This document shows, one piece after another, positions 1 through 64,000 of a stretch of 64,000 nt of DNA. The stretch is from Granulicoccus phenolivorans DSM 17626 = NBRC 107789 = JCM 15570. Lineage in GTDB: Bacteria; Actinomycetota; Actinomycetes; Propionibacteriales; Propionibacteriaceae. The notes under the pieces are model-generated. The model did no database searches. It saw only the letters and a list, made by a program, of their open reading frames with translations, and had not been told where the DNA came from. Position 1 is the first letter of the stretch. Every line of letters starts with the position of its first letter. A program made the position numbers and the translations under genes. The stretch lies in the NCBI RefSeq assembly GCF_000423085.1, contig NZ_AUHH01000019.1, positions 1 to 64,000 of the forward strand, in the 5' to 3' direction.

Positions 1-321
1 CGCGGGTCGGCGTACCAGTTCGCGGGCCGGCGTAAGGAGTCGCGGGCGCTCATCCGACCCGCGGGTCCTGCAGGGCCCGCGCGACCGAATTGGACCTGCG
101 CACTCCCGCCAGGCCCCGCGCACTCTCGTCAGACCCTGCGTACTCCCGTCAGACCCCGCGTGGCCGAGACGAACCACCGGCCCTGACCTGCGCCGCCTCG
201 AAACACGCGGGTCGGCGTACCAGTTCGCGGGCCGGCGTATGGAGTCGCGGGCGCTCATCCGACCCGCGGGTCCTACAGTGCCCGCGCGACCGAACTGGGC
301 CCGCGCACTCACGCCAGACCC
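1..321. repeat. 116-bp direct repeat pair, GC-rich intergenic region
   Basis: Bases 1-116 and 206-321 are direct copies with about 8 mismatches by eye (period 205 bp); the first copy may extend left of the window. Each contains the short block CGCGGGCCGGCGTA and an imperfect palindrome centred on CCTGCAGG (61-80 in copy 1). The same two blocks occur in the repeat array at 50186-50530, so both regions seem to carry members of one GC-rich family. The stretch lies just past the 3' end of the SDR gene. I see no convincing gene in 1-333: the only open frame there is rich in R/P/H and covers both repeats. Confidence 0.75.
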
Positions 322-333
322 GCGCACACCGCC

Positions 334-1083
334 CTAGCTACGGGCGAGCACCACCCCACCACTCACATTGAGCGTCTGCCCGGTCACGAACCCGGCGTTC
401 TCATCGGCGAAATAGGCAATCGCGTCGGCAATGTCCTGCGGGGTGCCCGGGCGTCCCACCGGGATCGGCCGGGCCGCCTGGGTGGCCAGGAATTCCGGCG
501 TACGCCCCACCCAGAAGCCGGTGTCGGGGACATAGCCGGGCGCGACGGCATTGATCGTGATCCCGGTCGGCGCCAACCGCCGCGCCAGCCCGACGACCCA
601 GGTGTTCATCGCCCCCTTCGCGCTGGCGTACGCGTGGAAGGCCCCGTTCCCGGTGAAGCTGGCGATCGAGGACACCGCCACGATCCGCCCCGGATTGTTC
701 AGCTGCGGCAGCAGCGCCTCGGTCGGCAACACCGCCGACAGCAGGTTCTTGCTGAGCAGGGTGAACCAGTGGTCCCGGATCTCCTCCAGCGACGCCGTTT
801 GCGGCAGGTCGGCCGAACCACCGGCATTGAGCACCAGCACGTCCACCCGCTGCCCGTCGAGGCTGTCGACCATCCCCCGGACCTGGTCGGGTTCGGTCAT
901 GTCCCCGGCGTGGGTGAGGACGGTACCCGAACCGCCGAGGGCCCGGATCTGCTCGGCCGCTTGGGCCAACACCTCCGGCCGGCGCCCCACGATCCGGACC
1001 TCACAGCCCTGCGCGACGAACCGCGCGGCGGTGGCTTTCCCGATCCCGGTGCCACCGCCGGTGATCACAACACGTCTGGGCAT
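334..1083 (-). CDS. SDR family NAD(P)-dependent oxidoreductase
   Basis: A 249-residue classical short-chain dehydrogenase/reductase. Visible motifs are the nucleotide-binding TGGGTGIG (8-15), NAGG (86-89), the active-site Ser pair at 138-139 and Tyr152-x3-Lys156, with a C-terminal VTGQTLNVSGG typical of FabG-like enzymes. The start ATG lies 2 bp after the stop of the alpha/beta hydrolase, making it the last gene of a nine-gene unit that begins with a TRAP binding protein at 11276. In that context it probably oxidises a hydroxyacyl intermediate or reduces a ketone; the substrate cannot be read from the sequence. No clear terminator hairpin follows, only the repeat region. Confidence 0.9.
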   Translation of the reverse strand: MPRRVVITGGGTGIGKATAARFVAQGCEVRIVGRRPEVLAQAAEQIRALGGSGTVLTHAGDMTEPDQVRGMVDSLDGQRVDVLVLNAGGSADLPQTASLEEIRDHWFTLLSKNLLSAVLPTEALLPQLNNPGRIVAVSSIASFTGNGAFHAYASAKGAMNTWVVGLARRLAPTGITINAVAPGYVPDTGFWVGRTPEFLATQAARPIPVGRPGTPQDIADAIAYFADENAGFVTGQTLNVSGGVVLARS

Positions 1084-1085
1084 AC

Positions 1086-1943
1086 TTACACTTCCTTGGT
1101 CCGCAGGCAGAACTCGACGACGGTCTCGGTGAACACGTCATTGACATCGGAGGCGGCCGTGTGACCCGCACCGACCAGGCTGCGGATCTCCAGGTGCGGG
1201 GCGACCGCCCGGAACTCCTCGATCGCCTCTTCATCGACCACATCGGAGGAACGCCCGTACACCAGCAGCGTCGGGCAGGTCAGCGTGGCACCGGCCCGCA
1301 GCGCCCGGGCCTGGGTGTCGGTACGGTGCTCGCCCTGCTGCATCGCCATGATCGCCGGGTCCCAGTGCCAGTACCAGCGGCCGTCCTCCCCCTGCCGCAG
1401 ATTCTTGCGCAGCCCCTGCGGATTCGGGTTGCGACGGCGGTGCGGAAGGTAGTCCGCGATCGCGTCGGCGGCCTCCTCCAGCGTCGCGAAGCCGCCGATG
1501 TTGCCGGACATGAATGCCCGGATCCGCTGCGAGCCCTCTTCCCGGGCCCGGGCCACGATGTCGACCAGCACCAGGCTGCGTACGCGATCCGGCACCGCCT
1601 CGGCGACCAGCAGCGACGTCAGACCCCCCATCGAGGCTCCCACCAGCGTCGCCCGCCCGGGCAACTGGTCCAGCACCGTCAGCAGGTCCTCGGCCAGCCG
1701 CGGCAGGTCGTAGCGACCGTCGGCCGACCAGGCCGAATCCCCGTGCCCGCGCGCGTCCAGGCTGAGCACCCGGAAGCCGCGGGCCGCCAGATTCGGCCCG
1801 GCCTGCCGCCAGGAATGCCGGGTCTGCCCGATCCCGTGCAGCATCAGCACCAGCGGATCGTCCTGGGCCCCCCACGCGGACGCCGCCAGCAGATTGCCGT
1901 CGACGCCGCGCAGGGTGACTTCCTCGACCACCTGCTGGGTCAT
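1086..1943 (-). CDS. alpha/beta hydrolase
   Basis: A 285-residue alpha/beta-hydrolase fold enzyme. HG at 36-37 forms the oxyanion-hole region, the nucleophile elbow is GASMGG with Ser104, and the catalytic His is most likely His261 in GAGHTAASD. The start overlaps the stop of the upstream acyl-CoA dehydrogenase by 4 bp (ATGA), implying coupled translation. With acyl-CoA dehydrogenases and CoA-transferases around it, it may act as a C-C hydrolase, esterase or lactonase on a pathway intermediate. Members of this fold are too diverse to assign a substrate; a thioesterase role is also possible. Confidence 0.88.
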   Translation of the reverse strand: MTQQVVEEVTLRGVDGNLLAASAWGAQDDPLVLMLHGIGQTRHSWRQAGPNLAARGFRVLSLDARGHGDSAWSADGRYDLPRLAEDLLTVLDQLPGRATLVGASMGGLTSLLVAEAVPDRVRSLVLVDIVARAREEGSQRIRAFMSGNIGGFATLEEAADAIADYLPHRRRNPNPQGLRKNLRQGEDGRWYWHWDPAIMAMQQGEHRTDTQARALRAGATLTCPTLLVYGRSSDVVDEEAIEEFRAVAPHLEIRSLVGAGHTAASDVNDVFTETVVEFCLRTKEV

Positions 1944-3112
1944 CGGATCACCTTCGGCAGGCCCAGGCCCAGGGTGGCCAGGAACTCCCGCTGGATCTCG
2001 CTGACCCCGCCACCGACCGGCAGCCGCAGCTCGTGGGTGTAGGAGAAGTAGGTCTCATCCAGCAGGTGCCGGGTGGCCTTGTCGGACGGATCGCCCACCC
2101 GACCCACGACCTCGCCGATCAACTGGCCGAACTCACACAACTGCTCGGAGTTGTACAGCTTGGTGGCCGCGGCGTCGGCCGGCGGCACGGAGCCCCCGGC
2201 GGCATCGCCGACCACCCGCCAGTTCATCATCCGGTTGGTCACCTCGGCGGCCTGCAGCCGACCGATCAGTCGCCGGACCTCAGCAATGTCGCGGACCGGC
2301 CGACCGTCGGCGGTCTGCGCGGTCTGCGCCCAGGCCCGGACCCGGTCCAGGTGCGCGTCGATCTTGCCCGAGGGCCCGACGGTGAACCGCTCGGAGTTGA
2401 GCTGATTGGTGATCACCCGCCAGCCCTTGTTCTCCTCCCCGACCAGCATCCGCGCCGGGATCCGGACGTTGTCCAGGTTCACCACATTGACCTGCCGCGA
2501 CCGGTTGAGCAGCCGCATCGGGGTCATCGAGACCCCGGGCAGTTTGGTGTCCAGCAGCAACAGCGAGATGCCCCGGTGCCGCGGTTCCTCGGGATTGGTC
2601 CGCACGGCCAGGAACAGGTAGTCCGAGGTGTGTGCCCCCGAGGTCCACATCTTGGTGCCGTTGACCACATAATCGTCGCCGTCGCGGACCGCTCGGGTCC
2701 GCAGGCTGGCCAGGTCGGTCCCCGATCCGGGCTCGGAGTAGCCGACGGAGAACTGCACGTCCCCGCTGAGGATCCGGGGCAGGAAGTCGGCCTTCAACTC
2801 CTCCGAACCGAACGCCATCAGCGCCGGGCCGATCGAATAGACCGTGATCAGCGGGTAGGGCACCTCGTACCGGAAGGACGTGGAGATGACGATCTGGTCG
2901 GCCATCGGGCCCAGGGCCCGGCCGCCGTGCTCGGTGGGCCACCCCAGGCCGAGCCAGCCGTCGCGGCCGAGTCGGCGCGCGATGTCCTTGATCTGGGGTC
3001 CGTAGAAGTCCTGGGTCATGGCGGCCCGTTCGTCCTCGGTCATCGCCGAGCTGAAGTACTCGGTCGCGCGATCCTGGAGCTCCTGCTCCTGGTCGGTCAA
3101 CGCAATGCGCAT
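1940..3112 (-). CDS. acyl-CoA dehydrogenase, probable partner of the adjacent subunit
   Basis: A 390-residue FAD-dependent acyl-CoA dehydrogenase. The substrate/FAD segment YSEPGSGTDLASL is at 125-137, NGTKMWTSG at 151-159, and the C-terminus has GGGVSEIQREFLA, the usual FAD/dimer contact. The chosen ATG at 3112 is one base beyond the stop of the next upstream gene; the open frame continues further upstream but that part is the shadow of the neighbour. The directly preceding gene encodes a shorter, more divergent acyl-CoA dehydrogenase. Such adjacent unequal pairs form alpha2beta2 heterotetramers in actinobacterial steroid side-chain degradation (ChsE-type), and I infer the same here. It would introduce the alpha,beta double bond in a CoA-activated intermediate. 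Confidence 0.88.
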   Translation of the reverse strand: MRIALTDQEQELQDRATEYFSSAMTEDERAAMTQDFYGPQIKDIARRLGRDGWLGLGWPTEHGGRALGPMADQIVISTSFRYEVPYPLITVYSIGPALMAFGSEELKADFLPRILSGDVQFSVGYSEPGSGTDLASLRTRAVRDGDDYVVNGTKMWTSGAHTSDYLFLAVRTNPEEPRHRGISLLLLDTKLPGVSMTPMRLLNRSRQVNVVNLDNVRIPARMLVGEENKGWRVITNQLNSERFTVGPSGKIDAHLDRVRAWAQTAQTADGRPVRDIAEVRRLIGRLQAAEVTNRMMNWRVVGDAAGGSVPPADAAATKLYNSEQLCEFGQLIGEVVGRVGDPSDKATRHLLDETYFSYTHELRLPVGGGVSEIQREFLATLGLGLPKVIR

Positions 3113-3113
3113 G

Positions 3114-4211
3114 TCAGATCCTCTCCAGGGCCAGGTCGCCGGCCCGGTCCAGCGCCGCCTCGTGCCCGCCCAGCACGTGCGTGGTGGCCAAGTAGTTGGT
3201 GAAGTACCGGTGCAGCGGGAAGTCCCGGTCCAGACCGGTGGCGCCGCTGACGTGCAGGCAGTTCGCGAACGCGGTCCGGACATGGTCGGTGATCATCAGT
3301 TCGGCCGCGACCAGCGCCTGTGCCGCGGCGTCCCAGTCGCCGGTCTCCAGTTGCCAGCTCGCCGCCCGCAACAGGTTGTCCAGCATCCGCGAGGGCAGGT
3401 ACGCATCGGCCATCTGCATCGCGACGGCCTGGAACTGGGCGATCTTGCGCCCGAACTGCTCACGCATCGAAATGTGCTCGGAGGTGACCCGGATCGCGGC
3501 GGCCAGACCGCCGGCGGTGCTCGCGGCCAGCCCGAGCTGGGCCAGCAGATCCAGGTAGCGGGCCGCCTCGACACCCAACGAAGCACCGGCCGGCACGTTG
3601 GTCAGGGTGATCGTGTACGCCGGCACCTGGCTCGGGGTCGGCATCTCGTTGATGCTCACCCCGGCCGCCTGCGGGTCGACGACGAACAGTTCGACATCCG
3701 CACCGGTACGCGCCGGCACCAGGATGGCCCGGGCGCTGGCGGCGTACAGCACGTGCGACTTGGCCCCGCTGAGCCGGACGCCGTCCGCGGTGGACTCGGC
3801 CACCGTGGTGACATCGCTCACCCGGGCCCCGCCCGGTTCCCGGATGGCTGCGGTGAGCAGCGCCTCCCCCGCGGTCACCGCGGAGATCAGTTCGGCGTAC
3901 GGCTCGGCGCCGTAGCGCAGCAGCGGCAGCAGCCCGAGGGTGACCGGCAGGGCCGGAACCAGGTCGCCGTGGGCCCCGACCGAGGTCAGCACCGCGGCCA
4001 GCGCGGTCTCCCCCGCCCCGAACCCGCCGGCGCTCTCCGGCAGGAAGGACTCCGCCAGTCCGGCCGCGAGCAACTCCTGCCAGGCCTGCGGGCTGTAGCC
4101 CAGTTCCTCATGGGTTTCGCCGGCCACGGTTTCCGGTGGCAGCAGCCGGTCCAGGGTCGTCTCGGTGACGCCGGCCAGTTCGGCGGCCACCTCGTCCAAC
4201 TCAAAGTTCAC
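3114..4211 (-). CDS. acyl-CoA dehydrogenase family protein, small or divergent subunit
   Basis: A 365-residue divergent acyl-CoA dehydrogenase. The GTG start at 4211 is preceded by a strong AGGAGG about 7 bp away and overlaps the end of the CoA-transferase gene by 11 bp. The C-terminal helical domain is recognisable from REQFGRKIAQFQA (250-262), whereas the middle domain replaces the usual SEPxxGSD motif with REPGGARVSD (124-133). This partial loss of substrate-pocket motifs, together with a full-length paralogue directly downstream, suggests a non-identical subunit of a heteromeric dehydrogenase. Which subunit carries the catalytic base cannot be settled without an alignment. Confidence 0.82.
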   Translation of the reverse strand: MNFELDEVAAELAGVTETTLDRLLPPETVAGETHEELGYSPQAWQELLAAGLAESFLPESAGGFGAGETALAAVLTSVGAHGDLVPALPVTLGLLPLLRYGAEPYAELISAVTAGEALLTAAIREPGGARVSDVTTVAESTADGVRLSGAKSHVLYAASARAILVPARTGADVELFVVDPQAAGVSINEMPTPSQVPAYTITLTNVPAGASLGVEAARYLDLLAQLGLAASTAGGLAAAIRVTSEHISMREQFGRKIAQFQAVAMQMADAYLPSRMLDNLLRAASWQLETGDWDAAAQALVAAELMITDHVRTAFANCLHVSGATGLDRDFPLHRYFTNYLATTHVLGGHEAALDRAGDLALERI

Positions 4212-5262
4212 GGTCGGGTTCCTCCTTGAAGGCGACAGGGAAGCGGATGTAGGCCAGCCCATTGGCCTGCGTCCGGGCCACCAGCCCACGGGCGGTGGCC
4301 TGTTCGGAATCGGTCAGTTCGGCGGGGTTGACCACCTCAGCGACCGGGACGTCGACGGCGCTCAGCGCGTCGACCACCTCCCGGGCGGTCATGGTGGCCG
4401 TCCGCGCGGCCACGTGCTGGTTGATCTCGGCGTTGCGCTGCACCCGATCCCGGTGCGGCGCCCCCTTCAGCGACTCGTCCAGACCGAAGGCCTCCACCAG
4501 CCGGTCCCAGAAGTGCTGCTCGATCGAGGCGATCGACACCCAGCGCCCGTCGGAGGTCGGGAAGACCCCGTAGCCGGGCTTGGTGAAGGCCCGCCGCCGG
4601 ATCTCGGCCAGGTCGGTGACCCCGTCGAGTTCGTACTGCCCCAGCTGCAGGTTCATCGCATGCATCGCGGCATCGGTGATCGCCACGTCCAGGTGCTGCC
4701 CGCGCCCGGTGCGGTGCCGCTGCTGCAGGGCCGCCAGGGTGGCGATGGTGGCGTACAGGGCACCGGTCAGGTCGGCGATCGGGACCCCCTGACCGAGTGC
4801 GGGAGGCTGGTCCAGACCGCCGCCGAGCGCCAGCAACCCGGCCATCGCCTGGTAGTTGATGTCGTGACCGGCGGCCTTGACGTTCGGTCCGCTCTGGCCG
4901 AAGCCGGAGATCGAGACGTGGATCAGCCGCGGGTTCAGCTCCGCGGTGACCGCCGGGCCCAGGCCGAGCCGGTCCAGCACGCCGGGCCGGAAGCCCTCCA
5001 CGAGCAGGTCGGCGTCGGCCAGCAGTTCCTTGAGCCGGGCCAGGCCGGCCGGGTCCTTCAGGTCGACGGTCTCCAGCTGCTTGCCGTCGGCGAGCACCTC
5101 GAAGGTACCCGGGGCCATGATCCGGGCCAGGTCGCCCTGCGGGCGCTCGACCTTGATCACCTCCGCCCCGAGATCGGCCAGGATCCGGGTCAGGAACGGG
5201 CCGGGGGCCAGTTCGGACAGATCGATCACGCGTACCCCGGCGAGGGGTCCTTGGGCGCTCAT
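4201..5262 (-). CDS. CaiB/BaiF-type (family III) CoA-transferase, single domain
   Basis: A 353-residue family III CoA-transferase. It opens with GPLAGVRVIDLSELAPGPF (5-23), the usual family start, and has the predicted catalytic Asp164 in PIADLTGALY, where an aspartyl-CoA thioester forms in characterised members. Length fits AMACR/racemase-like or transferase members, so an alpha-methylacyl-CoA racemase role is an alternative. The ATG at 5262 overlaps the end of the fused CoA-transferase (5259-7436) by 4 bp. Unlike its three relatives in the window it is not fused to a degenerate copy. Likely function: moves CoA onto a carboxylate intermediate, or epimerises it, ahead of the dehydrogenase pair encoded just downstream. 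Confidence 0.88.
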   Translation of the reverse strand: MSAQGPLAGVRVIDLSELAPGPFLTRILADLGAEVIKVERPQGDLARIMAPGTFEVLADGKQLETVDLKDPAGLARLKELLADADLLVEGFRPGVLDRLGLGPAVTAELNPRLIHVSISGFGQSGPNVKAAGHDINYQAMAGLLALGGGLDQPPALGQGVPIADLTGALYATIATLAALQQRHRTGRGQHLDVAITDAAMHAMNLQLGQYELDGVTDLAEIRRRAFTKPGYGVFPTSDGRWVSIASIEQHFWDRLVEAFGLDESLKGAPHRDRVQRNAEINQHVAARTATMTAREVVDALSAVDVPVAEVVNPAELTDSEQATARGLVARTQANGLAYIRFPVAFKEEPDREL

Positions 5263-7436
5263 CGTGCCTCCTGCATCTGTTTGACGGGTCCGTGCTCGTG
5301 ATCGGTGACGATGCCCAGGGCGTACAGGTCCTCGATCACCTCGGGGGCGTAGCCGAGCTCGGTGAGAATCTCGGCGGTGGCCGATCCGAGCAGGGGTGCA
5401 CTGGGCGTGTCGACGACACCGCTGCGGGAGAACGACACGGTCGCCCCGGTCAGCAGGATGTCGCCCTTGTCGGCGTCGTGCAGGGTGCTCACCACCGGGC
5501 TCCCGGCGGCCCGGAGTTCGGCCCAGCCGTCGGCCACCGCCTCCTCGGCCCAGACCTCGGCCTCGTTGAGTTCGGCCAGCGCCGCGGCGGTGGTCCGCGC
5601 CGCGAAGGCCCGGCCCAGGGTGTCGAAGTCGGCGCGGTCGGTCTCGGCCCAGGCGAGCAGGCGCTCGACCATGTCGGCCGAGGGAGCCGCCACCGCGACC
5701 CAGCCGTCGCTGGTTCGGTACAGCGCCTCGGTCGGCTGGTATCCGGTGCGCTCGGCGTTGGTGCTGCGCGCCCCGAAGAAGGTGCCCTCGGTGTCCTGCA
5801 TCAGCTCCGACAGCAGGAACAGGCCGGTGTCCAGCAGGTTGAAGTCGATATCGACCGCGCGACCGTCCTGCTGTTCCAGCACGCCCACCAGCATCGCGAT
5901 GGCGCCCAGCAGACCCGCGGAGTAGTCCACGGTCAGCAGCCGGTACCACAGCGGATCCCCGCCGCTGCCGCCGGCGCGCACCTCCAGGCCGGTGCAGGCC
6001 TGGATGATCGGGTCGAACCCGGGGTCCTTGGCCTTCGGCCCGGTGTTGCCGTACGCCGAACTGTGCAACGTGAACAGGTCGGGCCGGGTGCTGCGCAGGG
6101 TGGCACCGTCCAGCCCGAGCCGTTCGGCCACCCCGGGCCGGAAGTTGTGGCTGGTGCCGTTCATCCGGCCGGACAACCGACCGATGATCTCCCGGCCGCG
6201 CGGATCCTTGGCGTTGATGGCCAGGGTGCGCTTGCCCCGGTTGACCGACAGGTACGCCGAGAAGCTGCGATCGCGCATGATCTCACCGTGGGTGGTTTCC
6301 ACCTTGACCACGTCGGCGCCCAGATCGGCCAGCAGCTTGGTGGCGTACGGACCGGCGACGAAGTGGCCGAAGTCGATGAACCGCAGGCCGGCCAGCGGCC
6401 CGTTCCCGGTCCCGACCTCGGTGTCGGCCGCGGCCTCGCGCCGGTCGGCGGGAGCCACCTCGGTGCTCGCGAAGTTCAACGGCTGGGCGACCGAACGTCC
6501 GCCGGCATGCTCCTCGATGATTCCGTTCGCGACCGCCTGCGGGTGGTCCCACATCTCGCCGGGATCGCGCACCAGTTCGACGGCCATGCCGCCCTCGAGC
6601 AGCACCTTGAGCGCCTGCTCGCTGGTCATCTTCGCGATCGCGGCCCCCATCGACTCGGGATCGCCGAACCAGTTGGGGTGCGGGGTGTCGGGCACCTCGA
6701 TGCCGAGCACCTCGTACGCCTTCTCCGGCCGGGCCCCGGTGCCGAAGTGCAGCCAGCGACCGTCGGAGCAGCGGAACAGCAGCGGGACGGTGCCCTTGGG
6801 GATGGTGCGCCCGAAGCTCGGCGCGGGCCGGCTGGGCAGCATCCAGAACGGCAGGAAGTGCAGCGTGCCCTGTTGCAGCGAGGTGGTGACGAGCTGGCCG
6901 GCCCCGGAGCGGGTGCGCTCGACCAGGGCCGCCAGCGCGCCGACCATGCCCTGGAATGCCGCGCCGAAGCTGGGCGCGGCAAAGGTCAGGTGCACCGGGC
7001 GTCCGTCGACGATCTCGTTGGCGATGCCGCTGCGGGCCTGGACCAGCAGGTCGACCGCGGGTCGCCCGGCCGCCGGATGGGACTGCGGATAGCCCTCGAT
7101 GTGCACCACCACCGCGCGCGGGTGGCGCTGCGCCAGTTCGGCCGGGTCGGCATGGGTGACCGCGGGATGGTCCTCGCCACCGGTGAGGATCACGTCGGCG
7201 CGCTCGAGCCACGCCGCCAGTTCGTCAGCGGCCGGGCGTACGGCCTGCCGACGCCAGTCGGCCTGGTAGGGCTGGGCCTGCTCCAGCGGATCGCCGCCGG
7301 TGGGAGCGAACCGAGCCACGGTGGCACCGAGCCCGGTGAACATCTTGGTCAGCAGCGCGCTGGGCATCCCCAGACCGAGGTCGACCACGGTGAGGGCCTG
7401 CATGCTGGGTGCCTGTTTGATTGTGTGTTGAGTCAT
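5259..7436 (-). CDS. fused tandem CaiB/BaiF CoA-transferase, N-half degenerate
   Basis: A 725-residue protein built from two family III CoA-transferase halves (about 12-330 and 345-725). The C-terminal half has the standard start GPLAGLRFIDFG (345-356) and a likely catalytic Asp503 in LTVDYSAG. The equivalent stretch of the N-terminal half (around 152-160, APSFGAAF) has no Asp, so only one half should form the enzyme-CoA thioester. A tandem layout with one active half is known in the DMSP CoA-transferase DddD; similar fusions occur at 17845-20076 and 20903-23002 here. The start ATG at 7436 overlaps the epimerase gene by 4 bp. The open frame extends upstream only as a shadow of that gene. Confidence 0.87.
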   Translation of the reverse strand: MTQHTIKQAPSMQALTVVDLGLGMPSALLTKMFTGLGATVARFAPTGGDPLEQAQPYQADWRRQAVRPAADELAAWLERADVILTGGEDHPAVTHADPAELAQRHPRAVVVHIEGYPQSHPAAGRPAVDLLVQARSGIANEIVDGRPVHLTFAAPSFGAAFQGMVGALAALVERTRSGAGQLVTTSLQQGTLHFLPFWMLPSRPAPSFGRTIPKGTVPLLFRCSDGRWLHFGTGARPEKAYEVLGIEVPDTPHPNWFGDPESMGAAIAKMTSEQALKVLLEGGMAVELVRDPGEMWDHPQAVANGIIEEHAGGRSVAQPLNFASTEVAPADRREAAADTEVGTGNGPLAGLRFIDFGHFVAGPYATKLLADLGADVVKVETTHGEIMRDRSFSAYLSVNRGKRTLAINAKDPRGREIIGRLSGRMNGTSHNFRPGVAERLGLDGATLRSTRPDLFTLHSSAYGNTGPKAKDPGFDPIIQACTGLEVRAGGSGGDPLWYRLLTVDYSAGLLGAIAMLVGVLEQQDGRAVDIDFNLLDTGLFLLSELMQDTEGTFFGARSTNAERTGYQPTEALYRTSDGWVAVAAPSADMVERLLAWAETDRADFDTLGRAFAARTTAAALAELNEAEVWAEEAVADGWAELRAAGSPVVSTLHDADKGDILLTGATVSFSRSGVVDTPSAPLLGSATAEILTELGYAPEVIEDLYALGIVTDHEHGPVKQMQEAR

Positions 7437-8551
7437 CGTCCTCGTTCGTCCGTTCCGACGCCGGCCTTCTTCGGGTGGGCGTAGCTGTGCATCACTTCGG
7501 GCCGGTCGAGCCGGTCGGCCCATTGCCCCTGCCACTGCCGCAGCGCGGCGTACACCTCGTCCTCGAGCTGATAGTCGAAGGGGTCGCGCTTGTTCTCCCG
7601 GGCGTGTTCGCGCACCCAGCGCACGGTCTCCCCGAGCGCCTCCCGGGCCGACTGCTGCTGGGTGTAGCCGAGCAGCCGGCGGATCTTCTCGGTGGAGACG
7701 GTCATGTGCTTCGCGGTGGTGCCGCCCAGGGTGAGCAGGTGGCCCATCACCGGGTTCAGGAACTCCGGCAGTCCGACGATCTCCGCGGAGATCCCGACGG
7801 CGTCCATGATCAGTTCGACCCATTGCGCGTGGTCGTACTGATCATCGTCGGCGACGTTGAAGATCTCGCCCGCGGCGGCCGGGTGGTCGATCGAGAGCAG
7901 GATCGCGTGCGCGGCGTTGATTCCGGCGCACCGGGTGTAGGTGGTCATCCCGGCGTTCGGCAGCAGCAGGAACGGTCGCCCGTCCTCCAGCCGCTTGATG
8001 TAGGACCATTCGCTGGTGGCCGGGATCGGCACCGCCTGGGGTCCGTAGATCGCGGGGTAGCGGAACAGCGTGGCCGAGTACGAGCCCCGGGCGTGTTCGG
8101 CGAAGACGGCGTCCTCGGCGGCCACGACCTTCTTCACGAAGCCGGCCGCCTTCGTGTTCACCGGCTCCGGGACGTCCCCGCGCAGGGCCTGTTCGGTCGC
8201 CATCAGCGGGAAGCCGCGCGGCGACATGGCCGCCGGGTCCATGAAGCCGGCGTACGCCGCAATCGCCCCGACGGCGATGAACCGTCGGCACTTCCCGGCA
8301 AAGACCTTGGCCAGGCCTTCCAGGCGGCCGTAGGCGGCGATGACCAGGTCGAAGGTCCGATCCCCGATCGCCTCGGCGACCTGGTCGGGGAAGTTGGGGT
8401 CGACGTGGAGGTGCGGGAACCGCTCGATGTCGGGGCTCTCGTGGACCCCGCGATGCAGGATCGTCAGGTCGAACCCGCGCTCGGCGAGGCCGGCGGCGAT
8501 GTGGCCGCCGGTCCCGCCGGTGCCCCCCACCAGGAGTGCGGTGCGGCTCAT
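7433..8551 (-). CDS. NAD-dependent epimerase/dehydratase-like protein (atypical SDR)
   Basis: A 372-residue extended-SDR protein with a clear Rossmann signature GGTGGTGG (9-16) and the RYPAIYGP segment typical of NAD-dependent epimerases/dehydratases. I could not find a canonical Tyr-x3-Lys: the expected region (about 134-147, TKAAGFVKKVVAAED) lacks a Tyr. It may therefore be an atypical SDR that binds NAD(P) but works by another mechanism. It sits between the MmgE/PrpD gene and the fused CoA-transferase with 4-bp overlaps on both sides, so it very probably acts in the same pathway, for example as a ketone or enone reductase. Substrate unknown. Confidence 0.8.
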   Translation of the reverse strand: MSRTALLVGGTGGTGGHIAAGLAERGFDLTILHRGVHESPDIERFPHLHVDPNFPDQVAEAIGDRTFDLVIAAYGRLEGLAKVFAGKCRRFIAVGAIAAYAGFMDPAAMSPRGFPLMATEQALRGDVPEPVNTKAAGFVKKVVAAEDAVFAEHARGSYSATLFRYPAIYGPQAVPIPATSEWSYIKRLEDGRPFLLLPNAGMTTYTRCAGINAAHAILLSIDHPAAAGEIFNVADDDQYDHAQWVELIMDAVGISAEIVGLPEFLNPVMGHLLTLGGTTAKHMTVSTEKIRRLLGYTQQQSAREALGETVRWVREHARENKRDPFDYQLEDEVYAALRQWQGQWADRLDRPEVMHSYAHPKKAGVGTDERGR

Positions 8552-9993
8552 CGAGCGGCTCCGCTGAGGGCGTGCACCAGGGCGTCGACCCCGGGCTGGG
8601 CGGCCAGGTCGTCGAGGATCTTCAGCGCGTCGTCGATCGCGCCGTCGGCCAGCAGGCCGGTGGTGAAGTTGCGGAACTTGGTGTCCACATCGGCGTCGGT
8701 GAACCGGGTCTGCTCGCTGTAGGGGTCGCCGTGGGCGAACTCGCGGTAGTCGGTGTACACCTGATCACCGACGGTGACCTCGATGCTGGCCGGCATCCGC
8801 ACGTTGTGGCCGTGGGCGTCCAGGTCCTCCTTGGCGACCGGGCCCGAGCGCGGCTCGAGCTCGACGGTGACCTTCTCGGCGAAGCCGCGGACCCGCTGAT
8901 CGGCGCGGGCGTCCTCGGTGTGCCAGTTCGGGCCGGGTACGCCGCGGTAGGAGGCGGCCCCCAGCAGGTACGGCAGGGAGAACATCCCGTCGACGGCCGT
9001 CTCCACCGCCGGGGAGTCCATGTGCTTGGCCAGTGCGGCACCGTGCACCCGGGAGGTGATCGCGGTGACGTCGTCGGGCCCGAAGCCGTGCTCGCTCATC
9101 AGGCCGGTGAGCATGTCGATGGAGGAGTTGAGGAACCGGCAGGCCGGGTACGGCTTGTAGGTGACCTCGCCGCACAGCCAGCGCTCCCCCAGCCCCTCGG
9201 TCAGGATCGCCTCGTTCACGTCGACCGAGCCGGCGACCCGCCAGAAGGCGCGTTCCCCGTCGAAGACCGAGGTTTCGGAGGTGAACCCTTCGGCGGCCAG
9301 CAGCGCCGCCTGGACGCCGGCCTCGGCCAGCGTGCCGTACAGGGCGTACTTGGTCATCGGGCGGGGCAGTTCGAGCCCGAACTGCGAGGACGCCGGCAGC
9401 GGCGCGCTGGCCAGCGCGATCCCGAAGGCGTGGCGCATCCGGTCGGCGTCCAGGCCGAGCAGTCGGCCGGTGGCGCTGGTGGCGCCGAAGACGACCGCGG
9501 TGTAGCCGCTGACCTTGCCGAAGACGATCTGGCCGTCCTCGCCGACGGTCAGCGAGCGCATCGACATGGCCACCCGGCTGGCCACCTCGTAGCCGATCAT
9601 GCAGGCCGCGAGGTATTCCTCCCCGGTGTTGCCGTGCCATTCGGCGACCGCGAGTGCCGGCGCGATGACCGCGGCGGCGACGTGTGCCTTGTAGTGGATC
9701 GTGTCGTCGGAGTCGATCGCATTGCTGAGGTGACCGTTGATGTTGGCGGCCGCGGTGACCGGCAGCTTGCTGCCGCCGGCCCCCAGGACGGTCGCCTCGG
9801 GGTTCCCGCCGCGCGCGGTGACGACCCGTTCCAGGATCACGCTGGAGGGGATGGTCCGGCCGGCGACCGCGCAGGCCAGGGTGTCCTTGATCAGCATCGC
9901 GCCGGCCCGCCGGTCGGATTCGGAGATCGCGCTGAAGGGATGGTCGGCGGCGAAGCTCGCCAGCCGGGCGGTGTTGTTCGGGGTGCTGTTCAT
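8548..9993 (-). CDS. MmgE/PrpD family protein
   Basis: A 481-residue member of the MmgE/PrpD family, which includes 2-methylcitrate dehydratase, cis-aconitate decarboxylase and iminodisuccinate epimerase. The N-terminus shows the conserved helix with DTLACAVAGR and the later GNIxGHLxNAIDSDDT-like stretch seen here near residues 80-95, followed by the helical domain. The ATG at 9993 lies 8 bp after the stop of the TRAP binding-protein gene. These enzymes act on tri- or dicarboxylates, which fits a unit headed by a TRAP solute receptor. It may be a dehydratase or isomerase of the imported acid; membership alone does not give the reaction. Confidence 0.85.
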   Translation of the reverse strand: MNSTPNNTARLASFAADHPFSAISESDRRAGAMLIKDTLACAVAGRTIPSSVILERVVTARGGNPEATVLGAGGSKLPVTAAANINGHLSNAIDSDDTIHYKAHVAAAVIAPALAVAEWHGNTGEEYLAACMIGYEVASRVAMSMRSLTVGEDGQIVFGKVSGYTAVVFGATSATGRLLGLDADRMRHAFGIALASAPLPASSQFGLELPRPMTKYALYGTLAEAGVQAALLAAEGFTSETSVFDGERAFWRVAGSVDVNEAILTEGLGERWLCGEVTYKPYPACRFLNSSIDMLTGLMSEHGFGPDDVTAITSRVHGAALAKHMDSPAVETAVDGMFSLPYLLGAASYRGVPGPNWHTEDARADQRVRGFAEKVTVELEPRSGPVAKEDLDAHGHNVRMPASIEVTVGDQVYTDYREFAHGDPYSEQTRFTDADVDTKFRNFTTGLLADGAIDDALKILDDLAAQPGVDALVHALSGAAR

Positions 9994-10001
9994 GGTGCCG
10001 C

Positions 10002-11276
10002 TCACTTCGTGGGTCGATTGGGGACGATGTCGTCGGCGACGATCTTGTCGACGAACGGCTTGACGTTGAGTTGGCCGGACTTCACGTAGGTGTCGATGTC
10101 GGACCAGGTGGTGTTGGCCTGGCCGTAGCCGAGCTGTTCGGCCTCTGCACGCCACTTGTCGTGGCTGGCCTTGAGGTCGCCGATGAAGGCCTGGCCGTCC
10201 ACGCCGGCAGGCGCCTTGCTGGGCAGTTCGGCGGTCTTCTTGTCGAAGTACTGGGTCAGCGCGGCGCGGGCGTCGGGCTGGAATTCGTGGAACTTCACGT
10301 GGTGGGCCTTCGCCTCACTCACCGCATCGGCGTAGGTGGCGAACATGGTCGACTCGATGTGCGCCTGGATGTAGACATCGGCGCGGTCCCACAGCAGCTG
10401 GCGGGCGGCCAGCGGCAGCTCGTCGTAGCGGGACTTGCTCATCGACCAGCCGACCGGGGTGCCGGTCAGCTGGACCTCATGGTCCACCGTCCAGTCGGTG
10501 GTGACCTCGGCCAGGCCCAGCACCTGCGAGGTGGCCAGGGACAGCGCGCCACAGTCGATCACCTTGCGCTGGAAGCTCTGGTACAGCTCCTGGGTCGGGA
10601 CGTCGACCGAGGTCGCACCCAGCGCGGCCAACTGCTCGGCCTGGCCCTTGGTCGACGGACGCACCTGCTTGCCGGCGAACTCCGGCAGCGAGGTGGCCTG
10701 CTGGCCGTTGCACATGATCACCGCCGAGCCGGTCGGCACGGTCGGCAGCAGCGGCTGGACGTCGTTGGCCTGCAGTTCCTCGCGCAGGGCCTTGTTGGTG
10801 GCACCGAACTCGATCCAGGCTCCGGCCATCTGCAGCGAACCCACCACCGGTGAGGTCTGGTGCAGGTACATCGCCTGCGAGGCGTAATCGGCGACCTTGA
10901 AGGTATCGGGATTGAACGCGGAGACGTGCTGGCCCATATCGACCAGGCCCTCGGACATCGCCTTCTCCATGTCCCGGGTGCTGACCCGGGAGGCGGAGTA
11001 GAGCACGTTGAACTTGATCTTGCCGCCGGACCATTCCTCCACGGCCTTGGTCCAGGCCAACGGCGCGGCCGAGTAGTGCGAGTCGGGGCCGGAGGTCAGC
11101 TGCACGGTGTACTCCACCGGCTTCATGTCCGCCAGGGCGGCGATGTACTGCTCCTTGGTCGCCCCGGCCGGTACCCCGTCACCGCCGGCGGTGCTGGATC
11201 CCGTTCCCCCACTGCACGCGCTGACCGTGAGCAGCGCCAGTGCTGCCAGGGGCGCGATCAACTTCTTCCAGTTCAT
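10002..11276 (-). CDS. dctP: TRAP transporter solute-binding lipoprotein (DctP family)
   Basis: A 424-residue periplasmic-type binding protein with a lipoprotein signal: hydrophobic stretch then lipobox VSAC with Cys21. The mature part shows the DctP-family pattern, including AWTKAVEEWSGGKIKF and the RPSTKGQAEQLAALGA region that contains the conserved carboxylate-binding Arg. It is about as long as the second binding protein at 14816-16093 and clearly paralogous (shared GATKEQY start of the mature protein). No permease gene follows; it heads the nine-gene catabolic unit and may use the fused permease at 12694-14799. Its promoter carries the shared operator (11295-11337). Confidence 0.9.
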   Translation of the reverse strand: MNWKKLIAPLAALALLTVSACSGGTGSSTAGGDGVPAGATKEQYIAALADMKPVEYTVQLTSGPDSHYSAAPLAWTKAVEEWSGGKIKFNVLYSASRVSTRDMEKAMSEGLVDMGQHVSAFNPDTFKVADYASQAMYLHQTSPVVGSLQMAGAWIEFGATNKALREELQANDVQPLLPTVPTGSAVIMCNGQQATSLPEFAGKQVRPSTKGQAEQLAALGATSVDVPTQELYQSFQRKVIDCGALSLATSQVLGLAEVTTDWTVDHEVQLTGTPVGWSMSKSRYDELPLAARQLLWDRADVYIQAHIESTMFATYADAVSEAKAHHVKFHEFQPDARAALTQYFDKKTAELPSKAPAGVDGQAFIGDLKASHDKWRAEAEQLGYGQANTTWSDIDTYVKSGQLNVKPFVDKIVADDIVPNRPTK

Positions 11277-11294
11277 CCTTGAACCTCCATGCTC

Positions 11295-11337
11295 CGCATT
11301 TTCGCTGCAGTCTACGAAATATCGTGATGTTCAGCAA
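11295..11337 (-). promoter_or_regulatory. sigma70-like promoter with duplicated CG-N6-CG operator
   Basis: On the minus strand: -35 TTGCTG (11332-11337), 17-bp spacer, -10 TAGACT (11309-11314). Two 10-bp elements flank the -10: CGATATTTCG at 11315-11324 and CGAAAATGCG at 11295-11304, 20 bp apart. The same layout precedes the genes starting at 24306, 32857 and 48437. Operator centre to ATG is about 34 bp. The IclR gene next door is the candidate regulator (inference). Confidence 0.65.
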
Positions 11338-11355
11338 GGGGTCGTTAACCAGAAA

Positions 11356-11386
11356 GGGCCGGTCCCGCGTATCGCGGAACCGGCCC
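11356..11386 (-). terminator. intrinsic terminator after the IclR gene
   Basis: A 14-bp stem with one mismatch (arm starting GGGCCGGT at 11356, arm ending ACCGGCCC at 11386) and a 3-base loop. On the minus strand it is followed by a short T run. It sits 31 bp past the IclR stop and just upstream of the next promoter, so it separates the two transcription units. Confidence 0.7.
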
Positions 11387-11417
11387 CTCGGAGGTGGCAG
11401 CGTTGTTTCGGAACAGC

Positions 11418-12206
11418 TCAGTTCGGAAAAACTGCCCGGCGTACCTCGATCAGCTTGCCGAGCAACTCGTCATGGGCGGGGAGCACGCGTTCCGACGGCC
11501 CGATCATGCCCAGGGCGATGCTCTGCCCGCCCACCACGCCGGCCACGGCCAGCGAGCTGACCCCCATGGTGCCCTCGTTGTTGGCCGCGAACCAGCCCCG
11601 GGCCACGCTCTCCTCGATCTCGGCCTCCAGCGTGCTGGGGTCGGTGGTCGTGTGCGGCGTACGCCGGGTGAGCGGCTTGAGTCGCAGCAGGTGGCCCCGT
11701 TCGTCGGCCGGCAGCGCCGACAGCAACGCCTTCCCCAGCGCCGTGGCATGGATGGTGAAGGTGTCCCCGGCGTTGAGCACGTAGCGCAGCCGGTGCCGCC
11801 CCTCGCCGACGGCCAGGGTCTTGATCCGGTCGCCCTCGAGGATGGCGGCGGCACAGGTCTCCTCCGAACGTTCGGCAAGCAGCGCCGCCGCCTCGGCCGC
11901 GAAGGCCTGCAGAGAACCGGTGCCGGTGACCTCGTCGGCCAGATACTGCAGGCGACTGGTCGGGTAGTACCGCCGGGTCGACGGCGTACGCATCAGATAG
12001 CCGATCTGGTACAGCGTGTCGAGCAGGTCCGAACTGCTGCTCTCGGGCATGTCGAGCAGCCGGGCCACCTCGGACTTGGTCAGTTCCCGTTTCTCCCGCG
12101 AGAAGATCTCGAACACCGCCATGGCCCGGGCCGCAGCCGGGACCGGTAGACCCTTGGTGGCTCCACCATTGCGGCCGGTGGAACGTTTTGTCGGGGCGTC
12201 GGCCAT
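11418..12206 (-). CDS. IclR family transcriptional regulator
   Basis: A 262-residue IclR-type regulator: N-terminal winged helix-turn-helix (about 25-85, with LTKSEVARLLDMPESSSSDLL-like recognition segment at 42-62) and a C-terminal effector-binding domain with the family pattern FTIHATALGKALLSALP. The ATG at 12206 has GAGAGGA upstream; longer frames upstream are not supported by a ribosome site. It is the only DNA-binding regulator I can identify in the window, sits between the TRAP genes and the large catabolic unit, and is therefore the candidate for the shared promoter operator. Whether it represses or activates cannot be told; IclR regulators of aromatic catabolism are often activators responding to a pathway acid. 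Confidence 0.92.
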   Translation of the reverse strand: MADAPTKRSTGRNGGATKGLPVPAAARAMAVFEIFSREKRELTKSEVARLLDMPESSSSDLLDTLYQIGYLMRTPSTRRYYPTSRLQYLADEVTGTGSLQAFAAEAAALLAERSEETCAAAILEGDRIKTLAVGEGRHRLRYVLNAGDTFTIHATALGKALLSALPADERGHLLRLKPLTRRTPHTTTDPSTLEAEIEESVARGWFAANNEGTMGVSSLAVAGVVGGQSIALGMIGPSERVLPAHDELLGKLIEVRRAVFPN

Positions 12207-12233
12207 CGTCGATCCTCTCTCCAGAGCAGTCAG

Positions 12234-12255
12234 CGCCGGACCGGCAGGTCCGGCG
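12234..12255 (-). terminator. hairpin between NTF2-like and IclR genes
   Basis: Perfect 9-bp GC-rich stem (CGCCGGACC / GGTCCGGCG) with a GGCA loop. It lies 10 bp beyond the NTF2-like stop and 28 bp before the IclR start on the same strand. There is no T run, so it may be a weak terminator or partial attenuator between the TRAP unit and the regulator. Confidence 0.5.
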
Positions 12256-12264
12256 TGGCTCAGC

Positions 12265-12672
12265 CTAGCCGCCAAGCGAGGATCCGATCCCGGGAATGCT
12301 GCGGACTGCCACCCACCGCTTGATCCGACCGTCGGGGGCGAAGGTGCCCAGCCCGAAGGAACTGGAGCGCATCGGCCCACCCTTGGTCTCATAGACCGTG
12401 GTCGACAGGATGCAGCGATCCTCGGCGATCCACAGTTCGTCGATCTCGTGGTACCAGCCCCGCGTACGCCGCCGCTCGACCAGCAGGCGCTGCAGGTCCT
12501 CGCGGCCCTGCGCCTCGGCCAGCGGGCCGCCGGTCTCGTAGGGCGGATGGGAGTAGAAGCAGTCCTCGGTGAACAGCTCGGCCACCTCGGTCAGCCGCCC
12601 GGCCTCCAGCCGCTCCAGGTACTCCTTGACGGTGGTGGCCACCGCGTCCCGGCTCGGAAATTGCTCGCTCAT
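12265..12672 (-). CDS. NTF2-like / SnoaL-fold protein
   Basis: A 135-residue single-domain NTF2-like protein: N-terminal helix with YLERLEAGRLTEVAELFTEDC, then a curved beta sheet including WYHEIDELWIAEDRCILSTT. The fold is shared by SnoaL cyclases, ketosteroid isomerase-like enzymes and ring-hydroxylating dioxygenase beta subunits. The size and the FTEDCFYSHPPYETGG segment fit SnoaL-like proteins best; it may be an isomerase, dehydratase or lactone-forming enzyme, or a small oxygenase partner. It is encoded 21 bp downstream of the TRAP permease, so it is probably co-transcribed with transport. Confidence 0.8.
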   Translation of the reverse strand: MSEQFPSRDAVATTVKEYLERLEAGRLTEVAELFTEDCFYSHPPYETGGPLAEAQGREDLQRLLVERRRTRGWYHEIDELWIAEDRCILSTTVYETKGGPMRSSSFGLGTFAPDGRIKRWVAVRSIPGIGSSLGG

Positions 12673-12693
12673 GGGTTGTCTCTCCTTCGTTCC

Positions 12694-14799
12694 TTATTCC
12701 TGGCTCATCAGACTGGGTAGCCAGGTCACCGCATCGGGGACGAAGATCATCGCCACCAGCAGCAGAATCGGCCACGGCAGCACCATCAGCACCGCCTTGA
12801 ACATGTCCGGCAGGGTGATCTTGTGCCCGACGTTCACTTCGGGGTCCTGGACGATCGAGTGCACCACGTAGGTGAGAATGCCGACCGGGGGCGTGATCAC
12901 CGCGAGTTCGCAGAGCACGACGATGAACACACCGAACCAGACCGGGGACACCCCGAGGGCGGCCAGGGTGGGCATCAGGATCGGCACGGTGACCAGCATC
13001 ATCGCCAGCGAGTCCATGAACATGCCGAGGATGATGTACACCCCGATCAGCAGGAACAGGAACTCCACCCGGCCGAACCCGACCTTCGAGACCCCGTCGA
13101 CCAGATGGTCGATCAGGCCGGTGACCGACAGGAACCGGGTGAACACGTGCGCGCCGATCAGCAGCAGCGCGAGCGCGCCCATCGTGCTGACGGTGTCGGT
13201 GAACGACTGCCACAGGGTCTTCAGCACCGTGCCCTTGCCGCGCTGGGCCCAGATCGCGATCGGGATCGCACACAGGGCACCCAGGGCGCCGACCTCGGTC
13301 GCGGTGAAGGTACCGGTGAACATGCCCAGCAGCACGACCAGGACCAGGACCGGGATCGGCCAGATCGAGCCGAGACTGCTCCAGCGTCCGCTCCAGGTGC
13401 CGCGGGGGCGGGCAATTCCCTTGCCGCCGCCGGCCATTTCCGGTCGGATGATCGAGATCACGACCACCGCGACCATGTAGACCGCCACCAGGACCAGGCC
13501 CGGGCCGAGGCCCGCCATCAGCTGCGGCCCCACCGGGACCTCGGCGACGCCGGCGTAGATCACCATGAACAGGCTCGGTGGCAGCAGGTGCGCGACCGAC
13601 CCGGAGAACAGCACCGATCCGGTGGCCAGCTTCTTGTCGTAGCCCGCCTTCAGCATCTCCGGAACCCCGGCGCGGGTGAGCGCGTACGCCATCCCGAACG
13701 AGGACCCCGAGATGGAGGCCAGCCCGGCGCCGGCGGCGGTGGTCCCGACCGCGAGGCCACCGGGGAGCCAGCCGAACCATTGCTTGGCGAAGGTGTACAG
13801 GTGCTCGGTGACCCCGGACCGGGACAGCAGCATGCCCATCACGATGAACATCGGCAGCACGGTCAGCGACCAGCTGGCGGTGCTCTCGTACGGCATCCGG
13901 GCGAGTACGCCGATCGTGGCGCGCTCTCCCAGCATGGCGTACAGACCCATCAGGGCCGGAACCGTCATCGCGACCCCGACGGGGATCTTCAGCATCATCA
14001 GCACGATCATCAGCACGATCCCGAGGATCCCGACCGTGCCCTTGTCGTCGGTGGTGAACATCGCCACGCTGCACCCCACGAGGATCACCGCGACCACCAG
14101 GCGCCAGATCAGCCGGCTGGTCCGCGTCCCGTTACCGGAATCGTGCTGAACCTCGATCTCATCGTGGTCCAGGCCGGTGGGGTGCGGCTCGTCGAACTCG
14201 GCGAGTTGCTCGTGGGTGGCCCGCTTCGGCAGCCGCAGCGTCTCCACCGCCTGGACGGCGATCGCGATCGCCATCAGGGCGAAGCCGAGCGGCACCAGGT
14301 ACATCGTCGGCCAGATCGGCATCGCCGAGACCCCGGCGGTCGCCTTGATGGCGGTCTTGGCCAGCGCTTCCTGCAGGCCGTACCAGGTGAATCCCAGCGC
14401 CAGCACGAAGGACACGATGTCCCCCAGCAGCAGGAAGTTCTTCTGCACCGGCCGGGGAGCCAGATCGTAGGCCAGGCGCGCTTCGATGTGCTCGTTGCGC
14501 TGCTGGGCCCAGACCATGCCGAGCAGGAAGATCGCCGGCATGTACCAGTAGGCACCGATTTCCAGGGTGCCGTGCAGGGATCCCAGCGGGGTCTTGCGGG
14601 CCAGCGCGTTCACCACGGTGTGGATCATCAGCAGCGCCACGGCGATGGTCGCCGGGATGCCGAACGCTCCGATCACCTTGTTGATCCGGTCGGCCACCGG
14701 GTGCGCGGAGCGCTGTGGCTGTTCCGGTGGTGGCGCCACCGGATCGGTGGGCGCCGTGCTGCCGGCCCCCATGGCCGGCGTCTCGCTCACTTGAGTCAT
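12694..14799 (-). CDS. TRAP transporter fused permease (DctQ-DctM)
   Basis: A 701-residue integral membrane protein joining both TRAP membrane components. Residues about 35-200 form the DctQ-like part with four hydrophobic segments (for example GIPATIAVALLMIHTVVNAL), a charged linker follows near 200-225, and the remainder is the DctM-like large subunit with many helices, including the GSVAHLLPPSLFMVIYAGVAEVPVGPQ re-entrant-type region split over residues near 395-425. It imports organic acids by ion symport with an extracytoplasmic receptor. It lies 16 bp after the receptor gene 14816-16093 and is the only permease for the two receptors in the window. Confidence 0.92.
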   Translation of the reverse strand: MTQVSETPAMGAGSTAPTDPVAPPPEQPQRSAHPVADRINKVIGAFGIPATIAVALLMIHTVVNALARKTPLGSLHGTLEIGAYWYMPAIFLLGMVWAQQRNEHIEARLAYDLAPRPVQKNFLLLGDIVSFVLALGFTWYGLQEALAKTAIKATAGVSAMPIWPTMYLVPLGFALMAIAIAVQAVETLRLPKRATHEQLAEFDEPHPTGLDHDEIEVQHDSGNGTRTSRLIWRLVVAVILVGCSVAMFTTDDKGTVGILGIVLMIVLMMLKIPVGVAMTVPALMGLYAMLGERATIGVLARMPYESTASWSLTVLPMFIVMGMLLSRSGVTEHLYTFAKQWFGWLPGGLAVGTTAAGAGLASISGSSFGMAYALTRAGVPEMLKAGYDKKLATGSVLFSGSVAHLLPPSLFMVIYAGVAEVPVGPQLMAGLGPGLVLVAVYMVAVVVISIIRPEMAGGGKGIARPRGTWSGRWSSLGSIWPIPVLVLVVLLGMFTGTFTATEVGALGALCAIPIAIWAQRGKGTVLKTLWQSFTDTVSTMGALALLLIGAHVFTRFLSVTGLIDHLVDGVSKVGFGRVEFLFLLIGVYIILGMFMDSLAMMLVTVPILMPTLAALGVSPVWFGVFIVVLCELAVITPPVGILTYVVHSIVQDPEVNVGHKITLPDMFKAVLMVLPWPILLLVAMIFVPDAVTWLPSLMSQE

Positions 14800-14815
14800 G
14801 GTTGTCCCGTTCTGC

Positions 14816-16093
14816 TCACTTGCTCGGGCGGTGCTTGGACAGCACCTCGGTGGTCAGTCGATCGACCAGGGGCTTGACGTCGACCGGATTGGCGGCCAGG
14901 TACTTGTCGACCTCGCCCCAGGAGACGTTGTTGGAGTAGCCGAGTTCGCCGACGATGCCGCCCCACTTGTCGCTGGTCTGGCGGGCGTTGGCGACGAACT
15001 GGTTTCCGTCGGCGTTCTTCACCCTGGCCGGAAGCTTGCTCACCTGGTTCTCCTGCTCGGCGGTGATCTTGGCGCGGGCATCCTCGGCCAGCGGCGCGAA
15101 CTGCATGCCGCGCTTGTTGGCCTGCTCGACGGCGGTGCCGAACTGACCCAGCAGCGCGGTCTTCAGATAGGCGGTGTAGTACGCGTCGAGGCGGTCGTAC
15201 ATCAGCTGCTTGGCCGCCAGCGGCAGTGCGTCCCACTTCTGCGAGGACACGGCCACGCCGCCGTTGCTGGCCGACAGCATCACGCTCGGGTCGGAGGTCC
15301 AACCCTTGGCGACCTCGTTCAGCGACATCGACAGCGTCAGCGACGGGACGGTCACCGCGCAATCGACGGTGCCACGCTGCAGCGCCTGGTACAGCTCCTG
15401 GGTCGGGATGTCCGACGCGGTCGCCCCGAGGGCCTCGATGATCGGCACGTTGGCCGGCGAGCTGGCCCGGATCTGCTTGCCGCGGAAGTCGGACAGCTTG
15501 GAGGCCGGGGCGTCCTTGCAGATGAAGGTGGTGTTGCCCAGCGGGCTGGACGGGATGATGAGTTCCATCCCCTGGCTCGCGGCTTCCTGGCGGATCGAGG
15601 CCTCGGTGTAGGTGAAGTCGATCCAGGTGGCGGCCATCTGCAACTGCCCGGCGATCGGGTCGGTCTTGTTCAGGAACATGAGATCGGTCAGCAGCGCATT
15701 GTTCGGGAAGCGCTCCGGCTCGGTGTAGAGCAGCACGTAGCCGCTGTCGACCAGGCCGTCGGCGATGCCGTTGGCCATCTGGTACACCGGGACCCGCGAA
15801 CCGGAGTAGAGGATGTCGAACTTGATCTTGCCGCCGGACCATTCCTCGACCGCCTTGGCCCAGGCCTCCTGGGGCGACGAGGTCTGTGAGCCCTCGGAGG
15901 TCGGCAGCTGCATCGACAGGGTCACCGGCTCCATACCGGCCAGCGCGGCGGTGTACTGCTCCTTGGTCGCCCCCACGGCCACCGATTCACCGCCGCCGCC
16001 ACTGCCGGCGCTGCCGGAACCGCAGGCGGACAACAGCAGGACCAGCACCGACAGCAATGCCGAGATTCCCAGCATCCTTCGATTCTTGAACAT
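14816..16093 (-). CDS. dctP: TRAP transporter solute-binding lipoprotein (DctP family), second copy
   Basis: A 425-residue lipoprotein with lipobox LSAC (Cys24) after a hydrophobic signal. The mature chain matches the paralogue at 10002-11276 in layout (GATKEQYTAALAGM, EEWSGGKIKFDILYSGSRV) but the ligand-pocket region differs, so the two receptors may serve different acids. The ATG at 16093 was chosen because the signal peptide starts there; the 16 extra residues available upstream look unlike a signal. It heads the TRAP unit. A weak copy of the shared operator is 81-110 bp upstream. Confidence 0.9.
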   Translation of the reverse strand: MFKNRRMLGISALLSVLVLLLSACGSGSAGSGGGGESVAVGATKEQYTAALAGMEPVTLSMQLPTSEGSQTSSPQEAWAKAVEEWSGGKIKFDILYSGSRVPVYQMANGIADGLVDSGYVLLYTEPERFPNNALLTDLMFLNKTDPIAGQLQMAATWIDFTYTEASIRQEAASQGMELIIPSSPLGNTTFICKDAPASKLSDFRGKQIRASSPANVPIIEALGATASDIPTQELYQALQRGTVDCAVTVPSLTLSMSLNEVAKGWTSDPSVMLSASNGGVAVSSQKWDALPLAAKQLMYDRLDAYYTAYLKTALLGQFGTAVEQANKRGMQFAPLAEDARAKITAEQENQVSKLPARVKNADGNQFVANARQTSDKWGGIVGELGYSNNVSWGEVDKYLAANPVDVKPLVDRLTTEVLSKHRPSK

Positions 16094-16173
16094 GGAGACT
16101 CCCTCGTCTCTGGAACACCTACACAGCAGGACACGACGCACGGAGGAGATCCTCGGACATGTCGTCGATATGT

Positions 16174-16203
16174 CGGAATCTCGGCATCTGTGCCGTTATT
16201 CCG
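16174..16203 (-). promoter_or_regulatory. divergent copy of the shared operator upstream of the TRAP unit
   Basis: On the minus strand two elements, CGGAATAACG and CGAGATTCCG, lie 20 bp apart, the same period as in the four strong sites. The flank GGTTAA before the first element also matches the site upstream of 24306. There is no good -10 between the elements, and the spacing to the ATG (about 95 bp) is longer, so this is a weaker call. Confidence 0.35.
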
Positions 16204-16296
16204 CGTTAACCGTAGCAAGGGGAGGCATCCAGGGTCAATGCCTTACCGTTCGGAGCCCGCCACCACAAGCTAAAACAATTTCCGACTACAGAAACT

Positions 16297-16328
16297 ATCC
16301 GGCCGACCCCCAGGAGGGTCGGCCGGAT
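16297..16328 (-). terminator. strong hairpin terminator after the HicB-like gene
   Basis: Perfect 13-bp stem (ATCCGGCCGACCC at 16297-16309 with its complement at 16316-16328) and a 6-base loop. It lies 45 bp past the end of the unit that starts at 24306. On the minus strand it is followed by AGTTTC and later TTGTTTT. It probably ends that unit; its symmetry would also work on the other strand. Confidence 0.75.
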
Positions 16329-16372
16329 CGACAGTTTCCGTATTTTCGATCGTTCTTCGATGTGTCGGTGAA

Positions 16373-16642
16373 TCAGTCGACCACGACGATGTCCAGCGGG
16401 GCAATCATCTCCACCGGGAGCGGCTGCCACAGTTCGCTGCGATCCGGCGTCCCCAGGTCGGGCCGGTCCTTGGCGAACTTCTCCACCAGGACCTCCGACA
16501 ACTCACCGACCGCCTCCAGCATGGTCGCGCCGTGCGTCACCAGCCCCGGTACGCCCAGGCACCGGGCCAGGTAGCCGGATTCGGAATAGCTGGTGGCCAC
16601 CAGCAGGCGCCACTCCTGGCCGCCATCGAAGGTCTGTGCCAT
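16373..16642 (-). CDS. HicB-like (type II antitoxin fold) protein without HicA
   Basis: An 89-residue protein resembling the HicB partial RNase-H fold: short beta strands EWRLLVATSYSESGYLARC, then GVPGLVTHGATMLEAVGELSEVLVEKF, the usual 'pelpGxxThGdTxeEA' pattern. The ATG at 16642 has AGGAGT upstream and follows the acyl-CoA dehydrogenase stop by 13 bp; the next frame extension overlaps that gene. No HicA-like gene is adjacent, and no DNA-binding extension follows the fold. As the last gene of a catabolic unit it is more likely a stand-alone regulatory or accessory protein than half of a toxin-antitoxin pair. Function unknown. Confidence 0.65.
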   Translation of the reverse strand: MAQTFDGGQEWRLLVATSYSESGYLARCLGVPGLVTHGATMLEAVGELSEVLVEKFAKDRPDLGTPDRSELWQPLPVEMIAPLDIVVVD

Positions 16643-16655
16643 GGCTGGACTCCTG

Positions 16656-17828
16656 TCAGATCGTTCGGGCAATGTTGCGGCGCAGGATCTCCGAGGTTCC
16701 GGCGTAGATCCGCAGGACGCGGTTGGTGCTGTAGATCCGCGAGATCGGGGTCTCGTCCATGAAGCCCATCCCGCCGAACAGCTGCAGGCAGGAGTCGATG
16801 GCGCGGGTGGCCATCTCGGTCAGCCACAGCTTCACCATCATTCCGTCGGCCGGCTCGTTGGTCCCACCGCGGATCTTGCGGATCGTGTCGTGCAGGTACG
16901 CGGTGCCCACCGACAGATCGGTCTTCACCGTGGCCAGCTGGAACTGGGTGTTCTGGTAGTCCCAGACCGTCTTGCCGAAGACCTGACGCATCTTCACGTA
17001 CTCCAGGGTCTGCCGGTACGCCAACTCGGCCTGGCCCAGGGCCCGGGCGGCGATCTGCAGCCGGTCGTACTCGATGGAGTCCATCATCAGCTTCATCGCC
17101 GCGCCCTCCTCCCCCATCCGCTGGGCCACCGGGACCCGGACGTTGTCGAAGGTGAGTTCGGCGGTGTTCCCGGCCACGAAGCCCGCGGTCTTGATCTTCT
17201 TGCGGGTGACGCCCTCGATCGACGGGTCGACCAGGAACATCGTCAGGGCCTTGCCGTTGCGCTCGCTGCTGGTGCGCGCGATCACGTAGAGGCAGTCGGC
17301 GATGTCGCCGTTGGTGATGAACATCTTCGAGCCGTTGATCACGTAGTGATCCCCGTCCCGGGTGGCGGTGGTGCGCATCGCCAGCACATCGGAGCCCGCG
17401 TCGGCCTCGGTGATCGCCATCGCCTGGATCGCCTCGCCGGCCATGATCTTCGGTGCCCAGGTGCGGATCAGCGGATCGTTGCCGCTGGCGATCAGGGCCC
17501 CGGTGGCCATGTCGGTGCTGAACAGGCTGCCCAGGGTGGCGTACGCCTCGGAGCGGGCCAACTCGTGGGAGATGATCACGTTCGGGATGTGCCCGGCCCC
17601 GGGACCGCCGTACTCCTCGGGGATCGAGGCCCCCAGGATCCCGGCCTTGCCCGCCTTGCGCCAGATCTCGTGGCGGGAGTCCCAGTCGTAGGGCAGGTTG
17701 TCATAGTTCGGCTCGAGTTCCTTGTCGATGAAGGCCCGCACGGTGGCCCGGAAGGCGTCCTCGACATCGCTGAACGGCGAGGAGTGGGCCAATTCGGGGT
17801 ACTCGGCCAGTGTCGGATCCTGGGTCAC
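16656..17828 (-). CDS. acyl-CoA dehydrogenase
   Basis: A 390-residue acyl-CoA dehydrogenase with intact family motifs: ITEADAGSDVLAM in the substrate/FAD loop, INGSKMFITNG, RQVFGKTVWDYQNTQF and the C-terminal IYAGTSEILRRNIA. In the last motif Ala stands where medium-chain enzymes carry the catalytic Glu (IYEGT), so the base must be elsewhere, as in isovaleryl-CoA-type enzymes; an acidic residue in IEYDRLQIAA is a candidate. The GTG start at 17828 has GGAGG 8 bp upstream. It follows a fused CoA-transferase, consistent with oxidation of the CoA ester made there. Confidence 0.9.
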   Translation of the reverse strand: MTQDPTLAEYPELAHSSPFSDVEDAFRATVRAFIDKELEPNYDNLPYDWDSRHEIWRKAGKAGILGASIPEEYGGPGAGHIPNVIISHELARSEAYATLGSLFSTDMATGALIASGNDPLIRTWAPKIMAGEAIQAMAITEADAGSDVLAMRTTATRDGDHYVINGSKMFITNGDIADCLYVIARTSSERNGKALTMFLVDPSIEGVTRKKIKTAGFVAGNTAELTFDNVRVPVAQRMGEEGAAMKLMMDSIEYDRLQIAARALGQAELAYRQTLEYVKMRQVFGKTVWDYQNTQFQLATVKTDLSVGTAYLHDTIRKIRGGTNEPADGMMVKLWLTEMATRAIDSCLQLFGGMGFMDETPISRIYSTNRVLRIYAGTSEILRRNIARTI

Positions 17829-17844
17829 AGTGTGTTCCTCCTGC

Positions 17845-20076
17845 TCATGCGACGACTCCCGCCGCGTACATCGCTTCAATCTCTTCGTCGGGATAGCCCA
17901 GTTCGGCGAGCAGTTCCCGGGTGTGTCGGCCGCGGGCCGGGGCGCCGCGCAACGTCTCGGCGTCCAGCGCGCTGCGGCCGAAGGTGACGAGTTGGCCGAC
18001 CGCCCCGTAGAGGTGGCCGTACCGCTCGTCGGGGCGGGTGGCACAAAAGCCGGTGGCCCGGGCCGTCTCGGAGGCCAGCAGATCGCTCAACCCGCTGGGT
18101 CGGCATTCCTCCGCCCATACCCCGGCTTCCCGCAGCCGCGCCAGGGCGTCGGCGAGCGGGAGTTCGCGCAGCCGCGCCTCGAGCAGCTCCTGCTCCGCGG
18201 GGCCCCAGTCGGCGGCATGCGCGGGCGCCGGAGTGTTGCCGACCAGTTCGGTCCACAGCGCCTGCGCCTGGGTGTCGGAACGGGCCGCGATCGCGATCCA
18301 GCCGTCGGCGACCGGATAGAGCCGGTGCGTCGGGGAGGTGCCCAGCAGGTCCCGGTCGATCTCCGGTACGCCGGCGAAGCTGTCCCCGACCTGGATCTGG
18401 TCCGACATCAGGAACATGCCGGTGTTCAGCAGGCTGCCCCAGGCGTCGGCGACCCGGCCGGTGACCCGGCGTTCGTACAGCGCCATCAGCGCGGCGACCG
18501 CTCCGACCACCCCGGCGCCGTAGTCCAGGTACGGGGCCCGGAACCACAGCGGTTCCCCGTCGGGTCCGCCGGCGCGCCGCTCCATGCCGAGCAGGGCCTG
18601 GATGATCATGTCGAAGCCGGGATCGGTGGCCCGCGGCCCCTCCGGCCCGAACGACAGCGAGGCCAGCGTGATGATGGTGGGGTTGATCCGGCGCAGTTCG
18701 GCCGGGGAGACCCCCAGCCGCTCCGGGACGCCGACCCGCCAGTTGTGCATCATCAGGTCGGTGCCGGCGACCAGGCGATCCAGCACCTGCTTGCCGCGGG
18801 GGTCCTTCAGGTCGACCACCATCGCCCGCTTGCCCATCTGGACGGCGAGGTAGTGCCGCTGCAGGCCCCGGTTCGGGTCCCCCTGCAGGCTCTCGAACTT
18901 GATCACGTCCGCGCCCAGGTCGGCCAGCAGCCGGCCGCTGAACGGGCCGGCGACGAAGCTGCCGAAATCGATCACCCGGATCCCGGCCAGCGGTCCGGCG
19001 CCGGACCGGGGGCGGTCGATCTCCGGTGCCGTACCGGGGGTCGGCTCGGTGATCGCGCTCACCCGGAACGGGTCGGCCACCACCCGGGTGTCGCCGCGCT
19101 GGCTCAGCAGCCGATTGGCCGCCACCTGCGGGTCGTCCCAGAACTCGCCGGGCCGCAGCACCGGCGCCGCGGGCAGGCCGATGGCCCGGGCCCGGGTCAG
19201 CAGTTCCTCCCGGGGGAAGCCGATCACGTGGCTGCCGATCAGCGGCCGATCACCGAAGAACATGTTCGGGCTGGCGCCGACGCGGGGAATCCCCACATCG
19301 TTGGGATCCACCTCCCGGTCGATCTCCAGGATCGTGTACAGCTTCTTCACCGCCTGGGGTACGCCCATCACGAACTGGATGAACTCCCCGTCGGCGCACT
19401 CGAAGATCAGGTGCTTGACGTCCTTGGGGGTCGCCTTGTCGAACTCGGCGTCCGGGTGCTCGGCGGCTTCCCAGAACGGCATCAGGAAGAACACCGCCCC
19501 CTGGTGCAACGAGGCGGTGACCAGTTCGCCCCGGCCGGAATCCAGCCGACCGATCAGCGCGGCCCACAGCCCGTACAGCGCCAGCAGCGCCTGCCCGAAG
19601 GTCGGGAACAGCACGTCGAAGTAGACCGGGCGATCGCTGTAGTGCTCGAAGGTCAGCCCCGAGCGGGCCTGCACCAGCAGATCGACCGCGGGGTGTCCGT
19701 CCTCGTCGCCGGGAACGTAACCGGAGAGGTCGACCACCACCAGCTGCGGGTACGCCTGCGCCAGCTCGGCAGCGTCGCGGCGGGTCGCCACGTCCGGGTG
19801 ATCCTCGCCGCCGACCAGGCAGACGTCCGCGGCGGCCAGCAGCTCGGCCAGGTCGGCCGCGTCGGCGGCGTGGACACCGTCGCGCCAGTAGCGGTGGGCC
19901 GGGTAGATCCGGTCGAAGACCTCGTCGCCGGCCGGCGCCACGCGGTCGACCCGCATCCCGGCCGCGACCAGGGAGCGGGTGACCAGCCCGGCGGCCATGC
20001 CGGTGGCCAGGTCGACCACGCGCAGCGCGGTCGGCGCCTGATACCGGGGTTCACTCATCGGGTCCGCACTGGTCAT
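17845..20076 (-). CDS. fused tandem CaiB/BaiF CoA-transferase, N-half degenerate
   Basis: A 743-residue two-half family III CoA-transferase. The N-terminal half (about 15-345) keeps the fold but has FPTFGQALL at about 157-165 where the nucleophile should be. The C-terminal half begins GPLAGIRVIDFGSFVAGP (361-378) and carries the likely catalytic Asp518 in APYLDYGAG. The ATG at 20076 overlaps the enoyl-CoA hydratase stop by 4 bp; an internal ATG six codons on is an alternative. It probably activates a carboxylate intermediate by CoA exchange. Its closest relatives in the window are at 20903-23002 and 5259-7436. Confidence 0.87.
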   Translation of the reverse strand: MTSADPMSEPRYQAPTALRVVDLATGMAAGLVTRSLVAAGMRVDRVAPAGDEVFDRIYPAHRYWRDGVHAADAADLAELLAAADVCLVGGEDHPDVATRRDAAELAQAYPQLVVVDLSGYVPGDEDGHPAVDLLVQARSGLTFEHYSDRPVYFDVLFPTFGQALLALYGLWAALIGRLDSGRGELVTASLHQGAVFFLMPFWEAAEHPDAEFDKATPKDVKHLIFECADGEFIQFVMGVPQAVKKLYTILEIDREVDPNDVGIPRVGASPNMFFGDRPLIGSHVIGFPREELLTRARAIGLPAAPVLRPGEFWDDPQVAANRLLSQRGDTRVVADPFRVSAITEPTPGTAPEIDRPRSGAGPLAGIRVIDFGSFVAGPFSGRLLADLGADVIKFESLQGDPNRGLQRHYLAVQMGKRAMVVDLKDPRGKQVLDRLVAGTDLMMHNWRVGVPERLGVSPAELRRINPTIITLASLSFGPEGPRATDPGFDMIIQALLGMERRAGGPDGEPLWFRAPYLDYGAGVVGAVAALMALYERRVTGRVADAWGSLLNTGMFLMSDQIQVGDSFAGVPEIDRDLLGTSPTHRLYPVADGWIAIAARSDTQAQALWTELVGNTPAPAHAADWGPAEQELLEARLRELPLADALARLREAGVWAEECRPSGLSDLLASETARATGFCATRPDERYGHLYGAVGQLVTFGRSALDAETLRGAPARGRHTRELLAELGYPDEEIEAMYAAGVVA

Positions 20077-20906
20077 CGAGCCTTGTACTCCGGCTTGCGC
20101 TTTTCGGCGAAGGCACGGCCGTACTCCTTGAAGTCCTCGGTCTTGTCCAGCCGGGACAGCTGCATCTGCTCATCCAGCGCGGTCGCGATCGGCACCCACT
20201 GCTTGCGGGTCACCCGGACCGCGTCCCGGGTTGCCAGCGGCGGCGCCTTGAGGATCTCGGCGGCCAGTTCCTCGGCCACCTCCAGCATCTTGTCCTCGGT
20301 GGTCAGCCGGTTGGCCAGCCCGAGCCGGTAGAGCTCGGCGCCCTCGATCTGCCGCCCGGTGATCAGCATCTCCGAAGCCAGCTTGGAGGGCATGAAGGTC
20401 TTGATCTTGGCCCAGGTCCGCGACCCCGACATGCCGGCGGTGGTCTCGGTGATGGCCACCCGAGCGGTGTCGGCGACCACCATCAGGTCGCATTCGGCGG
20501 CCAGATGCGCGCCGCCGCCCAGGGCGTACCCGTGCACCGCGACGATCACCGGCTTGTAGTTCGCGGTCCGGCCCAGCCAGCCCTCGCCACCGGTGCCGCG
20601 CAGGTGCTGGGCGCCACCGACGTGGCCCTCGCGCAGGGCCTGCAGCGCGTTCTTGGCGCGCTCGGAATCGGTGCCGCCGAAGCCGAAGGAGCTGTGCTCC
20701 TTGACATCGACGCCGGCGCAGAAGCTCTTGCCGGCGCCGTGCAGGATCAGCACCCACAGGTCCTCGTCGAGGTCGAACTCCATCAGCGCCAGCCGCATCT
20801 CCGATTCCATCTGATCGGTGAAGGCGTTGTGGCGCTCGGGCCGATTCAGTTCCAGGTAGGCGATGCGACCCTTGCGGGTGAAGTTGATGGTCTGGTACTC
20901 GGTCAT
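20073..20906 (-). CDS. enoyl-CoA hydratase/isomerase family protein
   Basis: A 277-residue crotonase-fold protein. The oxyanion-hole segments SFCAGVDVKE (61-70) and HGYALGGGAHLAAECD (125-140) are present. Of the two acid residues used by classic hydratases, the one in the second position is kept (Glu154 in ITETTAG), while the first appears to be His134 (GGGAHLA instead of GGGxELA). The reaction may therefore differ from simple hydration, for example isomerisation or retro-Claisen-type hydrolysis as in other crotonases. It is sandwiched between two fused CoA-transferases with 4-bp overlaps on both sides. Confidence 0.88.
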   Translation of the reverse strand: MTEYQTINFTRKGRIAYLELNRPERHNAFTDQMESEMRLALMEFDLDEDLWVLILHGAGKSFCAGVDVKEHSSFGFGGTDSERAKNALQALREGHVGGAQHLRGTGGEGWLGRTANYKPVIVAVHGYALGGGAHLAAECDLMVVADTARVAITETTAGMSGSRTWAKIKTFMPSKLASEMLITGRQIEGAELYRLGLANRLTTEDKMLEVAEELAAEILKAPPLATRDAVRVTRKQWVPIATALDEQMQLSRLDKTEDFKEYGRAFAEKRKPEYKAR

Positions 20907-23002
20907 GCTGTCATCTCCGATTCGTGCTGCAGAAGTTCGTCGTTGTGCTCGCCCAGGACCGGGGCGGGCCGGAACGGCCGGGCGGGAGCCCAGCCCTCGA
21001 GGTTCACCAGCGGGCCGTAGCAGCCGGTGACCACCCCGAATCGTTTGTCCTCGGTGTCGATCACCAGGTGTGCCGCGCGGGCGGCCGGGTCGTCCAGGAG
21101 CCGAGCGAAGGCATCGCGCCGGGCGGGCACCGCCCAGCCGCCGATCTCCTCGACCGCGGTCACCACGGCGGTGCTGTCGCGTTCGGCGGTCCAGGCCGTC
21201 CCGGCCCGGGTCCAGGCCTCGTCGCGGACGTCGGTCGCCGGGTCCAGTCCCAGCAGCGCGGCCCAGGCCGTCCGCGTCGCCGGCTCGCGCAGCACCAGCG
21301 CGACCCAGCCGTCACGGGTGCGGTAGAGCCGCTCGAGCGGGGCGAAGCCGAGGCGTTCGCCGTCGAGCGCATCGGCGCCCTCCGCCCCGCGCAGGTCGCC
21401 CTCCCCACGCAGGAACAGGGCCGCGGCGAGCAGGCTGACATGCACGTCGACGCCGACCTGGTCGGTGGCCCGGCGGTACAGACCGGCCAGAATCCCGATC
21501 GCACCGAGGGCACCGGAGGCATAGTCGACGAACGGCGAGCGGTACCAGACCGGCTCGTTGCCCCGGCCGCCGGCCCGCTGCTCGTGGCCGCACAGGGCCT
21601 GCATGACCATGTCGAAACCGGAGTCCAGGGCCTTCGGCCCGGAATCCCCGTAGGCCGTGGTCTGCAGGTACACCAGGCCGGGGTGCCGCTCCCGGACCTG
21701 GTCGGGCCCCAGTCCGAGGCGTTCGGCCGCGCCGACCCGCATGTTGTGCATCAGCACATCGGCATCCTCGAGGAGGCGATGCAACTGTGCGCGCCCCGCC
21801 TCGGTCTTCAGGTCGAGTACCACCGAGCGCTTGCCCCGGTTGGTCGCCAGCACGTTGCGCATCCCGGTCAGGTTCGACAGCCCGGTGGGCGGGTCGACCG
21901 AGATCACCTCGGCACCCAGGTCGGCCAGCAGCTTGGACGCGAAGGGCCCGGCCACCCAGTTGCCGATGTCGACGATGCGTACGCCGGACAGCGGATCCGG
22001 CCCGGCCACGGCTTCCGTCGGGGCCGGTGCGGCGGCCCGGGCCCGGTAGCGCAGCGGCTGGGCGACCCGGAGCCGACCGGTCCGGTCGGTCTCCACCAGC
22101 CCCTGCTGGCGGACCTGCGGATCCTGCAGGGCGGCGCCGGGCGCCAGCACGGGTTCGGCGGCGATCCCGGCCGCCTTCAGCCGGGCCACCACGACGTCGG
22201 AGTCGAGTCGGGCGACGTATTCGGCCAGCAGCGGGCGGTCCCCGAAGTAGGAGTCCGCGCCCCGGCTGGCATCCGGGACGCCCCGGTCGGCCGGATCCAC
22301 CTCGCCGGGGATCTCCAGAGCTCGGTGCACCTTGGCGACCGCGCCGGGAACCCCCATCACGAACTGCACGTAGCGCCCGTCGCGACACCGGAAGATCAGG
22401 TGCCGCACGTCCAGCGGGGGCACCTTGTCGAAGTCCGGGGTGGGCCGCTGCGCCGACATCCACAGGTGGGGCCAGAACAGGGCCTGGCCCTGCTGCAGGC
22501 TCACCCGGGCGAGGGCGCCGGCGCCGGTGCGCCGACGCTGCAACAGTCCGGCCCAGGCCGCCAGGGTAGCCAGCAGGCCGGCCCCGTACAGGGTGGACCC
22601 GAAGGCGATCTGGGTGGGCCGGTCGGCGAACTGCTCGAACACGAAGCCGGTGCGGGCCTGCACCAGCAGGTCATCGGCCGGGGTCTGGTCGGTGGTCCCG
22701 GGCACGTACGCCGCGACCTCGATCACGACCTGCCCGGGGTCGCTGGGCACCTCGTGCTCCAGCGCCCCGACGATGGTTTCCCCGCCGGTGAGCACCACGT
22801 CGGCGCCGGCGACCCGGGCCTGCTCGGGGGTGAGGGTTTCCCAACCGTCCCACCAGTGCCGCAGCGCCGGGTAGCGGGCCAGCACCGCGTCGTCGGTGGG
22901 ATCGCTCACCCGCAGGATCCGCGCCCCGGCGCCGGCCAGCAGCCGGCAGGCGACGGCGGTGGGCAGCCCGTGACCGAGGTTGAGGACGGTCGGGCCGCTC
23001 AC
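20903..23002 (-). CDS. fused tandem CaiB/BaiF CoA-transferase, N-half degenerate
   Basis: A 699-residue two-half CoA-transferase, the third fusion of this type here. The N-terminal half (about 5-320) has FGSTLYGAGLL (134-144) instead of an Asp-containing nucleophile site. The C-terminal half starts near 336 (DPLSGVRIVDIGNWVAGPF) and has the likely catalytic Asp493 in SPFVDYASG. Overlaps of 4 bp join it to the Rieske oxygenase upstream and the hydratase downstream. Being second in the unit, it could place CoA on the oxygenation product. Confidence 0.87.
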   Translation of the reverse strand: MSGPTVLNLGHGLPTAVACRLLAGAGARILRVSDPTDDAVLARYPALRHWWDGWETLTPEQARVAGADVVLTGGETIVGALEHEVPSDPGQVVIEVAAYVPGTTDQTPADDLLVQARTGFVFEQFADRPTQIAFGSTLYGAGLLATLAAWAGLLQRRRTGAGALARVSLQQGQALFWPHLWMSAQRPTPDFDKVPPLDVRHLIFRCRDGRYVQFVMGVPGAVAKVHRALEIPGEVDPADRGVPDASRGADSYFGDRPLLAEYVARLDSDVVVARLKAAGIAAEPVLAPGAALQDPQVRQQGLVETDRTGRLRVAQPLRYRARAAAPAPTEAVAGPDPLSGVRIVDIGNWVAGPFASKLLADLGAEVISVDPPTGLSNLTGMRNVLATNRGKRSVVLDLKTEAGRAQLHRLLEDADVLMHNMRVGAAERLGLGPDQVRERHPGLVYLQTTAYGDSGPKALDSGFDMVMQALCGHEQRAGGRGNEPVWYRSPFVDYASGALGAIGILAGLYRRATDQVGVDVHVSLLAAALFLRGEGDLRGAEGADALDGERLGFAPLERLYRTRDGWVALVLREPATRTAWAALLGLDPATDVRDEAWTRAGTAWTAERDSTAVVTAVEEIGGWAVPARRDAFARLLDDPAARAAHLVIDTEDKRFGVVTGCYGPLVNLEGWAPARPFRPAPVLGEHNDELLQHESEMTA

Positions 23003-24306
23003 TGTGCCGATGCCTCGCCCTGGTAGATCTCGGTCCAGGAGTGTCCCTCGGCCAGTTCCACATAGCCGGCGGTGATCGGCTGCCGGGGCGCCAGGCCGCG
23101 CGGCTCTTCGCCGCGATCCACGCGCTTGGCGTTGTCGATCACGTTGCGGCGGAACCGGGCGATGGCCAGGTCGGCGGGCACCAGGTGCTCCACCGGGTAC
23201 AACTCCATCGGACCCATCGATTCACCGACTGCGAAGTCCTCGGGGATGAAGCGGTACAGCCCGGTGAAGGTGGAGCCGTCGGCCATGGCCGCGCGGTTCT
23301 GCAGCCAGTTGTTCTCCTTGCGCGGCCGATCCGGCAGGTCCTTGTACGCCCGGCCGATGCCGTGCTTGTTCTTGGCGGTGTCGTCGATGCCGTAGTACTG
23401 GAAGATCTCCTCGCGGGCGGCACCGGTGTTGATCACCCGCTGCTCGTCCCAGAAGACCATGAAGAAGTGGGTGCGCTCGGTGTCGACCGGCAGCATCAGC
23501 TGCATCAGGTTGTCCGGGGGGACCGCGACCGTGGTCGGGTAGGAGAAGGTGGTGATCCGGGCCGCGGTCCCGGAGTCGCCGTCGGGGGTGGTGAACGAGC
23601 GCAGCGCGGCGTACCGCAGGCCGAAGTCGGTCTCCTGCACCTCGATCGAGGGGGCGAGGTCCTTGGAGATCACCGCACCGGTGGAGGACCGGGCCCGGCC
23701 GGAGAAGGAGGGCGCCGGGCCCTTGCCGGTGCCGAGCAGCTTCAACGCGTCCTGGTGCAGCACGCCGGTGTGGGAGGAGTCCAGCAGCCCCTCGATCGTG
23801 CGCGACCAGTTGGCGTTGGCCACCACGATCTCCGACAGCACGTTCTCCTCGGGCAGGTCGAAGTACGGGTGGTGCGGCAGCTCGGGCTGCTGGTCGGCGG
23901 GCCCGAAGTAGCCCCAGACCAGCCCGCCCTTCTCCTGCACCGCGTAGGCGGGCTGCTTGACCCGGTCCTTGAACCGCGGATCCTGCACGTTCGGGGCCTC
24001 GACCAGGGTGCCGTCGGTGGCGTACTTCCAGCCGTGGTAGAGGCACCGCAGGCCGCCGCCCTCGTTGCGCCCCAGACACAGCGAGGCGCTGCGGTGGGTG
24101 CACAGCTCATCGAGCAGGCCCAGGTTGCCGGCGCTGTCACGGAAGAGCACGTAGTCCTGGCTGAGCGCCCGCACCGGCAGCGGTGCCCCGTCGGCGGTGA
24201 CGTCCGACGACAGCGCGATGGGCAGCCAGAACCGCTTCATCATCTTGTGCATCGGCGCCCCGACCGATACATCCATCAGCATTCGCTTCTGCTCCGCATG
24301 GTCCAT
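22999..24306 (-). CDS. Rieske non-heme iron oxygenase, large subunit
   Basis: A 435-residue ring-hydroxylating-type oxygenase. The Rieske [2Fe-2S] ligands are Cys69-x-His71 and Cys88-x2-His91; the mononuclear iron site is Asp176/His179/His184 in GLLDSSHTGVLH. No beta subunit gene follows, so it is of the alpha-only type (phthalate dioxygenase / ketosteroid hydroxylase-like). It is strongly similar to the plus-strand oxygenase at 48796-50109 (shared THRSASLCLGR, APNVQDPRFKDRV). No reductase is encoded in this unit; the one at 41966-42922 may serve it. It is the first gene after the operator promoter at 24326-24368. Confidence 0.93.
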   Translation of the reverse strand: MDHAEQKRMLMDVSVGAPMHKMMKRFWLPIALSSDVTADGAPLPVRALSQDYVLFRDSAGNLGLLDELCTHRSASLCLGRNEGGGLRCLYHGWKYATDGTLVEAPNVQDPRFKDRVKQPAYAVQEKGGLVWGYFGPADQQPELPHHPYFDLPEENVLSEIVVANANWSRTIEGLLDSSHTGVLHQDALKLLGTGKGPAPSFSGRARSSTGAVISKDLAPSIEVQETDFGLRYAALRSFTTPDGDSGTAARITTFSYPTTVAVPPDNLMQLMLPVDTERTHFFMVFWDEQRVINTGAAREEIFQYYGIDDTAKNKHGIGRAYKDLPDRPRKENNWLQNRAAMADGSTFTGLYRFIPEDFAVGESMGPMELYPVEHLVPADLAIARFRRNVIDNAKRVDRGEEPRGLAPRQPITAGYVELAEGHSWTEIYQGEASAQ

Positions 24307-24325
24307 GACAGACCCTCCTACACTC

Positions 24326-24368
24326 CGATATTTCGTGTGATCTTACGTTATTTCGTATTAACCGGCAA
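24326..24368 (-). promoter_or_regulatory. sigma70-like promoter with duplicated CG-N6-CG operator
   Basis: Minus strand: -35 TTGCCG (24363-24368), 17-bp spacer, -10 TAAGAT (24340-24345). Elements CGAAATAACG (24346-24355) and CGAAATATCG (24326-24335) flank the -10 with a 20-bp period. The -35 half lies inside the 3' end of the upstream kinase gene. Drives the Rieske/CoA-transferase unit. Confidence 0.7.
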
Positions 24369-25679
24369 TGGTTTCGTGGCCTGCAGCACCTGCTGCATCT
24401 GCCGGGCAATCCGGTAGCGCATGTTCTGCCACAGCACGGCGTACGAGCTGGTGTACTCGATGTGTCGGCGGTCCTCCCGCATCCGGATGATGCTGTTGCG
24501 GGCCAGGTGTTGATACAACCAGATGCTGCTGAACAGCATGTAGAAATCGACCGTCGCCGGGTCGCAGTGGTAGCCGCCGTTGGCGTGGTAGACCTCGAGG
24601 AACTTCTCCCAGGTGGTCATCTGCTCGATGGTGCTGCGCAGATAGCCCAGGTCCCGGGCCGGATGCCCCAGCGAGGTCAGCTCCCAGTCCAGGACCGCGG
24701 TGAGCTCGTCCCCCTCGGCCAGGACGTTGTGGAACCCGAGATCGCCGTGCACCAGGGTGATCTTGTCGTCGATCCCGCTGACGTGGGCGTCCAGCCAGTC
24801 CAGCGCCTGCACCACGCTGGGATAGTCGTCGCAGTAGGTGTGGATCGTCTCGCGGAACTGGGCCAGCCTTTCCCGCAACTGCTCCTGGGAATGATCCTGC
24901 AGGACCAGGAAGTCACTGCTGATCTCGGCCACGTCGATCGCGTGCAGCTTACCGACCTGGGCCGCCAGGCCCAGCGCGAGCGGCTCACTCTTGGGCGGGA
25001 CGAACACATCACCGGCGGTCGACCCGGCCAGCCGCTCCATGATCAGGAAGGAGTTGCCCAGCTGTTCGGTGTCGCGCTCCAGGTGCAGCGGCTTGGGGAC
25101 CTTCAGCCCGCGGGCGTGCAGTTGGGCGAGCAGTTCGGCCTCACTGACCACAGAGGTCTGGTTCAGTTCGGATTCCTGGTCGATCCGGAAGACGACCTCC
25201 GCAGGGAACTCGGCGGCCTCGCTCATCGAGATCGCCAGGGTCGTCTTGGAGCGTCCGCCGGCCATCTGCACCACATTGTCCAGGTGCGCGGTCGCGCCGC
25301 CGCCGGGATGGTCGCGCAGGAAGGCCTCGATCCGCTCCACGTCGATGATCGCCCGGGGCACCGCGACGCCCGCCGCCGGCGGGGTCCGCAGTTCGGCGGT
25401 GGCCTGCTCGATCCGGTCGATCTCGGCCAGTTCGGCGGTCAGGTCGGCCGGTTCGGCGTACGCCCCGGCGGACTCGGCCAGCCGGTCCAGCCGCAGCGCC
25501 AGCCAGCTCAGGACCTCTTCGCAGCGGCTGGCGCGGACCGCGGCCAGCCCGGTCAGCTCGGGCTCGATCGTCCCGGTCAGGGTGTCCACACAGTTCGCGA
25601 TCACCCAGCGCGCGGTCTGCAGTTCGACCTGCAGATGGCTCAGGTGGTCCTGGGTCTTGAAGTCGGCTTCTCGGGTCAT
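24348..25679 (-). CDS. APH-fold phosphotransferase family protein
   Basis: A 443-residue protein with an aminoglycoside-phosphotransferase-like kinase domain after an N-terminal helical region of about 125 residues. The nucleotide loop is near GGRSKTTL (141-148), the Brenner motif HGDLGFHN is at 311-318 (catalytic Asp313), and the metal site DWE at 331-333. Such kinases phosphorylate hydroxyl groups on small molecules. Here it ends the P450/epoxide hydrolase unit and overlaps the lipocalin-like gene by 4 bp; a second kinase and second lipocalin-like gene lie upstream. An antibiotic-resistance role is unlikely in this setting. Phosphorylation of a pathway alcohol is my inference. Confidence 0.85.
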   Translation of the reverse strand: MTREADFKTQDHLSHLQVELQTARWVIANCVDTLTGTIEPELTGLAAVRASRCEEVLSWLALRLDRLAESAGAYAEPADLTAELAEIDRIEQATAELRTPPAAGVAVPRAIIDVERIEAFLRDHPGGGATAHLDNVVQMAGGRSKTTLAISMSEAAEFPAEVVFRIDQESELNQTSVVSEAELLAQLHARGLKVPKPLHLERDTEQLGNSFLIMERLAGSTAGDVFVPPKSEPLALGLAAQVGKLHAIDVAEISSDFLVLQDHSQEQLRERLAQFRETIHTYCDDYPSVVQALDWLDAHVSGIDDKITLVHGDLGFHNVLAEGDELTAVLDWELTSLGHPARDLGYLRSTIEQMTTWEKFLEVYHANGGYHCDPATVDFYMLFSSIWLYQHLARNSIIRMREDRRHIEYTSSYAVLWQNMRYRIARQMQQVLQATKPLPVNTK

Positions 25680-26722
25680 CGCTGTCCCTCCACATCGGCG
25701 GCCAGGGCCGGATCCAGCGGGCAGGTGCGCTCGATATGGCCGTAGACGGTCTCCCCGTCCCAGGTGTAGCGGGCCCGGCCCTCGTAGAGCCGGTTCACCC
25801 CGAGTCGGCCGGCACCGAAGGCCAGGTCGTTGGGTCGGTACTGCTCCATCGGCAGGGCCCGCAGCACCTCGACGTCGATGGTGATCTGCTGCCCGTCCCC
25901 GGTGGTCAGGTGCAGCGGGCGGACGGTGAACGGGTCATCGGGATCGGTGAGGAAGTCCGGGGTGATCTCGAAATCGGTGAAGCTCTCCCCGTCGGAGATG
26001 TAGCCCATCGCCATCACCGAGCCGTTCTCGTTGTCCCGGGTGGCCAGGATGTTGAACGAGCGGCCGGAGGGGAACACCGCGTTGCACCAGGAGTGCCGCC
26101 GGGTGAAGTCCCGGGGTCCGCGCGAGTGATCGCGTACGCCCCCGGCCTCGCGCAGGCCGAACGTGGCGGCCGGTTCGTAGCGCTCACCGAAGGTAGTGAT
26201 CTCCCCGGTGGCCCGGGTCGGCTGCTCGTGATGCATGGTGAAGGCCCGGTGGTTGACCAGGTGCTTGCCCATGTCCCACAGCGGGGCGGCGGCGGTGAAG
26301 GTCAGGTCGAAGGTGAGCGGCAGCGCCCGGCCGTCGGTCAGCGAGCCCGCGTTGACGTCGGCCTGGGTGACGTAGCGGCCGGAGCCGTTGAACTGCAGCC
26401 GCATCCGTCGGAAGGGTTCTTCGACGGTCAGCTTCAGCCCGCAGCTGCCGGGACCACCGGGGTGCGCGCCGTGCCCGAAGCCGCGGGCCAGGAAGTACTG
26501 TCCGTCGGGCAGGAAGACGATCACCGTCTCCCGCCACAGCGAGGTGTCGTAGGGCATCCGGGACAGATGGGCCCACACGCCGAGGTCCTGCTCGGTGTCC
26601 CAGGCCTGGTAGCAGTAGTTCTCGGTCCACAGCGGGGTTTCCGGCGGGTTCGGCATCGGCAATTCGATGTCGGCGGCCAGCCCGGTGGGGTTGAGGTTGG
26701 TGGTGCTGCTGTCGGTGGTCAC
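25676..26722 (-). CDS. lipocalin-like (AttH/CrtC-type) protein of unknown function
   Basis: A 348-residue all-beta protein. The GTG start at 26722 has GAGGAG about 5 bp upstream; longer frames are shadows of the dehydrogenase gene. It contains RDHSRGPRDFTRRHSW, resembling the W-x-x-D-H-x-W-G-type motif of the two-barrel AttH/CrtC (hydroxyneurosporene synthase, diels-alderase-like) fold. The product is related in style to the protein at 30493-31638. I believe these correspond to DUF7064/DUF7065-type families but cannot verify. Members bind hydrophobic ligands or catalyse hydration/cyclisation. Its pairing with an APH-fold kinase is repeated in this unit. Confidence 0.7.
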   Translation of the reverse strand: MTTDSSTTNLNPTGLAADIELPMPNPPETPLWTENYCYQAWDTEQDLGVWAHLSRMPYDTSLWRETVIVFLPDGQYFLARGFGHGAHPGGPGSCGLKLTVEEPFRRMRLQFNGSGRYVTQADVNAGSLTDGRALPLTFDLTFTAAAPLWDMGKHLVNHRAFTMHHEQPTRATGEITTFGERYEPAATFGLREAGGVRDHSRGPRDFTRRHSWCNAVFPSGRSFNILATRDNENGSVMAMGYISDGESFTDFEITPDFLTDPDDPFTVRPLHLTTGDGQQITIDVEVLRALPMEQYRPNDLAFGAGRLGVNRLYEGRARYTWDGETVYGHIERTCPLDPALAADVEGQR

Positions 26723-26730
26723 GACACTCC

Positions 26731-27828
26731 TCAGAAGGTGATGACGGGCTTGATGGCCTGACCGCTGGCAGCGGCGGCCAGGGCCTTGTTGATGTCGTCG
26801 AAGGAGTAGGTCTGGACCAGCCGATCGACCGGGAACCGGCCGGCCAGGTACAGCTCCATCAGGCCCTGGACGAACGCGGCGTTGCCGTCGCCCATCACCA
26901 CACCGTTGATCTGGGCCGCGCTCATCACCAGCGGAATGGTCGGCCAGGAGAAGACCGCATCCGGGCCGGGGGCGCCCACGATACCCAGCCGGCCCAACCG
27001 GCTGGGCAGCATCTGGGTGGCCTGCTGCAGCAGCGCGGGCACCGCGGTGGTCTCCAGGACCATGTTCGCCCCGCCACCGGTGAGCTCCTTGATGGTGGCG
27101 ACCAGGTCCTCGGTCTGCTTGCCGTTGACGACCGCACTGGCGCCCAGTTCGCGGGCCAGCTCCAGCCGGGGTTCGGACACGTCGACCATGATGATCTGCG
27201 CGGCGGCGGTGTTCACCGCGGCCATCAGCGCGGACAGCCCGACCGGGCCGGCGCCCAGGATGACCAGGCTCTCCCCGGGCTGCGGCTTCAGCACCCGCAG
27301 CACCGCACCGGCCCCGGTGACCACACCGCAACCGAGCGGGGCGAGCACCTCATCGGGCACCTCGGCCGGCGCCTTGAGCACGGTCCGCTCCTCGACCAGG
27401 GTGTGGGTGGCGAAGGTCGACTGGCCCAGGAATCGGGCCGCCAGGCCCTCGCCGTTGCGGGTGATCGCCGGGGTGCCGTCGCTGCGTACGCGCCCCCACT
27501 TCAGGCTGCTGTCGGCGCAGGTGAACTGGTGTCCGTTCAGGCACGGATCGCAGTGTCCACAGCTGGGGGCGATCAGGCCGACCTTGTCCCCCACCGCGAC
27601 GCTGGTCACCGCGGCGCCGATGGCCTCCACGATCCCGGCACCCTCGTGGCCGACGACGCTGGGAGTGGCGAACGGGATGGTTCCGTCGAGCACGTGCAGG
27701 TCCGAGCCGCACACCCCGGTGGCGGTCAGGCGTACGCGGACCTCGGTCGGGCCGGGGTCGGGGATGTCGACCTCGCTCAGCACCAGGGGCTGGTTGAGCT
27801 GTTCGAGAACGGCTGCGGTTGCTTTCAT
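26731..27828 (-). CDS. zinc-dependent alcohol dehydrogenase (MDR family)
   Basis: A 365-residue medium-chain alcohol dehydrogenase. Catalytic zinc ligands are Cys40 (GVCGSDLH) and His61/Glu62 (GHEGAG), with a further Cys in LGCGVVTG near 168; the structural zinc site is Cys90, 93, 96, 104. The NAD fold shows ILGAGPVGLS and Asp in IMVDVSEPR, pointing to NAD+ preference. It resembles aryl-alcohol / class III-type bacterial enzymes. Encoded 68 bp after the epoxide hydrolase, with a hairpin between, it could oxidise the diol or a primary alcohol made by the P450. Confidence 0.92.
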   Translation of the reverse strand: MKATAAVLEQLNQPLVLSEVDIPDPGPTEVRVRLTATGVCGSDLHVLDGTIPFATPSVVGHEGAGIVEAIGAAVTSVAVGDKVGLIAPSCGHCDPCLNGHQFTCADSSLKWGRVRSDGTPAITRNGEGLAARFLGQSTFATHTLVEERTVLKAPAEVPDEVLAPLGCGVVTGAGAVLRVLKPQPGESLVILGAGPVGLSALMAAVNTAAAQIIMVDVSEPRLELARELGASAVVNGKQTEDLVATIKELTGGGANMVLETTAVPALLQQATQMLPSRLGRLGIVGAPGPDAVFSWPTIPLVMSAAQINGVVMGDGNAAFVQGLMELYLAGRFPVDRLVQTYSFDDINKALAAAASGQAIKPVITF

Positions 27829-27863
27829 GAGGCGTCCTTCTTCGTTGGAGGGGGTGCGTGGGT

Positions 27864-27888
27864 GTCCCGGGCAGCGCCCTGCCGGGAC
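27864..27888 (-). terminator. intra-operon hairpin
   Basis: A stem of about 10 bp with one bulged base (GTCCCGGGCAG / CTGCCGGGAC) and a CGCC loop lies between the epoxide hydrolase stop and the alcohol dehydrogenase start. No T run follows. It may act as a partial terminator or mRNA-stability element that changes the ratio of upstream to downstream products. Confidence 0.4.
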
Positions 27889-27896
27889 GAGAGGGG

Positions 27897-29039
27897 TCAG
27901 GGCAGATCGGTGGCGAAGGCGATCAGGTCGGCGGCAAACACCTGCGGCTGTTCCAGGGCGCCGAAGTGGCCACCCCGCTCGGCGCGGGTCCAGCGGCGCA
28001 ACGGCACCCGTCGTTCCAGCCAGGCCTTCGGGGAGCGGTTGATCTCGCCGGGGAAGATGATCGCCCCGGTGGGGACGGTGACCCGGCCGGGCAGTTCGCC
28101 GGCCGCCATGGCCACCGCCTGTTCCCGGTAGAGCCGGATGGAGGAGGTGATGGTGTTGGTGAACCAGTACATGCTCACCACCGTCAGGAACTGGTCCCAG
28201 CTGACCGCATTGCGCAGGTCGCGCCGGCCGGTGCTGTCGGCGCAGTCGGTCCAGGCCCACCACTTGTCCAGGATCCAGGCACACCAGCCGGCCGGGGAGT
28301 CGTTCAGGGCCGGGGCCAGCGCGTCGGGCCGGGTGGACTGGATCGCCCCGTAGCCCGAGCCGATCTCGCGGATCTGCCGGGACGTCTCGAGCCAGCCCTT
28401 CTCCTCCTCGGTGACCAGGCTCATCGGGTCCTCGACGTCGGCGGGCGGGAAGGCCTGCGCGATGGTGAGGTGCAGGCCGAGCACCCGGTCGGGGAAGTCG
28501 GCGGCCAGGTGGGTGGCGACCAGGCTGCCCCAGTCACCCCCGGAGACCACGAACTGCTGATGGCCCAGGTCGGCCATAAGGTTCGCCAGCCGGCCGGCCA
28601 TCACCTTCGGGGACATCCCGGGCCCGGGCGCGGACGGGGAGAGCCCGTAGCCCTGCAGCGAGGCCGCGATGACCGGCAGGCCAGCCGCGGTGAGCAACGG
28701 GATCGCGTCCAGGAACTCCACCACCGAGCCCGGCCAGCCGTGCAGCAGGAGCACCGGCGGACCGGTGACCTGCTCCGGGGTGCCGGCCAGGTAGTGGATG
28801 TCCAGGCCGTCCACGGAGTGCAGATAGTTCGGGACGGCGTTGATCCGGTCCTCGGCGGCGGCGAAGTCGTAGCCGTCGGCCCAGTAGTCGATCAGTTCGC
28901 GCAGGTACGCCCGGTCCACCCCGTAGGACCACGGCTCGGCGGTGAATCCGTCGTCGGGCCATCGGGTTCCCGCCAGCCGGCGACGCAGCTCGGCCACGTC
29001 GCCGGCGGGGAAGCTGACCCGCACCGGTCGGGAGGTCAT
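27897..29039 (-). CDS. epoxide hydrolase (alpha/beta fold, EHN domain)
   Basis: A 380-residue epoxide hydrolase with the N-terminal EHN-type segment (AELRRRLAGTRWPDDG) before the catalytic domain. HGWPG (100-104) supplies the oxyanion site, the nucleophile is Asp169 in SGGDWGS, and the general base is His358 in GGHFGALEQP. The nucleophile is Asp rather than Ser, which supports epoxide rather than ester hydrolysis. The ATG at 29039 overlaps the kinase stop by 4 bp. With the P450 at the head of the unit, the simplest reading is epoxidation followed by hydrolysis to a vicinal diol. Confidence 0.92.
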   Translation of the reverse strand: MTSRPVRVSFPAGDVAELRRRLAGTRWPDDGFTAEPWSYGVDRAYLRELIDYWADGYDFAAAEDRINAVPNYLHSVDGLDIHYLAGTPEQVTGPPVLLLHGWPGSVVEFLDAIPLLTAAGLPVIAASLQGYGLSPSAPGPGMSPKVMAGRLANLMADLGHQQFVVSGGDWGSLVATHLAADFPDRVLGLHLTIAQAFPPADVEDPMSLVTEEEKGWLETSRQIREIGSGYGAIQSTRPDALAPALNDSPAGWCAWILDKWWAWTDCADSTGRRDLRNAVSWDQFLTVVSMYWFTNTITSSIRLYREQAVAMAAGELPGRVTVPTGAIIFPGEINRSPKAWLERRVPLRRWTRAERGGHFGALEQPQVFAADLIAFATDLP

Positions 29040-30496
29040 CGCAACGCTCCGTAGGTGCGATCGATCGCCGCGTGCAGGTTGCGCGCCAGCACCAGCTCCA
29101 TCCGGGAGAAGGTGTCGATCGAGGTCACCAGCATGTCGATGCTGGTGTGCCGACCGGCCACCACGTCCCGGGCGACCGAGGCGCACAGCGAGGCGTTGCG
29201 CAGCTGGCTGAAGATCGAGAAGAACTGGATGTCCTCCTCGGCCACCTGCTGCCCGCCGTGGGCGTGATAGTGCGCCAGGAAGTCCGCCCAGGGCATCAGT
29301 CGCTCGACCGCGGGCCGGGCGTACGCCAGGTCCTCGGCCGGATGTCCCGGGTGGGCGAACTCCCAGTCGACCAGTCCGGTCAGTCCGTTCTCGTCCAGCA
29401 TCACGTTGTGCAGCGAGGCGTCCCCGTGCACCATGATCGGGTCCCCGCTGAGTTCGGCGGCGTGCTCGCTGATCCAGGCGTGGCCGAGTTCGACCGCGAC
29501 CGAGGACTGCGGTTCACAGTCCCGCCACATCTGCTCGATCTTCGCGCGGGCCGATTCCACCAGCTCGGGCAGGGTGGCCGCCGGCAGGCCGAGATCGGCC
29601 AGGGTGACCGAGTGCAGCCGGCCCAGGGCCTCGGCCAGCGCCAGCGGTCCCTCGTTGCCGCCCTCGGTGTCGAAGATCATCCCGGCCGCGGCTCCGGAGA
29701 TCCGCTCGGAGACCATGAACGGCTTCCCGAACACCGACCGGTCGGCCTCCAGCAGCAGCGGCGTGGGGACCGGTACGCCGGCGGCGTGCAGGGCCTCCAG
29801 CAGCGGGAACTCCTCGACCACGGTGTTGTCGAAGTTGTCGGTGTCCATCCGGATCACCGCTCCCCCGGCCCAGCCCTGCGGACCACCGGTGGTGTCCAGC
29901 AGGTAGGTGTGCTTGGACTGACCGCCGACCAGCGCGGTGACCCGATCGACCCGGGGCGCCGCGTCGCCGAGGCGCCCCTGCAGCCACTGGTTCAGTGCCT
30001 CGGGGGTGACATCGGCCGCATCGACCTGCTCCCCCTCGAAGCCCTGGGCAACCGGGTGGGTGTCCTTGGTCGCCTCGATCGCCTTTTCCAACTCTTCCCG
30101 GCCGTCGTGGTCGGTGGCCGCGACCTGCCGGAACAGGGCCAGGATCCGGTCCCGGTCGGCGCCGTCGCCGGTGCGCAGTTGCTGCGCCAGCTGACGGATC
30201 CGCTCGGCGAGCACGGCATCGGAGGCGGGTTGTCCGCTGGGGCCGCCGAGGAGTTCCTCGGCGGTCCGCAGTTGCTGCTGATGTTCCCCCTGGTGGTCGG
30301 CCAGGATGTCGTCCAGGCACGTTTCCAGGGTGATCAGCCGGACCAGGGCCATGTCCAGCTTGGTCGCGGTCCGGCGACGCAGGGTGTCGGTCTCCTCGGG
30401 ATTGCGCAGGGCCGCTCCCGCCTCACGAACCAGCCGCAGGATCAACCCGCTGGGCATCGTGGCGGTCTTGGCCCACCCGGTTGCTCGTTCGTTCAA
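29036..30496 (-). CDS. APH-fold phosphotransferase family protein, long N-terminal region
   Basis: A 486-residue protein read from a TTG start at 30496 that overlaps the preceding stop (TTGA) and has GGAGG 10 bp upstream; an ATG 13 codons later lacks a ribosome site. Residues 1-160 are a charged, helical extension; the kinase domain follows with the nucleotide loop GGQSKHTYLL (191-200), the Brenner motif HGDASLHN (357-364, catalytic Asp359) and DWE (377-379). It is a distant paralogue of 24348-25679 and likewise sits next to a lipocalin-like gene. Substrate unknown; a hydroxylated pathway intermediate is plausible. Confidence 0.83.
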   Translation of the reverse strand: MNERATGWAKTATMPSGLILRLVREAGAALRNPEETDTLRRRTATKLDMALVRLITLETCLDDILADHQGEHQQQLRTAEELLGGPSGQPASDAVLAERIRQLAQQLRTGDGADRDRILALFRQVAATDHDGREELEKAIEATKDTHPVAQGFEGEQVDAADVTPEALNQWLQGRLGDAAPRVDRVTALVGGQSKHTYLLDTTGGPQGWAGGAVIRMDTDNFDNTVVEEFPLLEALHAAGVPVPTPLLLEADRSVFGKPFMVSERISGAAAGMIFDTEGGNEGPLALAEALGRLHSVTLADLGLPAATLPELVESARAKIEQMWRDCEPQSSVAVELGHAWISEHAAELSGDPIMVHGDASLHNVMLDENGLTGLVDWEFAHPGHPAEDLAYARPAVERLMPWADFLAHYHAHGGQQVAEEDIQFFSIFSQLRNASLCASVARDVVAGRHTSIDMLVTSIDTFSRMELVLARNLHAAIDRTYGALR

Positions 30497-31638
30497 CTTG
30501 CGTAGTCCTCCAGGCCGTACCGCTTGTTGGGCCCGACCACCATCATCGGGGAGTGGCCGAAGCCCTCCTCGCCGCGGATGCGGACCTTGACCGGCTGTTC
30601 GCGGTGGTAGGGGCGCAAGGTGGATCCGTCGGGCATGATGACGTTCTCCGGGTGCGAGACGTCGTACTGATCGGTCTCCACGCTGAGCTCGTGACCGCGC
30701 CAGTAGCCCAGGCCCTTGCCGTCGTTCCAGCCGGCGTCGTAGCCGGTCCCGCGGTAGACCCAACCCCGGCCCATCGCGGTGACGTCGAGGTCCCAGGTCT
30801 CGCCGTTGGCGGTCTTGGCCTGCAGCTTCATCGCCGAGAACACGTGCGTGTCGGGCACGAAGGTGAGCTGGTGCTCCAGGGAGACCACCTCCGACTCCAC
30901 CCCGTCGGCATCCTTGAAGGCGCCGTCGACGTAGAGGGTCTTGCCGTTCTCGTCCTCGATGGTGAAGAAGAAGCCGGAGTAGGAATCGGTGGCGAAGCCG
31001 CAGTAGACCAGCAGGATGCCCAGGCCACCGGCCCGGCTCGAGCTCGGGATGCCGCCGCGAGCCTTCTGCCCGGTGAACGGTTCGAAGCCGCCGACCCCGG
31101 GGCGGACGCCCCAACTGTGGTCGCGCCAGCCGAACCACCGGTCGAACTGGTGCTCGTTGCCGTCGACCACGATCGACCCGGAGGTCCAACCGACCTGGCT
31201 GAAGCGACGGTAGTCCTGGTGCACCCGGCCGTTCGCCTCGCCGTAGTGCGGGTTCTCCGAGCGGGTGAAGACCGGCCGGAAGGTGAGGTCGAACGCGTCG
31301 CCGTACTCGTTGGGCTCACAGATCATCCGGGTGACCTTGAACGGTTCGGGGAACTCGGTGCGCATCGGCCCCAGCTGCAGCGGCTCCACGATCGGGTGCA
31401 GCGGTCGGGAGAAGCGCATGTTGCGCTGCCACTTCGAATCCACCTGGGTGGCGGCAAACCCGTCCATCACGTTCAGGTTCTTGTAGACCGCCAGGCCGCT
31501 CAGCAGGCCGACGTTGCCGTCGGGCGAGTAGAGGGTGTAGGAGTAGCGGTCGTAGAAGCGATGGTCGGTGAAACCCGATTCACCGAAGGGCTTGGGGACT
31601 TGGTGATAGAGGGACTCGTCGTAGGAAATCAGTTCCAT
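30493..31638 (-). CDS. lipocalin-like (AttH/CrtC-type) protein of unknown function
   Basis: A 381-residue predicted two-barrel beta protein. The segment WFGWRDHSWGVRP is the clearest family mark and closely matches the W-R-D-H-S-W-G motif of AttH/CrtC-type proteins. It follows the P450 gene by 10 bp and overlaps the kinase gene by 4 bp. A second member of this type is at 25676-26722. No signal peptide is visible, so it is probably cytoplasmic. Possible roles are binding of a hydrophobic substrate, hydration or cyclisation; none can be chosen from sequence. Confidence 0.7.
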   Translation of the reverse strand: MELISYDESLYHQVPKPFGESGFTDHRFYDRYSYTLYSPDGNVGLLSGLAVYKNLNVMDGFAATQVDSKWQRNMRFSRPLHPIVEPLQLGPMRTEFPEPFKVTRMICEPNEYGDAFDLTFRPVFTRSENPHYGEANGRVHQDYRRFSQVGWTSGSIVVDGNEHQFDRWFGWRDHSWGVRPGVGGFEPFTGQKARGGIPSSSRAGGLGILLVYCGFATDSYSGFFFTIEDENGKTLYVDGAFKDADGVESEVVSLEHQLTFVPDTHVFSAMKLQAKTANGETWDLDVTAMGRGWVYRGTGYDAGWNDGKGLGYWRGHELSVETDQYDVSHPENVIMPDGSTLRPYHREQPVKVRIRGEEGFGHSPMMVVGPNKRYGLEDYAS

Positions 31639-31648
31639 GTCCGCCTCC

Positions 31649-32857
31649 TCAGGCGTTCGCGTACAGCTTGGCGCCGGCGGTGAACTTCACCGGTACGGTC
31701 AGCGCGCCGCGGTTCTGGTCGATGTTGGCGCCGATCACGACGTCACCGTTCAGTTCGTAGTCCGGCATCCGCTCCAGCACCCGCTGCAGGGTGACCTTCA
31801 TCTCGACGCGGGCCAGGTGCTCCCCGACGCAGCGGTGGATGCCGTGGCCGAAGGCGACGTGCGGGTTGTTGCCGCGGTCCAGCCGGAACTCGCTGGGGTT
31901 CTCGAACTTGGCCGGGTCGGTGTTGGCCGCGCCCCAGGTCAGGCCGACCGCGTCGCCCTCCTTGATCTGCACCCCGAACAGGTCCATGTCCTGGGTCGCG
32001 GTGCGGCCCATCAGCTGCACCGGGGACTCCAGCCGCAGCGCCTCCTCCACGGCCGCGTCCAGCAGGGACGGATCGTCGAGCAGCTGCTGCTTGATCTCGG
32101 GGTGGGCGGCGACCAGCCACAGGATCGAGCTGATCCCGTTCACGGTGGTCTCGTGGCCGGCGACGACCAGGGTGACGGTGGTCCACACCGCCTTCTGGTG
32201 GGTGATCGGTTCCCCGTTGACCACACCGCGGGCGATCTGGACGGCCAGGTCGTCGCGATCGGGGCCGGCGTTCTCTGCCTCGGTGACGATCCGGTCGGTC
32301 AGCCCGAACACCGCCATGTTGGCGGCCTTCTTGCGCTCCAGGTCACCGCTCATCGCGGCCTCGTTGAGGTCGTGGGTCAGGCTGACCATCGCCTTGGCGT
32401 CGTCGGGCGAACCCAGGATCGAGGCGATGATCGCCGGCGGGACCGTGTTGGCGATCTCGCGCAGGTCACCCTCGCCGCTCTCGATGAAGCGGTCGATCAC
32501 CTTGTCGGTGACTTCGGCGATCCGCCCGGCCCACTTCTCGGCGGCCTCGGGCCGCAGCTCGGGCACCAGCAGCCGGCGGTAGTGCCGGTGCATCGGCGGG
32601 TCGACCTCGACCGGGATCGGGGTGAAGGCGCTGCCCAGGCGCGGGATGGTGCATCCCTTGCCCGAGATCAGCTGATCGGTGTTGGTCGCAGCCTGCTTCA
32701 CCTGGTCGTAACCGGTGATGGCCCAGTAGCCCCCGAGGTCATCGCCCCGGGCCACGGTGCCGGATGAGGCATCGCGCACCTTGGCGTATCCGGCGGCGGC
32801 GTCGTGCGCGCTGTTGATTTCGCCGAGGTGAATAGTGGGGCAACCGTGATCGGACAT
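31649..32857 (-). CDS. cytochrome P450
   Basis: A 402-residue soluble bacterial P450. I-helix AGHETT at 233-238, ExxR at Glu272-Arg275, and the heme loop FGHGIHRCVG (336-345) with Cys343. The ATG at 32857 is chosen because GGAAGG precedes it and it fits the spacing to the operator seen in the other units; an ATG at 32884 lies within the promoter. No ferredoxin or ferredoxin reductase gene accompanies it, so electrons must come from elsewhere. It is first in the unit and likely performs hydroxylation or epoxidation ahead of the epoxide hydrolase. Confidence 0.93.
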   Translation of the reverse strand: MSDHGCPTIHLGEINSAHDAAAGYAKVRDASSGTVARGDDLGGYWAITGYDQVKQAATNTDQLISGKGCTIPRLGSAFTPIPVEVDPPMHRHYRRLLVPELRPEAAEKWAGRIAEVTDKVIDRFIESGEGDLREIANTVPPAIIASILGSPDDAKAMVSLTHDLNEAAMSGDLERKKAANMAVFGLTDRIVTEAENAGPDRDDLAVQIARGVVNGEPITHQKAVWTTVTLVVAGHETTVNGISSILWLVAAHPEIKQQLLDDPSLLDAAVEEALRLESPVQLMGRTATQDMDLFGVQIKEGDAVGLTWGAANTDPAKFENPSEFRLDRGNNPHVAFGHGIHRCVGEHLARVEMKVTLQRVLERMPDYELNGDVVIGANIDQNRGALTVPVKFTAGAKLYANA

Positions 32858-32885
32858 GGACGTCCCTTCCGTCTTCTTTGACATA

Positions 32886-32928
32886 CGGTATTTCGCGTTA
32901 GATTACGAGATGTCGGCTTTAGTGTCAA
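32886..32928 (-). promoter_or_regulatory. sigma70-like promoter with duplicated CG-N6-CG operator
   Basis: Minus strand: consensus -35 TTGACA (32923-32928), 17-bp spacer, -10 TAATCT (32900-32905). Elements CGACATCTCG (32906-32915) and CGAAATACCG (32886-32895) flank the -10. The upstream MFS gene ends inside this site: its last codons and TAA stop are operator sequence. Confidence 0.72.
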
Positions 32929-34354
32929 TGGCTTCCGTGCTTTGGGAGCGCGGCCGGCAGGCCAACCCCAGGACGGCGACCGCCGCTACAAGCAGCGCTG
33001 TCCCAGCGAGAATGAGTGCCCGGTGCAAGCCGGCCACGAAGGCATCGCGGACGACCGGATCGCGGCTGATCTGATTTGCGTCCGAAATATCGGAGAAAAT
33101 GACCGCACCCATGATGGCGACCCCGATCGCCTGGCCGAACTGCTTGGCGACGTTGCTGAGGGCGGAGACCATGCCGGTCCGCGAGGCCGGGACCGCGCCC
33201 AGCGCAAGCGCGGTCACCGGGGCCAGGGTGCAGCCGATGCCGACCCCGACCACGATCAGGGACAGCCCCATCTGCCACAACGGCGTGTCGGTGCCCAGCC
33301 GGGTGAGCAGCAGCATGCCGGCGCCGGTGATGAACAGTCCGACGGTGAGCGGGCGCGCGGCGTCGATCCGGCGCATCAGCGCGCCGATCACCGGGCTGGT
33401 CAGCGCCATCGAGATGCCGGTGGCCGACAGGGCCAGGCCGACCTCGCCGGAGCCCCGGCCGAGCACGCTCTGGCCGTAGATGCTCAGGTAGACCATGCAG
33501 CCCACGAACGCGAAGAACGTGGTGAAGCCGCCGATCAGCCCGGCCAGGAAGCGGGGCTCGCGCAGCAGCGGCAGATCGACCATCGGGTCGGGTGTCGTCC
33601 GCTCCCGCAGGATGAACCCGATCAGCAGGACCACCGCGGCCACGCCGGCCGCCAGAGCCGGCCACGCCGTGACGCCCAGCTCCTGGGCGAGCAGCACGAA
33701 GATCACGGTCGCGGCCAGCGTGCCGCCGCCGAGCAGTCCCCCGGGCAGGTCGAGCGTACGCGGGGGGCCGGGAGCGCCCGGGCGCAGAATGATCCAACCC
33801 AGCAGCCCCAGCAGCAGCGTCAGCCCGGCCACCGCCCAGAAGATCGAGCGCCAACCCCCGAGCTGGATCAGCAGACCACCCAGGGTGGGCCCCAGCGCGG
33901 TCGCCACTCCGGAGGTGGCCGACCACAGGCCGAGGGCGAAGGCCCGCCAGCCCGGGTCCCGGAACGTGCTCCCGAGCAGGCCGAGACTGCTGGGCGTGAG
34001 CAGGGCCGGGCCGATCGCCTGGATCACCCGCCCGCCCAGCAACATCGGCATACTGCCGGCGAAGCCGCAGATCAGCGCGCCGAGGGTGAAGATCGCGGCG
34101 CCGATCAGGAAGATCCGCTTGTGCCCGAACCGATCGGAGATCCAGCCGCCGAACAGCATGGTGGCCGCCAGCGTCACCACGAAGACGGCCACCACGGCCT
34201 GGAGTTCGACCGCGCTGGCCCCGAGTTCGACGCCGAGCCCGGGCAGGGCCAGGTTGGTGCTGTTGGTGGACATCACCGCCAACGCCAACGACCCGGCCAC
34301 CACCACCAGGCTCAACCACGCCCGCGCCGTGGGCCGTGGCTCCGCCGACCTCAC
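32903..34354 (-). CDS. MFS transporter, DHA2-like (14 TM)
   Basis: A 483-residue major facilitator protein with about 14 hydrophobic segments. Motif A-like GGWISDRFGHKRIF follows TM2 and the antiporter-type motif C region (LGPTLGGLLIQLGGWRSIFW) follows TM5, placing it with drug:H+ antiporter family 2. The GTG at 34354 overlaps the SDR stop (GTGA). It is the last gene of the 15-gene unit that starts at 48437. It may export a toxic intermediate or import the aromatic substrate; DHA2 family members are usually exporters. Its 3' end overlaps the next promoter. Confidence 0.9.
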   Translation of the reverse strand: MRSAEPRPTARAWLSLVVVAGSLALAVMSTNSTNLALPGLGVELGASAVELQAVVAVFVVTLAATMLFGGWISDRFGHKRIFLIGAAIFTLGALICGFAGSMPMLLGGRVIQAIGPALLTPSSLGLLGSTFRDPGWRAFALGLWSATSGVATALGPTLGGLLIQLGGWRSIFWAVAGLTLLLGLLGWIILRPGAPGPPRTLDLPGGLLGGGTLAATVIFVLLAQELGVTAWPALAAGVAAVVLLIGFILRERTTPDPMVDLPLLREPRFLAGLIGGFTTFFAFVGCMVYLSIYGQSVLGRGSGEVGLALSATGISMALTSPVIGALMRRIDAARPLTVGLFITGAGMLLLTRLGTDTPLWQMGLSLIVVGVGIGCTLAPVTALALGAVPASRTGMVSALSNVAKQFGQAIGVAIMGAVIFSDISDANQISRDPVVRDAFVAGLHRALILAGTALLVAAVAVLGLACRPRSQSTEAIDTKADIS

Positions 34355-35160
34355 TGCTGTCGGTTCGCCGGCTGCGTACTCGGCAACGGGGTCACCATGG
34401 AGATGCCGCCGTCGACGGGGAGTTCGACCCCGGTCACATAGCCGGCCAGATCCGAGAGCAGGAACAGCGTCACCGCGGCGATGTCGTCGGGGAACCCGGT
34501 GCGGCGCAGCGGGATCGCCCGGGTGACGGTCTCCAGCACCGAGGTGTCCGGGTTGGGGTCGCCGCCCGACGCCAGGATCCGGCCGGTGACGATCCCGTTC
34601 ACCCGTACGCCGGCCGGCCCGAACTCCGCGGCGGCCGCCTTGGCCAGATGATGTTCGGCCGCCTTCGCCGCCCCGTACAGGCCGAGCCGCCGGGTCTGCG
34701 CGACCCCGGCCAGGGACCCGATGAAGACCGCGGAGCCGCGGCCCCGGGCCGCCAGTCGGGGCAGCCCCAGCTGGGTGACGTAGACCGCATGGCGCAGCAC
34801 CAGGTCGAACTGCTTGTCGTAGGACTCCGCGGTGGAGTCGGCCAGCATTTCCGGCACGGTGGCACCGACGACGTCGACGATGCCGTAGAAGGCATCCCCG
34901 AACTCGGCCTCGGCGCGATCGAAGACGGCGGCCACCTGGTCGCGATCGGTGACATCGGCGCTCATCGCAATGCCGCCGACCGCGTCGGCGGTGGCCTGCG
35001 CCGCGTCGGCGGACAGGTCCACCGCGAGGACCCGGCCACCGGCGTCGGCGATCGCGCGGCAGACCTGGCCGCCGATCCCGGCCCCGGTGCCGAGCACGAC
35101 CACGCCGCGTCCGGCCAGGCTGAGTCGCTGGGAGTAGTTGGTTTCGACGTTCTCACTCAT
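34351..35160 (-). CDS. SDR family oxidoreductase
   Basis: A 269-residue classical SDR. Cofactor motif GTGAGIG (24-30), Ser149, and Tyr162-x3-Lys166 are intact; the usual NAG is VVGAT here (97-101). The C-terminal GYVTGVELPVDGGISM is typical. The ATG at 35160 was preferred to longer frames because it follows the previous stop by 11 bp and begins at the natural N-terminus. Last enzyme before the MFS gene; probable hydroxy-intermediate dehydrogenase. Substrate unknown. Confidence 0.88.
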   Translation of the reverse strand: MSENVETNYSQRLSLAGRGVVVLGTGAGIGGQVCRAIADAGGRVLAVDLSADAAQATADAVGGIAMSADVTDRDQVAAVFDRAEAEFGDAFYGIVDVVGATVPEMLADSTAESYDKQFDLVLRHAVYVTQLGLPRLAARGRGSAVFIGSLAGVAQTRRLGLYGAAKAAEHHLAKAAAAEFGPAGVRVNGIVTGRILASGGDPNPDTSVLETVTRAIPLRRTGFPDDIAAVTLFLLSDLAGYVTGVELPVDGGISMVTPLPSTQPANRQQ

Positions 35161-35171
35161 TGTCGTCCCTC

Positions 35172-35972
35172 TCAGAACTCGTCGCACCAGGGGCGGATGT
35201 CCATCTCCTGGGTCCAGATCGTGCGCGGCTGGCAGGCGATGTTCCAGAAGGTCTCGGCGATCAGTTCGACCGGAACCATGCCGTCCTTGCCGCGCGCTTC
35301 CTTGGCGTGCGGGAAGGCGCTGTTCAGCCGGTGCCCGTCGATCGCGCCGTGCACGATCAGGTTGGCCACGTGGATGTTGCGCGGGCCGAACTCGCGCGCC
35401 ATCGACTGGGCCAGGGCCCGCTGGCCGAACTTCGCCGAGGCGTACGCCGCCAGCTTCGGCCGGGCGATGACCCCGGAGATCGAGCCGGTGAACAGCAGCA
35501 CGCCACCGCGCTCGCCGTCGACCATCCGCTGGGCGGCTTCCCGCATGGTGAGGAAGGAGCCGAAGCAGTTGGTCCGCCAGACCTGCTCGAAGAACTCCGC
35601 GTCCATGTCCAGGTGCGACTGGCGCCACTGCGACCCGCCGGCGTTGTAGGCGACCAGCACCAGCGGCTCGGACAGGGAGTCGATGATGTCCAGCGAGCTC
35701 TTCAGGCCCGCTTCGGTGCCGACGTCACCGACGCCGACCGAGACCTGACCCCCGGCGGCGCGGATGGCCTCGGCGACCTTCTGCAGCTTCTCCTCGGTCC
35801 GTCCGGTGATCACCACGTGCAGCCCTTCGGCGGCGAACTTCATTGCGGTGGCCGCACCGGTGCCCTCCAGGGCTCCGACGCCCACCACCCAGGCCACCGA
35901 GCCCTTCGGCGGGGGGCCGCCCAGCGCCGGCCATCCCTGGTACTCGTAGGCCTCATCGGTCGGTTTTGCCAT
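35172..35972 (-). CDS. SDR family oxidoreductase
   Basis: A 266-residue SDR with a modified nucleotide motif (VGVGALEGTGAA, about 30-41), NAGG at 110-113, Ser164 and Tyr177-x3-Lys181. A 24-residue extension with the string EYQGWPALGG precedes the fold. The gene starts 51 bp after the aldehyde dehydrogenase. It is more divergent than the other SDRs and lacks the usual C-terminal DGG, ending in RPWCDEF. It may reduce an aldehyde or ketone formed in ring cleavage; no substrate can be stated. Confidence 0.87.
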   Translation of the reverse strand: MAKPTDEAYEYQGWPALGGPPPKGSVAWVVGVGALEGTGAATAMKFAAEGLHVVITGRTEEKLQKVAEAIRAAGGQVSVGVGDVGTEAGLKSSLDIIDSLSEPLVLVAYNAGGSQWRQSHLDMDAEFFEQVWRTNCFGSFLTMREAAQRMVDGERGGVLLFTGSISGVIARPKLAAYASAKFGQRALAQSMAREFGPRNIHVANLIVHGAIDGHRLNSAFPHAKEARGKDGMVPVELIAETFWNIACQPRTIWTQEMDIRPWCDEF

Positions 35973-36023
35973 GTCCTGTTGTCTCCTGGTTCGCTGGTGT
36001 GAGGGGTCCGGCTGCTGCGGACG

Positions 36024-37466
36024 TCACTTCTTGATGGTGATGGCCTGGGCCTCGGTGAAGCCCTCCAGGCCGTAGCGGTTCGCGCCGCCGCGGCCGACGC
36101 CGGTGAGCTTGACCCCACCCCACGGCGCGCGGCCGTCGAGGGACTGGCCGGCGTGACCGTTGATCCAGACCATGCCGGTCTCGATGCCGCGGGCGACCTC
36201 GGTGGCGCGCTCCTCGTCGGCGGACCAGACCGAGCCGCCCAGGCCGACCTCGGAGTCATTGGCGAACTCCACGGCCTGCTCGACCGAGTCGTAGCCGATG
36301 ATCGGCAGGGTCGGGCCGAACTGCTCGTTGTCGACGATCGCGTCGCCGTTGTGGACCCCGGTGGCCAGGGTCGGCAGCAGGAAGTGTCCCTTGGCCGGGT
36401 CGCCGGCGAGCTCGCCGTACTCGTAGACCTTGCCGTTGGCGGTCGCGTTGACCGAGCGGACCAGCCGCTCCACGTTGGCCTTGCCGGCCGCGGTGTGCAG
36501 CGGCCCCATGGTGACGCCGGCGTCCAGGCCGTTGCCGACCACGGTCTTCGCCAGGATCGAGCCGATCGCCTCGCGGACGGGTTCGACCTTGGCCTGCGGG
36601 ACGTAGAGCCGCTTCAGCGCGACGCAGGCCTGCCCGGCGAAGGGGAAGGCGGCCGCGACGAGCTTGCCGTACACCGCGTCGTCGTCGAAGGCGTCGTCCA
36701 GCATGATCGCCGCGTCGTTGCCGCCGAGTTCGAGGGTGACCGAGCTGAGCGTGTCGGAGGCCTCGTGCATGATCAGCGAGCCGACCGTCGAGCTGCCGGT
36801 GAAGTGCACGCCGCGGGTCAGCGGGTGCTCGACCAGGGTCTTGGCGACATTGGTGTCCGGCGAGCTGATCAGCGACAGCACGCCGGGCGGCAGTGCCTTG
36901 GCCAGGGCTCCGAAGACCTGCAGGGTGGCCAGCGGGCAGGTGCTGGGCAGGTGCGCGACGACGCTGTTGCCGGCCAGCAGGGCCGGAGCCAACGTGATCA
37001 CGCTCATGCCGATCGGCACGTTCCACGGGGTGAGGACCGCGACCACGCCCATCGGGTTGCGGAACACCCGGGTGCGGTGCGTCGGGGACTCACCGAGGTC
37101 CTCGCCCTGGGTGAGCCAGTCGACCTGGCCGGCCAGGAACTTGACCGGGTAGCTCATGTAGAGCAGTTCGCGCTCGGAATCGGCCAGCACCTTGCCGTTC
37201 TCGGCGGTCAGGACGCGGGCCGCGTCGCCGGCCTTACCGGCCGCGTCGAGGGCGGCGATGATGGCTTCGAAGCGCTCCTGCGGGGTGGAGCGGGCCCACG
37301 ACTTCTGGGCGGCGTGGGCGGCCCGGACCACGGCATCGACATGCTCGGGGCGGATCCGCGGCATGGTGCCGACGATCTCATCGGTGTTTGCCGGGTTGTA
37401 GACCTCTACCCGTCCCTCGATGGCAAGATCAGCGCCGGTGATGAACTCGCGTTCGACAGTTGTCAT
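36024..37466 (-). CDS. aldehyde dehydrogenase family protein
   Basis: A 480-residue NAD(P)+-dependent aldehyde dehydrogenase. Catalytic Cys281 (GQACVALKR) and Glu246 (LELGGND) are present, as are TPWNVP (146-151) and HFTGSSTVG (221-229). The nucleotide-ribose Lys normally found in the K-P-S-E motif is missing (AHLPST, 171-176), which is unusual. It follows two RraA-fold genes in the unit and could oxidise a semialdehyde formed after ring cleavage, such as 4-carboxy-2-hydroxymuconate semialdehyde, or succinic-type semialdehydes. Confidence 0.9.
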   Translation of the reverse strand: MTTVEREFITGADLAIEGRVEVYNPANTDEIVGTMPRIRPEHVDAVVRAAHAAQKSWARSTPQERFEAIIAALDAAGKAGDAARVLTAENGKVLADSERELLYMSYPVKFLAGQVDWLTQGEDLGESPTHRTRVFRNPMGVVAVLTPWNVPIGMSVITLAPALLAGNSVVAHLPSTCPLATLQVFGALAKALPPGVLSLISSPDTNVAKTLVEHPLTRGVHFTGSSTVGSLIMHEASDTLSSVTLELGGNDAAIMLDDAFDDDAVYGKLVAAAFPFAGQACVALKRLYVPQAKVEPVREAIGSILAKTVVGNGLDAGVTMGPLHTAAGKANVERLVRSVNATANGKVYEYGELAGDPAKGHFLLPTLATGVHNGDAIVDNEQFGPTLPIIGYDSVEQAVEFANDSEVGLGGSVWSADEERATEVARGIETGMVWINGHAGQSLDGRAPWGGVKLTGVGRGGANRYGLEGFTEAQAITIKK

Positions 37467-37478
37467 TTCTCTTCTCTT

Positions 37479-38156
37479 TCAATCCCGTGCGGTTTGCAGT
37501 GAGTGGTAGGAGTTCTTGGTGCGGGCCTCGCGCAGGCTCATGGTGGCGATGTCGGCGCGGATGCGTTCCTCGGCGGCGGCGATCTCCTCGGCCACGGTGA
37601 GGACCTCCTCGAGCCGGTCGCCGGGGACGACGACGACCCCGTCGGCGTCCCCGCGCAGCCAGTCGCCGGTCGCGACGCGGACCCCGCCGATGTTGACCGG
37701 CTCACCGGTCGCCTCGACCTGGACCCGGTCCTTGCCGGTACGCATGTAGTTGTCCCGGGAGAAGATCGGGTAGTCCAGTTCCAGGGCCCGGTTCACGTCG
37801 CGGCAGACCCCGTCGATGACGGTGCCGGCGATCCCCTTGACCGAAGCCACGGAGGTGAGAATGTCGCCCCACACGGTGGCGTCCAGGCGGCCCTGGTTGT
37901 CCAGCACCACGACGGTGCCGGGCTCGAGATCGTCGATGTAGTCACCGACGGTGCCCGGATTCTGCGGATCGATCGGGCCGTAGCGCAGGGTCCAGGCACG
38001 CCCGGCCAGGGAGAAGCCGCGGTCCAGCGGCTTGATGCCCAGGCACTGGCAGTTGATCCGCAGCCGGTCCATCGCATCGCTCAGGTCGCTGCAGCCCAGG
38101 GCCTGCAGCCGTTCGATGATCGCTGCGGTGTCGGCGTTCATCTCTTGGGTGTTCAT
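37479..38156 (-). CDS. RraA-fold protein, HMG/CHA aldolase-like
   Basis: A 225-residue member of the RraA / class II pyruvate aldolase-like family. The metal-site pair Arg119-Asp120 lies in IDGVCRD and the preceding WGD is at 96-98, both expected for aldolase-competent members. Two paralogues follow in the same unit (38153-38818 and 39204-39860). The ATG at 38156 overlaps its neighbour by 4 bp. It may cleave or decarboxylate a 4-hydroxy-2-oxo acid; oxaloacetate decarboxylase activity is common in the family. Confidence 0.83.
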   Translation of the reverse strand: MNTQEMNADTAAIIERLQALGCSDLSDAMDRLRINCQCLGIKPLDRGFSLAGRAWTLRYGPIDPQNPGTVGDYIDDLEPGTVVVLDNQGRLDATVWGDILTSVASVKGIAGTVIDGVCRDVNRALELDYPIFSRDNYMRTGKDRVQVEATGEPVNIGGVRVATGDWLRGDADGVVVVPGDRLEEVLTVAEEIAAAEERIRADIATMSLREARTKNSYHSLQTARD

Positions 38157-38818
38157 TCCGCCTCCTCGCGGTTCAGCATGAATTCGTAACTGGCCCCCAT
38201 CACTTCGGAGATGGGGACGCCGTCGCGGATCCGGGCCGCCATCTGGCGTTCCTTGTCCACGATCACTTCGGCGGCCTGCAGGACCTCCTCGACCCGTTCG
38301 GCGGGAATGAACACGACCCCGGAGCCGTCGGCGACCACCCAGTCGCCGGGGCGTACGGTCACGCCCTGGATCTGGATCGGGACGTTCCAGGCCTGCTCGA
38401 TGATCCGGCCGCGGGCGGTGGTCGGGACCGGATTGGCCGCGAAGACCGGGAAGCCGAACTCCGCGCTCTCATCCAGGTCCCGGCAGGCGCCGTCGATGAT
38501 CACGCCGGCGCACCCGGCCCGGGAGGCGGCCAGGGACAGGTTGCCGCCCCAGCCGGAGACCCGGGTCCGGCCGCCGTTGTCGACGACGATCACGGTGCCC
38601 GGTCCGGAGGCCTCCACCGCAGCGGTGCACAGGTGCTTGCCCGAGGGCTGGTTCCGGCCGGCCTCGACCAGCTGGACCGGGATGACCCGGCCGACGACCC
38701 GGGTGGTGGTGGTCAGGCGCTGCAGCCCGTACGCCACCCCGGGCAACTTGAGGCTGTCCAGGGCGTCGGAAACGGCGCAGGCGTCGACCGCCGCGAGGCG
38801 CTGTTCAAGGGTGGTCAC
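38153..38818 (-). CDS. RraA-fold protein
   Basis: A 221-residue RraA-fold protein. Arg113-Asp114 in IDGACRD is kept, but the upstream acidic residue found in the paralogues (WGD or WGE) is replaced by Gly (WGGN, 90-93). Metal coordination or substrate choice may differ, so an aldolase role is less secure. It is joined to the neighbours by 4-bp overlaps. A true RraA (RNase E inhibitor) role is unlikely in this aromatic-catabolism unit. Confidence 0.8.
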   Translation of the reverse strand: MTTLEQRLAAVDACAVSDALDSLKLPGVAYGLQRLTTTTRVVGRVIPVQLVEAGRNQPSGKHLCTAAVEASGPGTVIVVDNGGRTRVSGWGGNLSLAASRAGCAGVIIDGACRDLDESAEFGFPVFAANPVPTTARGRIIEQAWNVPIQIQGVTVRPGDWVVADGSGVVFIPAERVEEVLQAAEVIVDKERQMAARIRDGVPISEVMGASYEFMLNREEAE

Positions 38819-39207
38819 CGGATCTCTCCTTCGATGTACGCGGTGGCTTCCAGTTGGATCCGCATCCCGCCGGGCAGGTCGTGGGCGAGCACGTGCCGGG
38901 CGGGGCGGGAGTCGGGATCGGGGAAGGCCTCGACCCAGGCGGTGTTCAGCAGCGGGCGGACCTCCTTGTCGGCGACGAAGACCGTGACGTGGGCGACGTC
39001 GCCGAGGCCGGCGCCGCCGGCCTCGAGCAGGGTCGACAGGTTCGCGAAGGCGAGCCGGACCTCATCGGCCGGGTCACTCGGCAGCTGACCGGTGGCCCGG
39101 TCGACGCCGCGGACCCCGCCGGTGGTCAGCAGCGGACCGATCCGGCAGGCCGCCGGGATCGGATTGCTGCCGTGTTCCAGCCCGGCGACGGTGATGCTGC
39201 GCCTCAT
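38815..39207 (-). CDS. RidA family protein
   Basis: A 130-residue YjgF/YER057c/UK114-family protein. The key Arg is present in SRPARHVLAHDL and a Glu in RIQLEATAYIEG, as in deaminase-type members that hydrolyse enamines/imines. In ring-fission clusters related proteins also serve as tautomerase-like or 2-aminomuconate deaminase-like enzymes. It overlaps the LigK-like gene and the RraA gene by 4 bp each. It may help convert an enol or imine intermediate before the aldolase step. Confidence 0.87.
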   Translation of the reverse strand: MRRSITVAGLEHGSNPIPAACRIGPLLTTGGVRGVDRATGQLPSDPADEVRLAFANLSTLLEAGGAGLGDVAHVTVFVADKEVRPLLNTAWVEAFPDPDSRPARHVLAHDLPGGMRIQLEATAYIEGEIR

Positions 39208-39860
39208 CCGGGAATCCCGGGCAGGCCGTAGATGTCGACGGTGGTCTCCCCGGCAGCCAACCGGCGGAAGATCTCCTGCTCCTCGGCCTCGCGGGCCTCG
39301 CCGGCGGCCACGACCTCGGCGGCCCGTTCGGCCGGGACGATCACCACCCCATCGGCGTCGGCGACGACCAGGTCACCGGCATGCACGCTGATCCCGCCGA
39401 TGGCGACCGGGGTGCCCAGCGATCCGGCGCCGCGCGGGTCCTTCTTGGTCCCGCGGATGCAGATGCCACCGGAGAACGTCGGGAAGCCGCGGGTGGCCAA
39501 CTGCTCGGCATCACGGACGCCGCCGTCGATGATCAGGCCCGCGATCCCGCGCTGCTGCGCGGCGACGGCCATCACCTCGCCCCAGTGCCCGTGCCCGGTC
39601 AGCCCGTCCACGCTGATCACCAGGACATCGCCGGGGGCCGCGGCGTAGATCGCATGGTGCAGCCACAGGTTGTCCCCGCCGGGCCCGGCGACCGGGTACG
39701 CCGGCCCGGCGACCTTCATCCCGGGCGCGACCGGTCGGATGGTGTGCGGCAGCGCGCCGATCTTGCCGCCGGCCTCGTGCAGCGTGGCCGCGCCGAGGGC
39801 GGCGCCGCGGGCGACCAGGTCCGTGCTCAGGCCGCTGTGGTCCTGCTTCACCTCGACCAT
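39204..39860 (-). CDS. ligK: 4-carboxy-4-hydroxy-2-oxoadipate aldolase-like protein
   Basis: A 218-residue class II HMG/CHA aldolase-like protein. Substrate and Mg2+ site residues match the family: GEVMA at 94-98 and Arg116-Asp117 in IDGGVRD. The C-terminal RLAAGETTVDIYG resembles the RLAAGE...DMYG end of characterised HMG/CHA aldolases (from memory). The ATG at 39860 is one base past the preceding stop, with GAGG 6 bp upstream; two upstream ATGs overlap that gene. It would split CHA into pyruvate and oxaloacetate, the final step of the protocatechuate 4,5-cleavage/gallate pathway, after the LigJ-like hydratase encoded next door. Confidence 0.82.
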   Translation of the reverse strand: MVEVKQDHSGLSTDLVARGAALGAATLHEAGGKIGALPHTIRPVAPGMKVAGPAYPVAGPGGDNLWLHHAIYAAAPGDVLVISVDGLTGHGHWGEVMAVAAQQRGIAGLIIDGGVRDAEQLATRGFPTFSGGICIRGTKKDPRGAGSLGTPVAIGGISVHAGDLVVADADGVVIVPAERAAEVVAAGEAREAEEQEIFRRLAAGETTVDIYGLPGIPG

Positions 39861-39861
39861 G

Positions 39862-40953
39862 TCAGGCCTCATCCCCGGTACGCAGACGCGGGAACACGAT
39901 CCGGGCATTCTCGGAGTAGATCTTGCGCCGGTCCTCGTCGGTCAGGCCGTCGAGATGGTCGATGGTGTACTTGAAGTCCTCGAAGGAGTGCCCGGTCTTC
40001 GGGTTGATCGCGCCACCGGAGCCGGGACGCTCGGTGCCGAACAGGCAGCGGTCGGGACCGACCACCTTGAACAGCAGTTCCAGCGAGGTCTCGGCGTGCA
40101 CATCGGTGTCGAACCAGAGCATCCGCAGCGCGTCGTCGTAGCTGGTGAGGTCCGCCGGGGCGTCGGGGAGTTCCTCGCCGGCCATCCCGGCCTTCTCCAG
40201 GTCGATGAAGTACTGCTTGATGTGCGGCTTCTTGGTGGCCAGGTCCAGCCAGTGGTGCGCGCGCCAGCGACCGATCTGGTAAGGAATCGACCCGCCGCCG
40301 TGGGAGATCATCACCTTCAGTTCGGGGAACTTGTCGAACACCTCGGAGTGGGTCAGCGCGGTGATCGCCAGGGACTCCTCGCTGGCGAAGTGCTCGTCGT
40401 AGGTCTCCCGGCCGGTGCAACCGGCGGCATGGATGTGGGCGGGGACATTGAGCTCGACCAGCTTGGCCCACAGCGGGTACCAGTACGGGTCATCCAGGCG
40501 CGGGGACCAGCCGTTGCCCTCCCCCGGGTCCGGGTTCACCAGGACGCCGACGAAGCCGAGTTCCTCGACACAGCGCTCGAGTTCGTCGAAGACGATCTCG
40601 ACCGGCTGCCCGGAGACCTGCGGCAGTCCGGCGACACCGCGGTAGCGGGTCGGGTGCCACTGCACCGCCTGGTGGATCAGGTCGTTGTTCAGCCCGACCC
40701 ACATCGCGACGTCCTTGGCCACCGGGTGGGAGTGCATCAGCACGAACGGGCGCGGGGACAGGAACTGGATGTCGGTGCCGACGGCGTCCATCATCTTGAC
40801 GCCGCGGTCGGCGCTGGCGCGCATCTCCTCCTCACGGACATAGCGGTCGTGGTACCACTCCTTGGAGTGCTGGCCGTTGGAGGCCTGCAGCACGGTACGG
40901 ATACCGAAAATGCTGGCGGGGGTGATCAGGTGTCCGTGGGCGTCGATGATCAT
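39862..40953 (-). CDS. ligJ: 4-oxalomesaconate hydratase-like amidohydrolase
   Basis: A 363-residue amidohydrolase-superfamily protein starting MIIDAHGH, with zinc ligands His6 and His8. From memory, the stretch NPDPGEGNGWSPRLDD...WYPLWAKLVELNVPAHIH parallels Sphingobium LigJ closely, as do ISHGGGSIPYQIGR and INPKTGHSFEDFK and the end ENARIVFPRL. LigJ hydrates 4-oxalomesaconate to CHA. ACMSD-type decarboxylases share the fold and are the main alternative. It lies between the LigB-type dioxygenase (4-bp overlap) and the LigK-like aldolase, exactly the expected pathway order. Confidence 0.8.
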   Translation of the reverse strand: MIIDAHGHLITPASIFGIRTVLQASNGQHSKEWYHDRYVREEEMRASADRGVKMMDAVGTDIQFLSPRPFVLMHSHPVAKDVAMWVGLNNDLIHQAVQWHPTRYRGVAGLPQVSGQPVEIVFDELERCVEELGFVGVLVNPDPGEGNGWSPRLDDPYWYPLWAKLVELNVPAHIHAAGCTGRETYDEHFASEESLAITALTHSEVFDKFPELKVMISHGGGSIPYQIGRWRAHHWLDLATKKPHIKQYFIDLEKAGMAGEELPDAPADLTSYDDALRMLWFDTDVHAETSLELLFKVVGPDRCLFGTERPGSGGAINPKTGHSFEDFKYTIDHLDGLTDEDRRKIYSENARIVFPRLRTGDEA

Positions 40954-41969
40954 GCGTGCTCGCTTTCTTCGTTCGGGGCCCAGAGCATGAAGGCCAGGCC
41001 GACCCCGGTGCCGGCCTCGGTGCGCTGCACCGGGAGGTAGGTCTGGTGGACCACCGACAGCCCGCGCATGGCGCCGCCGGTCATGATCCAGTTGAGAATT
41101 TCGGAGTTGCCCGAGCGCAGCCCGCGATGATCGAGCGCGCCGAGGGTGGCGGCGTCGTGGGCGGCCAGCGCGGCCAGGACGCGCCGGTCTAGGTCCTCGT
41201 CGACCGCGAAGTGGCTCAACCCGCCGGAGGCGACCACCGCGACCCGACGGTCCATCCCGTCCGCGGCCACGGCGGCGGCCAGAGCCTCCCCGATCTGCCA
41301 GGCCCGGGCCGGGCGCGGCACGTTCGGCGGGAAGTAGGTGTTCAGCATGATCGGCACCATCGGGATCTGCGCGCCGCCGCCCAGCCGGTCCATCACGAAC
41401 CCGAAGGCGTGCCCGAAGCCGGCCGCGACGGGATCGTCGACCTGTCCGGCGATGGCCACGTCGACGCCCTCGGCCACCAGACCCTCCACCAGCGCATCGG
41501 CCAGCTTGCGGTCGGTGGGATAGCGATGGACGGTGTCCATCCGGTACCCCTTGTTGGCCTCGCGGTACCAGTCGGGCAGGTTCGGGTTCACCTCGTTCTT
41601 CGGGTGGGTGATGATCTCCTCGCCGGTGTAGACCGCCATCAGCGGCAGGTGGGCGCGGACGAACAGTTCGTCCTGGTCGTCACCGACCACGATCAGGGCG
41701 TCCACCTCGGCCTCGGCGACCGCCCGGGCGAGGATGTCGAGTTCGGCCTGGGCGGTGGCGTACTGCTGGGCGAAGTGCTCGGCAGTGGTGCGGTCGCGGT
41801 ACCGGGCGCCGACCTCGGTGTTGAGTTCGTCGTAGGTCAGCACGCGGCCGTCGCCGAGGACGAGTTCGGTCTTGCGCAGGTCGTCCTTGGCCCGGTCGGA
41901 CCACAGTTCCGGGGGGATGGCCAGCAGCGGGCTGTGCGAGGTGCCGACCCCGAGCACGATCCGGCTCAT
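40950..41969 (-). CDS. LigB-type (class III) extradiol ring-cleavage dioxygenase
   Basis: A 339-residue LigB-fold dioxygenase. Expected Fe/acid-base residues are His12 (GTSHSPLL), His187 (GFGHAFG), His253 (SGGLSHFA) and Glu290 (GNSEILNW). The position matching LigB His61 seems to be Gln99 in DDQDELF, a notable deviation. No LigA-type small subunit gene is adjacent, so it may be a one-component enzyme. It would open a catechol-type ring with O2; the LigJ and LigK genes after it suggest a carboxylated catechol such as protocatechuate or gallate. It overlaps both neighbours by 4 bp. Confidence 0.85.
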   Translation of the reverse strand: MSRIVLGVGTSHSPLLAIPPELWSDRAKDDLRKTELVLGDGRVLTYDELNTEVGARYRDRTTAEHFAQQYATAQAELDILARAVAEAEVDALIVVGDDQDELFVRAHLPLMAVYTGEEIITHPKNEVNPNLPDWYREANKGYRMDTVHRYPTDRKLADALVEGLVAEGVDVAIAGQVDDPVAAGFGHAFGFVMDRLGGGAQIPMVPIMLNTYFPPNVPRPARAWQIGEALAAAVAADGMDRRVAVVASGGLSHFAVDEDLDRRVLAALAAHDAATLGALDHRGLRSGNSEILNWIMTGGAMRGLSVVHQTYLPVQRTEAGTGVGLAFMLWAPNEESEHA

Positions 41970-42922
41970 CGTTCCAGCACCAGCCGATCGCTCTTGCTGC
42001 CCGAGACGCAGATCATCATGACTTCGTTGGATTCCTTCTCCGCGTCGGTGAGGACCAGGTCGCGGTGGTCCGGGATGCCCGAGATGACCCGGGTCTCGCA
42101 GGTGCCGCAGATGCCCTCGGTGCAGGAGAACGGGACGTCGACCCCGGCATCCATCAGGGCGTCCAGAATGCTCTTGCCCTCCGGGACCTGGACGGTCTTG
42201 CCGGATTCGGTCAGTTCCACCTCGAAGCCGCCCTCGGTGTCGGGCGCGGCATCGTTCTGGAAGTACTCGATGTGGCGCAGTTCGCGCGGCATGTCGATGG
42301 CCTCGAAGGCCTTCAACATCGGCATCGGGCCGCAGCAGTAGAAGTGGCTGCCGGCCGGTGCCTGCTTCACGATCGCCTCGAGATCCAGGAAGGTCCGCGA
42401 CTCCTCGTCGTAGTGCAGGTGGACCGTGCCCAGGTCGCCGGCCAGCTCCTGGAGTTCCTCGGCGAAGGCCATCTGGGACTGGGTGCGGGTGGCGAACCAC
42501 AGGGTCCAGGGCTTGCCCAGGACGGTGAGTCGGCGGATCATCGCCAGCAGCGGGGTGATCCCGACTCCGCCGGCGATGAACACGCTGTGCGCGGCGTCCT
42601 CATTCAGCGCGAAGTTGTTGCGCGGCGGGGTGACCGGGATGACCTGGCCGACCCGCAGGTTCTCATGCAGCCAGGCCGAGCCGCCGCGCGAGGCGGGGTC
42701 GCGGTTGATCGCCACGGTGTAGCGGTCGGCGCGGCGCGGGTCGCCGCACAGGGAGTAGCTGCGGACCAGCCCGTTGGGCAGGCGCAGGTCGACATGGGCG
42801 CCGGCAGTGAAGGGGGGCAGATCCCGTTGCTGCACATCGCGCAGTTCGACGGAGATGATGCTGTCGGCTTCCAGTCGGACGGCGTGCACCCGCAGTTTCT
42901 GGGTCTCGAGTCGGTCAGACAT
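41966..42922 (-). CDS. phthalate dioxygenase reductase-type ferredoxin reductase
   Basis: A 318-residue three-domain reductase: FMN/FAD-binding barrel with RSYSLCGDP, NAD domain with GGVGITPLLAM, and a C-terminal plant-type [2Fe-2S] domain with Cys267-x4-Cys272-x2-Cys275-x29-Cys305. This order (flavin, NAD, FeS) is that of phthalate dioxygenase reductase and VanB. It is the only oxygenase reductase in the window and is encoded two genes after a Rieske oxygenase, so it is the likely electron donor for it and perhaps for the other two Rieske proteins. Confidence 0.93.
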   Translation of the reverse strand: MSDRLETQKLRVHAVRLEADSIISVELRDVQQRDLPPFTAGAHVDLRLPNGLVRSYSLCGDPRRADRYTVAINRDPASRGGSAWLHENLRVGQVIPVTPPRNNFALNEDAAHSVFIAGGVGITPLLAMIRRLTVLGKPWTLWFATRTQSQMAFAEELQELAGDLGTVHLHYDEESRTFLDLEAIVKQAPAGSHFYCCGPMPMLKAFEAIDMPRELRHIEYFQNDAAPDTEGGFEVELTESGKTVQVPEGKSILDALMDAGVDVPFSCTEGICGTCETRVISGIPDHRDLVLTDAEKESNEVMMICVSGSKSDRLVLER

Positions 42923-44144
42923 GGACGGGTCCTTCGGTGGTTTCTGGGGTGGGGGTGGGTTCGGGGGCCTCGAGGCGGATCTCCTGCCCGGTGCGGGCGG
43001 ATTCGGCGATCGCGAGGCTGACGATCACCGTGTCGCGGCCGAAGCGGCCGTCATGGACGACCGGCGTACCGTCGATCGCGGCGGCGAACTCGGCCAGCAC
43101 ATCGCCGCGGCCGGGCCACCACTGGTGCTCGGTCAGCGGGAGATGGCGTACGCCGGCGTCGGTGTAGGCGACCACATCGTCGGTACCGGGCCGCAGGTCG
43201 GCGCCGGCGCAGGTGACGACCAGTTCCCCGAAGTGGGGCTGGTGCGCGGGTCGGGCGACCTTGCGCCGACCGAAGCTCAGCCGATCGGTGCGGGCCTGCC
43301 GCTCGGCCTCGGCCGACAGATCGGCGAGTCCGGCGCGGGCCGAGCCGTGGGCCGGGGTCTTGACCGAGCCGCCCTCGGCGACCCAGTCGTGCAGTTCGTC
43401 GGAGTCGAAGTGGTCGTAGCCGGAGTAGGTCAGCGTGGCCGCCGCGCCGTCGGCGAACCCGAGCAGGGCGGTGGCGGCGCCTTCGGTGGGCCGGGCCGGG
43501 TCCAGGCGTACGGCATGGGCCCGCACCGAGGTGACCGGTGCGGTCGCGATGGTCCGGATCATGTCGACCTGGTGCGGGATCTGGTTGAACAGGATTCCGC
43601 CGCCGCGGCTGGTGTCGAGTTCCTCGGGCCGGCGCGGTCGGTAGAGGAAGTCGGTGTAGTTCCAGGCCGCGATCATGCCGAGTCGACCGAACGCTCCGCT
43701 GCGCACCAGGCGGCCGATCTCGGCCACCGCCGGGCTGAACCCGTGGGTGTGTCCGACCACCAGCGCCACTCCCGCGGCGTCGGCCGCGGCGACCATGGCG
43801 TCGCAGTCGGCGACGGTGAGCGCCATCGGCTTCTCCACCAGGATGTGCTTGCCGGCCGCGGCACTGCGTACGGTCTGCTCGGCGTGCAGTTGGTGTGGGG
43901 TGGCCAGGTAGACCGCGTCCACCTCCGGGTCGGCCAGCACCGGGTCCAGGTCGGCGTACGCCGGCAGCCCGGTCACGGCGGTGAACCGTTCCCGGATCGC
44001 CGGATCCGGTTCCACCGCCCCGACCAGCTCGATCCGGGGGTGGGCCTGCGCGGCGGCGGCCATCGCGCCGCCGGCCAGGCCCAGCCCGACGATGACCAGG
44101 CGCGGGCGCCGGGTCACCTCATGCGGAGGCATCGGCTTTGTCAT
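42915..44144 (-). CDS. Gfo/Idh/MocA family oxidoreductase
   Basis: A 409-residue NAD(P)-dependent dehydrogenase: Rossmann motif VGLGLAGG near 19-26, EKPMALT in the cofactor loop, and a C-terminal beta-sheet domain. In aromatic pathways this family includes phthalate 4,5-cis-dihydrodiol dehydrogenase and the semialdehyde dehydrogenase LigC. Next to a phthalate-type Rieske oxygenase the first role is attractive; next to LigB/J/K the second is. The start is uncertain: ATG 44144 overlaps the Rieske stop by 26 bp, while ATG 44132 and GTG 44117 are also possible. Confidence 0.85.
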   Translation of the reverse strand: MTKPMPPHEVTRRPRLVIVGLGLAGGAMAAAAQAHPRIELVGAVEPDPAIRERFTAVTGLPAYADLDPVLADPEVDAVYLATPHQLHAEQTVRSAAAGKHILVEKPMALTVADCDAMVAAADAAGVALVVGHTHGFSPAVAEIGRLVRSGAFGRLGMIAAWNYTDFLYRPRRPEELDTSRGGGILFNQIPHQVDMIRTIATAPVTSVRAHAVRLDPARPTEGAATALLGFADGAAATLTYSGYDHFDSDELHDWVAEGGSVKTPAHGSARAGLADLSAEAERQARTDRLSFGRRKVARPAHQPHFGELVVTCAGADLRPGTDDVVAYTDAGVRHLPLTEHQWWPGRGDVLAEFAAAIDGTPVVHDGRFGRDTVIVSLAIAESARTGQEIRLEAPEPTPTPETTEGPVHV

Positions 44145-45510
44145 TCTCGATCCCGACGCCCTCGTCGTGTTTGTGGCCGAGCTCGACGGAGGCAGGCGGG
44201 ACGAACTCCGCCCCGTAGACCTCCACGAACTTGTCGAAGGTGTCGATCGGGGTCAGCTTGGAGATGGCCCGGACCCGGAAGCTGTTCGGATCCTGCACCG
44301 CGGCGGGTTCGGTGCCCTTCTGCAGCGCGTCGACCATGTTCAGCAGGATCCGTCGGGCCGCGACCACGGCCCGGTCGGCGCTGACCAGGTGTTCCCCGGA
44401 CCGGTCGACGATCCCGGGGTCCCCGGGCAGGGCCTTGGAGTTCTCCGCCAGGGCGCGGTCCTGGTCGTGCACGCCCCAGATTCCGGAGAAGTTCTGAGTG
44501 CGCTGCATCTGGCGATCCAGCAGGTAGTCGTTCTCCTTGTTCGCCACCGGCAGGAAGTGGTCGATGATCGTGCCGTCCAGGCAGGTGAAGGTGCCCCGCT
44601 CGATCCGCGGCGGGAACAGTGCCCCGGAGCGGTAGTAGGAGTCGAGTTCCGCCTGGTCGAAGGGTTCGTTGACCCGGTAGCCGAAGCTGAACACCGTGGT
44701 GGTGTTGTCGTCGATGGGCACCCAGGCCCGGCCGCCGCCGCGCTCGAACTCGCCGGGGGCCCGCGGGATGAGGGAGAACATCGGCAGCATGAACTGGGTG
44801 ACCCGCCACAGGTACTGGCCCTCGTGGCTGCGCCGGGCGCCGTAGACCATCCCGTACTCGGTCTGCCGGATCTCGATGTGCGGGGCGGCATCGTTGGTCA
44901 TCTGCGCGCCGGTCGACTTCTGCTTGGTGGATTCCTTGTCGAAGTCGCGGTGCAGCCAGGAGATGTGCGAGGAGTCGATCTCGCCCTCCAGGCCCTGGGA
45001 CCAGTTGGTCCGCTGGACCCAGCGCGAGGCGTTGTAATGCCCCTCGGGCTGATGGGCGTACTCGTGGCCCGGGAAGGGCGGCTTGACCTCGGCCGGACCC
45101 ATGTAGACCCAGACCACCCCGGAGTGCTCCTCGACCGGGTACGCCGTGATCCCCACCCGGGAGCGGATGTCGGGGGCGTCGGCGGGCACGTTCGGGGTCT
45201 CCACGCAGTTGCCCTCGACATCGAACTTCCACCCGTGGTACAGGCAGCGCAGACCGCAGTCCTCGTTGCGACCGAAGTACAGCGGAGCCAGCCGGTGGGC
45301 GCAGTGCGCGGCGACGATCCCGACCCGACCGAGGGTGTCGCGGAAGGCGACCAGGTCCTCACCGAGAATCCGCAGGCGGACCGGATCGCAGTCGGGTTCG
45401 GCGACCTCGGAGGTCAGCACCGCCGGCAGCCAGAAGCGCCGGAACAGCTCCCCCATCGGGGTTCCCTTGCCGACCCGGGACAGGGTCTCGTTGGCGTCAT
45501 TCCTCAACAT
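44119..45510 (-). CDS. Rieske non-heme iron oxygenase, phthalate 4,5-dioxygenase-like
   Basis: A 463-residue alpha-only oxygenase. Rieske ligands Cys70-x-His72 and Cys89-x2-His92; iron site Asp179/His182/His187 in GEIDSSHISWLH. The N-terminal pattern RVGKGTPMGELFRRFWLPAVL is typical of the phthalate dioxygenase / VanA-type group, which pairs with the reductase type encoded downstream. It could dihydroxylate a carboxylated ring or O-demethylate a methoxylated one. It follows the citryl-CoA-lyase-like gene by 18 bp and is the best-equipped oxygenase in the window because its own reductase is co-transcribed. Confidence 0.92.
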   Translation of the reverse strand: MLRNDANETLSRVGKGTPMGELFRRFWLPAVLTSEVAEPDCDPVRLRILGEDLVAFRDTLGRVGIVAAHCAHRLAPLYFGRNEDCGLRCLYHGWKFDVEGNCVETPNVPADAPDIRSRVGITAYPVEEHSGVVWVYMGPAEVKPPFPGHEYAHQPEGHYNASRWVQRTNWSQGLEGEIDSSHISWLHRDFDKESTKQKSTGAQMTNDAAPHIEIRQTEYGMVYGARRSHEGQYLWRVTQFMLPMFSLIPRAPGEFERGGGRAWVPIDDNTTTVFSFGYRVNEPFDQAELDSYYRSGALFPPRIERGTFTCLDGTIIDHFLPVANKENDYLLDRQMQRTQNFSGIWGVHDQDRALAENSKALPGDPGIVDRSGEHLVSADRAVVAARRILLNMVDALQKGTEPAAVQDPNSFRVRAISKLTPIDTFDKFVEVYGAEFVPPASVELGHKHDEGVGIENDKADASA

Positions 45511-45528
45511 GTCTGTTCCTCTCCGGGG

Positions 45529-46311
45529 TCAGGCGAACTTGCCGGGCACTTGGTTGCGGTCGTCCTGGCGCAGGACGAGGTCCCACAGTTCCTGGCCGAT
45601 GGGGTGTTCCTGCTCTTCGATGATGTGGCCGAGCAGACCGGCGCAGCGACCGATCAGGGCGAGGCCGCGAGCCATGTGCAGCGGCAGCCCGAGGCTGAGC
45701 ACCATCGCGCCGACCGCGCCGGCGGTGTTGGCCGGCAGGCGGCGGGAGTAGATCGTGCCGGACACCTCGTCCATGGCCAGCAGCAGCTTCCAGTGCACGT
45801 CCAGGGTGCCGGTGCGTTCGGCGACCCCGCGCAGCGCGGGGATCCGCGGATCGCCGTTGAGGTGGATGTTGTGACCCAGTCCGTACAGCGGGGCGCGGGC
45901 GGCCCGGCGGGCGGTGACGAACTCGCGGGCCCGTTCGGTGATCTGCTCATCGGTCGCGTCGGCGGGCAGGCCCGCCGCGGCCTCCTGCAGCATCTCGGCG
46001 GCGTTCTGCATCGCGCCGAGGAAGACCGAGCCGGCGCCGAGCAGACCCGCGGCGACCGCGGCCTGGGGTGCCTCGGGGGCACCCATGTAGGTCAGCCGGG
46101 CGGCCAACGCGCTCGGGGTCAGGCCGTGATCGCAGACGGTGACCAGGATGGTGTTGATGACTTCCTTCTCCGCACCCTGACAGGGCCGGCCCAGGGAGGC
46201 GATCAGGATCATGTCGACGAAGTCGACCTGTCCGATCAGTTCACCGGCGAGGCTGCGGCCCCGAACGGTGATCTCATCCATGGTGGTCGTGCCGATTTCG
46301 GTTTTGATCAT
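45529..46311 (-). CDS. citryl-CoA lyase / citrate-synthase-fold protein
   Basis: A 260-residue short citrate-synthase-like protein. Length and motifs (GHNIHLNGDPRIPAL, LGLPLHMARGLALIGRCAGLLGHIIEE) fit the citryl-CoA lyase branch, which lacks the N-terminal part of full citrate synthase. The ATG at 46311 overlaps the acyl-CoA synthetase stop by 4 bp, and both are the first genes of the unit. I infer a two-step route: ATP-dependent CoA activation of a tri- or dicarboxylate, then retro-Claisen cleavage. The substrate might be a citryl- or carboxy-hydroxyadipyl-type CoA ester. Confidence 0.83.
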   Translation of the reverse strand: MIKTEIGTTTMDEITVRGRSLAGELIGQVDFVDMILIASLGRPCQGAEKEVINTILVTVCDHGLTPSALAARLTYMGAPEAPQAAVAAGLLGAGSVFLGAMQNAAEMLQEAAAGLPADATDEQITERAREFVTARRAARAPLYGLGHNIHLNGDPRIPALRGVAERTGTLDVHWKLLLAMDEVSGTIYSRRLPANTAGAVGAMVLSLGLPLHMARGLALIGRCAGLLGHIIEEQEHPIGQELWDLVLRQDDRNQVPGKFA

Positions 46312-48437
46312 GCGATGCCCTCCTCGGTGGGCTGCTGGGGCCGGTCGGCCCGGATGAGTACTGCGTCCAGGGCCAGTACGCCCGCCCCGGCCGCGCCGAC
46401 GCGCAGCGGGTTGATCTCGAGTTCCTCGATGTCGTCGGCATGCTGGGCGACGAAGTCGGAGATGGCCAGCAGCGCGGCGACCAGGGCGTCCTTGTCCCGG
46501 GGCAGCGCACCGCGCAGCCCGTCCAGCAGGGCGGCCGAGCGCGGTTCAGCGATCAACTCCCGGGCGGACTGCTCGGTCAGCGGCAGCAGCCGGCGCGCCA
46601 CGTCGGCGAACAGTTCCACGAAGATGCCGCCGAAGCCGAAGGTGAGGACCGCCCCGAAGGTCGGATCCTGGGTGACCCCGACCAGCATGTCGATGCCCTC
46701 GGGTGCCATCTGTTCGACCATCACCTGCTCCACCCGGACGCCGGTGGCGGCCTGCACGGCCTCGGCGATCCCGGCGTACGCCTCGCGGACCGCCGCGGCG
46801 TCGGTGAGCCCGACCCGGACACCGCCGACATCGGACTTGTGGGTGATCTCGTCGCTGACGACCTTGAGGACCACCGGGTAGCCGATCCGCTCGGCGGCGG
46901 CGACGGCGTCCTCGGCACCGGCGACCACGGCGTTCTGCGGGACCGGGATACCGGCGGCGGCCAGGGCCGCCTTGGCCTCGGGTTCGGTCGCGGTGCGTCG
47001 TGCCGACGCCGCGGCCCGGCGGCCCAGCGGGCGCCAGCCGGTGGTGTGCTGCCAGGAGCCGCGCTCCTGCCAGCGGCGCAGCGCGGTGACCCCGCGGCGG
47101 ATGCTGCCGATCGGGAGCATGCCGCCGTCGACCAGGGCCTGGTAGCCCGAGCCGAGCCGGTCGCTCATCCAGATCGGCACGATCGGGGTCTGCGTCTGTG
47201 CCTGGGTCTCCACGATGGTGTGGCCGATCTGGCCGGTCAGTTCCTCGTAGTCACACGGGAAGGGGTAGACCACCAGGTCGGTATTGGCGTCCTCGCAGGT
47301 GGCCAGCAGGCTGGGCCCGCCGATCTCCGGCTTGGTCAGAATGTCGGAGGTGGCATCGACCGGGTTGGTCCAGGCGGCGTAATCGGGCAGCACCTCCTCG
47401 AAGCGCTGCAGGGTCTGCGGGGTGAACTCGGCCATCTCCAGGCCGGCGTGGCCCAGGGCGTCCGACGCCATCGCGCAGCCGCCACCGGAGAAGCCGTAGA
47501 CGGCGTACTTGGGGCTGGCCTTCGGGGCGGCCCGGGTGAGCAGGGCGGCGGTATCGATCAGTTCGTCCATGTCGTCGACCTCGATGATCCCGACCTGCTT
47601 GAACACCGCGCTGTTCACCTCCGCCGCGCCGGAGATCGATCCGGTGTGCGAGGCGACGGCGCGCGCGCCGTACTCACTGCGCCCGACCTTCATCCCGACG
47701 ACCGGCTTGCCCCGTTCGGCGGCGTGCAGGCAGGCGTCGACGAAGGCGTCGCCGTCGCGGATACCCTCCATCGCGGTGGCGATCACCTTGATGTCATCGG
47801 CCTCGGCCATGTAGTGGATGAAGTCGGCCACGGTGAGGTCGACCTCGTTGCCGGTGGAGGCCCACAGGCCCACCCCGACCCCGCGCTCCATGGCCTGCAG
47901 GAAGCAGCGGCCCACGCCGCCGCCCTGAGTGGCCAAGCCGATCGGGCCGGGCAGTTGATCCAGGTAGTAGGACGGGGAGAACATCAGGCCCAGTCGGGCA
48001 TTGTTGTTGCACAGGCCCGGGGAGTTCGGACCGTAGATCCGCATCCCGCTCTCCCGCGCCAGGGCGGCCATCTCGGCCTCGGCGGCCTTGCCCTCGGGGC
48101 CCATCTCGCCGAAACCGGAGGTGAAGACCACGGCGTACTTGACGCCGATCTCGGCACACTCGCGCAGCACCGGCAGGGTCGCCGCCGCGGGGACGACCAG
48201 TTCGGCGACATCGGGCGCTTCGGGCAGGTCCAGCACGCTGGGAACGGTGTCGATGCCGCGGATCTGCGGGCTGGTCCGGTTGATCAGGTGGATCGTCCGG
48301 CCCTCGACATCGGAATGGTCGAGCAGGTTGGCGACTGCTCGCTGGCCCAGGCTGAATGGGCGGTCCGAGGCCCCGATAATGGCCACCGAACGTGGGTCCA
48401 CCAGCGTGTCCAGCGCGCGACTCCTGACAGGCGCCAT
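46308..48437 (-). CDS. acyl-CoA synthetase (NDP-forming) with ATP-grasp domain
   Basis: A 709-residue fused NDP-forming CoA ligase. Order: CoA-binding Rossmann domain (about 10-130, VAIIGASDRPFSLG), succinyl-CoA ligase-like domain (about 150-300, with ATQGGGVGRCF and HTGSISGA), then the C-terminal ATP-grasp domain (about 490-705, YPVVLKVVSDEITHKSD and VGVTQDPTFGAVLTFGFGG). The ATG at 48437 has AAGGAGG 5 bp upstream. It makes acyl-CoA from an acid with ATP (ADP and Pi formed) through a phospho-His. First gene of the longest unit, controlled by the operator at 48461-48503. Confidence 0.9.
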   Translation of the reverse strand: MAPVRSRALDTLVDPRSVAIIGASDRPFSLGQRAVANLLDHSDVEGRTIHLINRTSPQIRGIDTVPSVLDLPEAPDVAELVVPAAATLPVLRECAEIGVKYAVVFTSGFGEMGPEGKAAEAEMAALARESGMRIYGPNSPGLCNNNARLGLMFSPSYYLDQLPGPIGLATQGGGVGRCFLQAMERGVGVGLWASTGNEVDLTVADFIHYMAEADDIKVIATAMEGIRDGDAFVDACLHAAERGKPVVGMKVGRSEYGARAVASHTGSISGAAEVNSAVFKQVGIIEVDDMDELIDTAALLTRAAPKASPKYAVYGFSGGGCAMASDALGHAGLEMAEFTPQTLQRFEEVLPDYAAWTNPVDATSDILTKPEIGGPSLLATCEDANTDLVVYPFPCDYEELTGQIGHTIVETQAQTQTPIVPIWMSDRLGSGYQALVDGGMLPIGSIRRGVTALRRWQERGSWQHTTGWRPLGRRAAASARRTATEPEAKAALAAAGIPVPQNAVVAGAEDAVAAAERIGYPVVLKVVSDEITHKSDVGGVRVGLTDAAAVREAYAGIAEAVQAATGVRVEQVMVEQMAPEGIDMLVGVTQDPTFGAVLTFGFGGIFVELFADVARRLLPLTEQSARELIAEPRSAALLDGLRGALPRDKDALVAALLAISDFVAQHADDIEELEINPLRVGAAGAGVLALDAVLIRADRPQQPTEEGIA

Positions 48438-48460
48438 TAATCCTCCTTGATCATTGACCG

Positions 48461-48503
48461 TGGTATTTCGTGGCACTCTACGAGATTTCGGAGTCCTTGG
48501 CAA
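48461..48503 (-). promoter_or_regulatory. sigma70-like promoter with duplicated CG-N6-CG operator
   Basis: Minus strand: -35 TTGCCA (48498-48503), 17-bp spacer, -10 TAGAGT (48475-48480). Elements CGAAATCTCG (48481-48490) and CGAAATACCA (48461-48470, last base off consensus) flank the -10. It drives the 15-gene aromatic unit. The upstream small gene ends inside it. Confidence 0.72.
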
Positions 48504-48678
48504 GGGGTCGGTCTCCGCCGGCCAGAATCAGCTCCAATCCCTGGGCACTGGCCACCAGCCGGCCGAACTCACACGAGCACGCCGGAACCCCTGCCCAGGT
48601 GACTGTCCGGCAGTGCTCGCAGCTCTCGATACCGGCCGGCACCCGGTGCAGGATCGCCTCTTCGAAATGTCGTGGCAT
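48478..48678 (-). CDS. small zinc-ribbon-like protein
   Basis: A 66-residue protein read from ATG 48678, which has TGGAGGG about 5 bp upstream; an ATG at 48699 lacks a ribosome site. It contains SCEHCRTVTWAGVPACSCEF: a Cys-x2-Cys followed by Cys-x-Cys 10 residues on, which resembles a zinc knuckle/ribbon. The remainder is not recognisable. The gene starts in the divergent region shared with the plus-strand Rieske gene, and its stop lies in the next operator. It could be a small accessory to an oxygenase or an orphan ribbon of the DUF35 type; a spurious frame is possible. Confidence 0.5.
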   Translation of the reverse strand: MPRHFEEAILHRVPAGIESCEHCRTVTWAGVPACSCEFGRLVASAQGLELILAGGDRPLAKDSEIS

Positions 48679-48705
48679 CCGCCCTCCACATTGAGTCATG
48701 GGTTG

Positions 48706-48738
48706 TTACGATATACCGTAAGACTATCCGGCGCATCG
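48706..48738 (+). promoter_or_regulatory. variant operator upstream of the plus-strand Rieske gene
   Basis: Plus strand: element CGATATACCG (48709-48718), a -10-like TAAGAC (48719-48724), 4 bases, then CGGCGCATCG (48729-48738). Layout and 20-bp period equal those of the four minus-strand sites, read toward the gene at 48796. The first element is also centred in a near-perfect palindrome, TTACGATATACCGTAA (48706-48721). No good -35 is seen, and the leader would be longer, about 65 bases. Confidence 0.45.
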
Positions 48739-48795
48739 GACAATAACGAGTTGATTGCGCCCCTCGGAACCATTGGCTGCTCAAGGACGAGTTGA

Positions 48796-50109
48796 ATGAA
48801 TCACACCGACCAGAAGAAGTTGCTGACCCAGATCAGCCCGGGAAACCCCATGCACGACACGCTGAAGCGGTACTGGTTGCCGCTGTGTCTGAGCTCGGAC
48901 CTGCCCGAGGCCGGGGGCGCCCCGACCCGGGTCCGGGCTCTCGGACAAGACTATGTACTGTTCCGAAACCGCGAAGGAAAGCTCGGCCTGCTGGATGAGG
49001 CGTGCACCCACCGCAGCGCCTCGCTGTGCCTGGGACGCACCGACGGAGCCGGGATCCGGTGCCTGTACCACGGCTGGGAGTACGACGTGGACGGCCGGCT
49101 GCTGGACGCTCCGAACGTGCAGGATCCGCGGTTCAAGGACCGGGTGCGGCAGCCCGCGTACGCCGTGCGCGAGGCCGGCGAGATGATCTGGGGCTACTTC
49201 GGCAAGGCCGACGAGGAGCCCCCGTTCCCGAAGCATCCCTGGTTCGACGTCGAACCGCAGCACCGGGTGGTGGAGATCATCGCGAACTCCTCGAACTACA
49301 CCCGGATCATCGAGGGTCTGATCGACACCACCCACACCGGGTCCCTGCACAAGGACGCCCTGACCCACCTCACCCAGGGCTCCGGCCCCACCCCGCCCGA
49401 CTTCGGCACCCGCAAGCGGGTCGACACCGCCGGGGTGCTCGCCAAGGACCTGGCCCCCACCATCGAGGTGGAGGAGACCGACTTCGGCCTGCGGTACGCC
49501 GCCATCTCCCGGTTCACCGAGAACGGTGAGGCCAAGCAGAACGCCCGGGTGACCAGCTTCGTCCAGCCGGCCGGGATCTACATCCATCCCGACAACATCG
49601 CCCAGCTGGTCCTGCCGGTCGACGATGACCGGTCCCTGTTCTTCATGATCTGGTGGGACACCAGCCGGGAGATCGCCACCGGCGAGGCCCGCGAACAGAT
49701 CCTGAAGTACTACGGCATCGACTCGGTCGCGATGGACACCTACGGGCTGGCTCGGGAGACCCACGACCTCACCGACCGCCCGAACCGGGCCAACAACTGG
49801 CTGCAGGATCGCGAGGCGATGGAACGGGGCGAGAGTTACACCGGGATGTACCGGTTCATCCCCGAGGACTGGGCGATGAACGAGTCGATGGGCCGCGCGG
49901 TGGACTCCCCGATCGAGCACCTGGTCCCGGCCGACCTGGCGGTGGCCCGCTACCGACGACAGATGATCGCCAACGCCCAGGCGGTCGCGCGCGGGGAGGA
50001 CCCGATCGGGATCGCGCCCAAGGACAACCCGCAGCCGGCGAACTTCTTCCTCTCCGGCGATCAGGACTGGCGCGAGTATTTCCGCACCGGGGAGTACGCC
50101 AAGCAGTAA
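48796..50109 (+). CDS. Rieske non-heme iron oxygenase, large subunit
   Basis: A 437-residue alpha-only oxygenase and the only plus-strand gene here. Rieske ligands Cys70-x-His72 and Cys89-x2-His92; iron site Asp177/His180/His185 in GLIDTTHTGSLH. It is a close paralogue of the oxygenase at 22999-24306 (shared CTHRSASLCLG, APNVQDPRFKDRV, RANNWLQ-type and EHLVPADLAVARYRR segments). The ATG has AAGGA upstream. No reductase or ferredoxin gene is adjacent. The promoter region holds a variant of the shared operator, so it is probably in the same regulon. Confidence 0.93.
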   Translation: MNHTDQKKLLTQISPGNPMHDTLKRYWLPLCLSSDLPEAGGAPTRVRALGQDYVLFRNREGKLGLLDEACTHRSASLCLGRTDGAGIRCLYHGWEYDVDGRLLDAPNVQDPRFKDRVRQPAYAVREAGEMIWGYFGKADEEPPFPKHPWFDVEPQHRVVEIIANSSNYTRIIEGLIDTTHTGSLHKDALTHLTQGSGPTPPDFGTRKRVDTAGVLAKDLAPTIEVEETDFGLRYAAISRFTENGEAKQNARVTSFVQPAGIYIHPDNIAQLVLPVDDDRSLFFMIWWDTSREIATGEAREQILKYYGIDSVAMDTYGLARETHDLTDRPNRANNWLQDREAMERGESYTGMYRFIPEDWAMNESMGRAVDSPIEHLVPADLAVARYRRQMIANAQAVARGEDPIGIAPKDNPQPANFFLSGDQDWREYFRTGEYAKQ

Positions 50110-50117
50110 CCGATGGG

Positions 50118-50169
50118 CCGATCCCGGTGGGTTGCTGGCGCCGTCCTTGGCCAGGGCCCACCGGATCGG
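50118..50169 (+). terminator. hairpin downstream of the plus-strand Rieske gene
   Basis: Arms CCGATCCCGGTGGG (50118-50131) and CCCACCGGATCGG (50157-50169) pair over 13 bp with one bulge around a 25-base loop. It lies 8 bp past the Rieske stop. The right arm and loop are copied from the 3' end of the GTPase gene (see the repeat at 50138-50592). Likely terminator, although there is no clear T run. Confidence 0.5.
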
Positions 50170-50185
50170 CAGGCTCTCCCCGGGG

Positions 50186-50294
50186 CTGTTCGCGGGCCCA
50201 ACTGCGGTACGCGGGCCGGCGTACGAACCGCGGCCCCTGCAGGCCCCGCACAACCGAACCCGACCCGCCAAACCGGAAATCAACCCGCGAACAG
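50186..50294. repeat. 109-bp element with 11-bp terminal inverted repeats, copy 1
   Basis: Begins CTGTTCGCGGG and ends CCCGCGAACAG, a perfect 11-bp inverted repeat. The inside is GC-rich with GCGGGCCGGCGTACGAACCG and CCTGCAGG. No coding potential and no transposase. It lies between convergent genes. Confidence 0.75.
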
Positions 50295-50349
50295 GCTCCA
50301 ACCCCCGCGCCGGCAACTCCGAGAGATCGCGCCCGAGGCGTCCCCCGCG

Positions 50350-50412
50350 CTGTTCGCGGGCCCAATTGCGGTCCGCGGGCCGGCGTACGAACCGCGGCCC
50401 CTGCAGGGCCCC
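50350..50412. repeat. truncated copy 2 of the 109-bp element
   Basis: The left 60 or so bases of the element, including the left 11-bp arm, then lost after CCTGCAGG. Together with the preceding TCCCCCGCG it forms a 72-bp tandem period with copy 3. Confidence 0.7.
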
Positions 50413-50421
50413 TCCCCCGCG

Positions 50422-50530
50422 CTGTTCGCGGGCCCAACTGCGGTCCGCGGGCCGGCGTACGAACCGCAGCCCCTGCAGGCCCCGCACAACCGAACCCGAC
50501 CCGCCAAACCGGAAATCACCCCGCGAACAG
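50422..50530. repeat. 109-bp element with 11-bp terminal inverted repeats, copy 3
   Basis: Nearly identical to copy 1 and again bounded by perfect CTGTTCGCGGG / CCCGCGAACAG arms. Ends 23 bp before the stop codon of the GTPase gene (50554), so it could also affect transcript ends for either flanking gene. Confidence 0.75.
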
Positions 50531-50553
50531 GCGCCCAGGGACATCCCGCTGGG

Positions 50554-51714
50554 TCAGACCGCGCCGTCCTTGGCCAGGGCCCACCGGATCGGATCCAGGC
50601 AGCGGAACGACGCGATGCCGTGATCGTGCAGTTGCTCCCCCTCGGTCGGAGCCCCCAGCGCGGACACAACGAAGAAGCGGTGGTCGAGGACCCGGCCGGT
50701 GTGCGGCCGCTCGACCGCGGTCACGATGTGGCCGGCATTGAGCCGCTGCAAGAGACTGCGGACCTCGGCATGCAACAGTTTCCCGTCCTCGTCGTCGTAG
50801 CCGGGCCGGGCATTGCCCGGGTCCCGCATGAACGCGGCCCCGGCATTCGACATGATCCGGCTCAGTTCGGTGTCGGCCACCCGGGTCAGGGTCTGCATCG
50901 TGTCGAACTTCGACAGCACCACCGCCAGCCGCGGATTGCCCTGCCCGATCAGGAAGTTGAGGTTGTTCAGCACCACCGCGGGGTCGCCGCCCTGGTGCAG
51001 CTGGGCCGGGATCAGGTCCTGCAACTGGTTGCGCACCTCCGGCACCCGGGTCGGGTCGAACAGGAACAGCACCGCCGAGGCGTGCTGGAAGAACGACAGG
51101 TGCGCCTGCCCCTCGACCCGGTTCTCCAGGTCCTCCCCGGCCACGTCGCGCAGCACGATGAAGCGGCGCATCCCATTCAGGATCCCCAGGGACAGGATGA
51201 TCGGCTGGCGCTGATAGGCGTCGCCCACCGTCGCGCGCGGGGTCGGGGTGAGAATGCCGCGGGTCTCGTACAACGGCTTCTCATAGGTCTCGCGGTACAG
51301 CTCGCGGCTGGCCCCGTCGACGAAATCGACCGTGGTCCGGTGCGCCTCGGCCAGCATCTCCAGCTGCTTCACCACCACCCCGATGTAGATGCTCTTGCCG
51401 GTCGCCCGGGCCCCGGCCAGGGCGATACAGGTCGCCTGCCCGGTCCGCCACGCCGGCGGCAGGAAGTGGTGACACACCGGGCAGCACTCGGCGACCGGAC
51501 CGTGGCAACGGGCGCATTCGGTCAGCGGCGGCGGGGCCCAGTCCGGGCCCGCACCGGCCGGAGCGCTGGCGAAGGAGGTCGGCTTCCACTGCCGCGGGGC
51601 CCCGTGCAGTTGACTCCCGATCGGGTCGTCGATGGCGTTACAGGTCCCCTGGCACTGGTAGGCGTAGCGGGCCGAGGTCAGGTCGTTGAAGCAATAGGGG
51701 CACTTGGTCTGCAT
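50554..51714 (-). CDS. zinc-ribbon P-loop GTPase (DO-GTPase-like)
   Basis: A 386-residue protein. Residues 1-85 hold two zinc-ribbon-like Cys sets (Cys5/8/21/25 and Cys67/70/78/81). The nucleotide domain follows: Walker A GARATGKS (101-108), a switch/Walker B region VLRDVAGEDLE, and VLSKFDTM as the NKxD-like base motif. This architecture agrees with TRAFAC-class GTPases that accompany GAP1 proteins (called DO-GTPases, from memory). The ATG at 51714 overlaps the vWA stop by 1 bp. Last gene of the operon; it likely powers or switches the complex formed by the neighbours. Confidence 0.82.
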   Translation of the reverse strand: MQTKCPYCFNDLTSARYAYQCQGTCNAIDDPIGSQLHGAPRQWKPTSFASAPAGAGPDWAPPPLTECARCHGPVAECCPVCHHFLPPAWRTGQATCIALAGARATGKSIYIGVVVKQLEMLAEAHRTTVDFVDGASRELYRETYEKPLYETRGILTPTPRATVGDAYQRQPIILSLGILNGMRRFIVLRDVAGEDLENRVEGQAHLSFFQHASAVLFLFDPTRVPEVRNQLQDLIPAQLHQGGDPAVVLNNLNFLIGQGNPRLAVVLSKFDTMQTLTRVADTELSRIMSNAGAAFMRDPGNARPGYDDEDGKLLHAEVRSLLQRLNAGHIVTAVERPHTGRVLDHRFFVVSALGAPTEGEQLHDHGIASFRCLDPIRWALAKDGAV

Positions 51715-52772
51715 CAGCGCGCCCCCGTCGGGGTCCCCAGCCGCTGCTGCAGCGCGGAGTCCAGCGGCAGGATCCCGCGCAGCAGTTCGGTGACCACCGT
51801 ACGCAGCGCACGATCATCGCTCATCAGATGCTGGTACAGCTCCGACGGGCCCCACTCGGCGGTCGGGAACAGCACCGCCGGCCCCGGGCAGCGATGCCGC
51901 ATCACCTCCCAGGCGGGCGGGGCGGCGAGTACGGCCACTTGGATCCGGTGCCCGTCGGTGAGGTCCTCATCGATCGGCATGTCCGCGGGGACGCCGTCGG
52001 AGATGAGGCAGCGAACGGTCTGCGGGCGGGTACTGGGGACCTCCCCACGGGCGCGGAAGCCGGTCGCGATCGGGTGGGCGGTGATCGCCTCGAGAACGGT
52101 CGGGGCCAGCTTTTCCGCGGCTACCTCCGGCAGCGGATGCCACTGCGCGGCGGCAATGACGACCTGCAGGCCGGCGTCGGCGGAGGTCACCCGGGAGATC
52201 CCGGCGTACACCTCGGCGGCCGCCGCGATCGACCCGTCGGCGGCGAACTGGCGCATCGAGGCCGAGGCGTCGAAGACCAGTTGCAACTCGGTCGCCTCGG
52301 CGGTCGGGACGCGTTCGGCGCCCAGGATCTCCCGGGCCAGGTCCCGGGCCCGGGACGCCAGCGGCGGCAACGGCGTATCCACGATCACCCCGAGCGCGGT
52401 GACGGTGAGCCGGTCCCCGGTGCGGGCCACCTCGACCAGGTCCCGCTGGGCCAGCCCGGACAGGTCCACCCCGCTCAGCACGGCCCGTTCGGGATCGGTG
52501 TCGCCGTGCAGTTCGATCCCCGCACTCAGGGACACCACCGCCCGGGACCCGAAGTTGGCCCCGGTCTCCGGCACCGCCCGGACGATCACCGGCTCCCCGA
52601 CCCGGGGCAGCACGAGCATGCCCGGCCCGGGGGTGATCGCGGTGTGGTCGGGGGCACCGCCCCGCAGGGCAACCAGGCGGGCCCGGGTACCGCCGTTGCC
52701 CTGGATCCGCAGCGTGAGCGGCTTGCCGGGCAGGGTGACCGTGGAGCCGCCCTCGAGTACGTAGGTAGGCAC
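51714..52772 (-). CDS. vWA domain protein
   Basis: A 352-residue protein. Residues 1-130 are a beta-rich N-terminal domain; from about 160 a von Willebrand factor A domain begins, with the MIDAS motif DASAS at 168-172 and a further LISDG Asp later in the fold. vWA domains bind metal and mediate assembly with partner proteins. The gene starts 9 bp after the GAP1-like stop and overlaps the GTPase start. Likely an adaptor joining the GTPase to the GAP1-like and tubulin-like proteins; there is no signal peptide, so it should act in the cytoplasm. Confidence 0.85.
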   Translation of the reverse strand: MPTYVLEGGSTVTLPGKPLTLRIQGNGGTRARLVALRGGAPDHTAITPGPGMLVLPRVGEPVIVRAVPETGANFGSRAVVSLSAGIELHGDTDPERAVLSGVDLSGLAQRDLVEVARTGDRLTVTALGVIVDTPLPPLASRARDLAREILGAERVPTAEATELQLVFDASASMRQFAADGSIAAAAEVYAGISRVTSADAGLQVVIAAAQWHPLPEVAAEKLAPTVLEAITAHPIATGFRARGEVPSTRPQTVRCLISDGVPADMPIDEDLTDGHRIQVAVLAAPPAWEVMRHRCPGPAVLFPTAEWGPSELYQHLMSDDRALRTVVTELLRGILPLDSALQQRLGTPTGAR

Positions 52773-52781
52773 AGATTCTCC

Positions 52782-55511
52782 TTATCGGATCCGCCGGTGC
52801 GGCGGAATGCGCATCCAGTTGTTCAGGTATCGCTCGGCATTGCGCGCCGCGCGCTCGTCCGCGGTGCCCTCGACCCGGCGCAGCGCGGCGAACAGTTCGT
52901 CGGCGGTGGCGTCGCGACTTTCCGCGGAGCGGTTGATCCGCTCCACCAGCAGTTCCCCGAGCAGGGTGGGATGGTCCTCGGCATCGGTACGCAGCGACCA
53001 CAGCCACACCGCCACCCGGTCCCGCGGCTGGTACAGCGGCGACTGCGGATCCCCGTGCAGCAGATAGGCCGCCAGCGCGGGCACCTGCAGGTACTGGTTG
53101 CCCCAGGCCACCAGCGCGTCGAAGGTCTCCCCCGACACGGTCGGATCATGCTCGGGGGCGCGCAGCCCGCGGGACACCTTGATCGGCGGGGCCTCAGGAC
53201 TGAGCTGGTCCAGCAGCCGCGGATCGACCTGCTGCCCGCCCAACAGGATCAGCGCGCACAGCAGCTTCAGGTGCCGGGCCAGCGTCGGATGGGGCTCGGG
53301 CCGGGGACGCTCGAACGCCCGGGTCACACTGTCCAGCCGCGATCCCAACGCGGCCGGGGAGAGCCCCGCGAACCAGTCCGGGCGCAGCGTCTCCAGCCGG
53401 AACCGGGCCAGCGTGGGCACATCGATCGGCCCGTCCTGGCTGCGCTGCCCCAGCGTGCCCCACCATTGCTGCGCCGCCGGAGTCGGGTCACCGGTGAGCA
53501 CCTGCGACAGGTACCAGCCGGTCGGGATGGCAGTCCGGAACCGGCGGTCGGCCACGGTGAGGAACTCCGCCGGCAGTGCAGGGTCGAACAGGGCCGCGAC
53601 CCGGTCGGCCAGCGCCCGATCGGGGTGCTGGGTCAGGTGTTCCAGCCCGGACCAGATCGCGACGAAGCGGGTCTTCGCCGAATCCTGCGGCGGAACCCCG
53701 GAGCGCAACCGGTGCCAGGCGAGTTCGGCGACCAACAGGTCGATCGAGCCGTCCGCACGCGGGGAGGCGTGGGCGATCGGATCCGGTTCCCCGGCCCGGG
53801 GGCCCAACCAGTCCAGCACCCGGGGGCGTACGCGCTCCCCCGGCGGGGCGATCTCGGCGAGCGGGGCGTACCCGAGGGCACCCCACAACCAGGCGCGTGC
53901 CTCGGACCCGATGCGGCCCTCGAGGTCGGCGATCAGCGGGTCGACCAGGTGCGGGCGCAGCAGCATCGGCAGCACCACCGCCTCGATCAGCTGCATCAGT
54001 TCGGCCTGCAGCACGATCCCGAGCCGGGCCCGCAGCGCCAGTTCCAGCAGATGCACCGCGGTCCGCCCCTGCGCCACCTGCTCCGGGACCGGTGCGGCTT
54101 CGTCCAGGGCGACTTCGGCCAGCCCGGTCCGGGCCGCGGCCACCAGGGCGGGGTCTGGCTCCTCGGGAAAGGAACGCGGGGCCGGCAGCCGACCGGCGCC
54201 GGAGCGGGCGAGCCAGGCCCGATCCGCGAGGGCCAGCTCGGCGTACACCCCGGCGGCGACGCGGCCGATCACCTCCGGGCCCCGACCGGTGTCGGCGCCG
54301 TAGCGGGTCACCAGCGACCAGGCCCGGTCGGTGTCCCCGCCGGCCTCGGCGCGCACCGAGTCGCTCAACGAGTCGACCACCCCGGTGACGTGCGCGGCCT
54401 CCTTCGGAGTGTGCGCGGCCAGCACCCGTTGGGCCTCCTCGCGCAGGTCGGTGTCCGCGCGCCGGGCGATCAGCATCGCGGCCGGCCAGGCCGGGTCCAG
54501 CCCGATGTCGCCGACGCTGTGGGCGACCCGGTCGATCTCCTCGACGCTTTCCTGGGTGGTGGTCGGGTCGAGGAACAGTTCGCCGATCATCAGCGACCAT
54601 TCCGTCACCACGATGCGATCGCCGCGGCCGGTGGTGTGCGGTTCGCCGCCGAAGTCGCCGAGGGCCGGTCGGGCCTCTGCGTCGAGGACCGCGACCCGAT
54701 CCAGCCGGGCCAGGGCCGGCAGGTCGCCGCGCGGGACGCAGGCGAGGTGGATCCCGCGCCCGAAGGCCTCGGCCAGGGTGTTCGGGCGTTCCAGGGTGGA
54801 GAAGTAGAACTCCCGGGCGGTCCCCCGCGACATCGCCAGGCTGATCGCGGCGATCCAGTTGGCGGCGTCATCGACCTCCTCGGTGCCGAGCACCACCCGC
54901 GGTCCGCCGTGCATCGCCGCGGTCACCGCGTCCAGAAGGAGGGCCAGGGTCCCCATCCGGAACTTCCGGGGTGCGAACAGCCAGTTGCTCACCGTCAGCG
55001 CCGAGACCGGCCCGGGGCGGGGCGCCTCGCTGGTCCCGAGTCGGGCGGCGAGGACCTGGTCGGGGCCGTAGGGGGTGAGCCAGTCGGGGCTGCGCCAGCG
55101 CTGGATCGGGCGGATCTGATCGGTGCCGTCGGGCCGCCGGTCCAGCACCAGGTGCGCGAACACGTTCCCCGGCCGCCCGGAGGCGTCGGCCCCGGCGGGG
55201 GCGACGTGCCAGGAGACGGTGGCCGGGGCCGCCCCGGCCAGCGGGGTGCAGGAGAACTTCCGCGGCAGCTCGTCGATCTGGGCCTGGGTCGGGAACTTCG
55301 GCAGTTCGGTGCCGGCATCGAACTGGGTCTGCACCCGGGAGCGCAGCGCCTCGATCTCGCCCGGGTCGAGGTCGCCGCTGGTGTCCTTGACCTGCCAGCC
55401 CCCACCGCGGCCGTCGCGCCGGTCGAAGGAGGAGTAGGTGAGTTGCCCGAACCGCGGCTTGATCGGCGGCGCGGCCGGCCCGGGCGCCGCGTACCCCAGG
55501 TAGCCGCTCAT
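52782..55511 (-). CDS. GTPase-associated protein 1 (GAP1)-like protein
   Basis: A 909-residue cytoplasmic protein. The N-terminus FGQLTYSSFDRRDGRGGGW (21-39) followed by VKDTSGDLDPGEIEAL and a beta-rich stretch to about 220 match my memory of the GAP1-N2 domain. The rest is mostly helical and Leu/Ala-rich, as in the M/C regions of such proteins. No enzymatic motif is visible. GAP1 proteins are defined by linkage to GTPases of the type encoded at 50554-51714 and are thought to couple GTP turnover to an effector. It overlaps the upstream gene by 4 bp. Confidence 0.75.
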   Translation of the reverse strand: MSGYLGYAAPGPAAPPIKPRFGQLTYSSFDRRDGRGGGWQVKDTSGDLDPGEIEALRSRVQTQFDAGTELPKFPTQAQIDELPRKFSCTPLAGAAPATVSWHVAPAGADASGRPGNVFAHLVLDRRPDGTDQIRPIQRWRSPDWLTPYGPDQVLAARLGTSEAPRPGPVSALTVSNWLFAPRKFRMGTLALLLDAVTAAMHGGPRVVLGTEEVDDAANWIAAISLAMSRGTAREFYFSTLERPNTLAEAFGRGIHLACVPRGDLPALARLDRVAVLDAEARPALGDFGGEPHTTGRGDRIVVTEWSLMIGELFLDPTTTQESVEEIDRVAHSVGDIGLDPAWPAAMLIARRADTDLREEAQRVLAAHTPKEAAHVTGVVDSLSDSVRAEAGGDTDRAWSLVTRYGADTGRGPEVIGRVAAGVYAELALADRAWLARSGAGRLPAPRSFPEEPDPALVAAARTGLAEVALDEAAPVPEQVAQGRTAVHLLELALRARLGIVLQAELMQLIEAVVLPMLLRPHLVDPLIADLEGRIGSEARAWLWGALGYAPLAEIAPPGERVRPRVLDWLGPRAGEPDPIAHASPRADGSIDLLVAELAWHRLRSGVPPQDSAKTRFVAIWSGLEHLTQHPDRALADRVAALFDPALPAEFLTVADRRFRTAIPTGWYLSQVLTGDPTPAAQQWWGTLGQRSQDGPIDVPTLARFRLETLRPDWFAGLSPAALGSRLDSVTRAFERPRPEPHPTLARHLKLLCALILLGGQQVDPRLLDQLSPEAPPIKVSRGLRAPEHDPTVSGETFDALVAWGNQYLQVPALAAYLLHGDPQSPLYQPRDRVAVWLWSLRTDAEDHPTLLGELLVERINRSAESRDATADELFAALRRVEGTADERAARNAERYLNNWMRIPPHRRIR

Positions 55512-58294
55512 CGCGGATCACCCAGCCACAGGTTGGCCACCGGCGGGTCGAGCAGGGCGACGGTCCCCTGCTGCGGGTTCGGTGCCAGGTCGACGAACAG
55601 CCGGACCCAGCCGGTCCGGTTGGTCACATCGGCGATCCAGCCGGGCACCGCCCAGCTGGTGTTCAGCGACTGCAGCCGGAACCGGGTGGTCGGCTGTTGC
55701 GGCTGGTTGTTGTTCAGCAGGACCGGCAGGGTCTCGCCGTCGCGGACGTCCAGCGGCAGCCGGTTCGGATTGTGCACCAGGGCGAAGGGCGGGGAGGACG
55801 GATTGAACCGGTCGGCGCGCACCGTCACCTGCAGGATCGCCTGCCCCCGGCCGAACGCCCCGCGCTGCACCTCCAGGTGGTACGCCAGGGTCAACAGCCC
55901 GCGATAGCGCACCGTGGTGGGCTTGCCCTCCACCGACTGGCCGCCGGCGAAGGAGACCGGCACCAGATGCAGGTCGCAGCCGCCGGGATCCAGCGGCCGG
56001 GGGAAGTGCAGCCCGCCCAGCCGGCGGTAGGTCTCCTCGGAGATCTCCGCGATCGGCTCGGCCCCGGGGATCGCCTCCTCCGCGGGTTGGCCGAGCGCCC
56101 CGGCGTACACCTTGATGTTGGCCGCACCCACCGGCCACGCCATCGTCAGGACCTGCTGGGAGACCCGCTCGACCACGGTGGCGTCCTCGACCCGGCCGGT
56201 GCGTACCTGCGAGGTCGTGGTGCCGACCTTGGCCTTGCCGTCCAGGATCGTCACCGGGGTGAAGTACAGCCGCGACCAGTTCCGCGGCCACGGCACATTC
56301 CGCATCATCGCGTACGCCCGGCCGCCGTCGGCGGACTCGTGCTGTTCGATCGGATGGGCCAGCCGGGCATCGGGACGCAGCTGCATCTGGGGCAGCGCCT
56401 CCTCGGGCACGGTCTCCGCGTCGGCGCCGGCCACCGGCGGCTCCTCGGTGCGGTAGATGACCACGCGCCCGGCCGGGGGCGGGGACCAGGTCAGGTCGAA
56501 CTGCGGATGCGCCTGGTCGTCGTTCAGCCGGCAGGCCAGATCCGGTACGCCGTGCAGCACCGCGGAGGTGGTGACCGGAACGATCGTCGGCAGGGACAGC
56601 TGGGGCGTACCCTCCACCTCCGCCTGGACCAGCAGTTGGTAGATGTAGCGCTTGCCGGTCTCGGCGGTGTCGTCGACGAAGCCACCCAGGTTCGGCTCGG
56701 CCTCGAGGATCCGGTACATCGGATTGCCCGCACCGGCGTGCGCCCGCTCGGCCGGGACCCGGAAGATCTGCACCTTGGTCGCCTCGGGGAAGACCCGCCA
56801 CTGCCCGATCACCCGGCCCTCGTCCTCGCGGATGTCCACGTCCTCGGGTTTGGCGACCACCGGCACCAACGCATGCAGCACGGGCTGGTTCAGCTGGGCG
56901 TCCCGGTCGTCGCGGCCGGTGTTCACCCACACCTGGTAGTGCCGGACCGCGGAGTAGAAGGGCCGGTTGTCGATCAGTTCGGTCTGTTTGGTGATGGCAA
57001 TCACCTCCGACATGTCCGGGCTGTAGGGCACATGTTCGTCGTCGGCAACCACCCGGTACAGCACGGAGGTCCCGGCCGGGGCATCGACGGCCGGCCAGCG
57101 CAGACTGGTCGTGCGGTCGGCGAGCGCGGAGGCCTTCAGCCGCTGCGGCTCCCCTCCCTCGACGGTGAAGTCCATCGCGGCGAACCCGCTCAGGGCCTGG
57201 GCCAGCTCCATCGGCTGCTGCCAGCTGATCGCACCCGGATTGAGCAGTTCCGGGCGACCGGTCTCCGCCGGCGCGGGACCCGGCTGCGGGCCGAGCTGCG
57301 CAGTGGTGGGCGCGGGCGCGGCCGGCGGAGCCTGCGGCGGAGGGGTGTCCCGCAGGCCCAGCACGTCGGCGATCGTCGGGGCGAGGTACTTCAGCGACGC
57401 CGGGAGCCCGACGGCCACTTCGGCCTCGGTGCGGGCGCCGGAGTTCACGATCTGGCGCAGATGCCGATCCTTGACCTCATCGCTGCCGGACCGGTCGCGC
57501 CAGACCATCAACTTCTGCAGCGGATCGATCTCGGGTTCGACCGGGGCGGCATCGGAGGCCTCGATCACCTCGGCCTCGACCGTCTCGGGTTCACTGACCG
57601 GAGCCTCGATCACCTCGGCCTCGACGATCTCCGCCACCGCTTCCGCCGCAACGGGTTCGTCCGCCACGGGTTCGGTCGGCTGCCAGGCCGGTTCCGGGGC
57701 CGGCGCCGGGACCCCGCTGACCGCCTCGGTGGCCGAGCCGTAGGAGGTGGCCGATCCCTGCGAGGTGGCCGACCCGTAGGAGCCGGCCGAACCGTAGGAG
57801 GTCGCCGAGGCGGCCGAGGCGGCACTCTGCGCGGCGGCGAAGCGGCGCAGGTTCTCCATCTCCCGTTCGGCGTGCTGCTTGCGGATCAGCCAGTTCCGGG
57901 CATCCGCCTGGTTCCCGTACGCCATGGCCTGCCGGGCGAACTGATCGGCCTGGACCGCCTGCTGCTGCCAGGCGGCCAACTGCTGGGCGATCTGCGGATT
58001 GACCCCACCGACGCCAACGGCGGCCGGCTGCGGCGGCGGAAACCCGGGGACCGGGCGCGGCTGCATCCGCAGCCCCTCGCTGACCGGGTCCGGGTGGCCC
58101 TGGTCCGACAGCCACAACAGATTGTTGATGACCTCGACCCACCGGTCCATCAGCGGGGTCCGCATCGACGGCGGGATCCCCCGCACCGCGGCGATCTCGA
58201 CCAGCTGGGCCCGGGTCGGGACCTGCTCCCCGCGCTCGGTCAGGGCATGGGCCCAGGCCAACAGCACCTGCCTGCGTCGATCAGCCTGCGTCAT
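55508..58294 (-). CDS. large multi-domain protein with low-complexity linker and beta (FN3-like) domains
   Basis: A 928-residue protein. Residues 1-140 are helical (including coiled-coil-like QQAVQADQFARQAMAYG). Around 150-190 lies a Ser/Ala/Gly/Tyr linker of repeated SATSYGSA units, then an acidic stretch with two EAEVIEA copies near 220-245. The C-terminal two-thirds (about 345-928) contain beta-sandwich-like repeats such as LRWPAVDAPAGTSVLYRVV and FDLTWSPPPAGRVVIYRTEE that look like fibronectin type III domains. No enzyme motif. Probably a scaffold or ligand-recognition subunit of the GTPase/tubulin-like system. Recognition by domain style only. Confidence 0.65.
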   Translation of the reverse strand: MTQADRRRQVLLAWAHALTERGEQVPTRAQLVEIAAVRGIPPSMRTPLMDRWVEVINNLLWLSDQGHPDPVSEGLRMQPRPVPGFPPPQPAAVGVGGVNPQIAQQLAAWQQQAVQADQFARQAMAYGNQADARNWLIRKQHAEREMENLRRFAAAQSAASAASATSYGSAGSYGSATSQGSATSYGSATEAVSGVPAPAPEPAWQPTEPVADEPVAAEAVAEIVEAEVIEAPVSEPETVEAEVIEASDAAPVEPEIDPLQKLMVWRDRSGSDEVKDRHLRQIVNSGARTEAEVAVGLPASLKYLAPTIADVLGLRDTPPPQAPPAAPAPTTAQLGPQPGPAPAETGRPELLNPGAISWQQPMELAQALSGFAAMDFTVEGGEPQRLKASALADRTTSLRWPAVDAPAGTSVLYRVVADDEHVPYSPDMSEVIAITKQTELIDNRPFYSAVRHYQVWVNTGRDDRDAQLNQPVLHALVPVVAKPEDVDIREDEGRVIGQWRVFPEATKVQIFRVPAERAHAGAGNPMYRILEAEPNLGGFVDDTAETGKRYIYQLLVQAEVEGTPQLSLPTIVPVTTSAVLHGVPDLACRLNDDQAHPQFDLTWSPPPAGRVVIYRTEEPPVAGADAETVPEEALPQMQLRPDARLAHPIEQHESADGGRAYAMMRNVPWPRNWSRLYFTPVTILDGKAKVGTTTSQVRTGRVEDATVVERVSQQVLTMAWPVGAANIKVYAGALGQPAEEAIPGAEPIAEISEETYRRLGGLHFPRPLDPGGCDLHLVPVSFAGGQSVEGKPTTVRYRGLLTLAYHLEVQRGAFGRGQAILQVTVRADRFNPSSPPFALVHNPNRLPLDVRDGETLPVLLNNNQPQQPTTRFRLQSLNTSWAVPGWIADVTNRTGWVRLFVDLAPNPQQGTVALLDPPVANLWLGDPR

Positions 58295-58333
58295 CGAACT
58301 CCTCCGAAAACCTCATCCGCGCCACCTCGGCGC

Positions 58334-61048
58334 TCAGAACACCATGCCGTCGGCCGGCGGGGTGACCGTCCGGCGTTGCGGCATCGGGACCGACGCTCCC
58401 GCGTCGTCGGTGTAGCTGAACGGCATCTCCGGGACCAGATCATTGGCCTGGCGCGGCCGCTCGGGCCGCAGCCGCTCGCCCAGATTGAACGTGTACTCCG
58501 GCGCGGCCTCGGACAACTGCACCAGCAGCGCCCGCCGGCTCAGCCCCTGCGACACCGACAGCGGCCAGGACACCTCGACCGCCCCGGCGCGGCCGTCCAA
58601 CTGGGCCTCCCGGGACAGGACCCCGTCCCCGAAGCGGGACGCCGCCGGCGGTGTCACCGGATCGCCGACCCCGCCCAGGAACTCCTCCTGGGACACCGGC
58701 TCGGCCGCTCCGGTCAGCCGAACCCCGGCAACCAGCCGGTGCTGATACTCCGGCTGGGACAGGCGTTGCATCGCCGCCGCCCACAGCTGATTGCCCGAGG
58801 CCGGCCCGATTCCCTCGCGTTCCAGCAGGTCGGCCCAGGCGCCCAGCCAGGATTCCTGCACCCCGCTGCGCTGGGCGAACATCAGCCGCGGATTCTGGGT
58901 CAGGTCGTAGGCCCGGGGCCCGAGTCGGTTCCCGGCATCGTTCAGGGTCGCCTGCCAGGGCCCGGACAGCCAGCCGGTGGTGAACAGGTCCCGGCGCAGC
59001 AGATTGACCACCTCGGCGGCCGACTCGGGTCGGGTCTCGGCCTTCCCGACGCGGACGTTGAGCGGCAGCCCCTGTTCGACCTCGGGGGTGTCGGTGCGTA
59101 CCCGGGCGACCTCACCGAAGGGCTGGTGGATCACCACCGACAGCACCCGGCTCCACTCCTGGAACTGGCCGTAGCCCTCGGTGAACCGGCGCAGGTCCCG
59201 CATCGCGGTCCGCAGATTCTGCTCATCGGCCTGCACCTGGCTCATCGCCGCCTTGCGCTTGGTCAGGTCCCGGAACAGGTCGCGCTGGCCCTGCAGGAAG
59301 AGCACCAGCGAGCCGCCGAACCAGGCGAGGACGCCGGCCAGCCCGGCCAGCAGCGCGCCCCACCAGGTGAGGATCGACAGTCCGGTCAGTACGCAGAGCA
59401 CCACGACCAGCGCGAGCAGCCCGATCAGCAGGCCGCGCATCCAGCTCGCGATCGTACGCTGCCGGGCCTGGGTCCGGGCGTCGGACAGATCCACCCGGTC
59501 GCCGCCGGACAGGCGGGCCAGCAACTGCTGCACCTCCTCGGCGGTGTTCATCAGGCCCTGCCCGAGCATGCCCCCGAACCCGGCGGAGTAGGTGTGGGCG
59601 TACCGGTTCTGCCACTGTTCCAGCTCCCGCAGCGTGGTGTCGGCGTCGCGAGCCAGCGAGGGCTGATCCCCCAGGCCGCGCAGTCGCAGCTGCAGGGTAC
59701 GGATGCCGAGCGGATCGGAGGCCCGGACGGTGCTGATCCCGATCGCGGAGGCCACCCGGGGCGGGATCCGGGTGAACTGCTGCTGCGGGCTGGGGACACA
59801 GTCCGACATGGTCCGCAGGACGCCGCGCTCGGTGCCGACCGGGATCGGTTTGGCGTACGAGCGCTCCCCCGCGTCGACCAGGGTGAGTCCGGATTCGACG
59901 AAGTCGACCCAGACCGGGGTGAAGTCACCGGTCCCCTCGTGGGCGCGGGGCCCGGCGTCATCCAGCAGGTGGTCGAGGTTGCCGGCCGCCCGGCCGACCT
60001 CGCGCCAGTCGGCCCGCCCGCCGGCCAGGGAGCCGCTGGCGACCACCTCGTAGGAGGACGGGTCCTGCCCGAACACCAACGACTGGACCCGATTCGCGGT
60101 CGCCCCCTGCACGTCGCCGAGCACCAGGGAGTACCATTTCATCGGGGCCATCGTCATCGACGCCTTGATGAAGCCGAACAGCATCGACAGGGCCTTGCCC
60201 GGCCCCACCTTGTCGGCGTCCACCGGGGCGGGGGCCACCCGTTCCCCGCGGAACAGTGAAGCATGGCGCCCGAGCACCGCGGACGCCATGTCGGAGCAGG
60301 CCCGCTGCGCGTCGTCGATGTAGACCGCCTGGGAACCGTGCAGCCGCGGCAGCGGGACCCCGTCGGCGGTCGACAACATCTGGGTCCGCACGGTGTCCTC
60401 CACCTCGCGGCTGTCCAGGTTCCGGTACCAGGAGCGGGCCAGCCGCAGCGAGTGCCCGAACGGGGCGGCCGCCCCGTCCAGCGGCGCGGCCCGCAGCCCG
60501 CGCCAGAGCCCGGTCAACCCGGCCAGTTGGGCCGCGGCCTCGGCCCCGATGTCGAGCGGATCGGTCGAGGCCGGCAGCGCGGAATGGCCCAGCCCGGGCC
60601 CGCGGGACTCCTCGGGCGCCAGGATGACGTTGTGCCAGCCCTCCCGGGTCAGGTCGGCCGCGACCGGTCCGGAGGCCGGCCGGGTGACCACCGCGCGGAT
60701 CAGCTCGACCGTCGGCACCGCGGCGGTCCGCAGGATCGCCTGATGGACGGCATGCTCGGTCTCCTGGTCGACGCCGGGGGCACCGGCCACCGCCGGCACC
60801 AGGACGACCAGGCGTACCCGCTCGAACTGCTGCTGGGTGACCACGTGTTCCAGGCTGGTGCCCAGCCGCCGGCCGGTGTTCACGAAGAGTCCGGGGGTCA
60901 CCCCGACCGGCGGGGTCGGGGCGGTCCACCGGGCGGCGTCGATCCACAGGAACGGCTCGATCATCCCGGCCGCCGACCAGTCGGTCAGCGCGTCGCAGAT
61001 GCCGTCCATCGGCCCGGGCGGGGCCAGCAGCGCGACCAGTGCAGCCAT
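58334..61048 (-). CDS. membrane protein with two central TM helices
   Basis: A 904-residue protein. The ATG at 61048 overlaps the tubulin-like stop (TGATG). The N-terminal half is soluble and mixed alpha/beta; two adjacent hydrophobic helices lie at about 537-585 (IGLLALVVVLCVLTGL and LAGLAGVLAWFGGSLVLFL), followed by a charged helical segment and a C-terminal domain. The paired helices would put both large domains on the same side of the membrane. It may anchor the tubulin-like/GTPase complex at the cytoplasmic membrane. No family name is recognised by me. Confidence 0.7.
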   Translation of the reverse strand: MAALVALLAPPGPMDGICDALTDWSAAGMIEPFLWIDAARWTAPTPPVGVTPGLFVNTGRRLGTSLEHVVTQQQFERVRLVVLVPAVAGAPGVDQETEHAVHQAILRTAAVPTVELIRAVVTRPASGPVAADLTREGWHNVILAPEESRGPGLGHSALPASTDPLDIGAEAAAQLAGLTGLWRGLRAAPLDGAAAPFGHSLRLARSWYRNLDSREVEDTVRTQMLSTADGVPLPRLHGSQAVYIDDAQRACSDMASAVLGRHASLFRGERVAPAPVDADKVGPGKALSMLFGFIKASMTMAPMKWYSLVLGDVQGATANRVQSLVFGQDPSSYEVVASGSLAGGRADWREVGRAAGNLDHLLDDAGPRAHEGTGDFTPVWVDFVESGLTLVDAGERSYAKPIPVGTERGVLRTMSDCVPSPQQQFTRIPPRVASAIGISTVRASDPLGIRTLQLRLRGLGDQPSLARDADTTLRELEQWQNRYAHTYSAGFGGMLGQGLMNTAEEVQQLLARLSGGDRVDLSDARTQARQRTIASWMRGLLIGLLALVVVLCVLTGLSILTWWGALLAGLAGVLAWFGGSLVLFLQGQRDLFRDLTKRKAAMSQVQADEQNLRTAMRDLRRFTEGYGQFQEWSRVLSVVIHQPFGEVARVRTDTPEVEQGLPLNVRVGKAETRPESAAEVVNLLRRDLFTTGWLSGPWQATLNDAGNRLGPRAYDLTQNPRLMFAQRSGVQESWLGAWADLLEREGIGPASGNQLWAAAMQRLSQPEYQHRLVAGVRLTGAAEPVSQEEFLGGVGDPVTPPAASRFGDGVLSREAQLDGRAGAVEVSWPLSVSQGLSRRALLVQLSEAAPEYTFNLGERLRPERPRQANDLVPEMPFSYTDDAGASVPMPQRRTVTPPADGMVF

Positions 61049-64000
61049 CAGAAGGCCCCCATCCCGGGCATCCCGGGCATCTCGAGTTTCTGGGTCTCCG
61101 GGGTGAGCGGACCCTGCCGGCTGGTGCCGGCCGGCTGCTTGGCCCGGACCGCCGCGTCGGCGACCATGTCGATCAGTTCCCCGCAGGCCCACCAGATGTC
61201 GGGAGCCAGATCGCGGAAGATCGGCGCCTGGGAGGCGACCCCGCGATCGGTCACCAGGGAGAACGTGCCCCCGCCCGGCGCCCCGGCCTGGCCCGGCGCC
61301 ATGAAGTGCACCCCGGCCAGGTCACGGATCTGGGTGAAGAACGTCGTGAGCGCCTCGGCCCGGCCGTCCACGTCGGTGGCCTCGGCGGCCCCGGGCACCC
61401 GGCTGGTGGCGCCGGAGCCGATGGTCCCGGTACGCAGGTAGTCGACCAGCAGGTTCTTGCCCGAACGCTCCACGATGCCGGCCGCCGGCCCGAGCGGACT
61501 GGCATCGAACAGCCCGCGCAGCGCCCGGTACGGCAGCAGCGACGCCATCGGGGGGTTCTGATGGGACCGGGAGATCGCCAGCAGCGAGGACTCCAGCACC
61601 GCCGGCAGCCAGTCGTAGGAGGCCTGGAACCGCTCCGGCGGGGTCAGCAGCGGATTGGGGAACTCCAGCCATTGCCGGTTGGCGACGTCGAAGACCTCGA
61701 CGGCCTGGACGTACGGCGACTCCGGGATCCGGATCGCCCCGATCCCCTGCCCGAGGAACCAGCCGGCACACATCGCCCGGCGCTCGGCCTCGGCCATCGG
61801 CAGCGCGGCATTCAGCGGGCGCGCCCGGCGGTAGGTCCAGAACGCCTCCCGGCCCGCCGGTGAGGTGGTCGACCACTGCTCGGCGACCGGTCGCAGCACC
61901 GAATCGAAGCAGATCGGGGCATACAGCGGGTAGGAGCCGAGAATGTCCAGCCGCCGGACGTGATCGGAATCGTTGACCGACTTGCGGAAGTTGTCCCGGG
62001 TCGAGGAGTCGATCTGCGGGTTGTTCACGATCACCCGCTCCAGCGCATCGGCGATGGGCAGATCGGCAAAGGGCACCGCGGAGAACTTGTAGCGGTACTC
62101 CACGTTCTTGCCGCCGTGCAGCAACTGGACCGCGGCATCGTTGGCCGAGATCAGCGGCAGCGCCAGGGTCAGCGTCTGATTGAACTTGGCGGCAATGTCG
62201 TCGATGCGACCCTGCCGCTCCGATTCCTGCGCCCCGACGCCGCGCACGAAGTCGCGCAGGGACATCGAGCAGAACCGGTGGAAGGACTCCTCGGGCCGGG
62301 CCACGAACAGCCGCGCCCGCTCCAGCACCTCCCGCGGCCGGGCGTGCAGGTTGAACCGGGCCCGCATCGGCACGATCGACTCGCCGCTGCCGGGATGGGT
62401 CGGGAAGACCCGGGCCGCCCACTGATGGGTCTGTTCCAGCAGCCCGCCCGGCGGCCGCATCCCGCCGGTGGTCTCCCACAGGCCCTGGATCACCCGGGTG
62501 ACCACGCCGGCGCGGGCGGCCGGGAACGTCTTCACCTCGGTCGGGATCGCGCCCTGGATGTCGGCCAGGTACTGCGGCAGGAACTGCTGGGAACTGGTCA
62601 GCAGCACCTCGTTGTTCGCCTCGTCGAAGCGCTCGGGGGCCCGCTGGTCGTCGTCGGAGGGCCAGGCGGAGTACTGGTCGGTGGCCAGCCGGGCCAGGCC
62701 GTCATGGCGGACCGCCGAGGCCCGGGCCTGCTCCAGCAGTCGCTGCTGTTCGTGGATCGCCTCGCCGAGGGGCACCAGCACGTCGCCGACGAACGTGCTC
62801 AGCACATCGGCGAGCATCCCGGACGCCTTGGCGTACACATGCTCGATCACCCGGGCGGTCATGTCCTCGGCGAGCGTGTTCAGGATCTGCTGGCCACCGG
62901 CGATCTTGCCCTTGATCCCGGCGAGCCCCTGCCCGACCCGGGGCGGCAGTTCGGCGATGTCGGAGCGATCGTGCTGCTTGAGCTCGTTCGCCGCCGGGAT
63001 CACCGACTCCTTCAGATGCCCCTGCAGCCGGTCGATCACCGCGGCGGCGTACGGCAGGCCCAGGTTGGCGATGGCGGTGCCGATGGTGGCCATCAGCCGC
63101 TGCAGCAGCTGCTGGTGCCAGTCGAAGGCCCAGTTGTACGCCTCCCGGCCGGTGGCCTCCGACATGGCCGTGCGGCGGGAGTTGAGCACCTGGGACAGGA
63201 TCGGCGCCCACTGGTTGACCTCCATCCCGTCCGGCGGCGGCAACTGGGAGATCACCCCCTGATTGACGATCTGGGCGGCGATGTTGCCGGCGTGCTGCCG
63301 CGGCAGGGCCACATTCATCAGCCACTGGGCCAGCGCCATCGACCCCTGTCCCCCGGCACCGTCGAAGATCTGGATGTCGGCGCACAGCCGGGCCCACTGG
63401 GAGTTCAGCAGGGCCTTGACCTGCTCGGTACCCGAGGCGGTGTTGCCCTCCTGCAGGTGCCCGTCGAGCAGCCGGTCCACCGCGGAGCGGGCGATCCGCT
63501 GGGCGGCGTACTCGGCATAGCGATCGCGGCCCATCGACAGCGAGGCGAAACCGAAGGACCCCCAGGGCAGCGGATCCTGCTGGGCGCCCCACCCGAGGTA
63601 GCTGGAATCCGGCGGGACCGAACCGGTGTTGCCGAGGTCGTAGGAGACGAACTGGTCGGTCGCCTGCTCCGACATCACCATGCCGGACAGGCCGCGGGCC
63701 AGGCCGCGATAGATCGCTCGGGGCGAGCCGTCGCCGAACATGGTGCGCTGGGCGCCGACGTAGCGGCCGACCGGGAACACCCGGGCGAACGGGATCGGGG
63801 TCCCCGCCCCGTACTGCTGACCCAGCGCGTTCATCAGGTCCACGTCGTGGTCGTGGGAGGAGCCGGTCTGCGAGGCGACGATCTCCCCGAGCATCGCCAG
63901 CGCGTTGGAGCGTACGCCCGAGCGCGCCGACTCCGGCAGCGAGTCGAAGATGTCGGAGGAGACCATGAAGACCGCCATCAGCTTGGGATCCAGCCCGTTG
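61048..64000 (-). CDS. tubulin-like domain protein, N-terminus outside the window
   Basis: The frame is open to the right edge of the window without a stop, so the N-terminal part is missing; 976 residues follow the first internal Met and several more precede it. The visible N-terminal portion (VFMVSSDIF, SHDHDVDLMNALGQQYGAGTP) fits the later part of a tubulin-like NTPase domain, as in the large 'tubulin-like' proteins of GAP1 systems; the GTP-binding glycine loop would lie beyond the edge. The remainder is a long helical body with no TM helices. Assignment rests mainly on the gene set and is tentative. Confidence 0.6.
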   Translation of the reverse strand, partial: NGLDPKLMAVFMVSSDIFDSLPESARSGVRSNALAMLGEIVASQTGSSHDHDVDLMNALGQQYGAGTPIPFARVFPVGRYVGAQRTMFGDGSPRAIYRGLARGLSGMVMSEQATDQFVSYDLGNTGSVPPDSSYLGWGAQQDPLPWGSFGFASLSMGRDRYAEYAAQRIARSAVDRLLDGHLQEGNTASGTEQVKALLNSQWARLCADIQIFDGAGGQGSMALAQWLMNVALPRQHAGNIAAQIVNQGVISQLPPPDGMEVNQWAPILSQVLNSRRTAMSEATGREAYNWAFDWHQQLLQRLMATIGTAIANLGLPYAAAVIDRLQGHLKESVIPAANELKQHDRSDIAELPPRVGQGLAGIKGKIAGGQQILNTLAEDMTARVIEHVYAKASGMLADVLSTFVGDVLVPLGEAIHEQQRLLEQARASAVRHDGLARLATDQYSAWPSDDDQRAPERFDEANNEVLLTSSQQFLPQYLADIQGAIPTEVKTFPAARAGVVTRVIQGLWETTGGMRPPGGLLEQTHQWAARVFPTHPGSGESIVPMRARFNLHARPREVLERARLFVARPEESFHRFCSMSLRDFVRGVGAQESERQGRIDDIAAKFNQTLTLALPLISANDAAVQLLHGGKNVEYRYKFSAVPFADLPIADALERVIVNNPQIDSSTRDNFRKSVNDSDHVRRLDILGSYPLYAPICFDSVLRPVAEQWSTTSPAGREAFWTYRRARPLNAALPMAEAERRAMCAGWFLGQGIGAIRIPESPYVQAVEVFDVANRQWLEFPNPLLTPPERFQASYDWLPAVLESSLLAISRSHQNPPMASLLPYRALRGLFDASPLGPAAGIVERSGKNLLVDYLRTGTIGSGATSRVPGAAEATDVDGRAEALTTFFTQIRDLAGVHFMAPGQAGAPGGGTFSLVTDRGVASQAPIFRDLAPDIWWACGELIDMVADAAVRAKQPAGTSRQGPLTPETQKLEMPGMPGMGAF

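What the first reader, a model, noticed from the sequence alone, without database searches (positions are those of the whole stretch)
24348..32857. Duplicated kinase + lipocalin-like pairs in a P450/epoxide hydrolase unit
Seen: two APH-fold kinases with intact HGD-x4-N and DWE motifs, each overlapping a neighbour in a unit that also encodes two AttH/CrtC-like beta proteins with (W)RDHS-W/R-G motifs, a P450, an Asp-nucleophile epoxide hydrolase and a zinc alcohol dehydrogenase. Inference: hydroxyl groups produced by oxidation are phosphorylated, perhaps as leaving groups for elimination, and the lipocalin-like proteins bind or dehydrate/cyclise the product. Phospho-activation is not part of standard aromatic or steroid catabolism, so this may be an undescribed branch.
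Basis: partly seen in the sequence, partly recalled or inferred. Interest (0 to 1): 0.65.

Follow-up and report, generated by a model that had tools for sequence, protein, structure and literature searches.

The report
Kinase–lyase pairs removing alcohol groups
A bacterial degradation gene cluster carries two enzyme pairs that probably strip stubborn alcohol groups by first tagging them with phosphate and then expelling the phosphate, and related genomes suggest that the second enzyme works with several different tagging enzymes, one of which seems to use sulfate instead.

Summary
Seven co-directional genes (P450, LIP1, APH1, epoxide hydrolase, Zn-ADH, LIP2, APH2) lie at 24348-32884, with 4-nt overlaps at LIP1/APH1, APH1/hydrolase and LIP2/APH2. 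LIP1 is a relative of the solved 25-phosphosteroid lyase (E=1.1e-26). LIP2 is a DUF7064 protein of the same fold. By sequence, both kinases resemble catabolic kinases (ACAD11, 25-hydroxysteroid kinase) more than antibiotic kinases. The kinases are sister paralogues; LIP1 and LIP2 are not.

In sampled relatives, an APH kinase lies near LIP1-type genes in 68 of 80 loci (0 of 40 controls). Three loci without one have a PEP-utilising enzyme directly upstream. LIP2-type genes lie beside, or within about 2.5 kb of, APH, EcKL, PEP-utilising or sulfotransferase genes in 17 of 20 loci. Phosphate-type partners go with an RDH[ST] motif, sulfotransferases with RI[KR]R (one RVRR), in one clade; 8 of 14 sulfotransferase loci carry PAPS-synthesis genes.

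I read these AttH/CrtC-like proteins as leaving-group lyases with exchangeable activating enzymes. The substrate is unknown; the operon recurs in Arthrobacter hankyongi.

The parts
31649..32884 (-). Cytochrome P450 (an internal Met lies at 32857)
   Evidence: Pfam p450 1.8e-32; best solved relatives P450cin and a CYP125 ancestor, nearly tied
30493..31638 (-). LIP1: 25-phosphosteroid-lyase-like AttH/CrtC-fold protein, proposed phospho-lyase; motif RDHSWG with D173
   Evidence: NCBIfam Rv3169_fam 274.9 bits against cut-off 150; PDB 9fzn E=1.1e-26
29036..30496 (-). APH1: APH-fold kinase with an N-terminal extension; TTG start overlaps the LIP1 stop by 4 nt
   Evidence: Pfam APH 8e-27; closest solved sequence ACAD11
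27897..29039 (-). Epoxide hydrolase (EHN + alpha/beta hydrolase); overlaps the APH1 stop by 4 nt
   Evidence: Pfam EHN 3.5e-30
26731..27828 (-). Zinc alcohol dehydrogenase
   Evidence: Pfam ADH_N 4e-23 and ADH_zinc_N 4.9e-23
25676..26722 (-). LIP2: DUF7064-family AttH/CrtC-fold protein, proposed second phospho-lyase; motif RDHSRGPR with D198
   Evidence: Pfam DUF7064 41.2 bits against cut-off 24.7; AF2 model pLDDT 69.4, Z 21.8 to 25-PSL 9g4c, 22.8 to AttH 2ich, 23.4 to pericyclase 7e22
24348..25679 (-). APH2: APH-fold kinase, sister paralogue of APH1; overlaps the LIP2 stop by 4 nt
   Evidence: Pfam APH 6.5e-28; ACAD11 2.4e-16; tree
20073..24306 (-). Conserved downstream genes: Rieske oxygenase (22999-24306), CoA-transferase III of about 700 aa (20903-23002), enoyl-CoA hydratase (20073-20906)
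   Evidence: Pfam; same order in A. hankyongi
34351..37466 (-). SDR (34351-35145), SDR (35172-35972), aldehyde dehydrogenase (36024-37466) upstream; ALDH and the 34351 SDR are in the conserved core
   Evidence: Pfam; synteny

Best explanation
Two ATP-dependent dehydration modules in one catabolic operon. P450 and epoxide hydrolase put hydroxyl groups on the substrate, and ADH/SDR/ALDH oxidise those that can be oxidised. APH1 and APH2 phosphorylate hydroxyls that cannot be (tertiary ones by analogy). LIP1, and probably LIP2, bind the phosphate ester and expel phosphate to leave an alkene, using the Asp of the R-D-x-S motif. Rieske oxygenase, CoA-transferase and enoyl-CoA hydratase process the product further. 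Shown: families, motifs, operon order, synteny, co-occurrence. Inferred: reactions, order of steps, substrate class. More generally, the AttH/CrtC-like partner acts as a leaving-group lyase whose activating enzyme is exchangeable (APH kinase, EcKL kinase, PEP-utilising phosphotransferase, sulfotransferase).
For: LIP1 matches 25-PSL and Rv3169_fam above cut-off. In the printed alignments the 9g4c sequence has N where 9fzn has D in the shared motif, and 9g4c holds phosphate and desmost-1,4-diene-3-one. LIP1 and LIP2 keep this D; R172, D173 and G177 are invariant in 82 of 82 LIP1-type sequences. The kinase profile ranks ACAD11, 3dxp, 9o56, 25-HSK (9fsg) and Rv3168 (3ats) above all hygromycin, capreomycin and macrolide kinases listed (9fsg named). 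An APH lies near LIP1-type genes in 68 of 80 loci against 0 of 40 controls (69 of 80 with a looser length cut), 67 of 68 on the same strand, 49 of 80 within 300 bp on the same strand. LIP and APH identity matrices correlate at r=0.931 over 68 pairs (highest of 2000 permutations 0.143). Three LIP1-type loci without APH have a PEP-utilising enzyme directly upstream on the same strand. Among 20 LIP2-type neighbourhoods: APH 4, adjacent EcKL 1, PEP-utiliser 6, sulfotransferase 6, weak distant kinase 1, none 2; each family 0 of 40 in controls. PEP-utilisers lie within 60 bp in 5 of 6 and sulfotransferases within 120 bp in 6 of 6, same strand. Motif class follows the partner. CysD plus CysNC lie in 8 of 14 sulfotransferase loci, 0 of 18 RD-motif LIP2 loci, 2 of 80 LIP1-type loci and 0 of 40 controls.
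Against: No substrate or activity was tested. LIP2 has no significant sequence match in the PDB and its model, of middling confidence, fits pericyclase and AttH structures as well as 25-PSL. LIP2-type genes had a strong APH hit in only 4 of 20 neighbourhoods, directly adjacent in one of these (L203, 126 bp); elsewhere the APH is 1.4-2.5 kb away, and six of the ten RD/APH loci (L207, L208, L239-L242) come from one genus. Eight of 80 LIP1-type loci show neither APH nor PEP-utiliser; four of these, refetched at 20 kb, still show none of the four families (L243-L246), and three of the other four are cut by contig ends (L042, L060, L119). The third LIP of this genome (L161) has none within the 20 kb read. 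The sulfotransferase loci are one clade, so motif and partner may have changed once. Three RIRR loci lack a sulfotransferase. L226 has both PEP-utilisers and an opposite-strand APH, and L225 an adjacent APH plus a PEP-utiliser some 4 kb off, so partners are not strictly exclusive.
Confidence: 0.63

Rival explanations
1. The kinases are 4-hydroxyacyl-CoA kinases of the LvaA/ACAD11 type; an acyl-CoA dehydrogenase of the cluster removes the phosphate, and the LIP proteins do something else such as hydration or binding.
For: The closest solved sequences of both kinases are ACAD11; the window has at least three ACAD and three CoA-transferase genes; ACAD10/11 and LvaA/LvaC work this way (PMC12440821, passages).
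Against: No ACAD lies next to either kinase, whereas a LIP overlaps each by 4 nt; LIP1 is related to a phosphate-eliminating lyase; loci chosen by LIP1 alone keep an APH nearby in 68 of 80.
Confidence: 0.17
2. LIP2 (and perhaps LIP1) is a hydratase, cyclase or isomerase acting on an unphosphorylated intermediate; kinase linkage reflects only the shared pathway.
For: The LIP2 model ties with Diels-Alderases (Z 23.4), AttH 2ich (22.8) and 25-PSL (21.8), with kievitone hydratase at 19.6; only 4 of 20 LIP2-type neighbourhoods have a strong APH.
Against: Thirteen of the other 16 LIP2-type neighbourhoods carry a different enzyme able to turn an OH into a leaving group, and the motif changes with the type of leaving group.
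Confidence: 0.15
3. The kinases are antibiotic or sugar kinases, or protective kinases, unconnected with elimination.
For: APH fold, with antibiotic and homoserine kinases among the tied best structural matches; weak NCBIfam matches to APH(3') below cut-off.
Against: Antibiotic kinases rank below catabolic kinases by sequence; conserved catabolic operon in two genomes.
Confidence: 0.05

Closest known systems
25-hydroxysteroid kinase / 25-phosphosteroid lyase of Sterolibacterium denitrificans (PDB 9fsg, 9ft5; 9fzn, 9g2i, 9g4c)
   Same: APH-fold kinase plus AttH/CrtC-fold lyase; motif Asp kept; ATP-dependent dehydration of an alcohol
   Different: There the hydroxyl comes from Mo-dependent water hydroxylation and the 2021 paper saw no lyase candidate near the kinase gene; here P450 and epoxide hydrolase, genes overlapping, two modules, substrate unknown
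Rv3168/Rv3169 family of mycobacteria (PDB 3ats; NCBIfam NF053593)
   Same: LIP1 is over the NF053593 cut-off; Rv3168 is among the closest solved kinases
   Different: Nothing read here establishes what that pair does; no Rv3168 or Rv3169 sequence was itself placed in my trees, in which the window's pair is a long branch of its own with A. hankyongi and L041
LvaA/LvaC and ACAD10/ACAD11 4-hydroxyacyl-CoA phosphorylation-elimination
   Same: Related kinase; phosphate as leaving group in catabolism
   Different: Elimination there is by a flavin ACAD, not an AttH/CrtC-fold protein
AttH/CrtC-fold enzymes: kievitone hydratase, CghA/Fsa2/Phm7 pericyclases, AttH 2ich
   Same: Fold of the LIP2 model
   Different: No activating partner is known to me for these (recalled, not searched)

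Membership tests
25-phosphosteroid lyase / Rv3169_fam (LIP1) | Curated NCBIfam score | tested here: met
   274.9 bits against 150
25-phosphosteroid lyase / Rv3169_fam (LIP1) | Asp of the R-D-x-S-W-G motif (N in 9g4c) | tested here: met
   D173; alignment; 82 of 82
25-phosphosteroid lyase / Rv3169_fam (LIP1) | Eliminates phosphate from a phosphosteroid | not testable with these tools
   needs assay
25-phosphosteroid lyase (LIP2) | Curated Rv3169_fam score | tested here: not met
   24.3 bits against 150; LIP2 is therefore filed as DUF7064, not as 25-PSL
DUF7064 (LIP2) | Pfam gathering score | tested here: met
   41.2 bits against 24.7
25-PSL fold (LIP2) | AttH/CrtC fold | tested here: met
   9g4c_B Z 21.8, rmsd 3.7, 275 aligned; tied with or slightly below pericyclases and AttH
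APH phosphotransferase (APH1, APH2) | Pfam APH score and catalytic HGD-x4-N and DWE | tested here: met
   95.0 and 98.5 bits against 23.2; motifs
25-hydroxysteroid kinase (APH1, APH2) | Specific relation to 25-HSK rather than to other APH kinases | tested here: not met
   ACAD11 scores higher (87.9 against 45.6 bits)
ACAD10/11-LvaA 4-hydroxyacyl-CoA kinase | Closest solved sequence | tested here: met
ACAD10/11-LvaA 4-hydroxyacyl-CoA kinase | ACAD fused or adjacent | tested here: not met
   neighbours are LIP1 and epoxide hydrolase, LIP2 and Rieske oxygenase
Antibiotic-resistance APH | Curated equivalog cut-off | tested here: not met
   best APH_3p 50.6 and 37.6 bits against 205

The most novel reading that the evidence does not exclude
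AttH/CrtC-fold proteins of the Rv3169 and DUF7064 families are a general class of leaving-group lyases for alcohols. Evolution swaps the activating enzyme beside them (APH kinase, EcKL kinase, PEP-utilising dikinase-like enzyme, PAPS sulfotransferase with its own PAPS supply), and a short active-site motif switches with the leaving group: R-D-H-S for phosphate, R-I-[KR]-R for sulfate. The window's two modules, of which LIP2/APH2 is a DUF7064 case, belong to this class.
Probability: 0.5. Interest if true: 0.86.

Novelty: new variant of a known kind. Interest (0 to 1): 0.7.

Why it matters
Tertiary and other unreactive alcohols are dead ends for ordinary oxidation. If these pairs work as proposed, ATP-paid (and perhaps sulfate-paid) dehydration is a widespread route rather than a curiosity of anaerobic cholesterol degraders: 103 of 394 sampled genomes of the class, the window's own included, have a LIP1-type gene. 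It would give a testable role to DUF7064 proteins and to the 'phosphotransferase family protein' genes beside them, and a readable motif predicting which leaving group is used.

Tried and rejected
Antibiotic-kinase reading: disfavoured by sequence. The fold comparison did not help: homoserine kinase, APH(9), 3dxp, 25-HSK and Rv3168 are tied (Z 19-20). Fusion of kinase and lyase in L007 (long open frame): no kinase match there and the residues ahead of the lyase look like read-through of another frame (my reading). DUF6285/LvaB-like N-terminal domain on the kinases: no Pfam match, and APH2 model residues 1-110 have pLDDT under 50, so the extension stays unexplained. Simple tandem duplication of a pair: rejected by trees. 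Identifying the substrate: tried through the P450, NCBIfam of neighbours, A. hankyongi literature (one paper listed, not opened) and cluster terms (no paper, 12 of 263 listed); no answer. Literature: DUF7064 in 0 papers; 'phosphosteroid lyase' in 2; 25-HSK/25-PSL in 2; AttH/CrtC with sulfotransferase or phosphotransferase terms in 50 papers, none of the 10 listed about this by title and abstract start. Absence in print rests on these searches of an open-licence library only. The paper describing the 25-PSL structures was not found and not read.
Full report
What is there. Each kinase overlaps its LIP by 4 nt, and APH1 also overlaps the hydrolase by 4 nt. APH1 most likely starts at TTG 30496, because the Arthrobacter hankyongi homologue overlaps in the same way and shares sequence upstream of ATG 30457. 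The kinases have the catalytic HGD-x4-N and DWE motifs.

Conservation. One relative of LIP1 was found in the named genome collection by a search that reaches close relatives only: Arthrobacter hankyongi (71% identity). There ALDH, SDR, P450, LIP1, APH1, hydrolase, ADH, LIP2, APH2, Rieske oxygenase, CoA-transferase, ECH and a second CoA-transferase follow in the same order at about 50-77% identity; the window's MFS gene (32903-34354), second SDR (35172-35972) and some others are not in that run. Many of the window's other catabolic genes lie in the same 120-kb stretch: TRAP transporter, MmgE/PrpD, a third CoA-transferase, a Rieske system with reductase, citryl-CoA-lyase-like and acyl-CoA ligase genes, amidohydrolase, three RraA-like genes, RidA. 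So the unit is part of a large catabolic cluster found in two genomes. The substrate is unknown; a TRAP transporter and CoA-transferases suggest an organic acid (inference).

LIP1. Its nearest solved relatives are 25-phosphosteroid lyase structures (9fzn, 9g2i, 9g4c; best E=1.1e-26). It exceeds the NCBIfam Rv3169_fam cut-off. Entry 9g4c holds phosphate and the alkene desmost-1,4-diene-3-one, and within the printed alignment its sequence shows N in place of D in the motif that reads RDHSWG in LIP1. R172, D173 and G177 are invariant in 82 of 82 LIP1-type sequences aligned.

LIP2. It scores over the DUF7064 cut-off but far below Rv3169_fam, and has no significant sequence match in the PDB. Its model (mean pLDDT 69.4, made from 4 sequences) has the AttH/CrtC fold; pericyclases, AttH 2ich and 25-PSL score alike (Z 21.5-23.4). 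The fold does not fix the function.

Kinases. The sequence profile of the window and A. hankyongi kinases ranks ACAD11 first, then 3dxp, 9o56, 25-HSK (9fsg) and Rv3168 (3ats), above every antibiotic kinase listed (25-HSK identity of 9fsg). The structural comparison of the APH2 model (mean pLDDT 58.5) does not separate catabolic from antibiotic kinases. APH1 and APH2 are sisters (99/90), while LIP1 and LIP2 fall in separate clades (100/100 each). So a kinase was duplicated, and the copies sit beside lipocalin-like partners of two different families.

Co-occurrence. LIP1-type genes were found in 103 of 394 genomes of the class, the window's own included. From the long list of matches I took 80 neighbourhoods: 60 from the upper part of the list (a few skipped) and 20 from lower down, several from the same genome, so not a random or independent sample. 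Forty stretches elsewhere in the same genomes served as controls. An APH kinase is present in 68 of 80 against 0 of 40, or 69 of 80 if a fragment cut by a contig end (L067) is counted; 67 of 68 are on the same strand and 49 of 80 lie within 300 bp on the same strand. The APH profile was refined on hits in the neighbourhoods, which favours them; still, a profile from the two window kinases alone found 72 ORFs in the 81 neighbourhoods (A. hankyongi included) in its first round. Identities of partners correlate (r=0.931 over 68 pairs), part of which is common ancestry. Other families of the window show weaker enrichment: P450 20 of 80 against 4 of 40, epoxide hydrolase 1 of 80 against 0 of 40, ADH 4 of 80 against 1 of 40, so P450 plus hydrolase is not a general feature of these pairs.

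Exchangeable partners. Of the 11 LIP1-type loci without any APH, three (L057, L071, L108) have a PEP-utilising enzyme directly upstream on the same strand and eight have neither. L108 groups with an APH-paired LIP (100/100), so the activating enzyme was apparently replaced. In 20 LIP2-type neighbourhoods (of 38 matches listed): APH in 4, an adjacent EcKL kinase in 1, PEP-utilising enzyme in 6, sulfotransferase in 6, a weak distant kinase in 1, none in 2; each family 0 of 40 in controls. Distances: PEP-utiliser 4-54 bp in five and 806 bp in one; EcKL 18 bp; sulfotransferase overlapping to 120 bp; APH 126 bp in one and 1.4-2.5 kb in three. Sulfotransferase and EcKL profiles were seeded from these same loci and the PEP-utiliser profile from an M. 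avium plasmid. Fifteen further LIP2-type loci, ten of which I had already seen with 1.5-kb flanks, and five refetched ones were then read. Four RD-motif loci, all of one genus, have APH about 2.4 kb away. Seven RI[KR]R loci have a sulfotransferase. L235 (RVRR) has a more distant one. Three RIRR loci (L228-L230) have none. Refetched RD loci L243-L247 have none.

Motif switch. In my table of 40 LIP2-type loci, 18 with a phosphate-type partner all read R-D-H-[ST], and 13 with a sulfotransferase all read R-I-[KR]-R (plus RVRR in L235, which the table marks as unread). No case crosses over. Eight loci have no clear partner, among them L227, which has an APH on the other strand about 4.7 kb away; L226 has both APH and PEP-utilisers. 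The sulfotransferase loci form one clade, so the Fisher value overstates the evidence: motif and partner may have changed once, together. PEP-utilising partners need at least three gains or losses on starred branches. In 8 of 14 sulfotransferase loci CysD-like and CysNC genes lie near the pair, against 0 of 18 RD-motif LIP2 loci, 2 of 80 LIP1-type loci and 0 of 40 controls, as expected if sulfation is stoichiometric.

Interpretation. The common property of all four partner families is that they can turn a hydroxyl into a leaving group; the constant element is the AttH/CrtC-like protein. With 25-PSL as the worked example, the simplest reading is that the LIP protein expels the leaving group. 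For the window: P450 and hydrolase make hydroxyls, the kinases activate two of them and the LIP proteins remove phosphate, giving alkenes for further oxidation. LIP1/APH1 rests on homology; LIP2/APH2 rests on context and the motif.

Relation to what is known. ATP-dependent dehydration through 25-HSK and a then-unidentified lyase is published (PMC8449060, PMC11061730: passages read), as is phosphate elimination in 4-hydroxy-acid catabolism (PMC12440821: passages read). The window is therefore a new variant of a known kind. The partner swapping and motif switch were not found in print in the searches made, which cover an open-licence library only.

Noticed in passing
L210-L215, L231-L238: DUF7064-like gene with a Sulfotransfer_3 gene nearby (14 loci), in 8 of the 14 with CysD-like and CysNC (PAPS synthesis) genes; motif RI[KR]R or RVRR instead of RDHS.
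   Followed up: yes
L057, L071, L108, L196-L198, L201, L202, L204, L226: PEP-utilising (PEP-synthase/PPDK-like) enzymes beside AttH/CrtC-like genes, mostly where no APH kinase is present.
   Followed up: yes
L161 13132-14190 (contig C48 of the window's genome): A third AttH/CrtC-like gene of this genome, motif RDRS, beside an FAD-dependent oxidoreductase gene, with no activating enzyme of the four families within the 20 kb read.
   Followed up: partly
window 5259-48503: A catabolic supercluster with TRAP transporter, three long CoA-transferases, Rieske oxygenases, RraA-like genes and a citryl-CoA-lyase-like gene, largely shared with Arthrobacter hankyongi; substrate unknown.
   Followed up: partly
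window 24348-25679 and 29036-30496, N-terminal 110-150 residues of both kinases: N-terminal extensions without Pfam match; role unknown.
   Followed up: partly
L228-L230: RIRRAG-motif DUF7064-like genes without a sulfotransferase; in L228 and L230 next to luciferase-like monooxygenases.
   Followed up: partly
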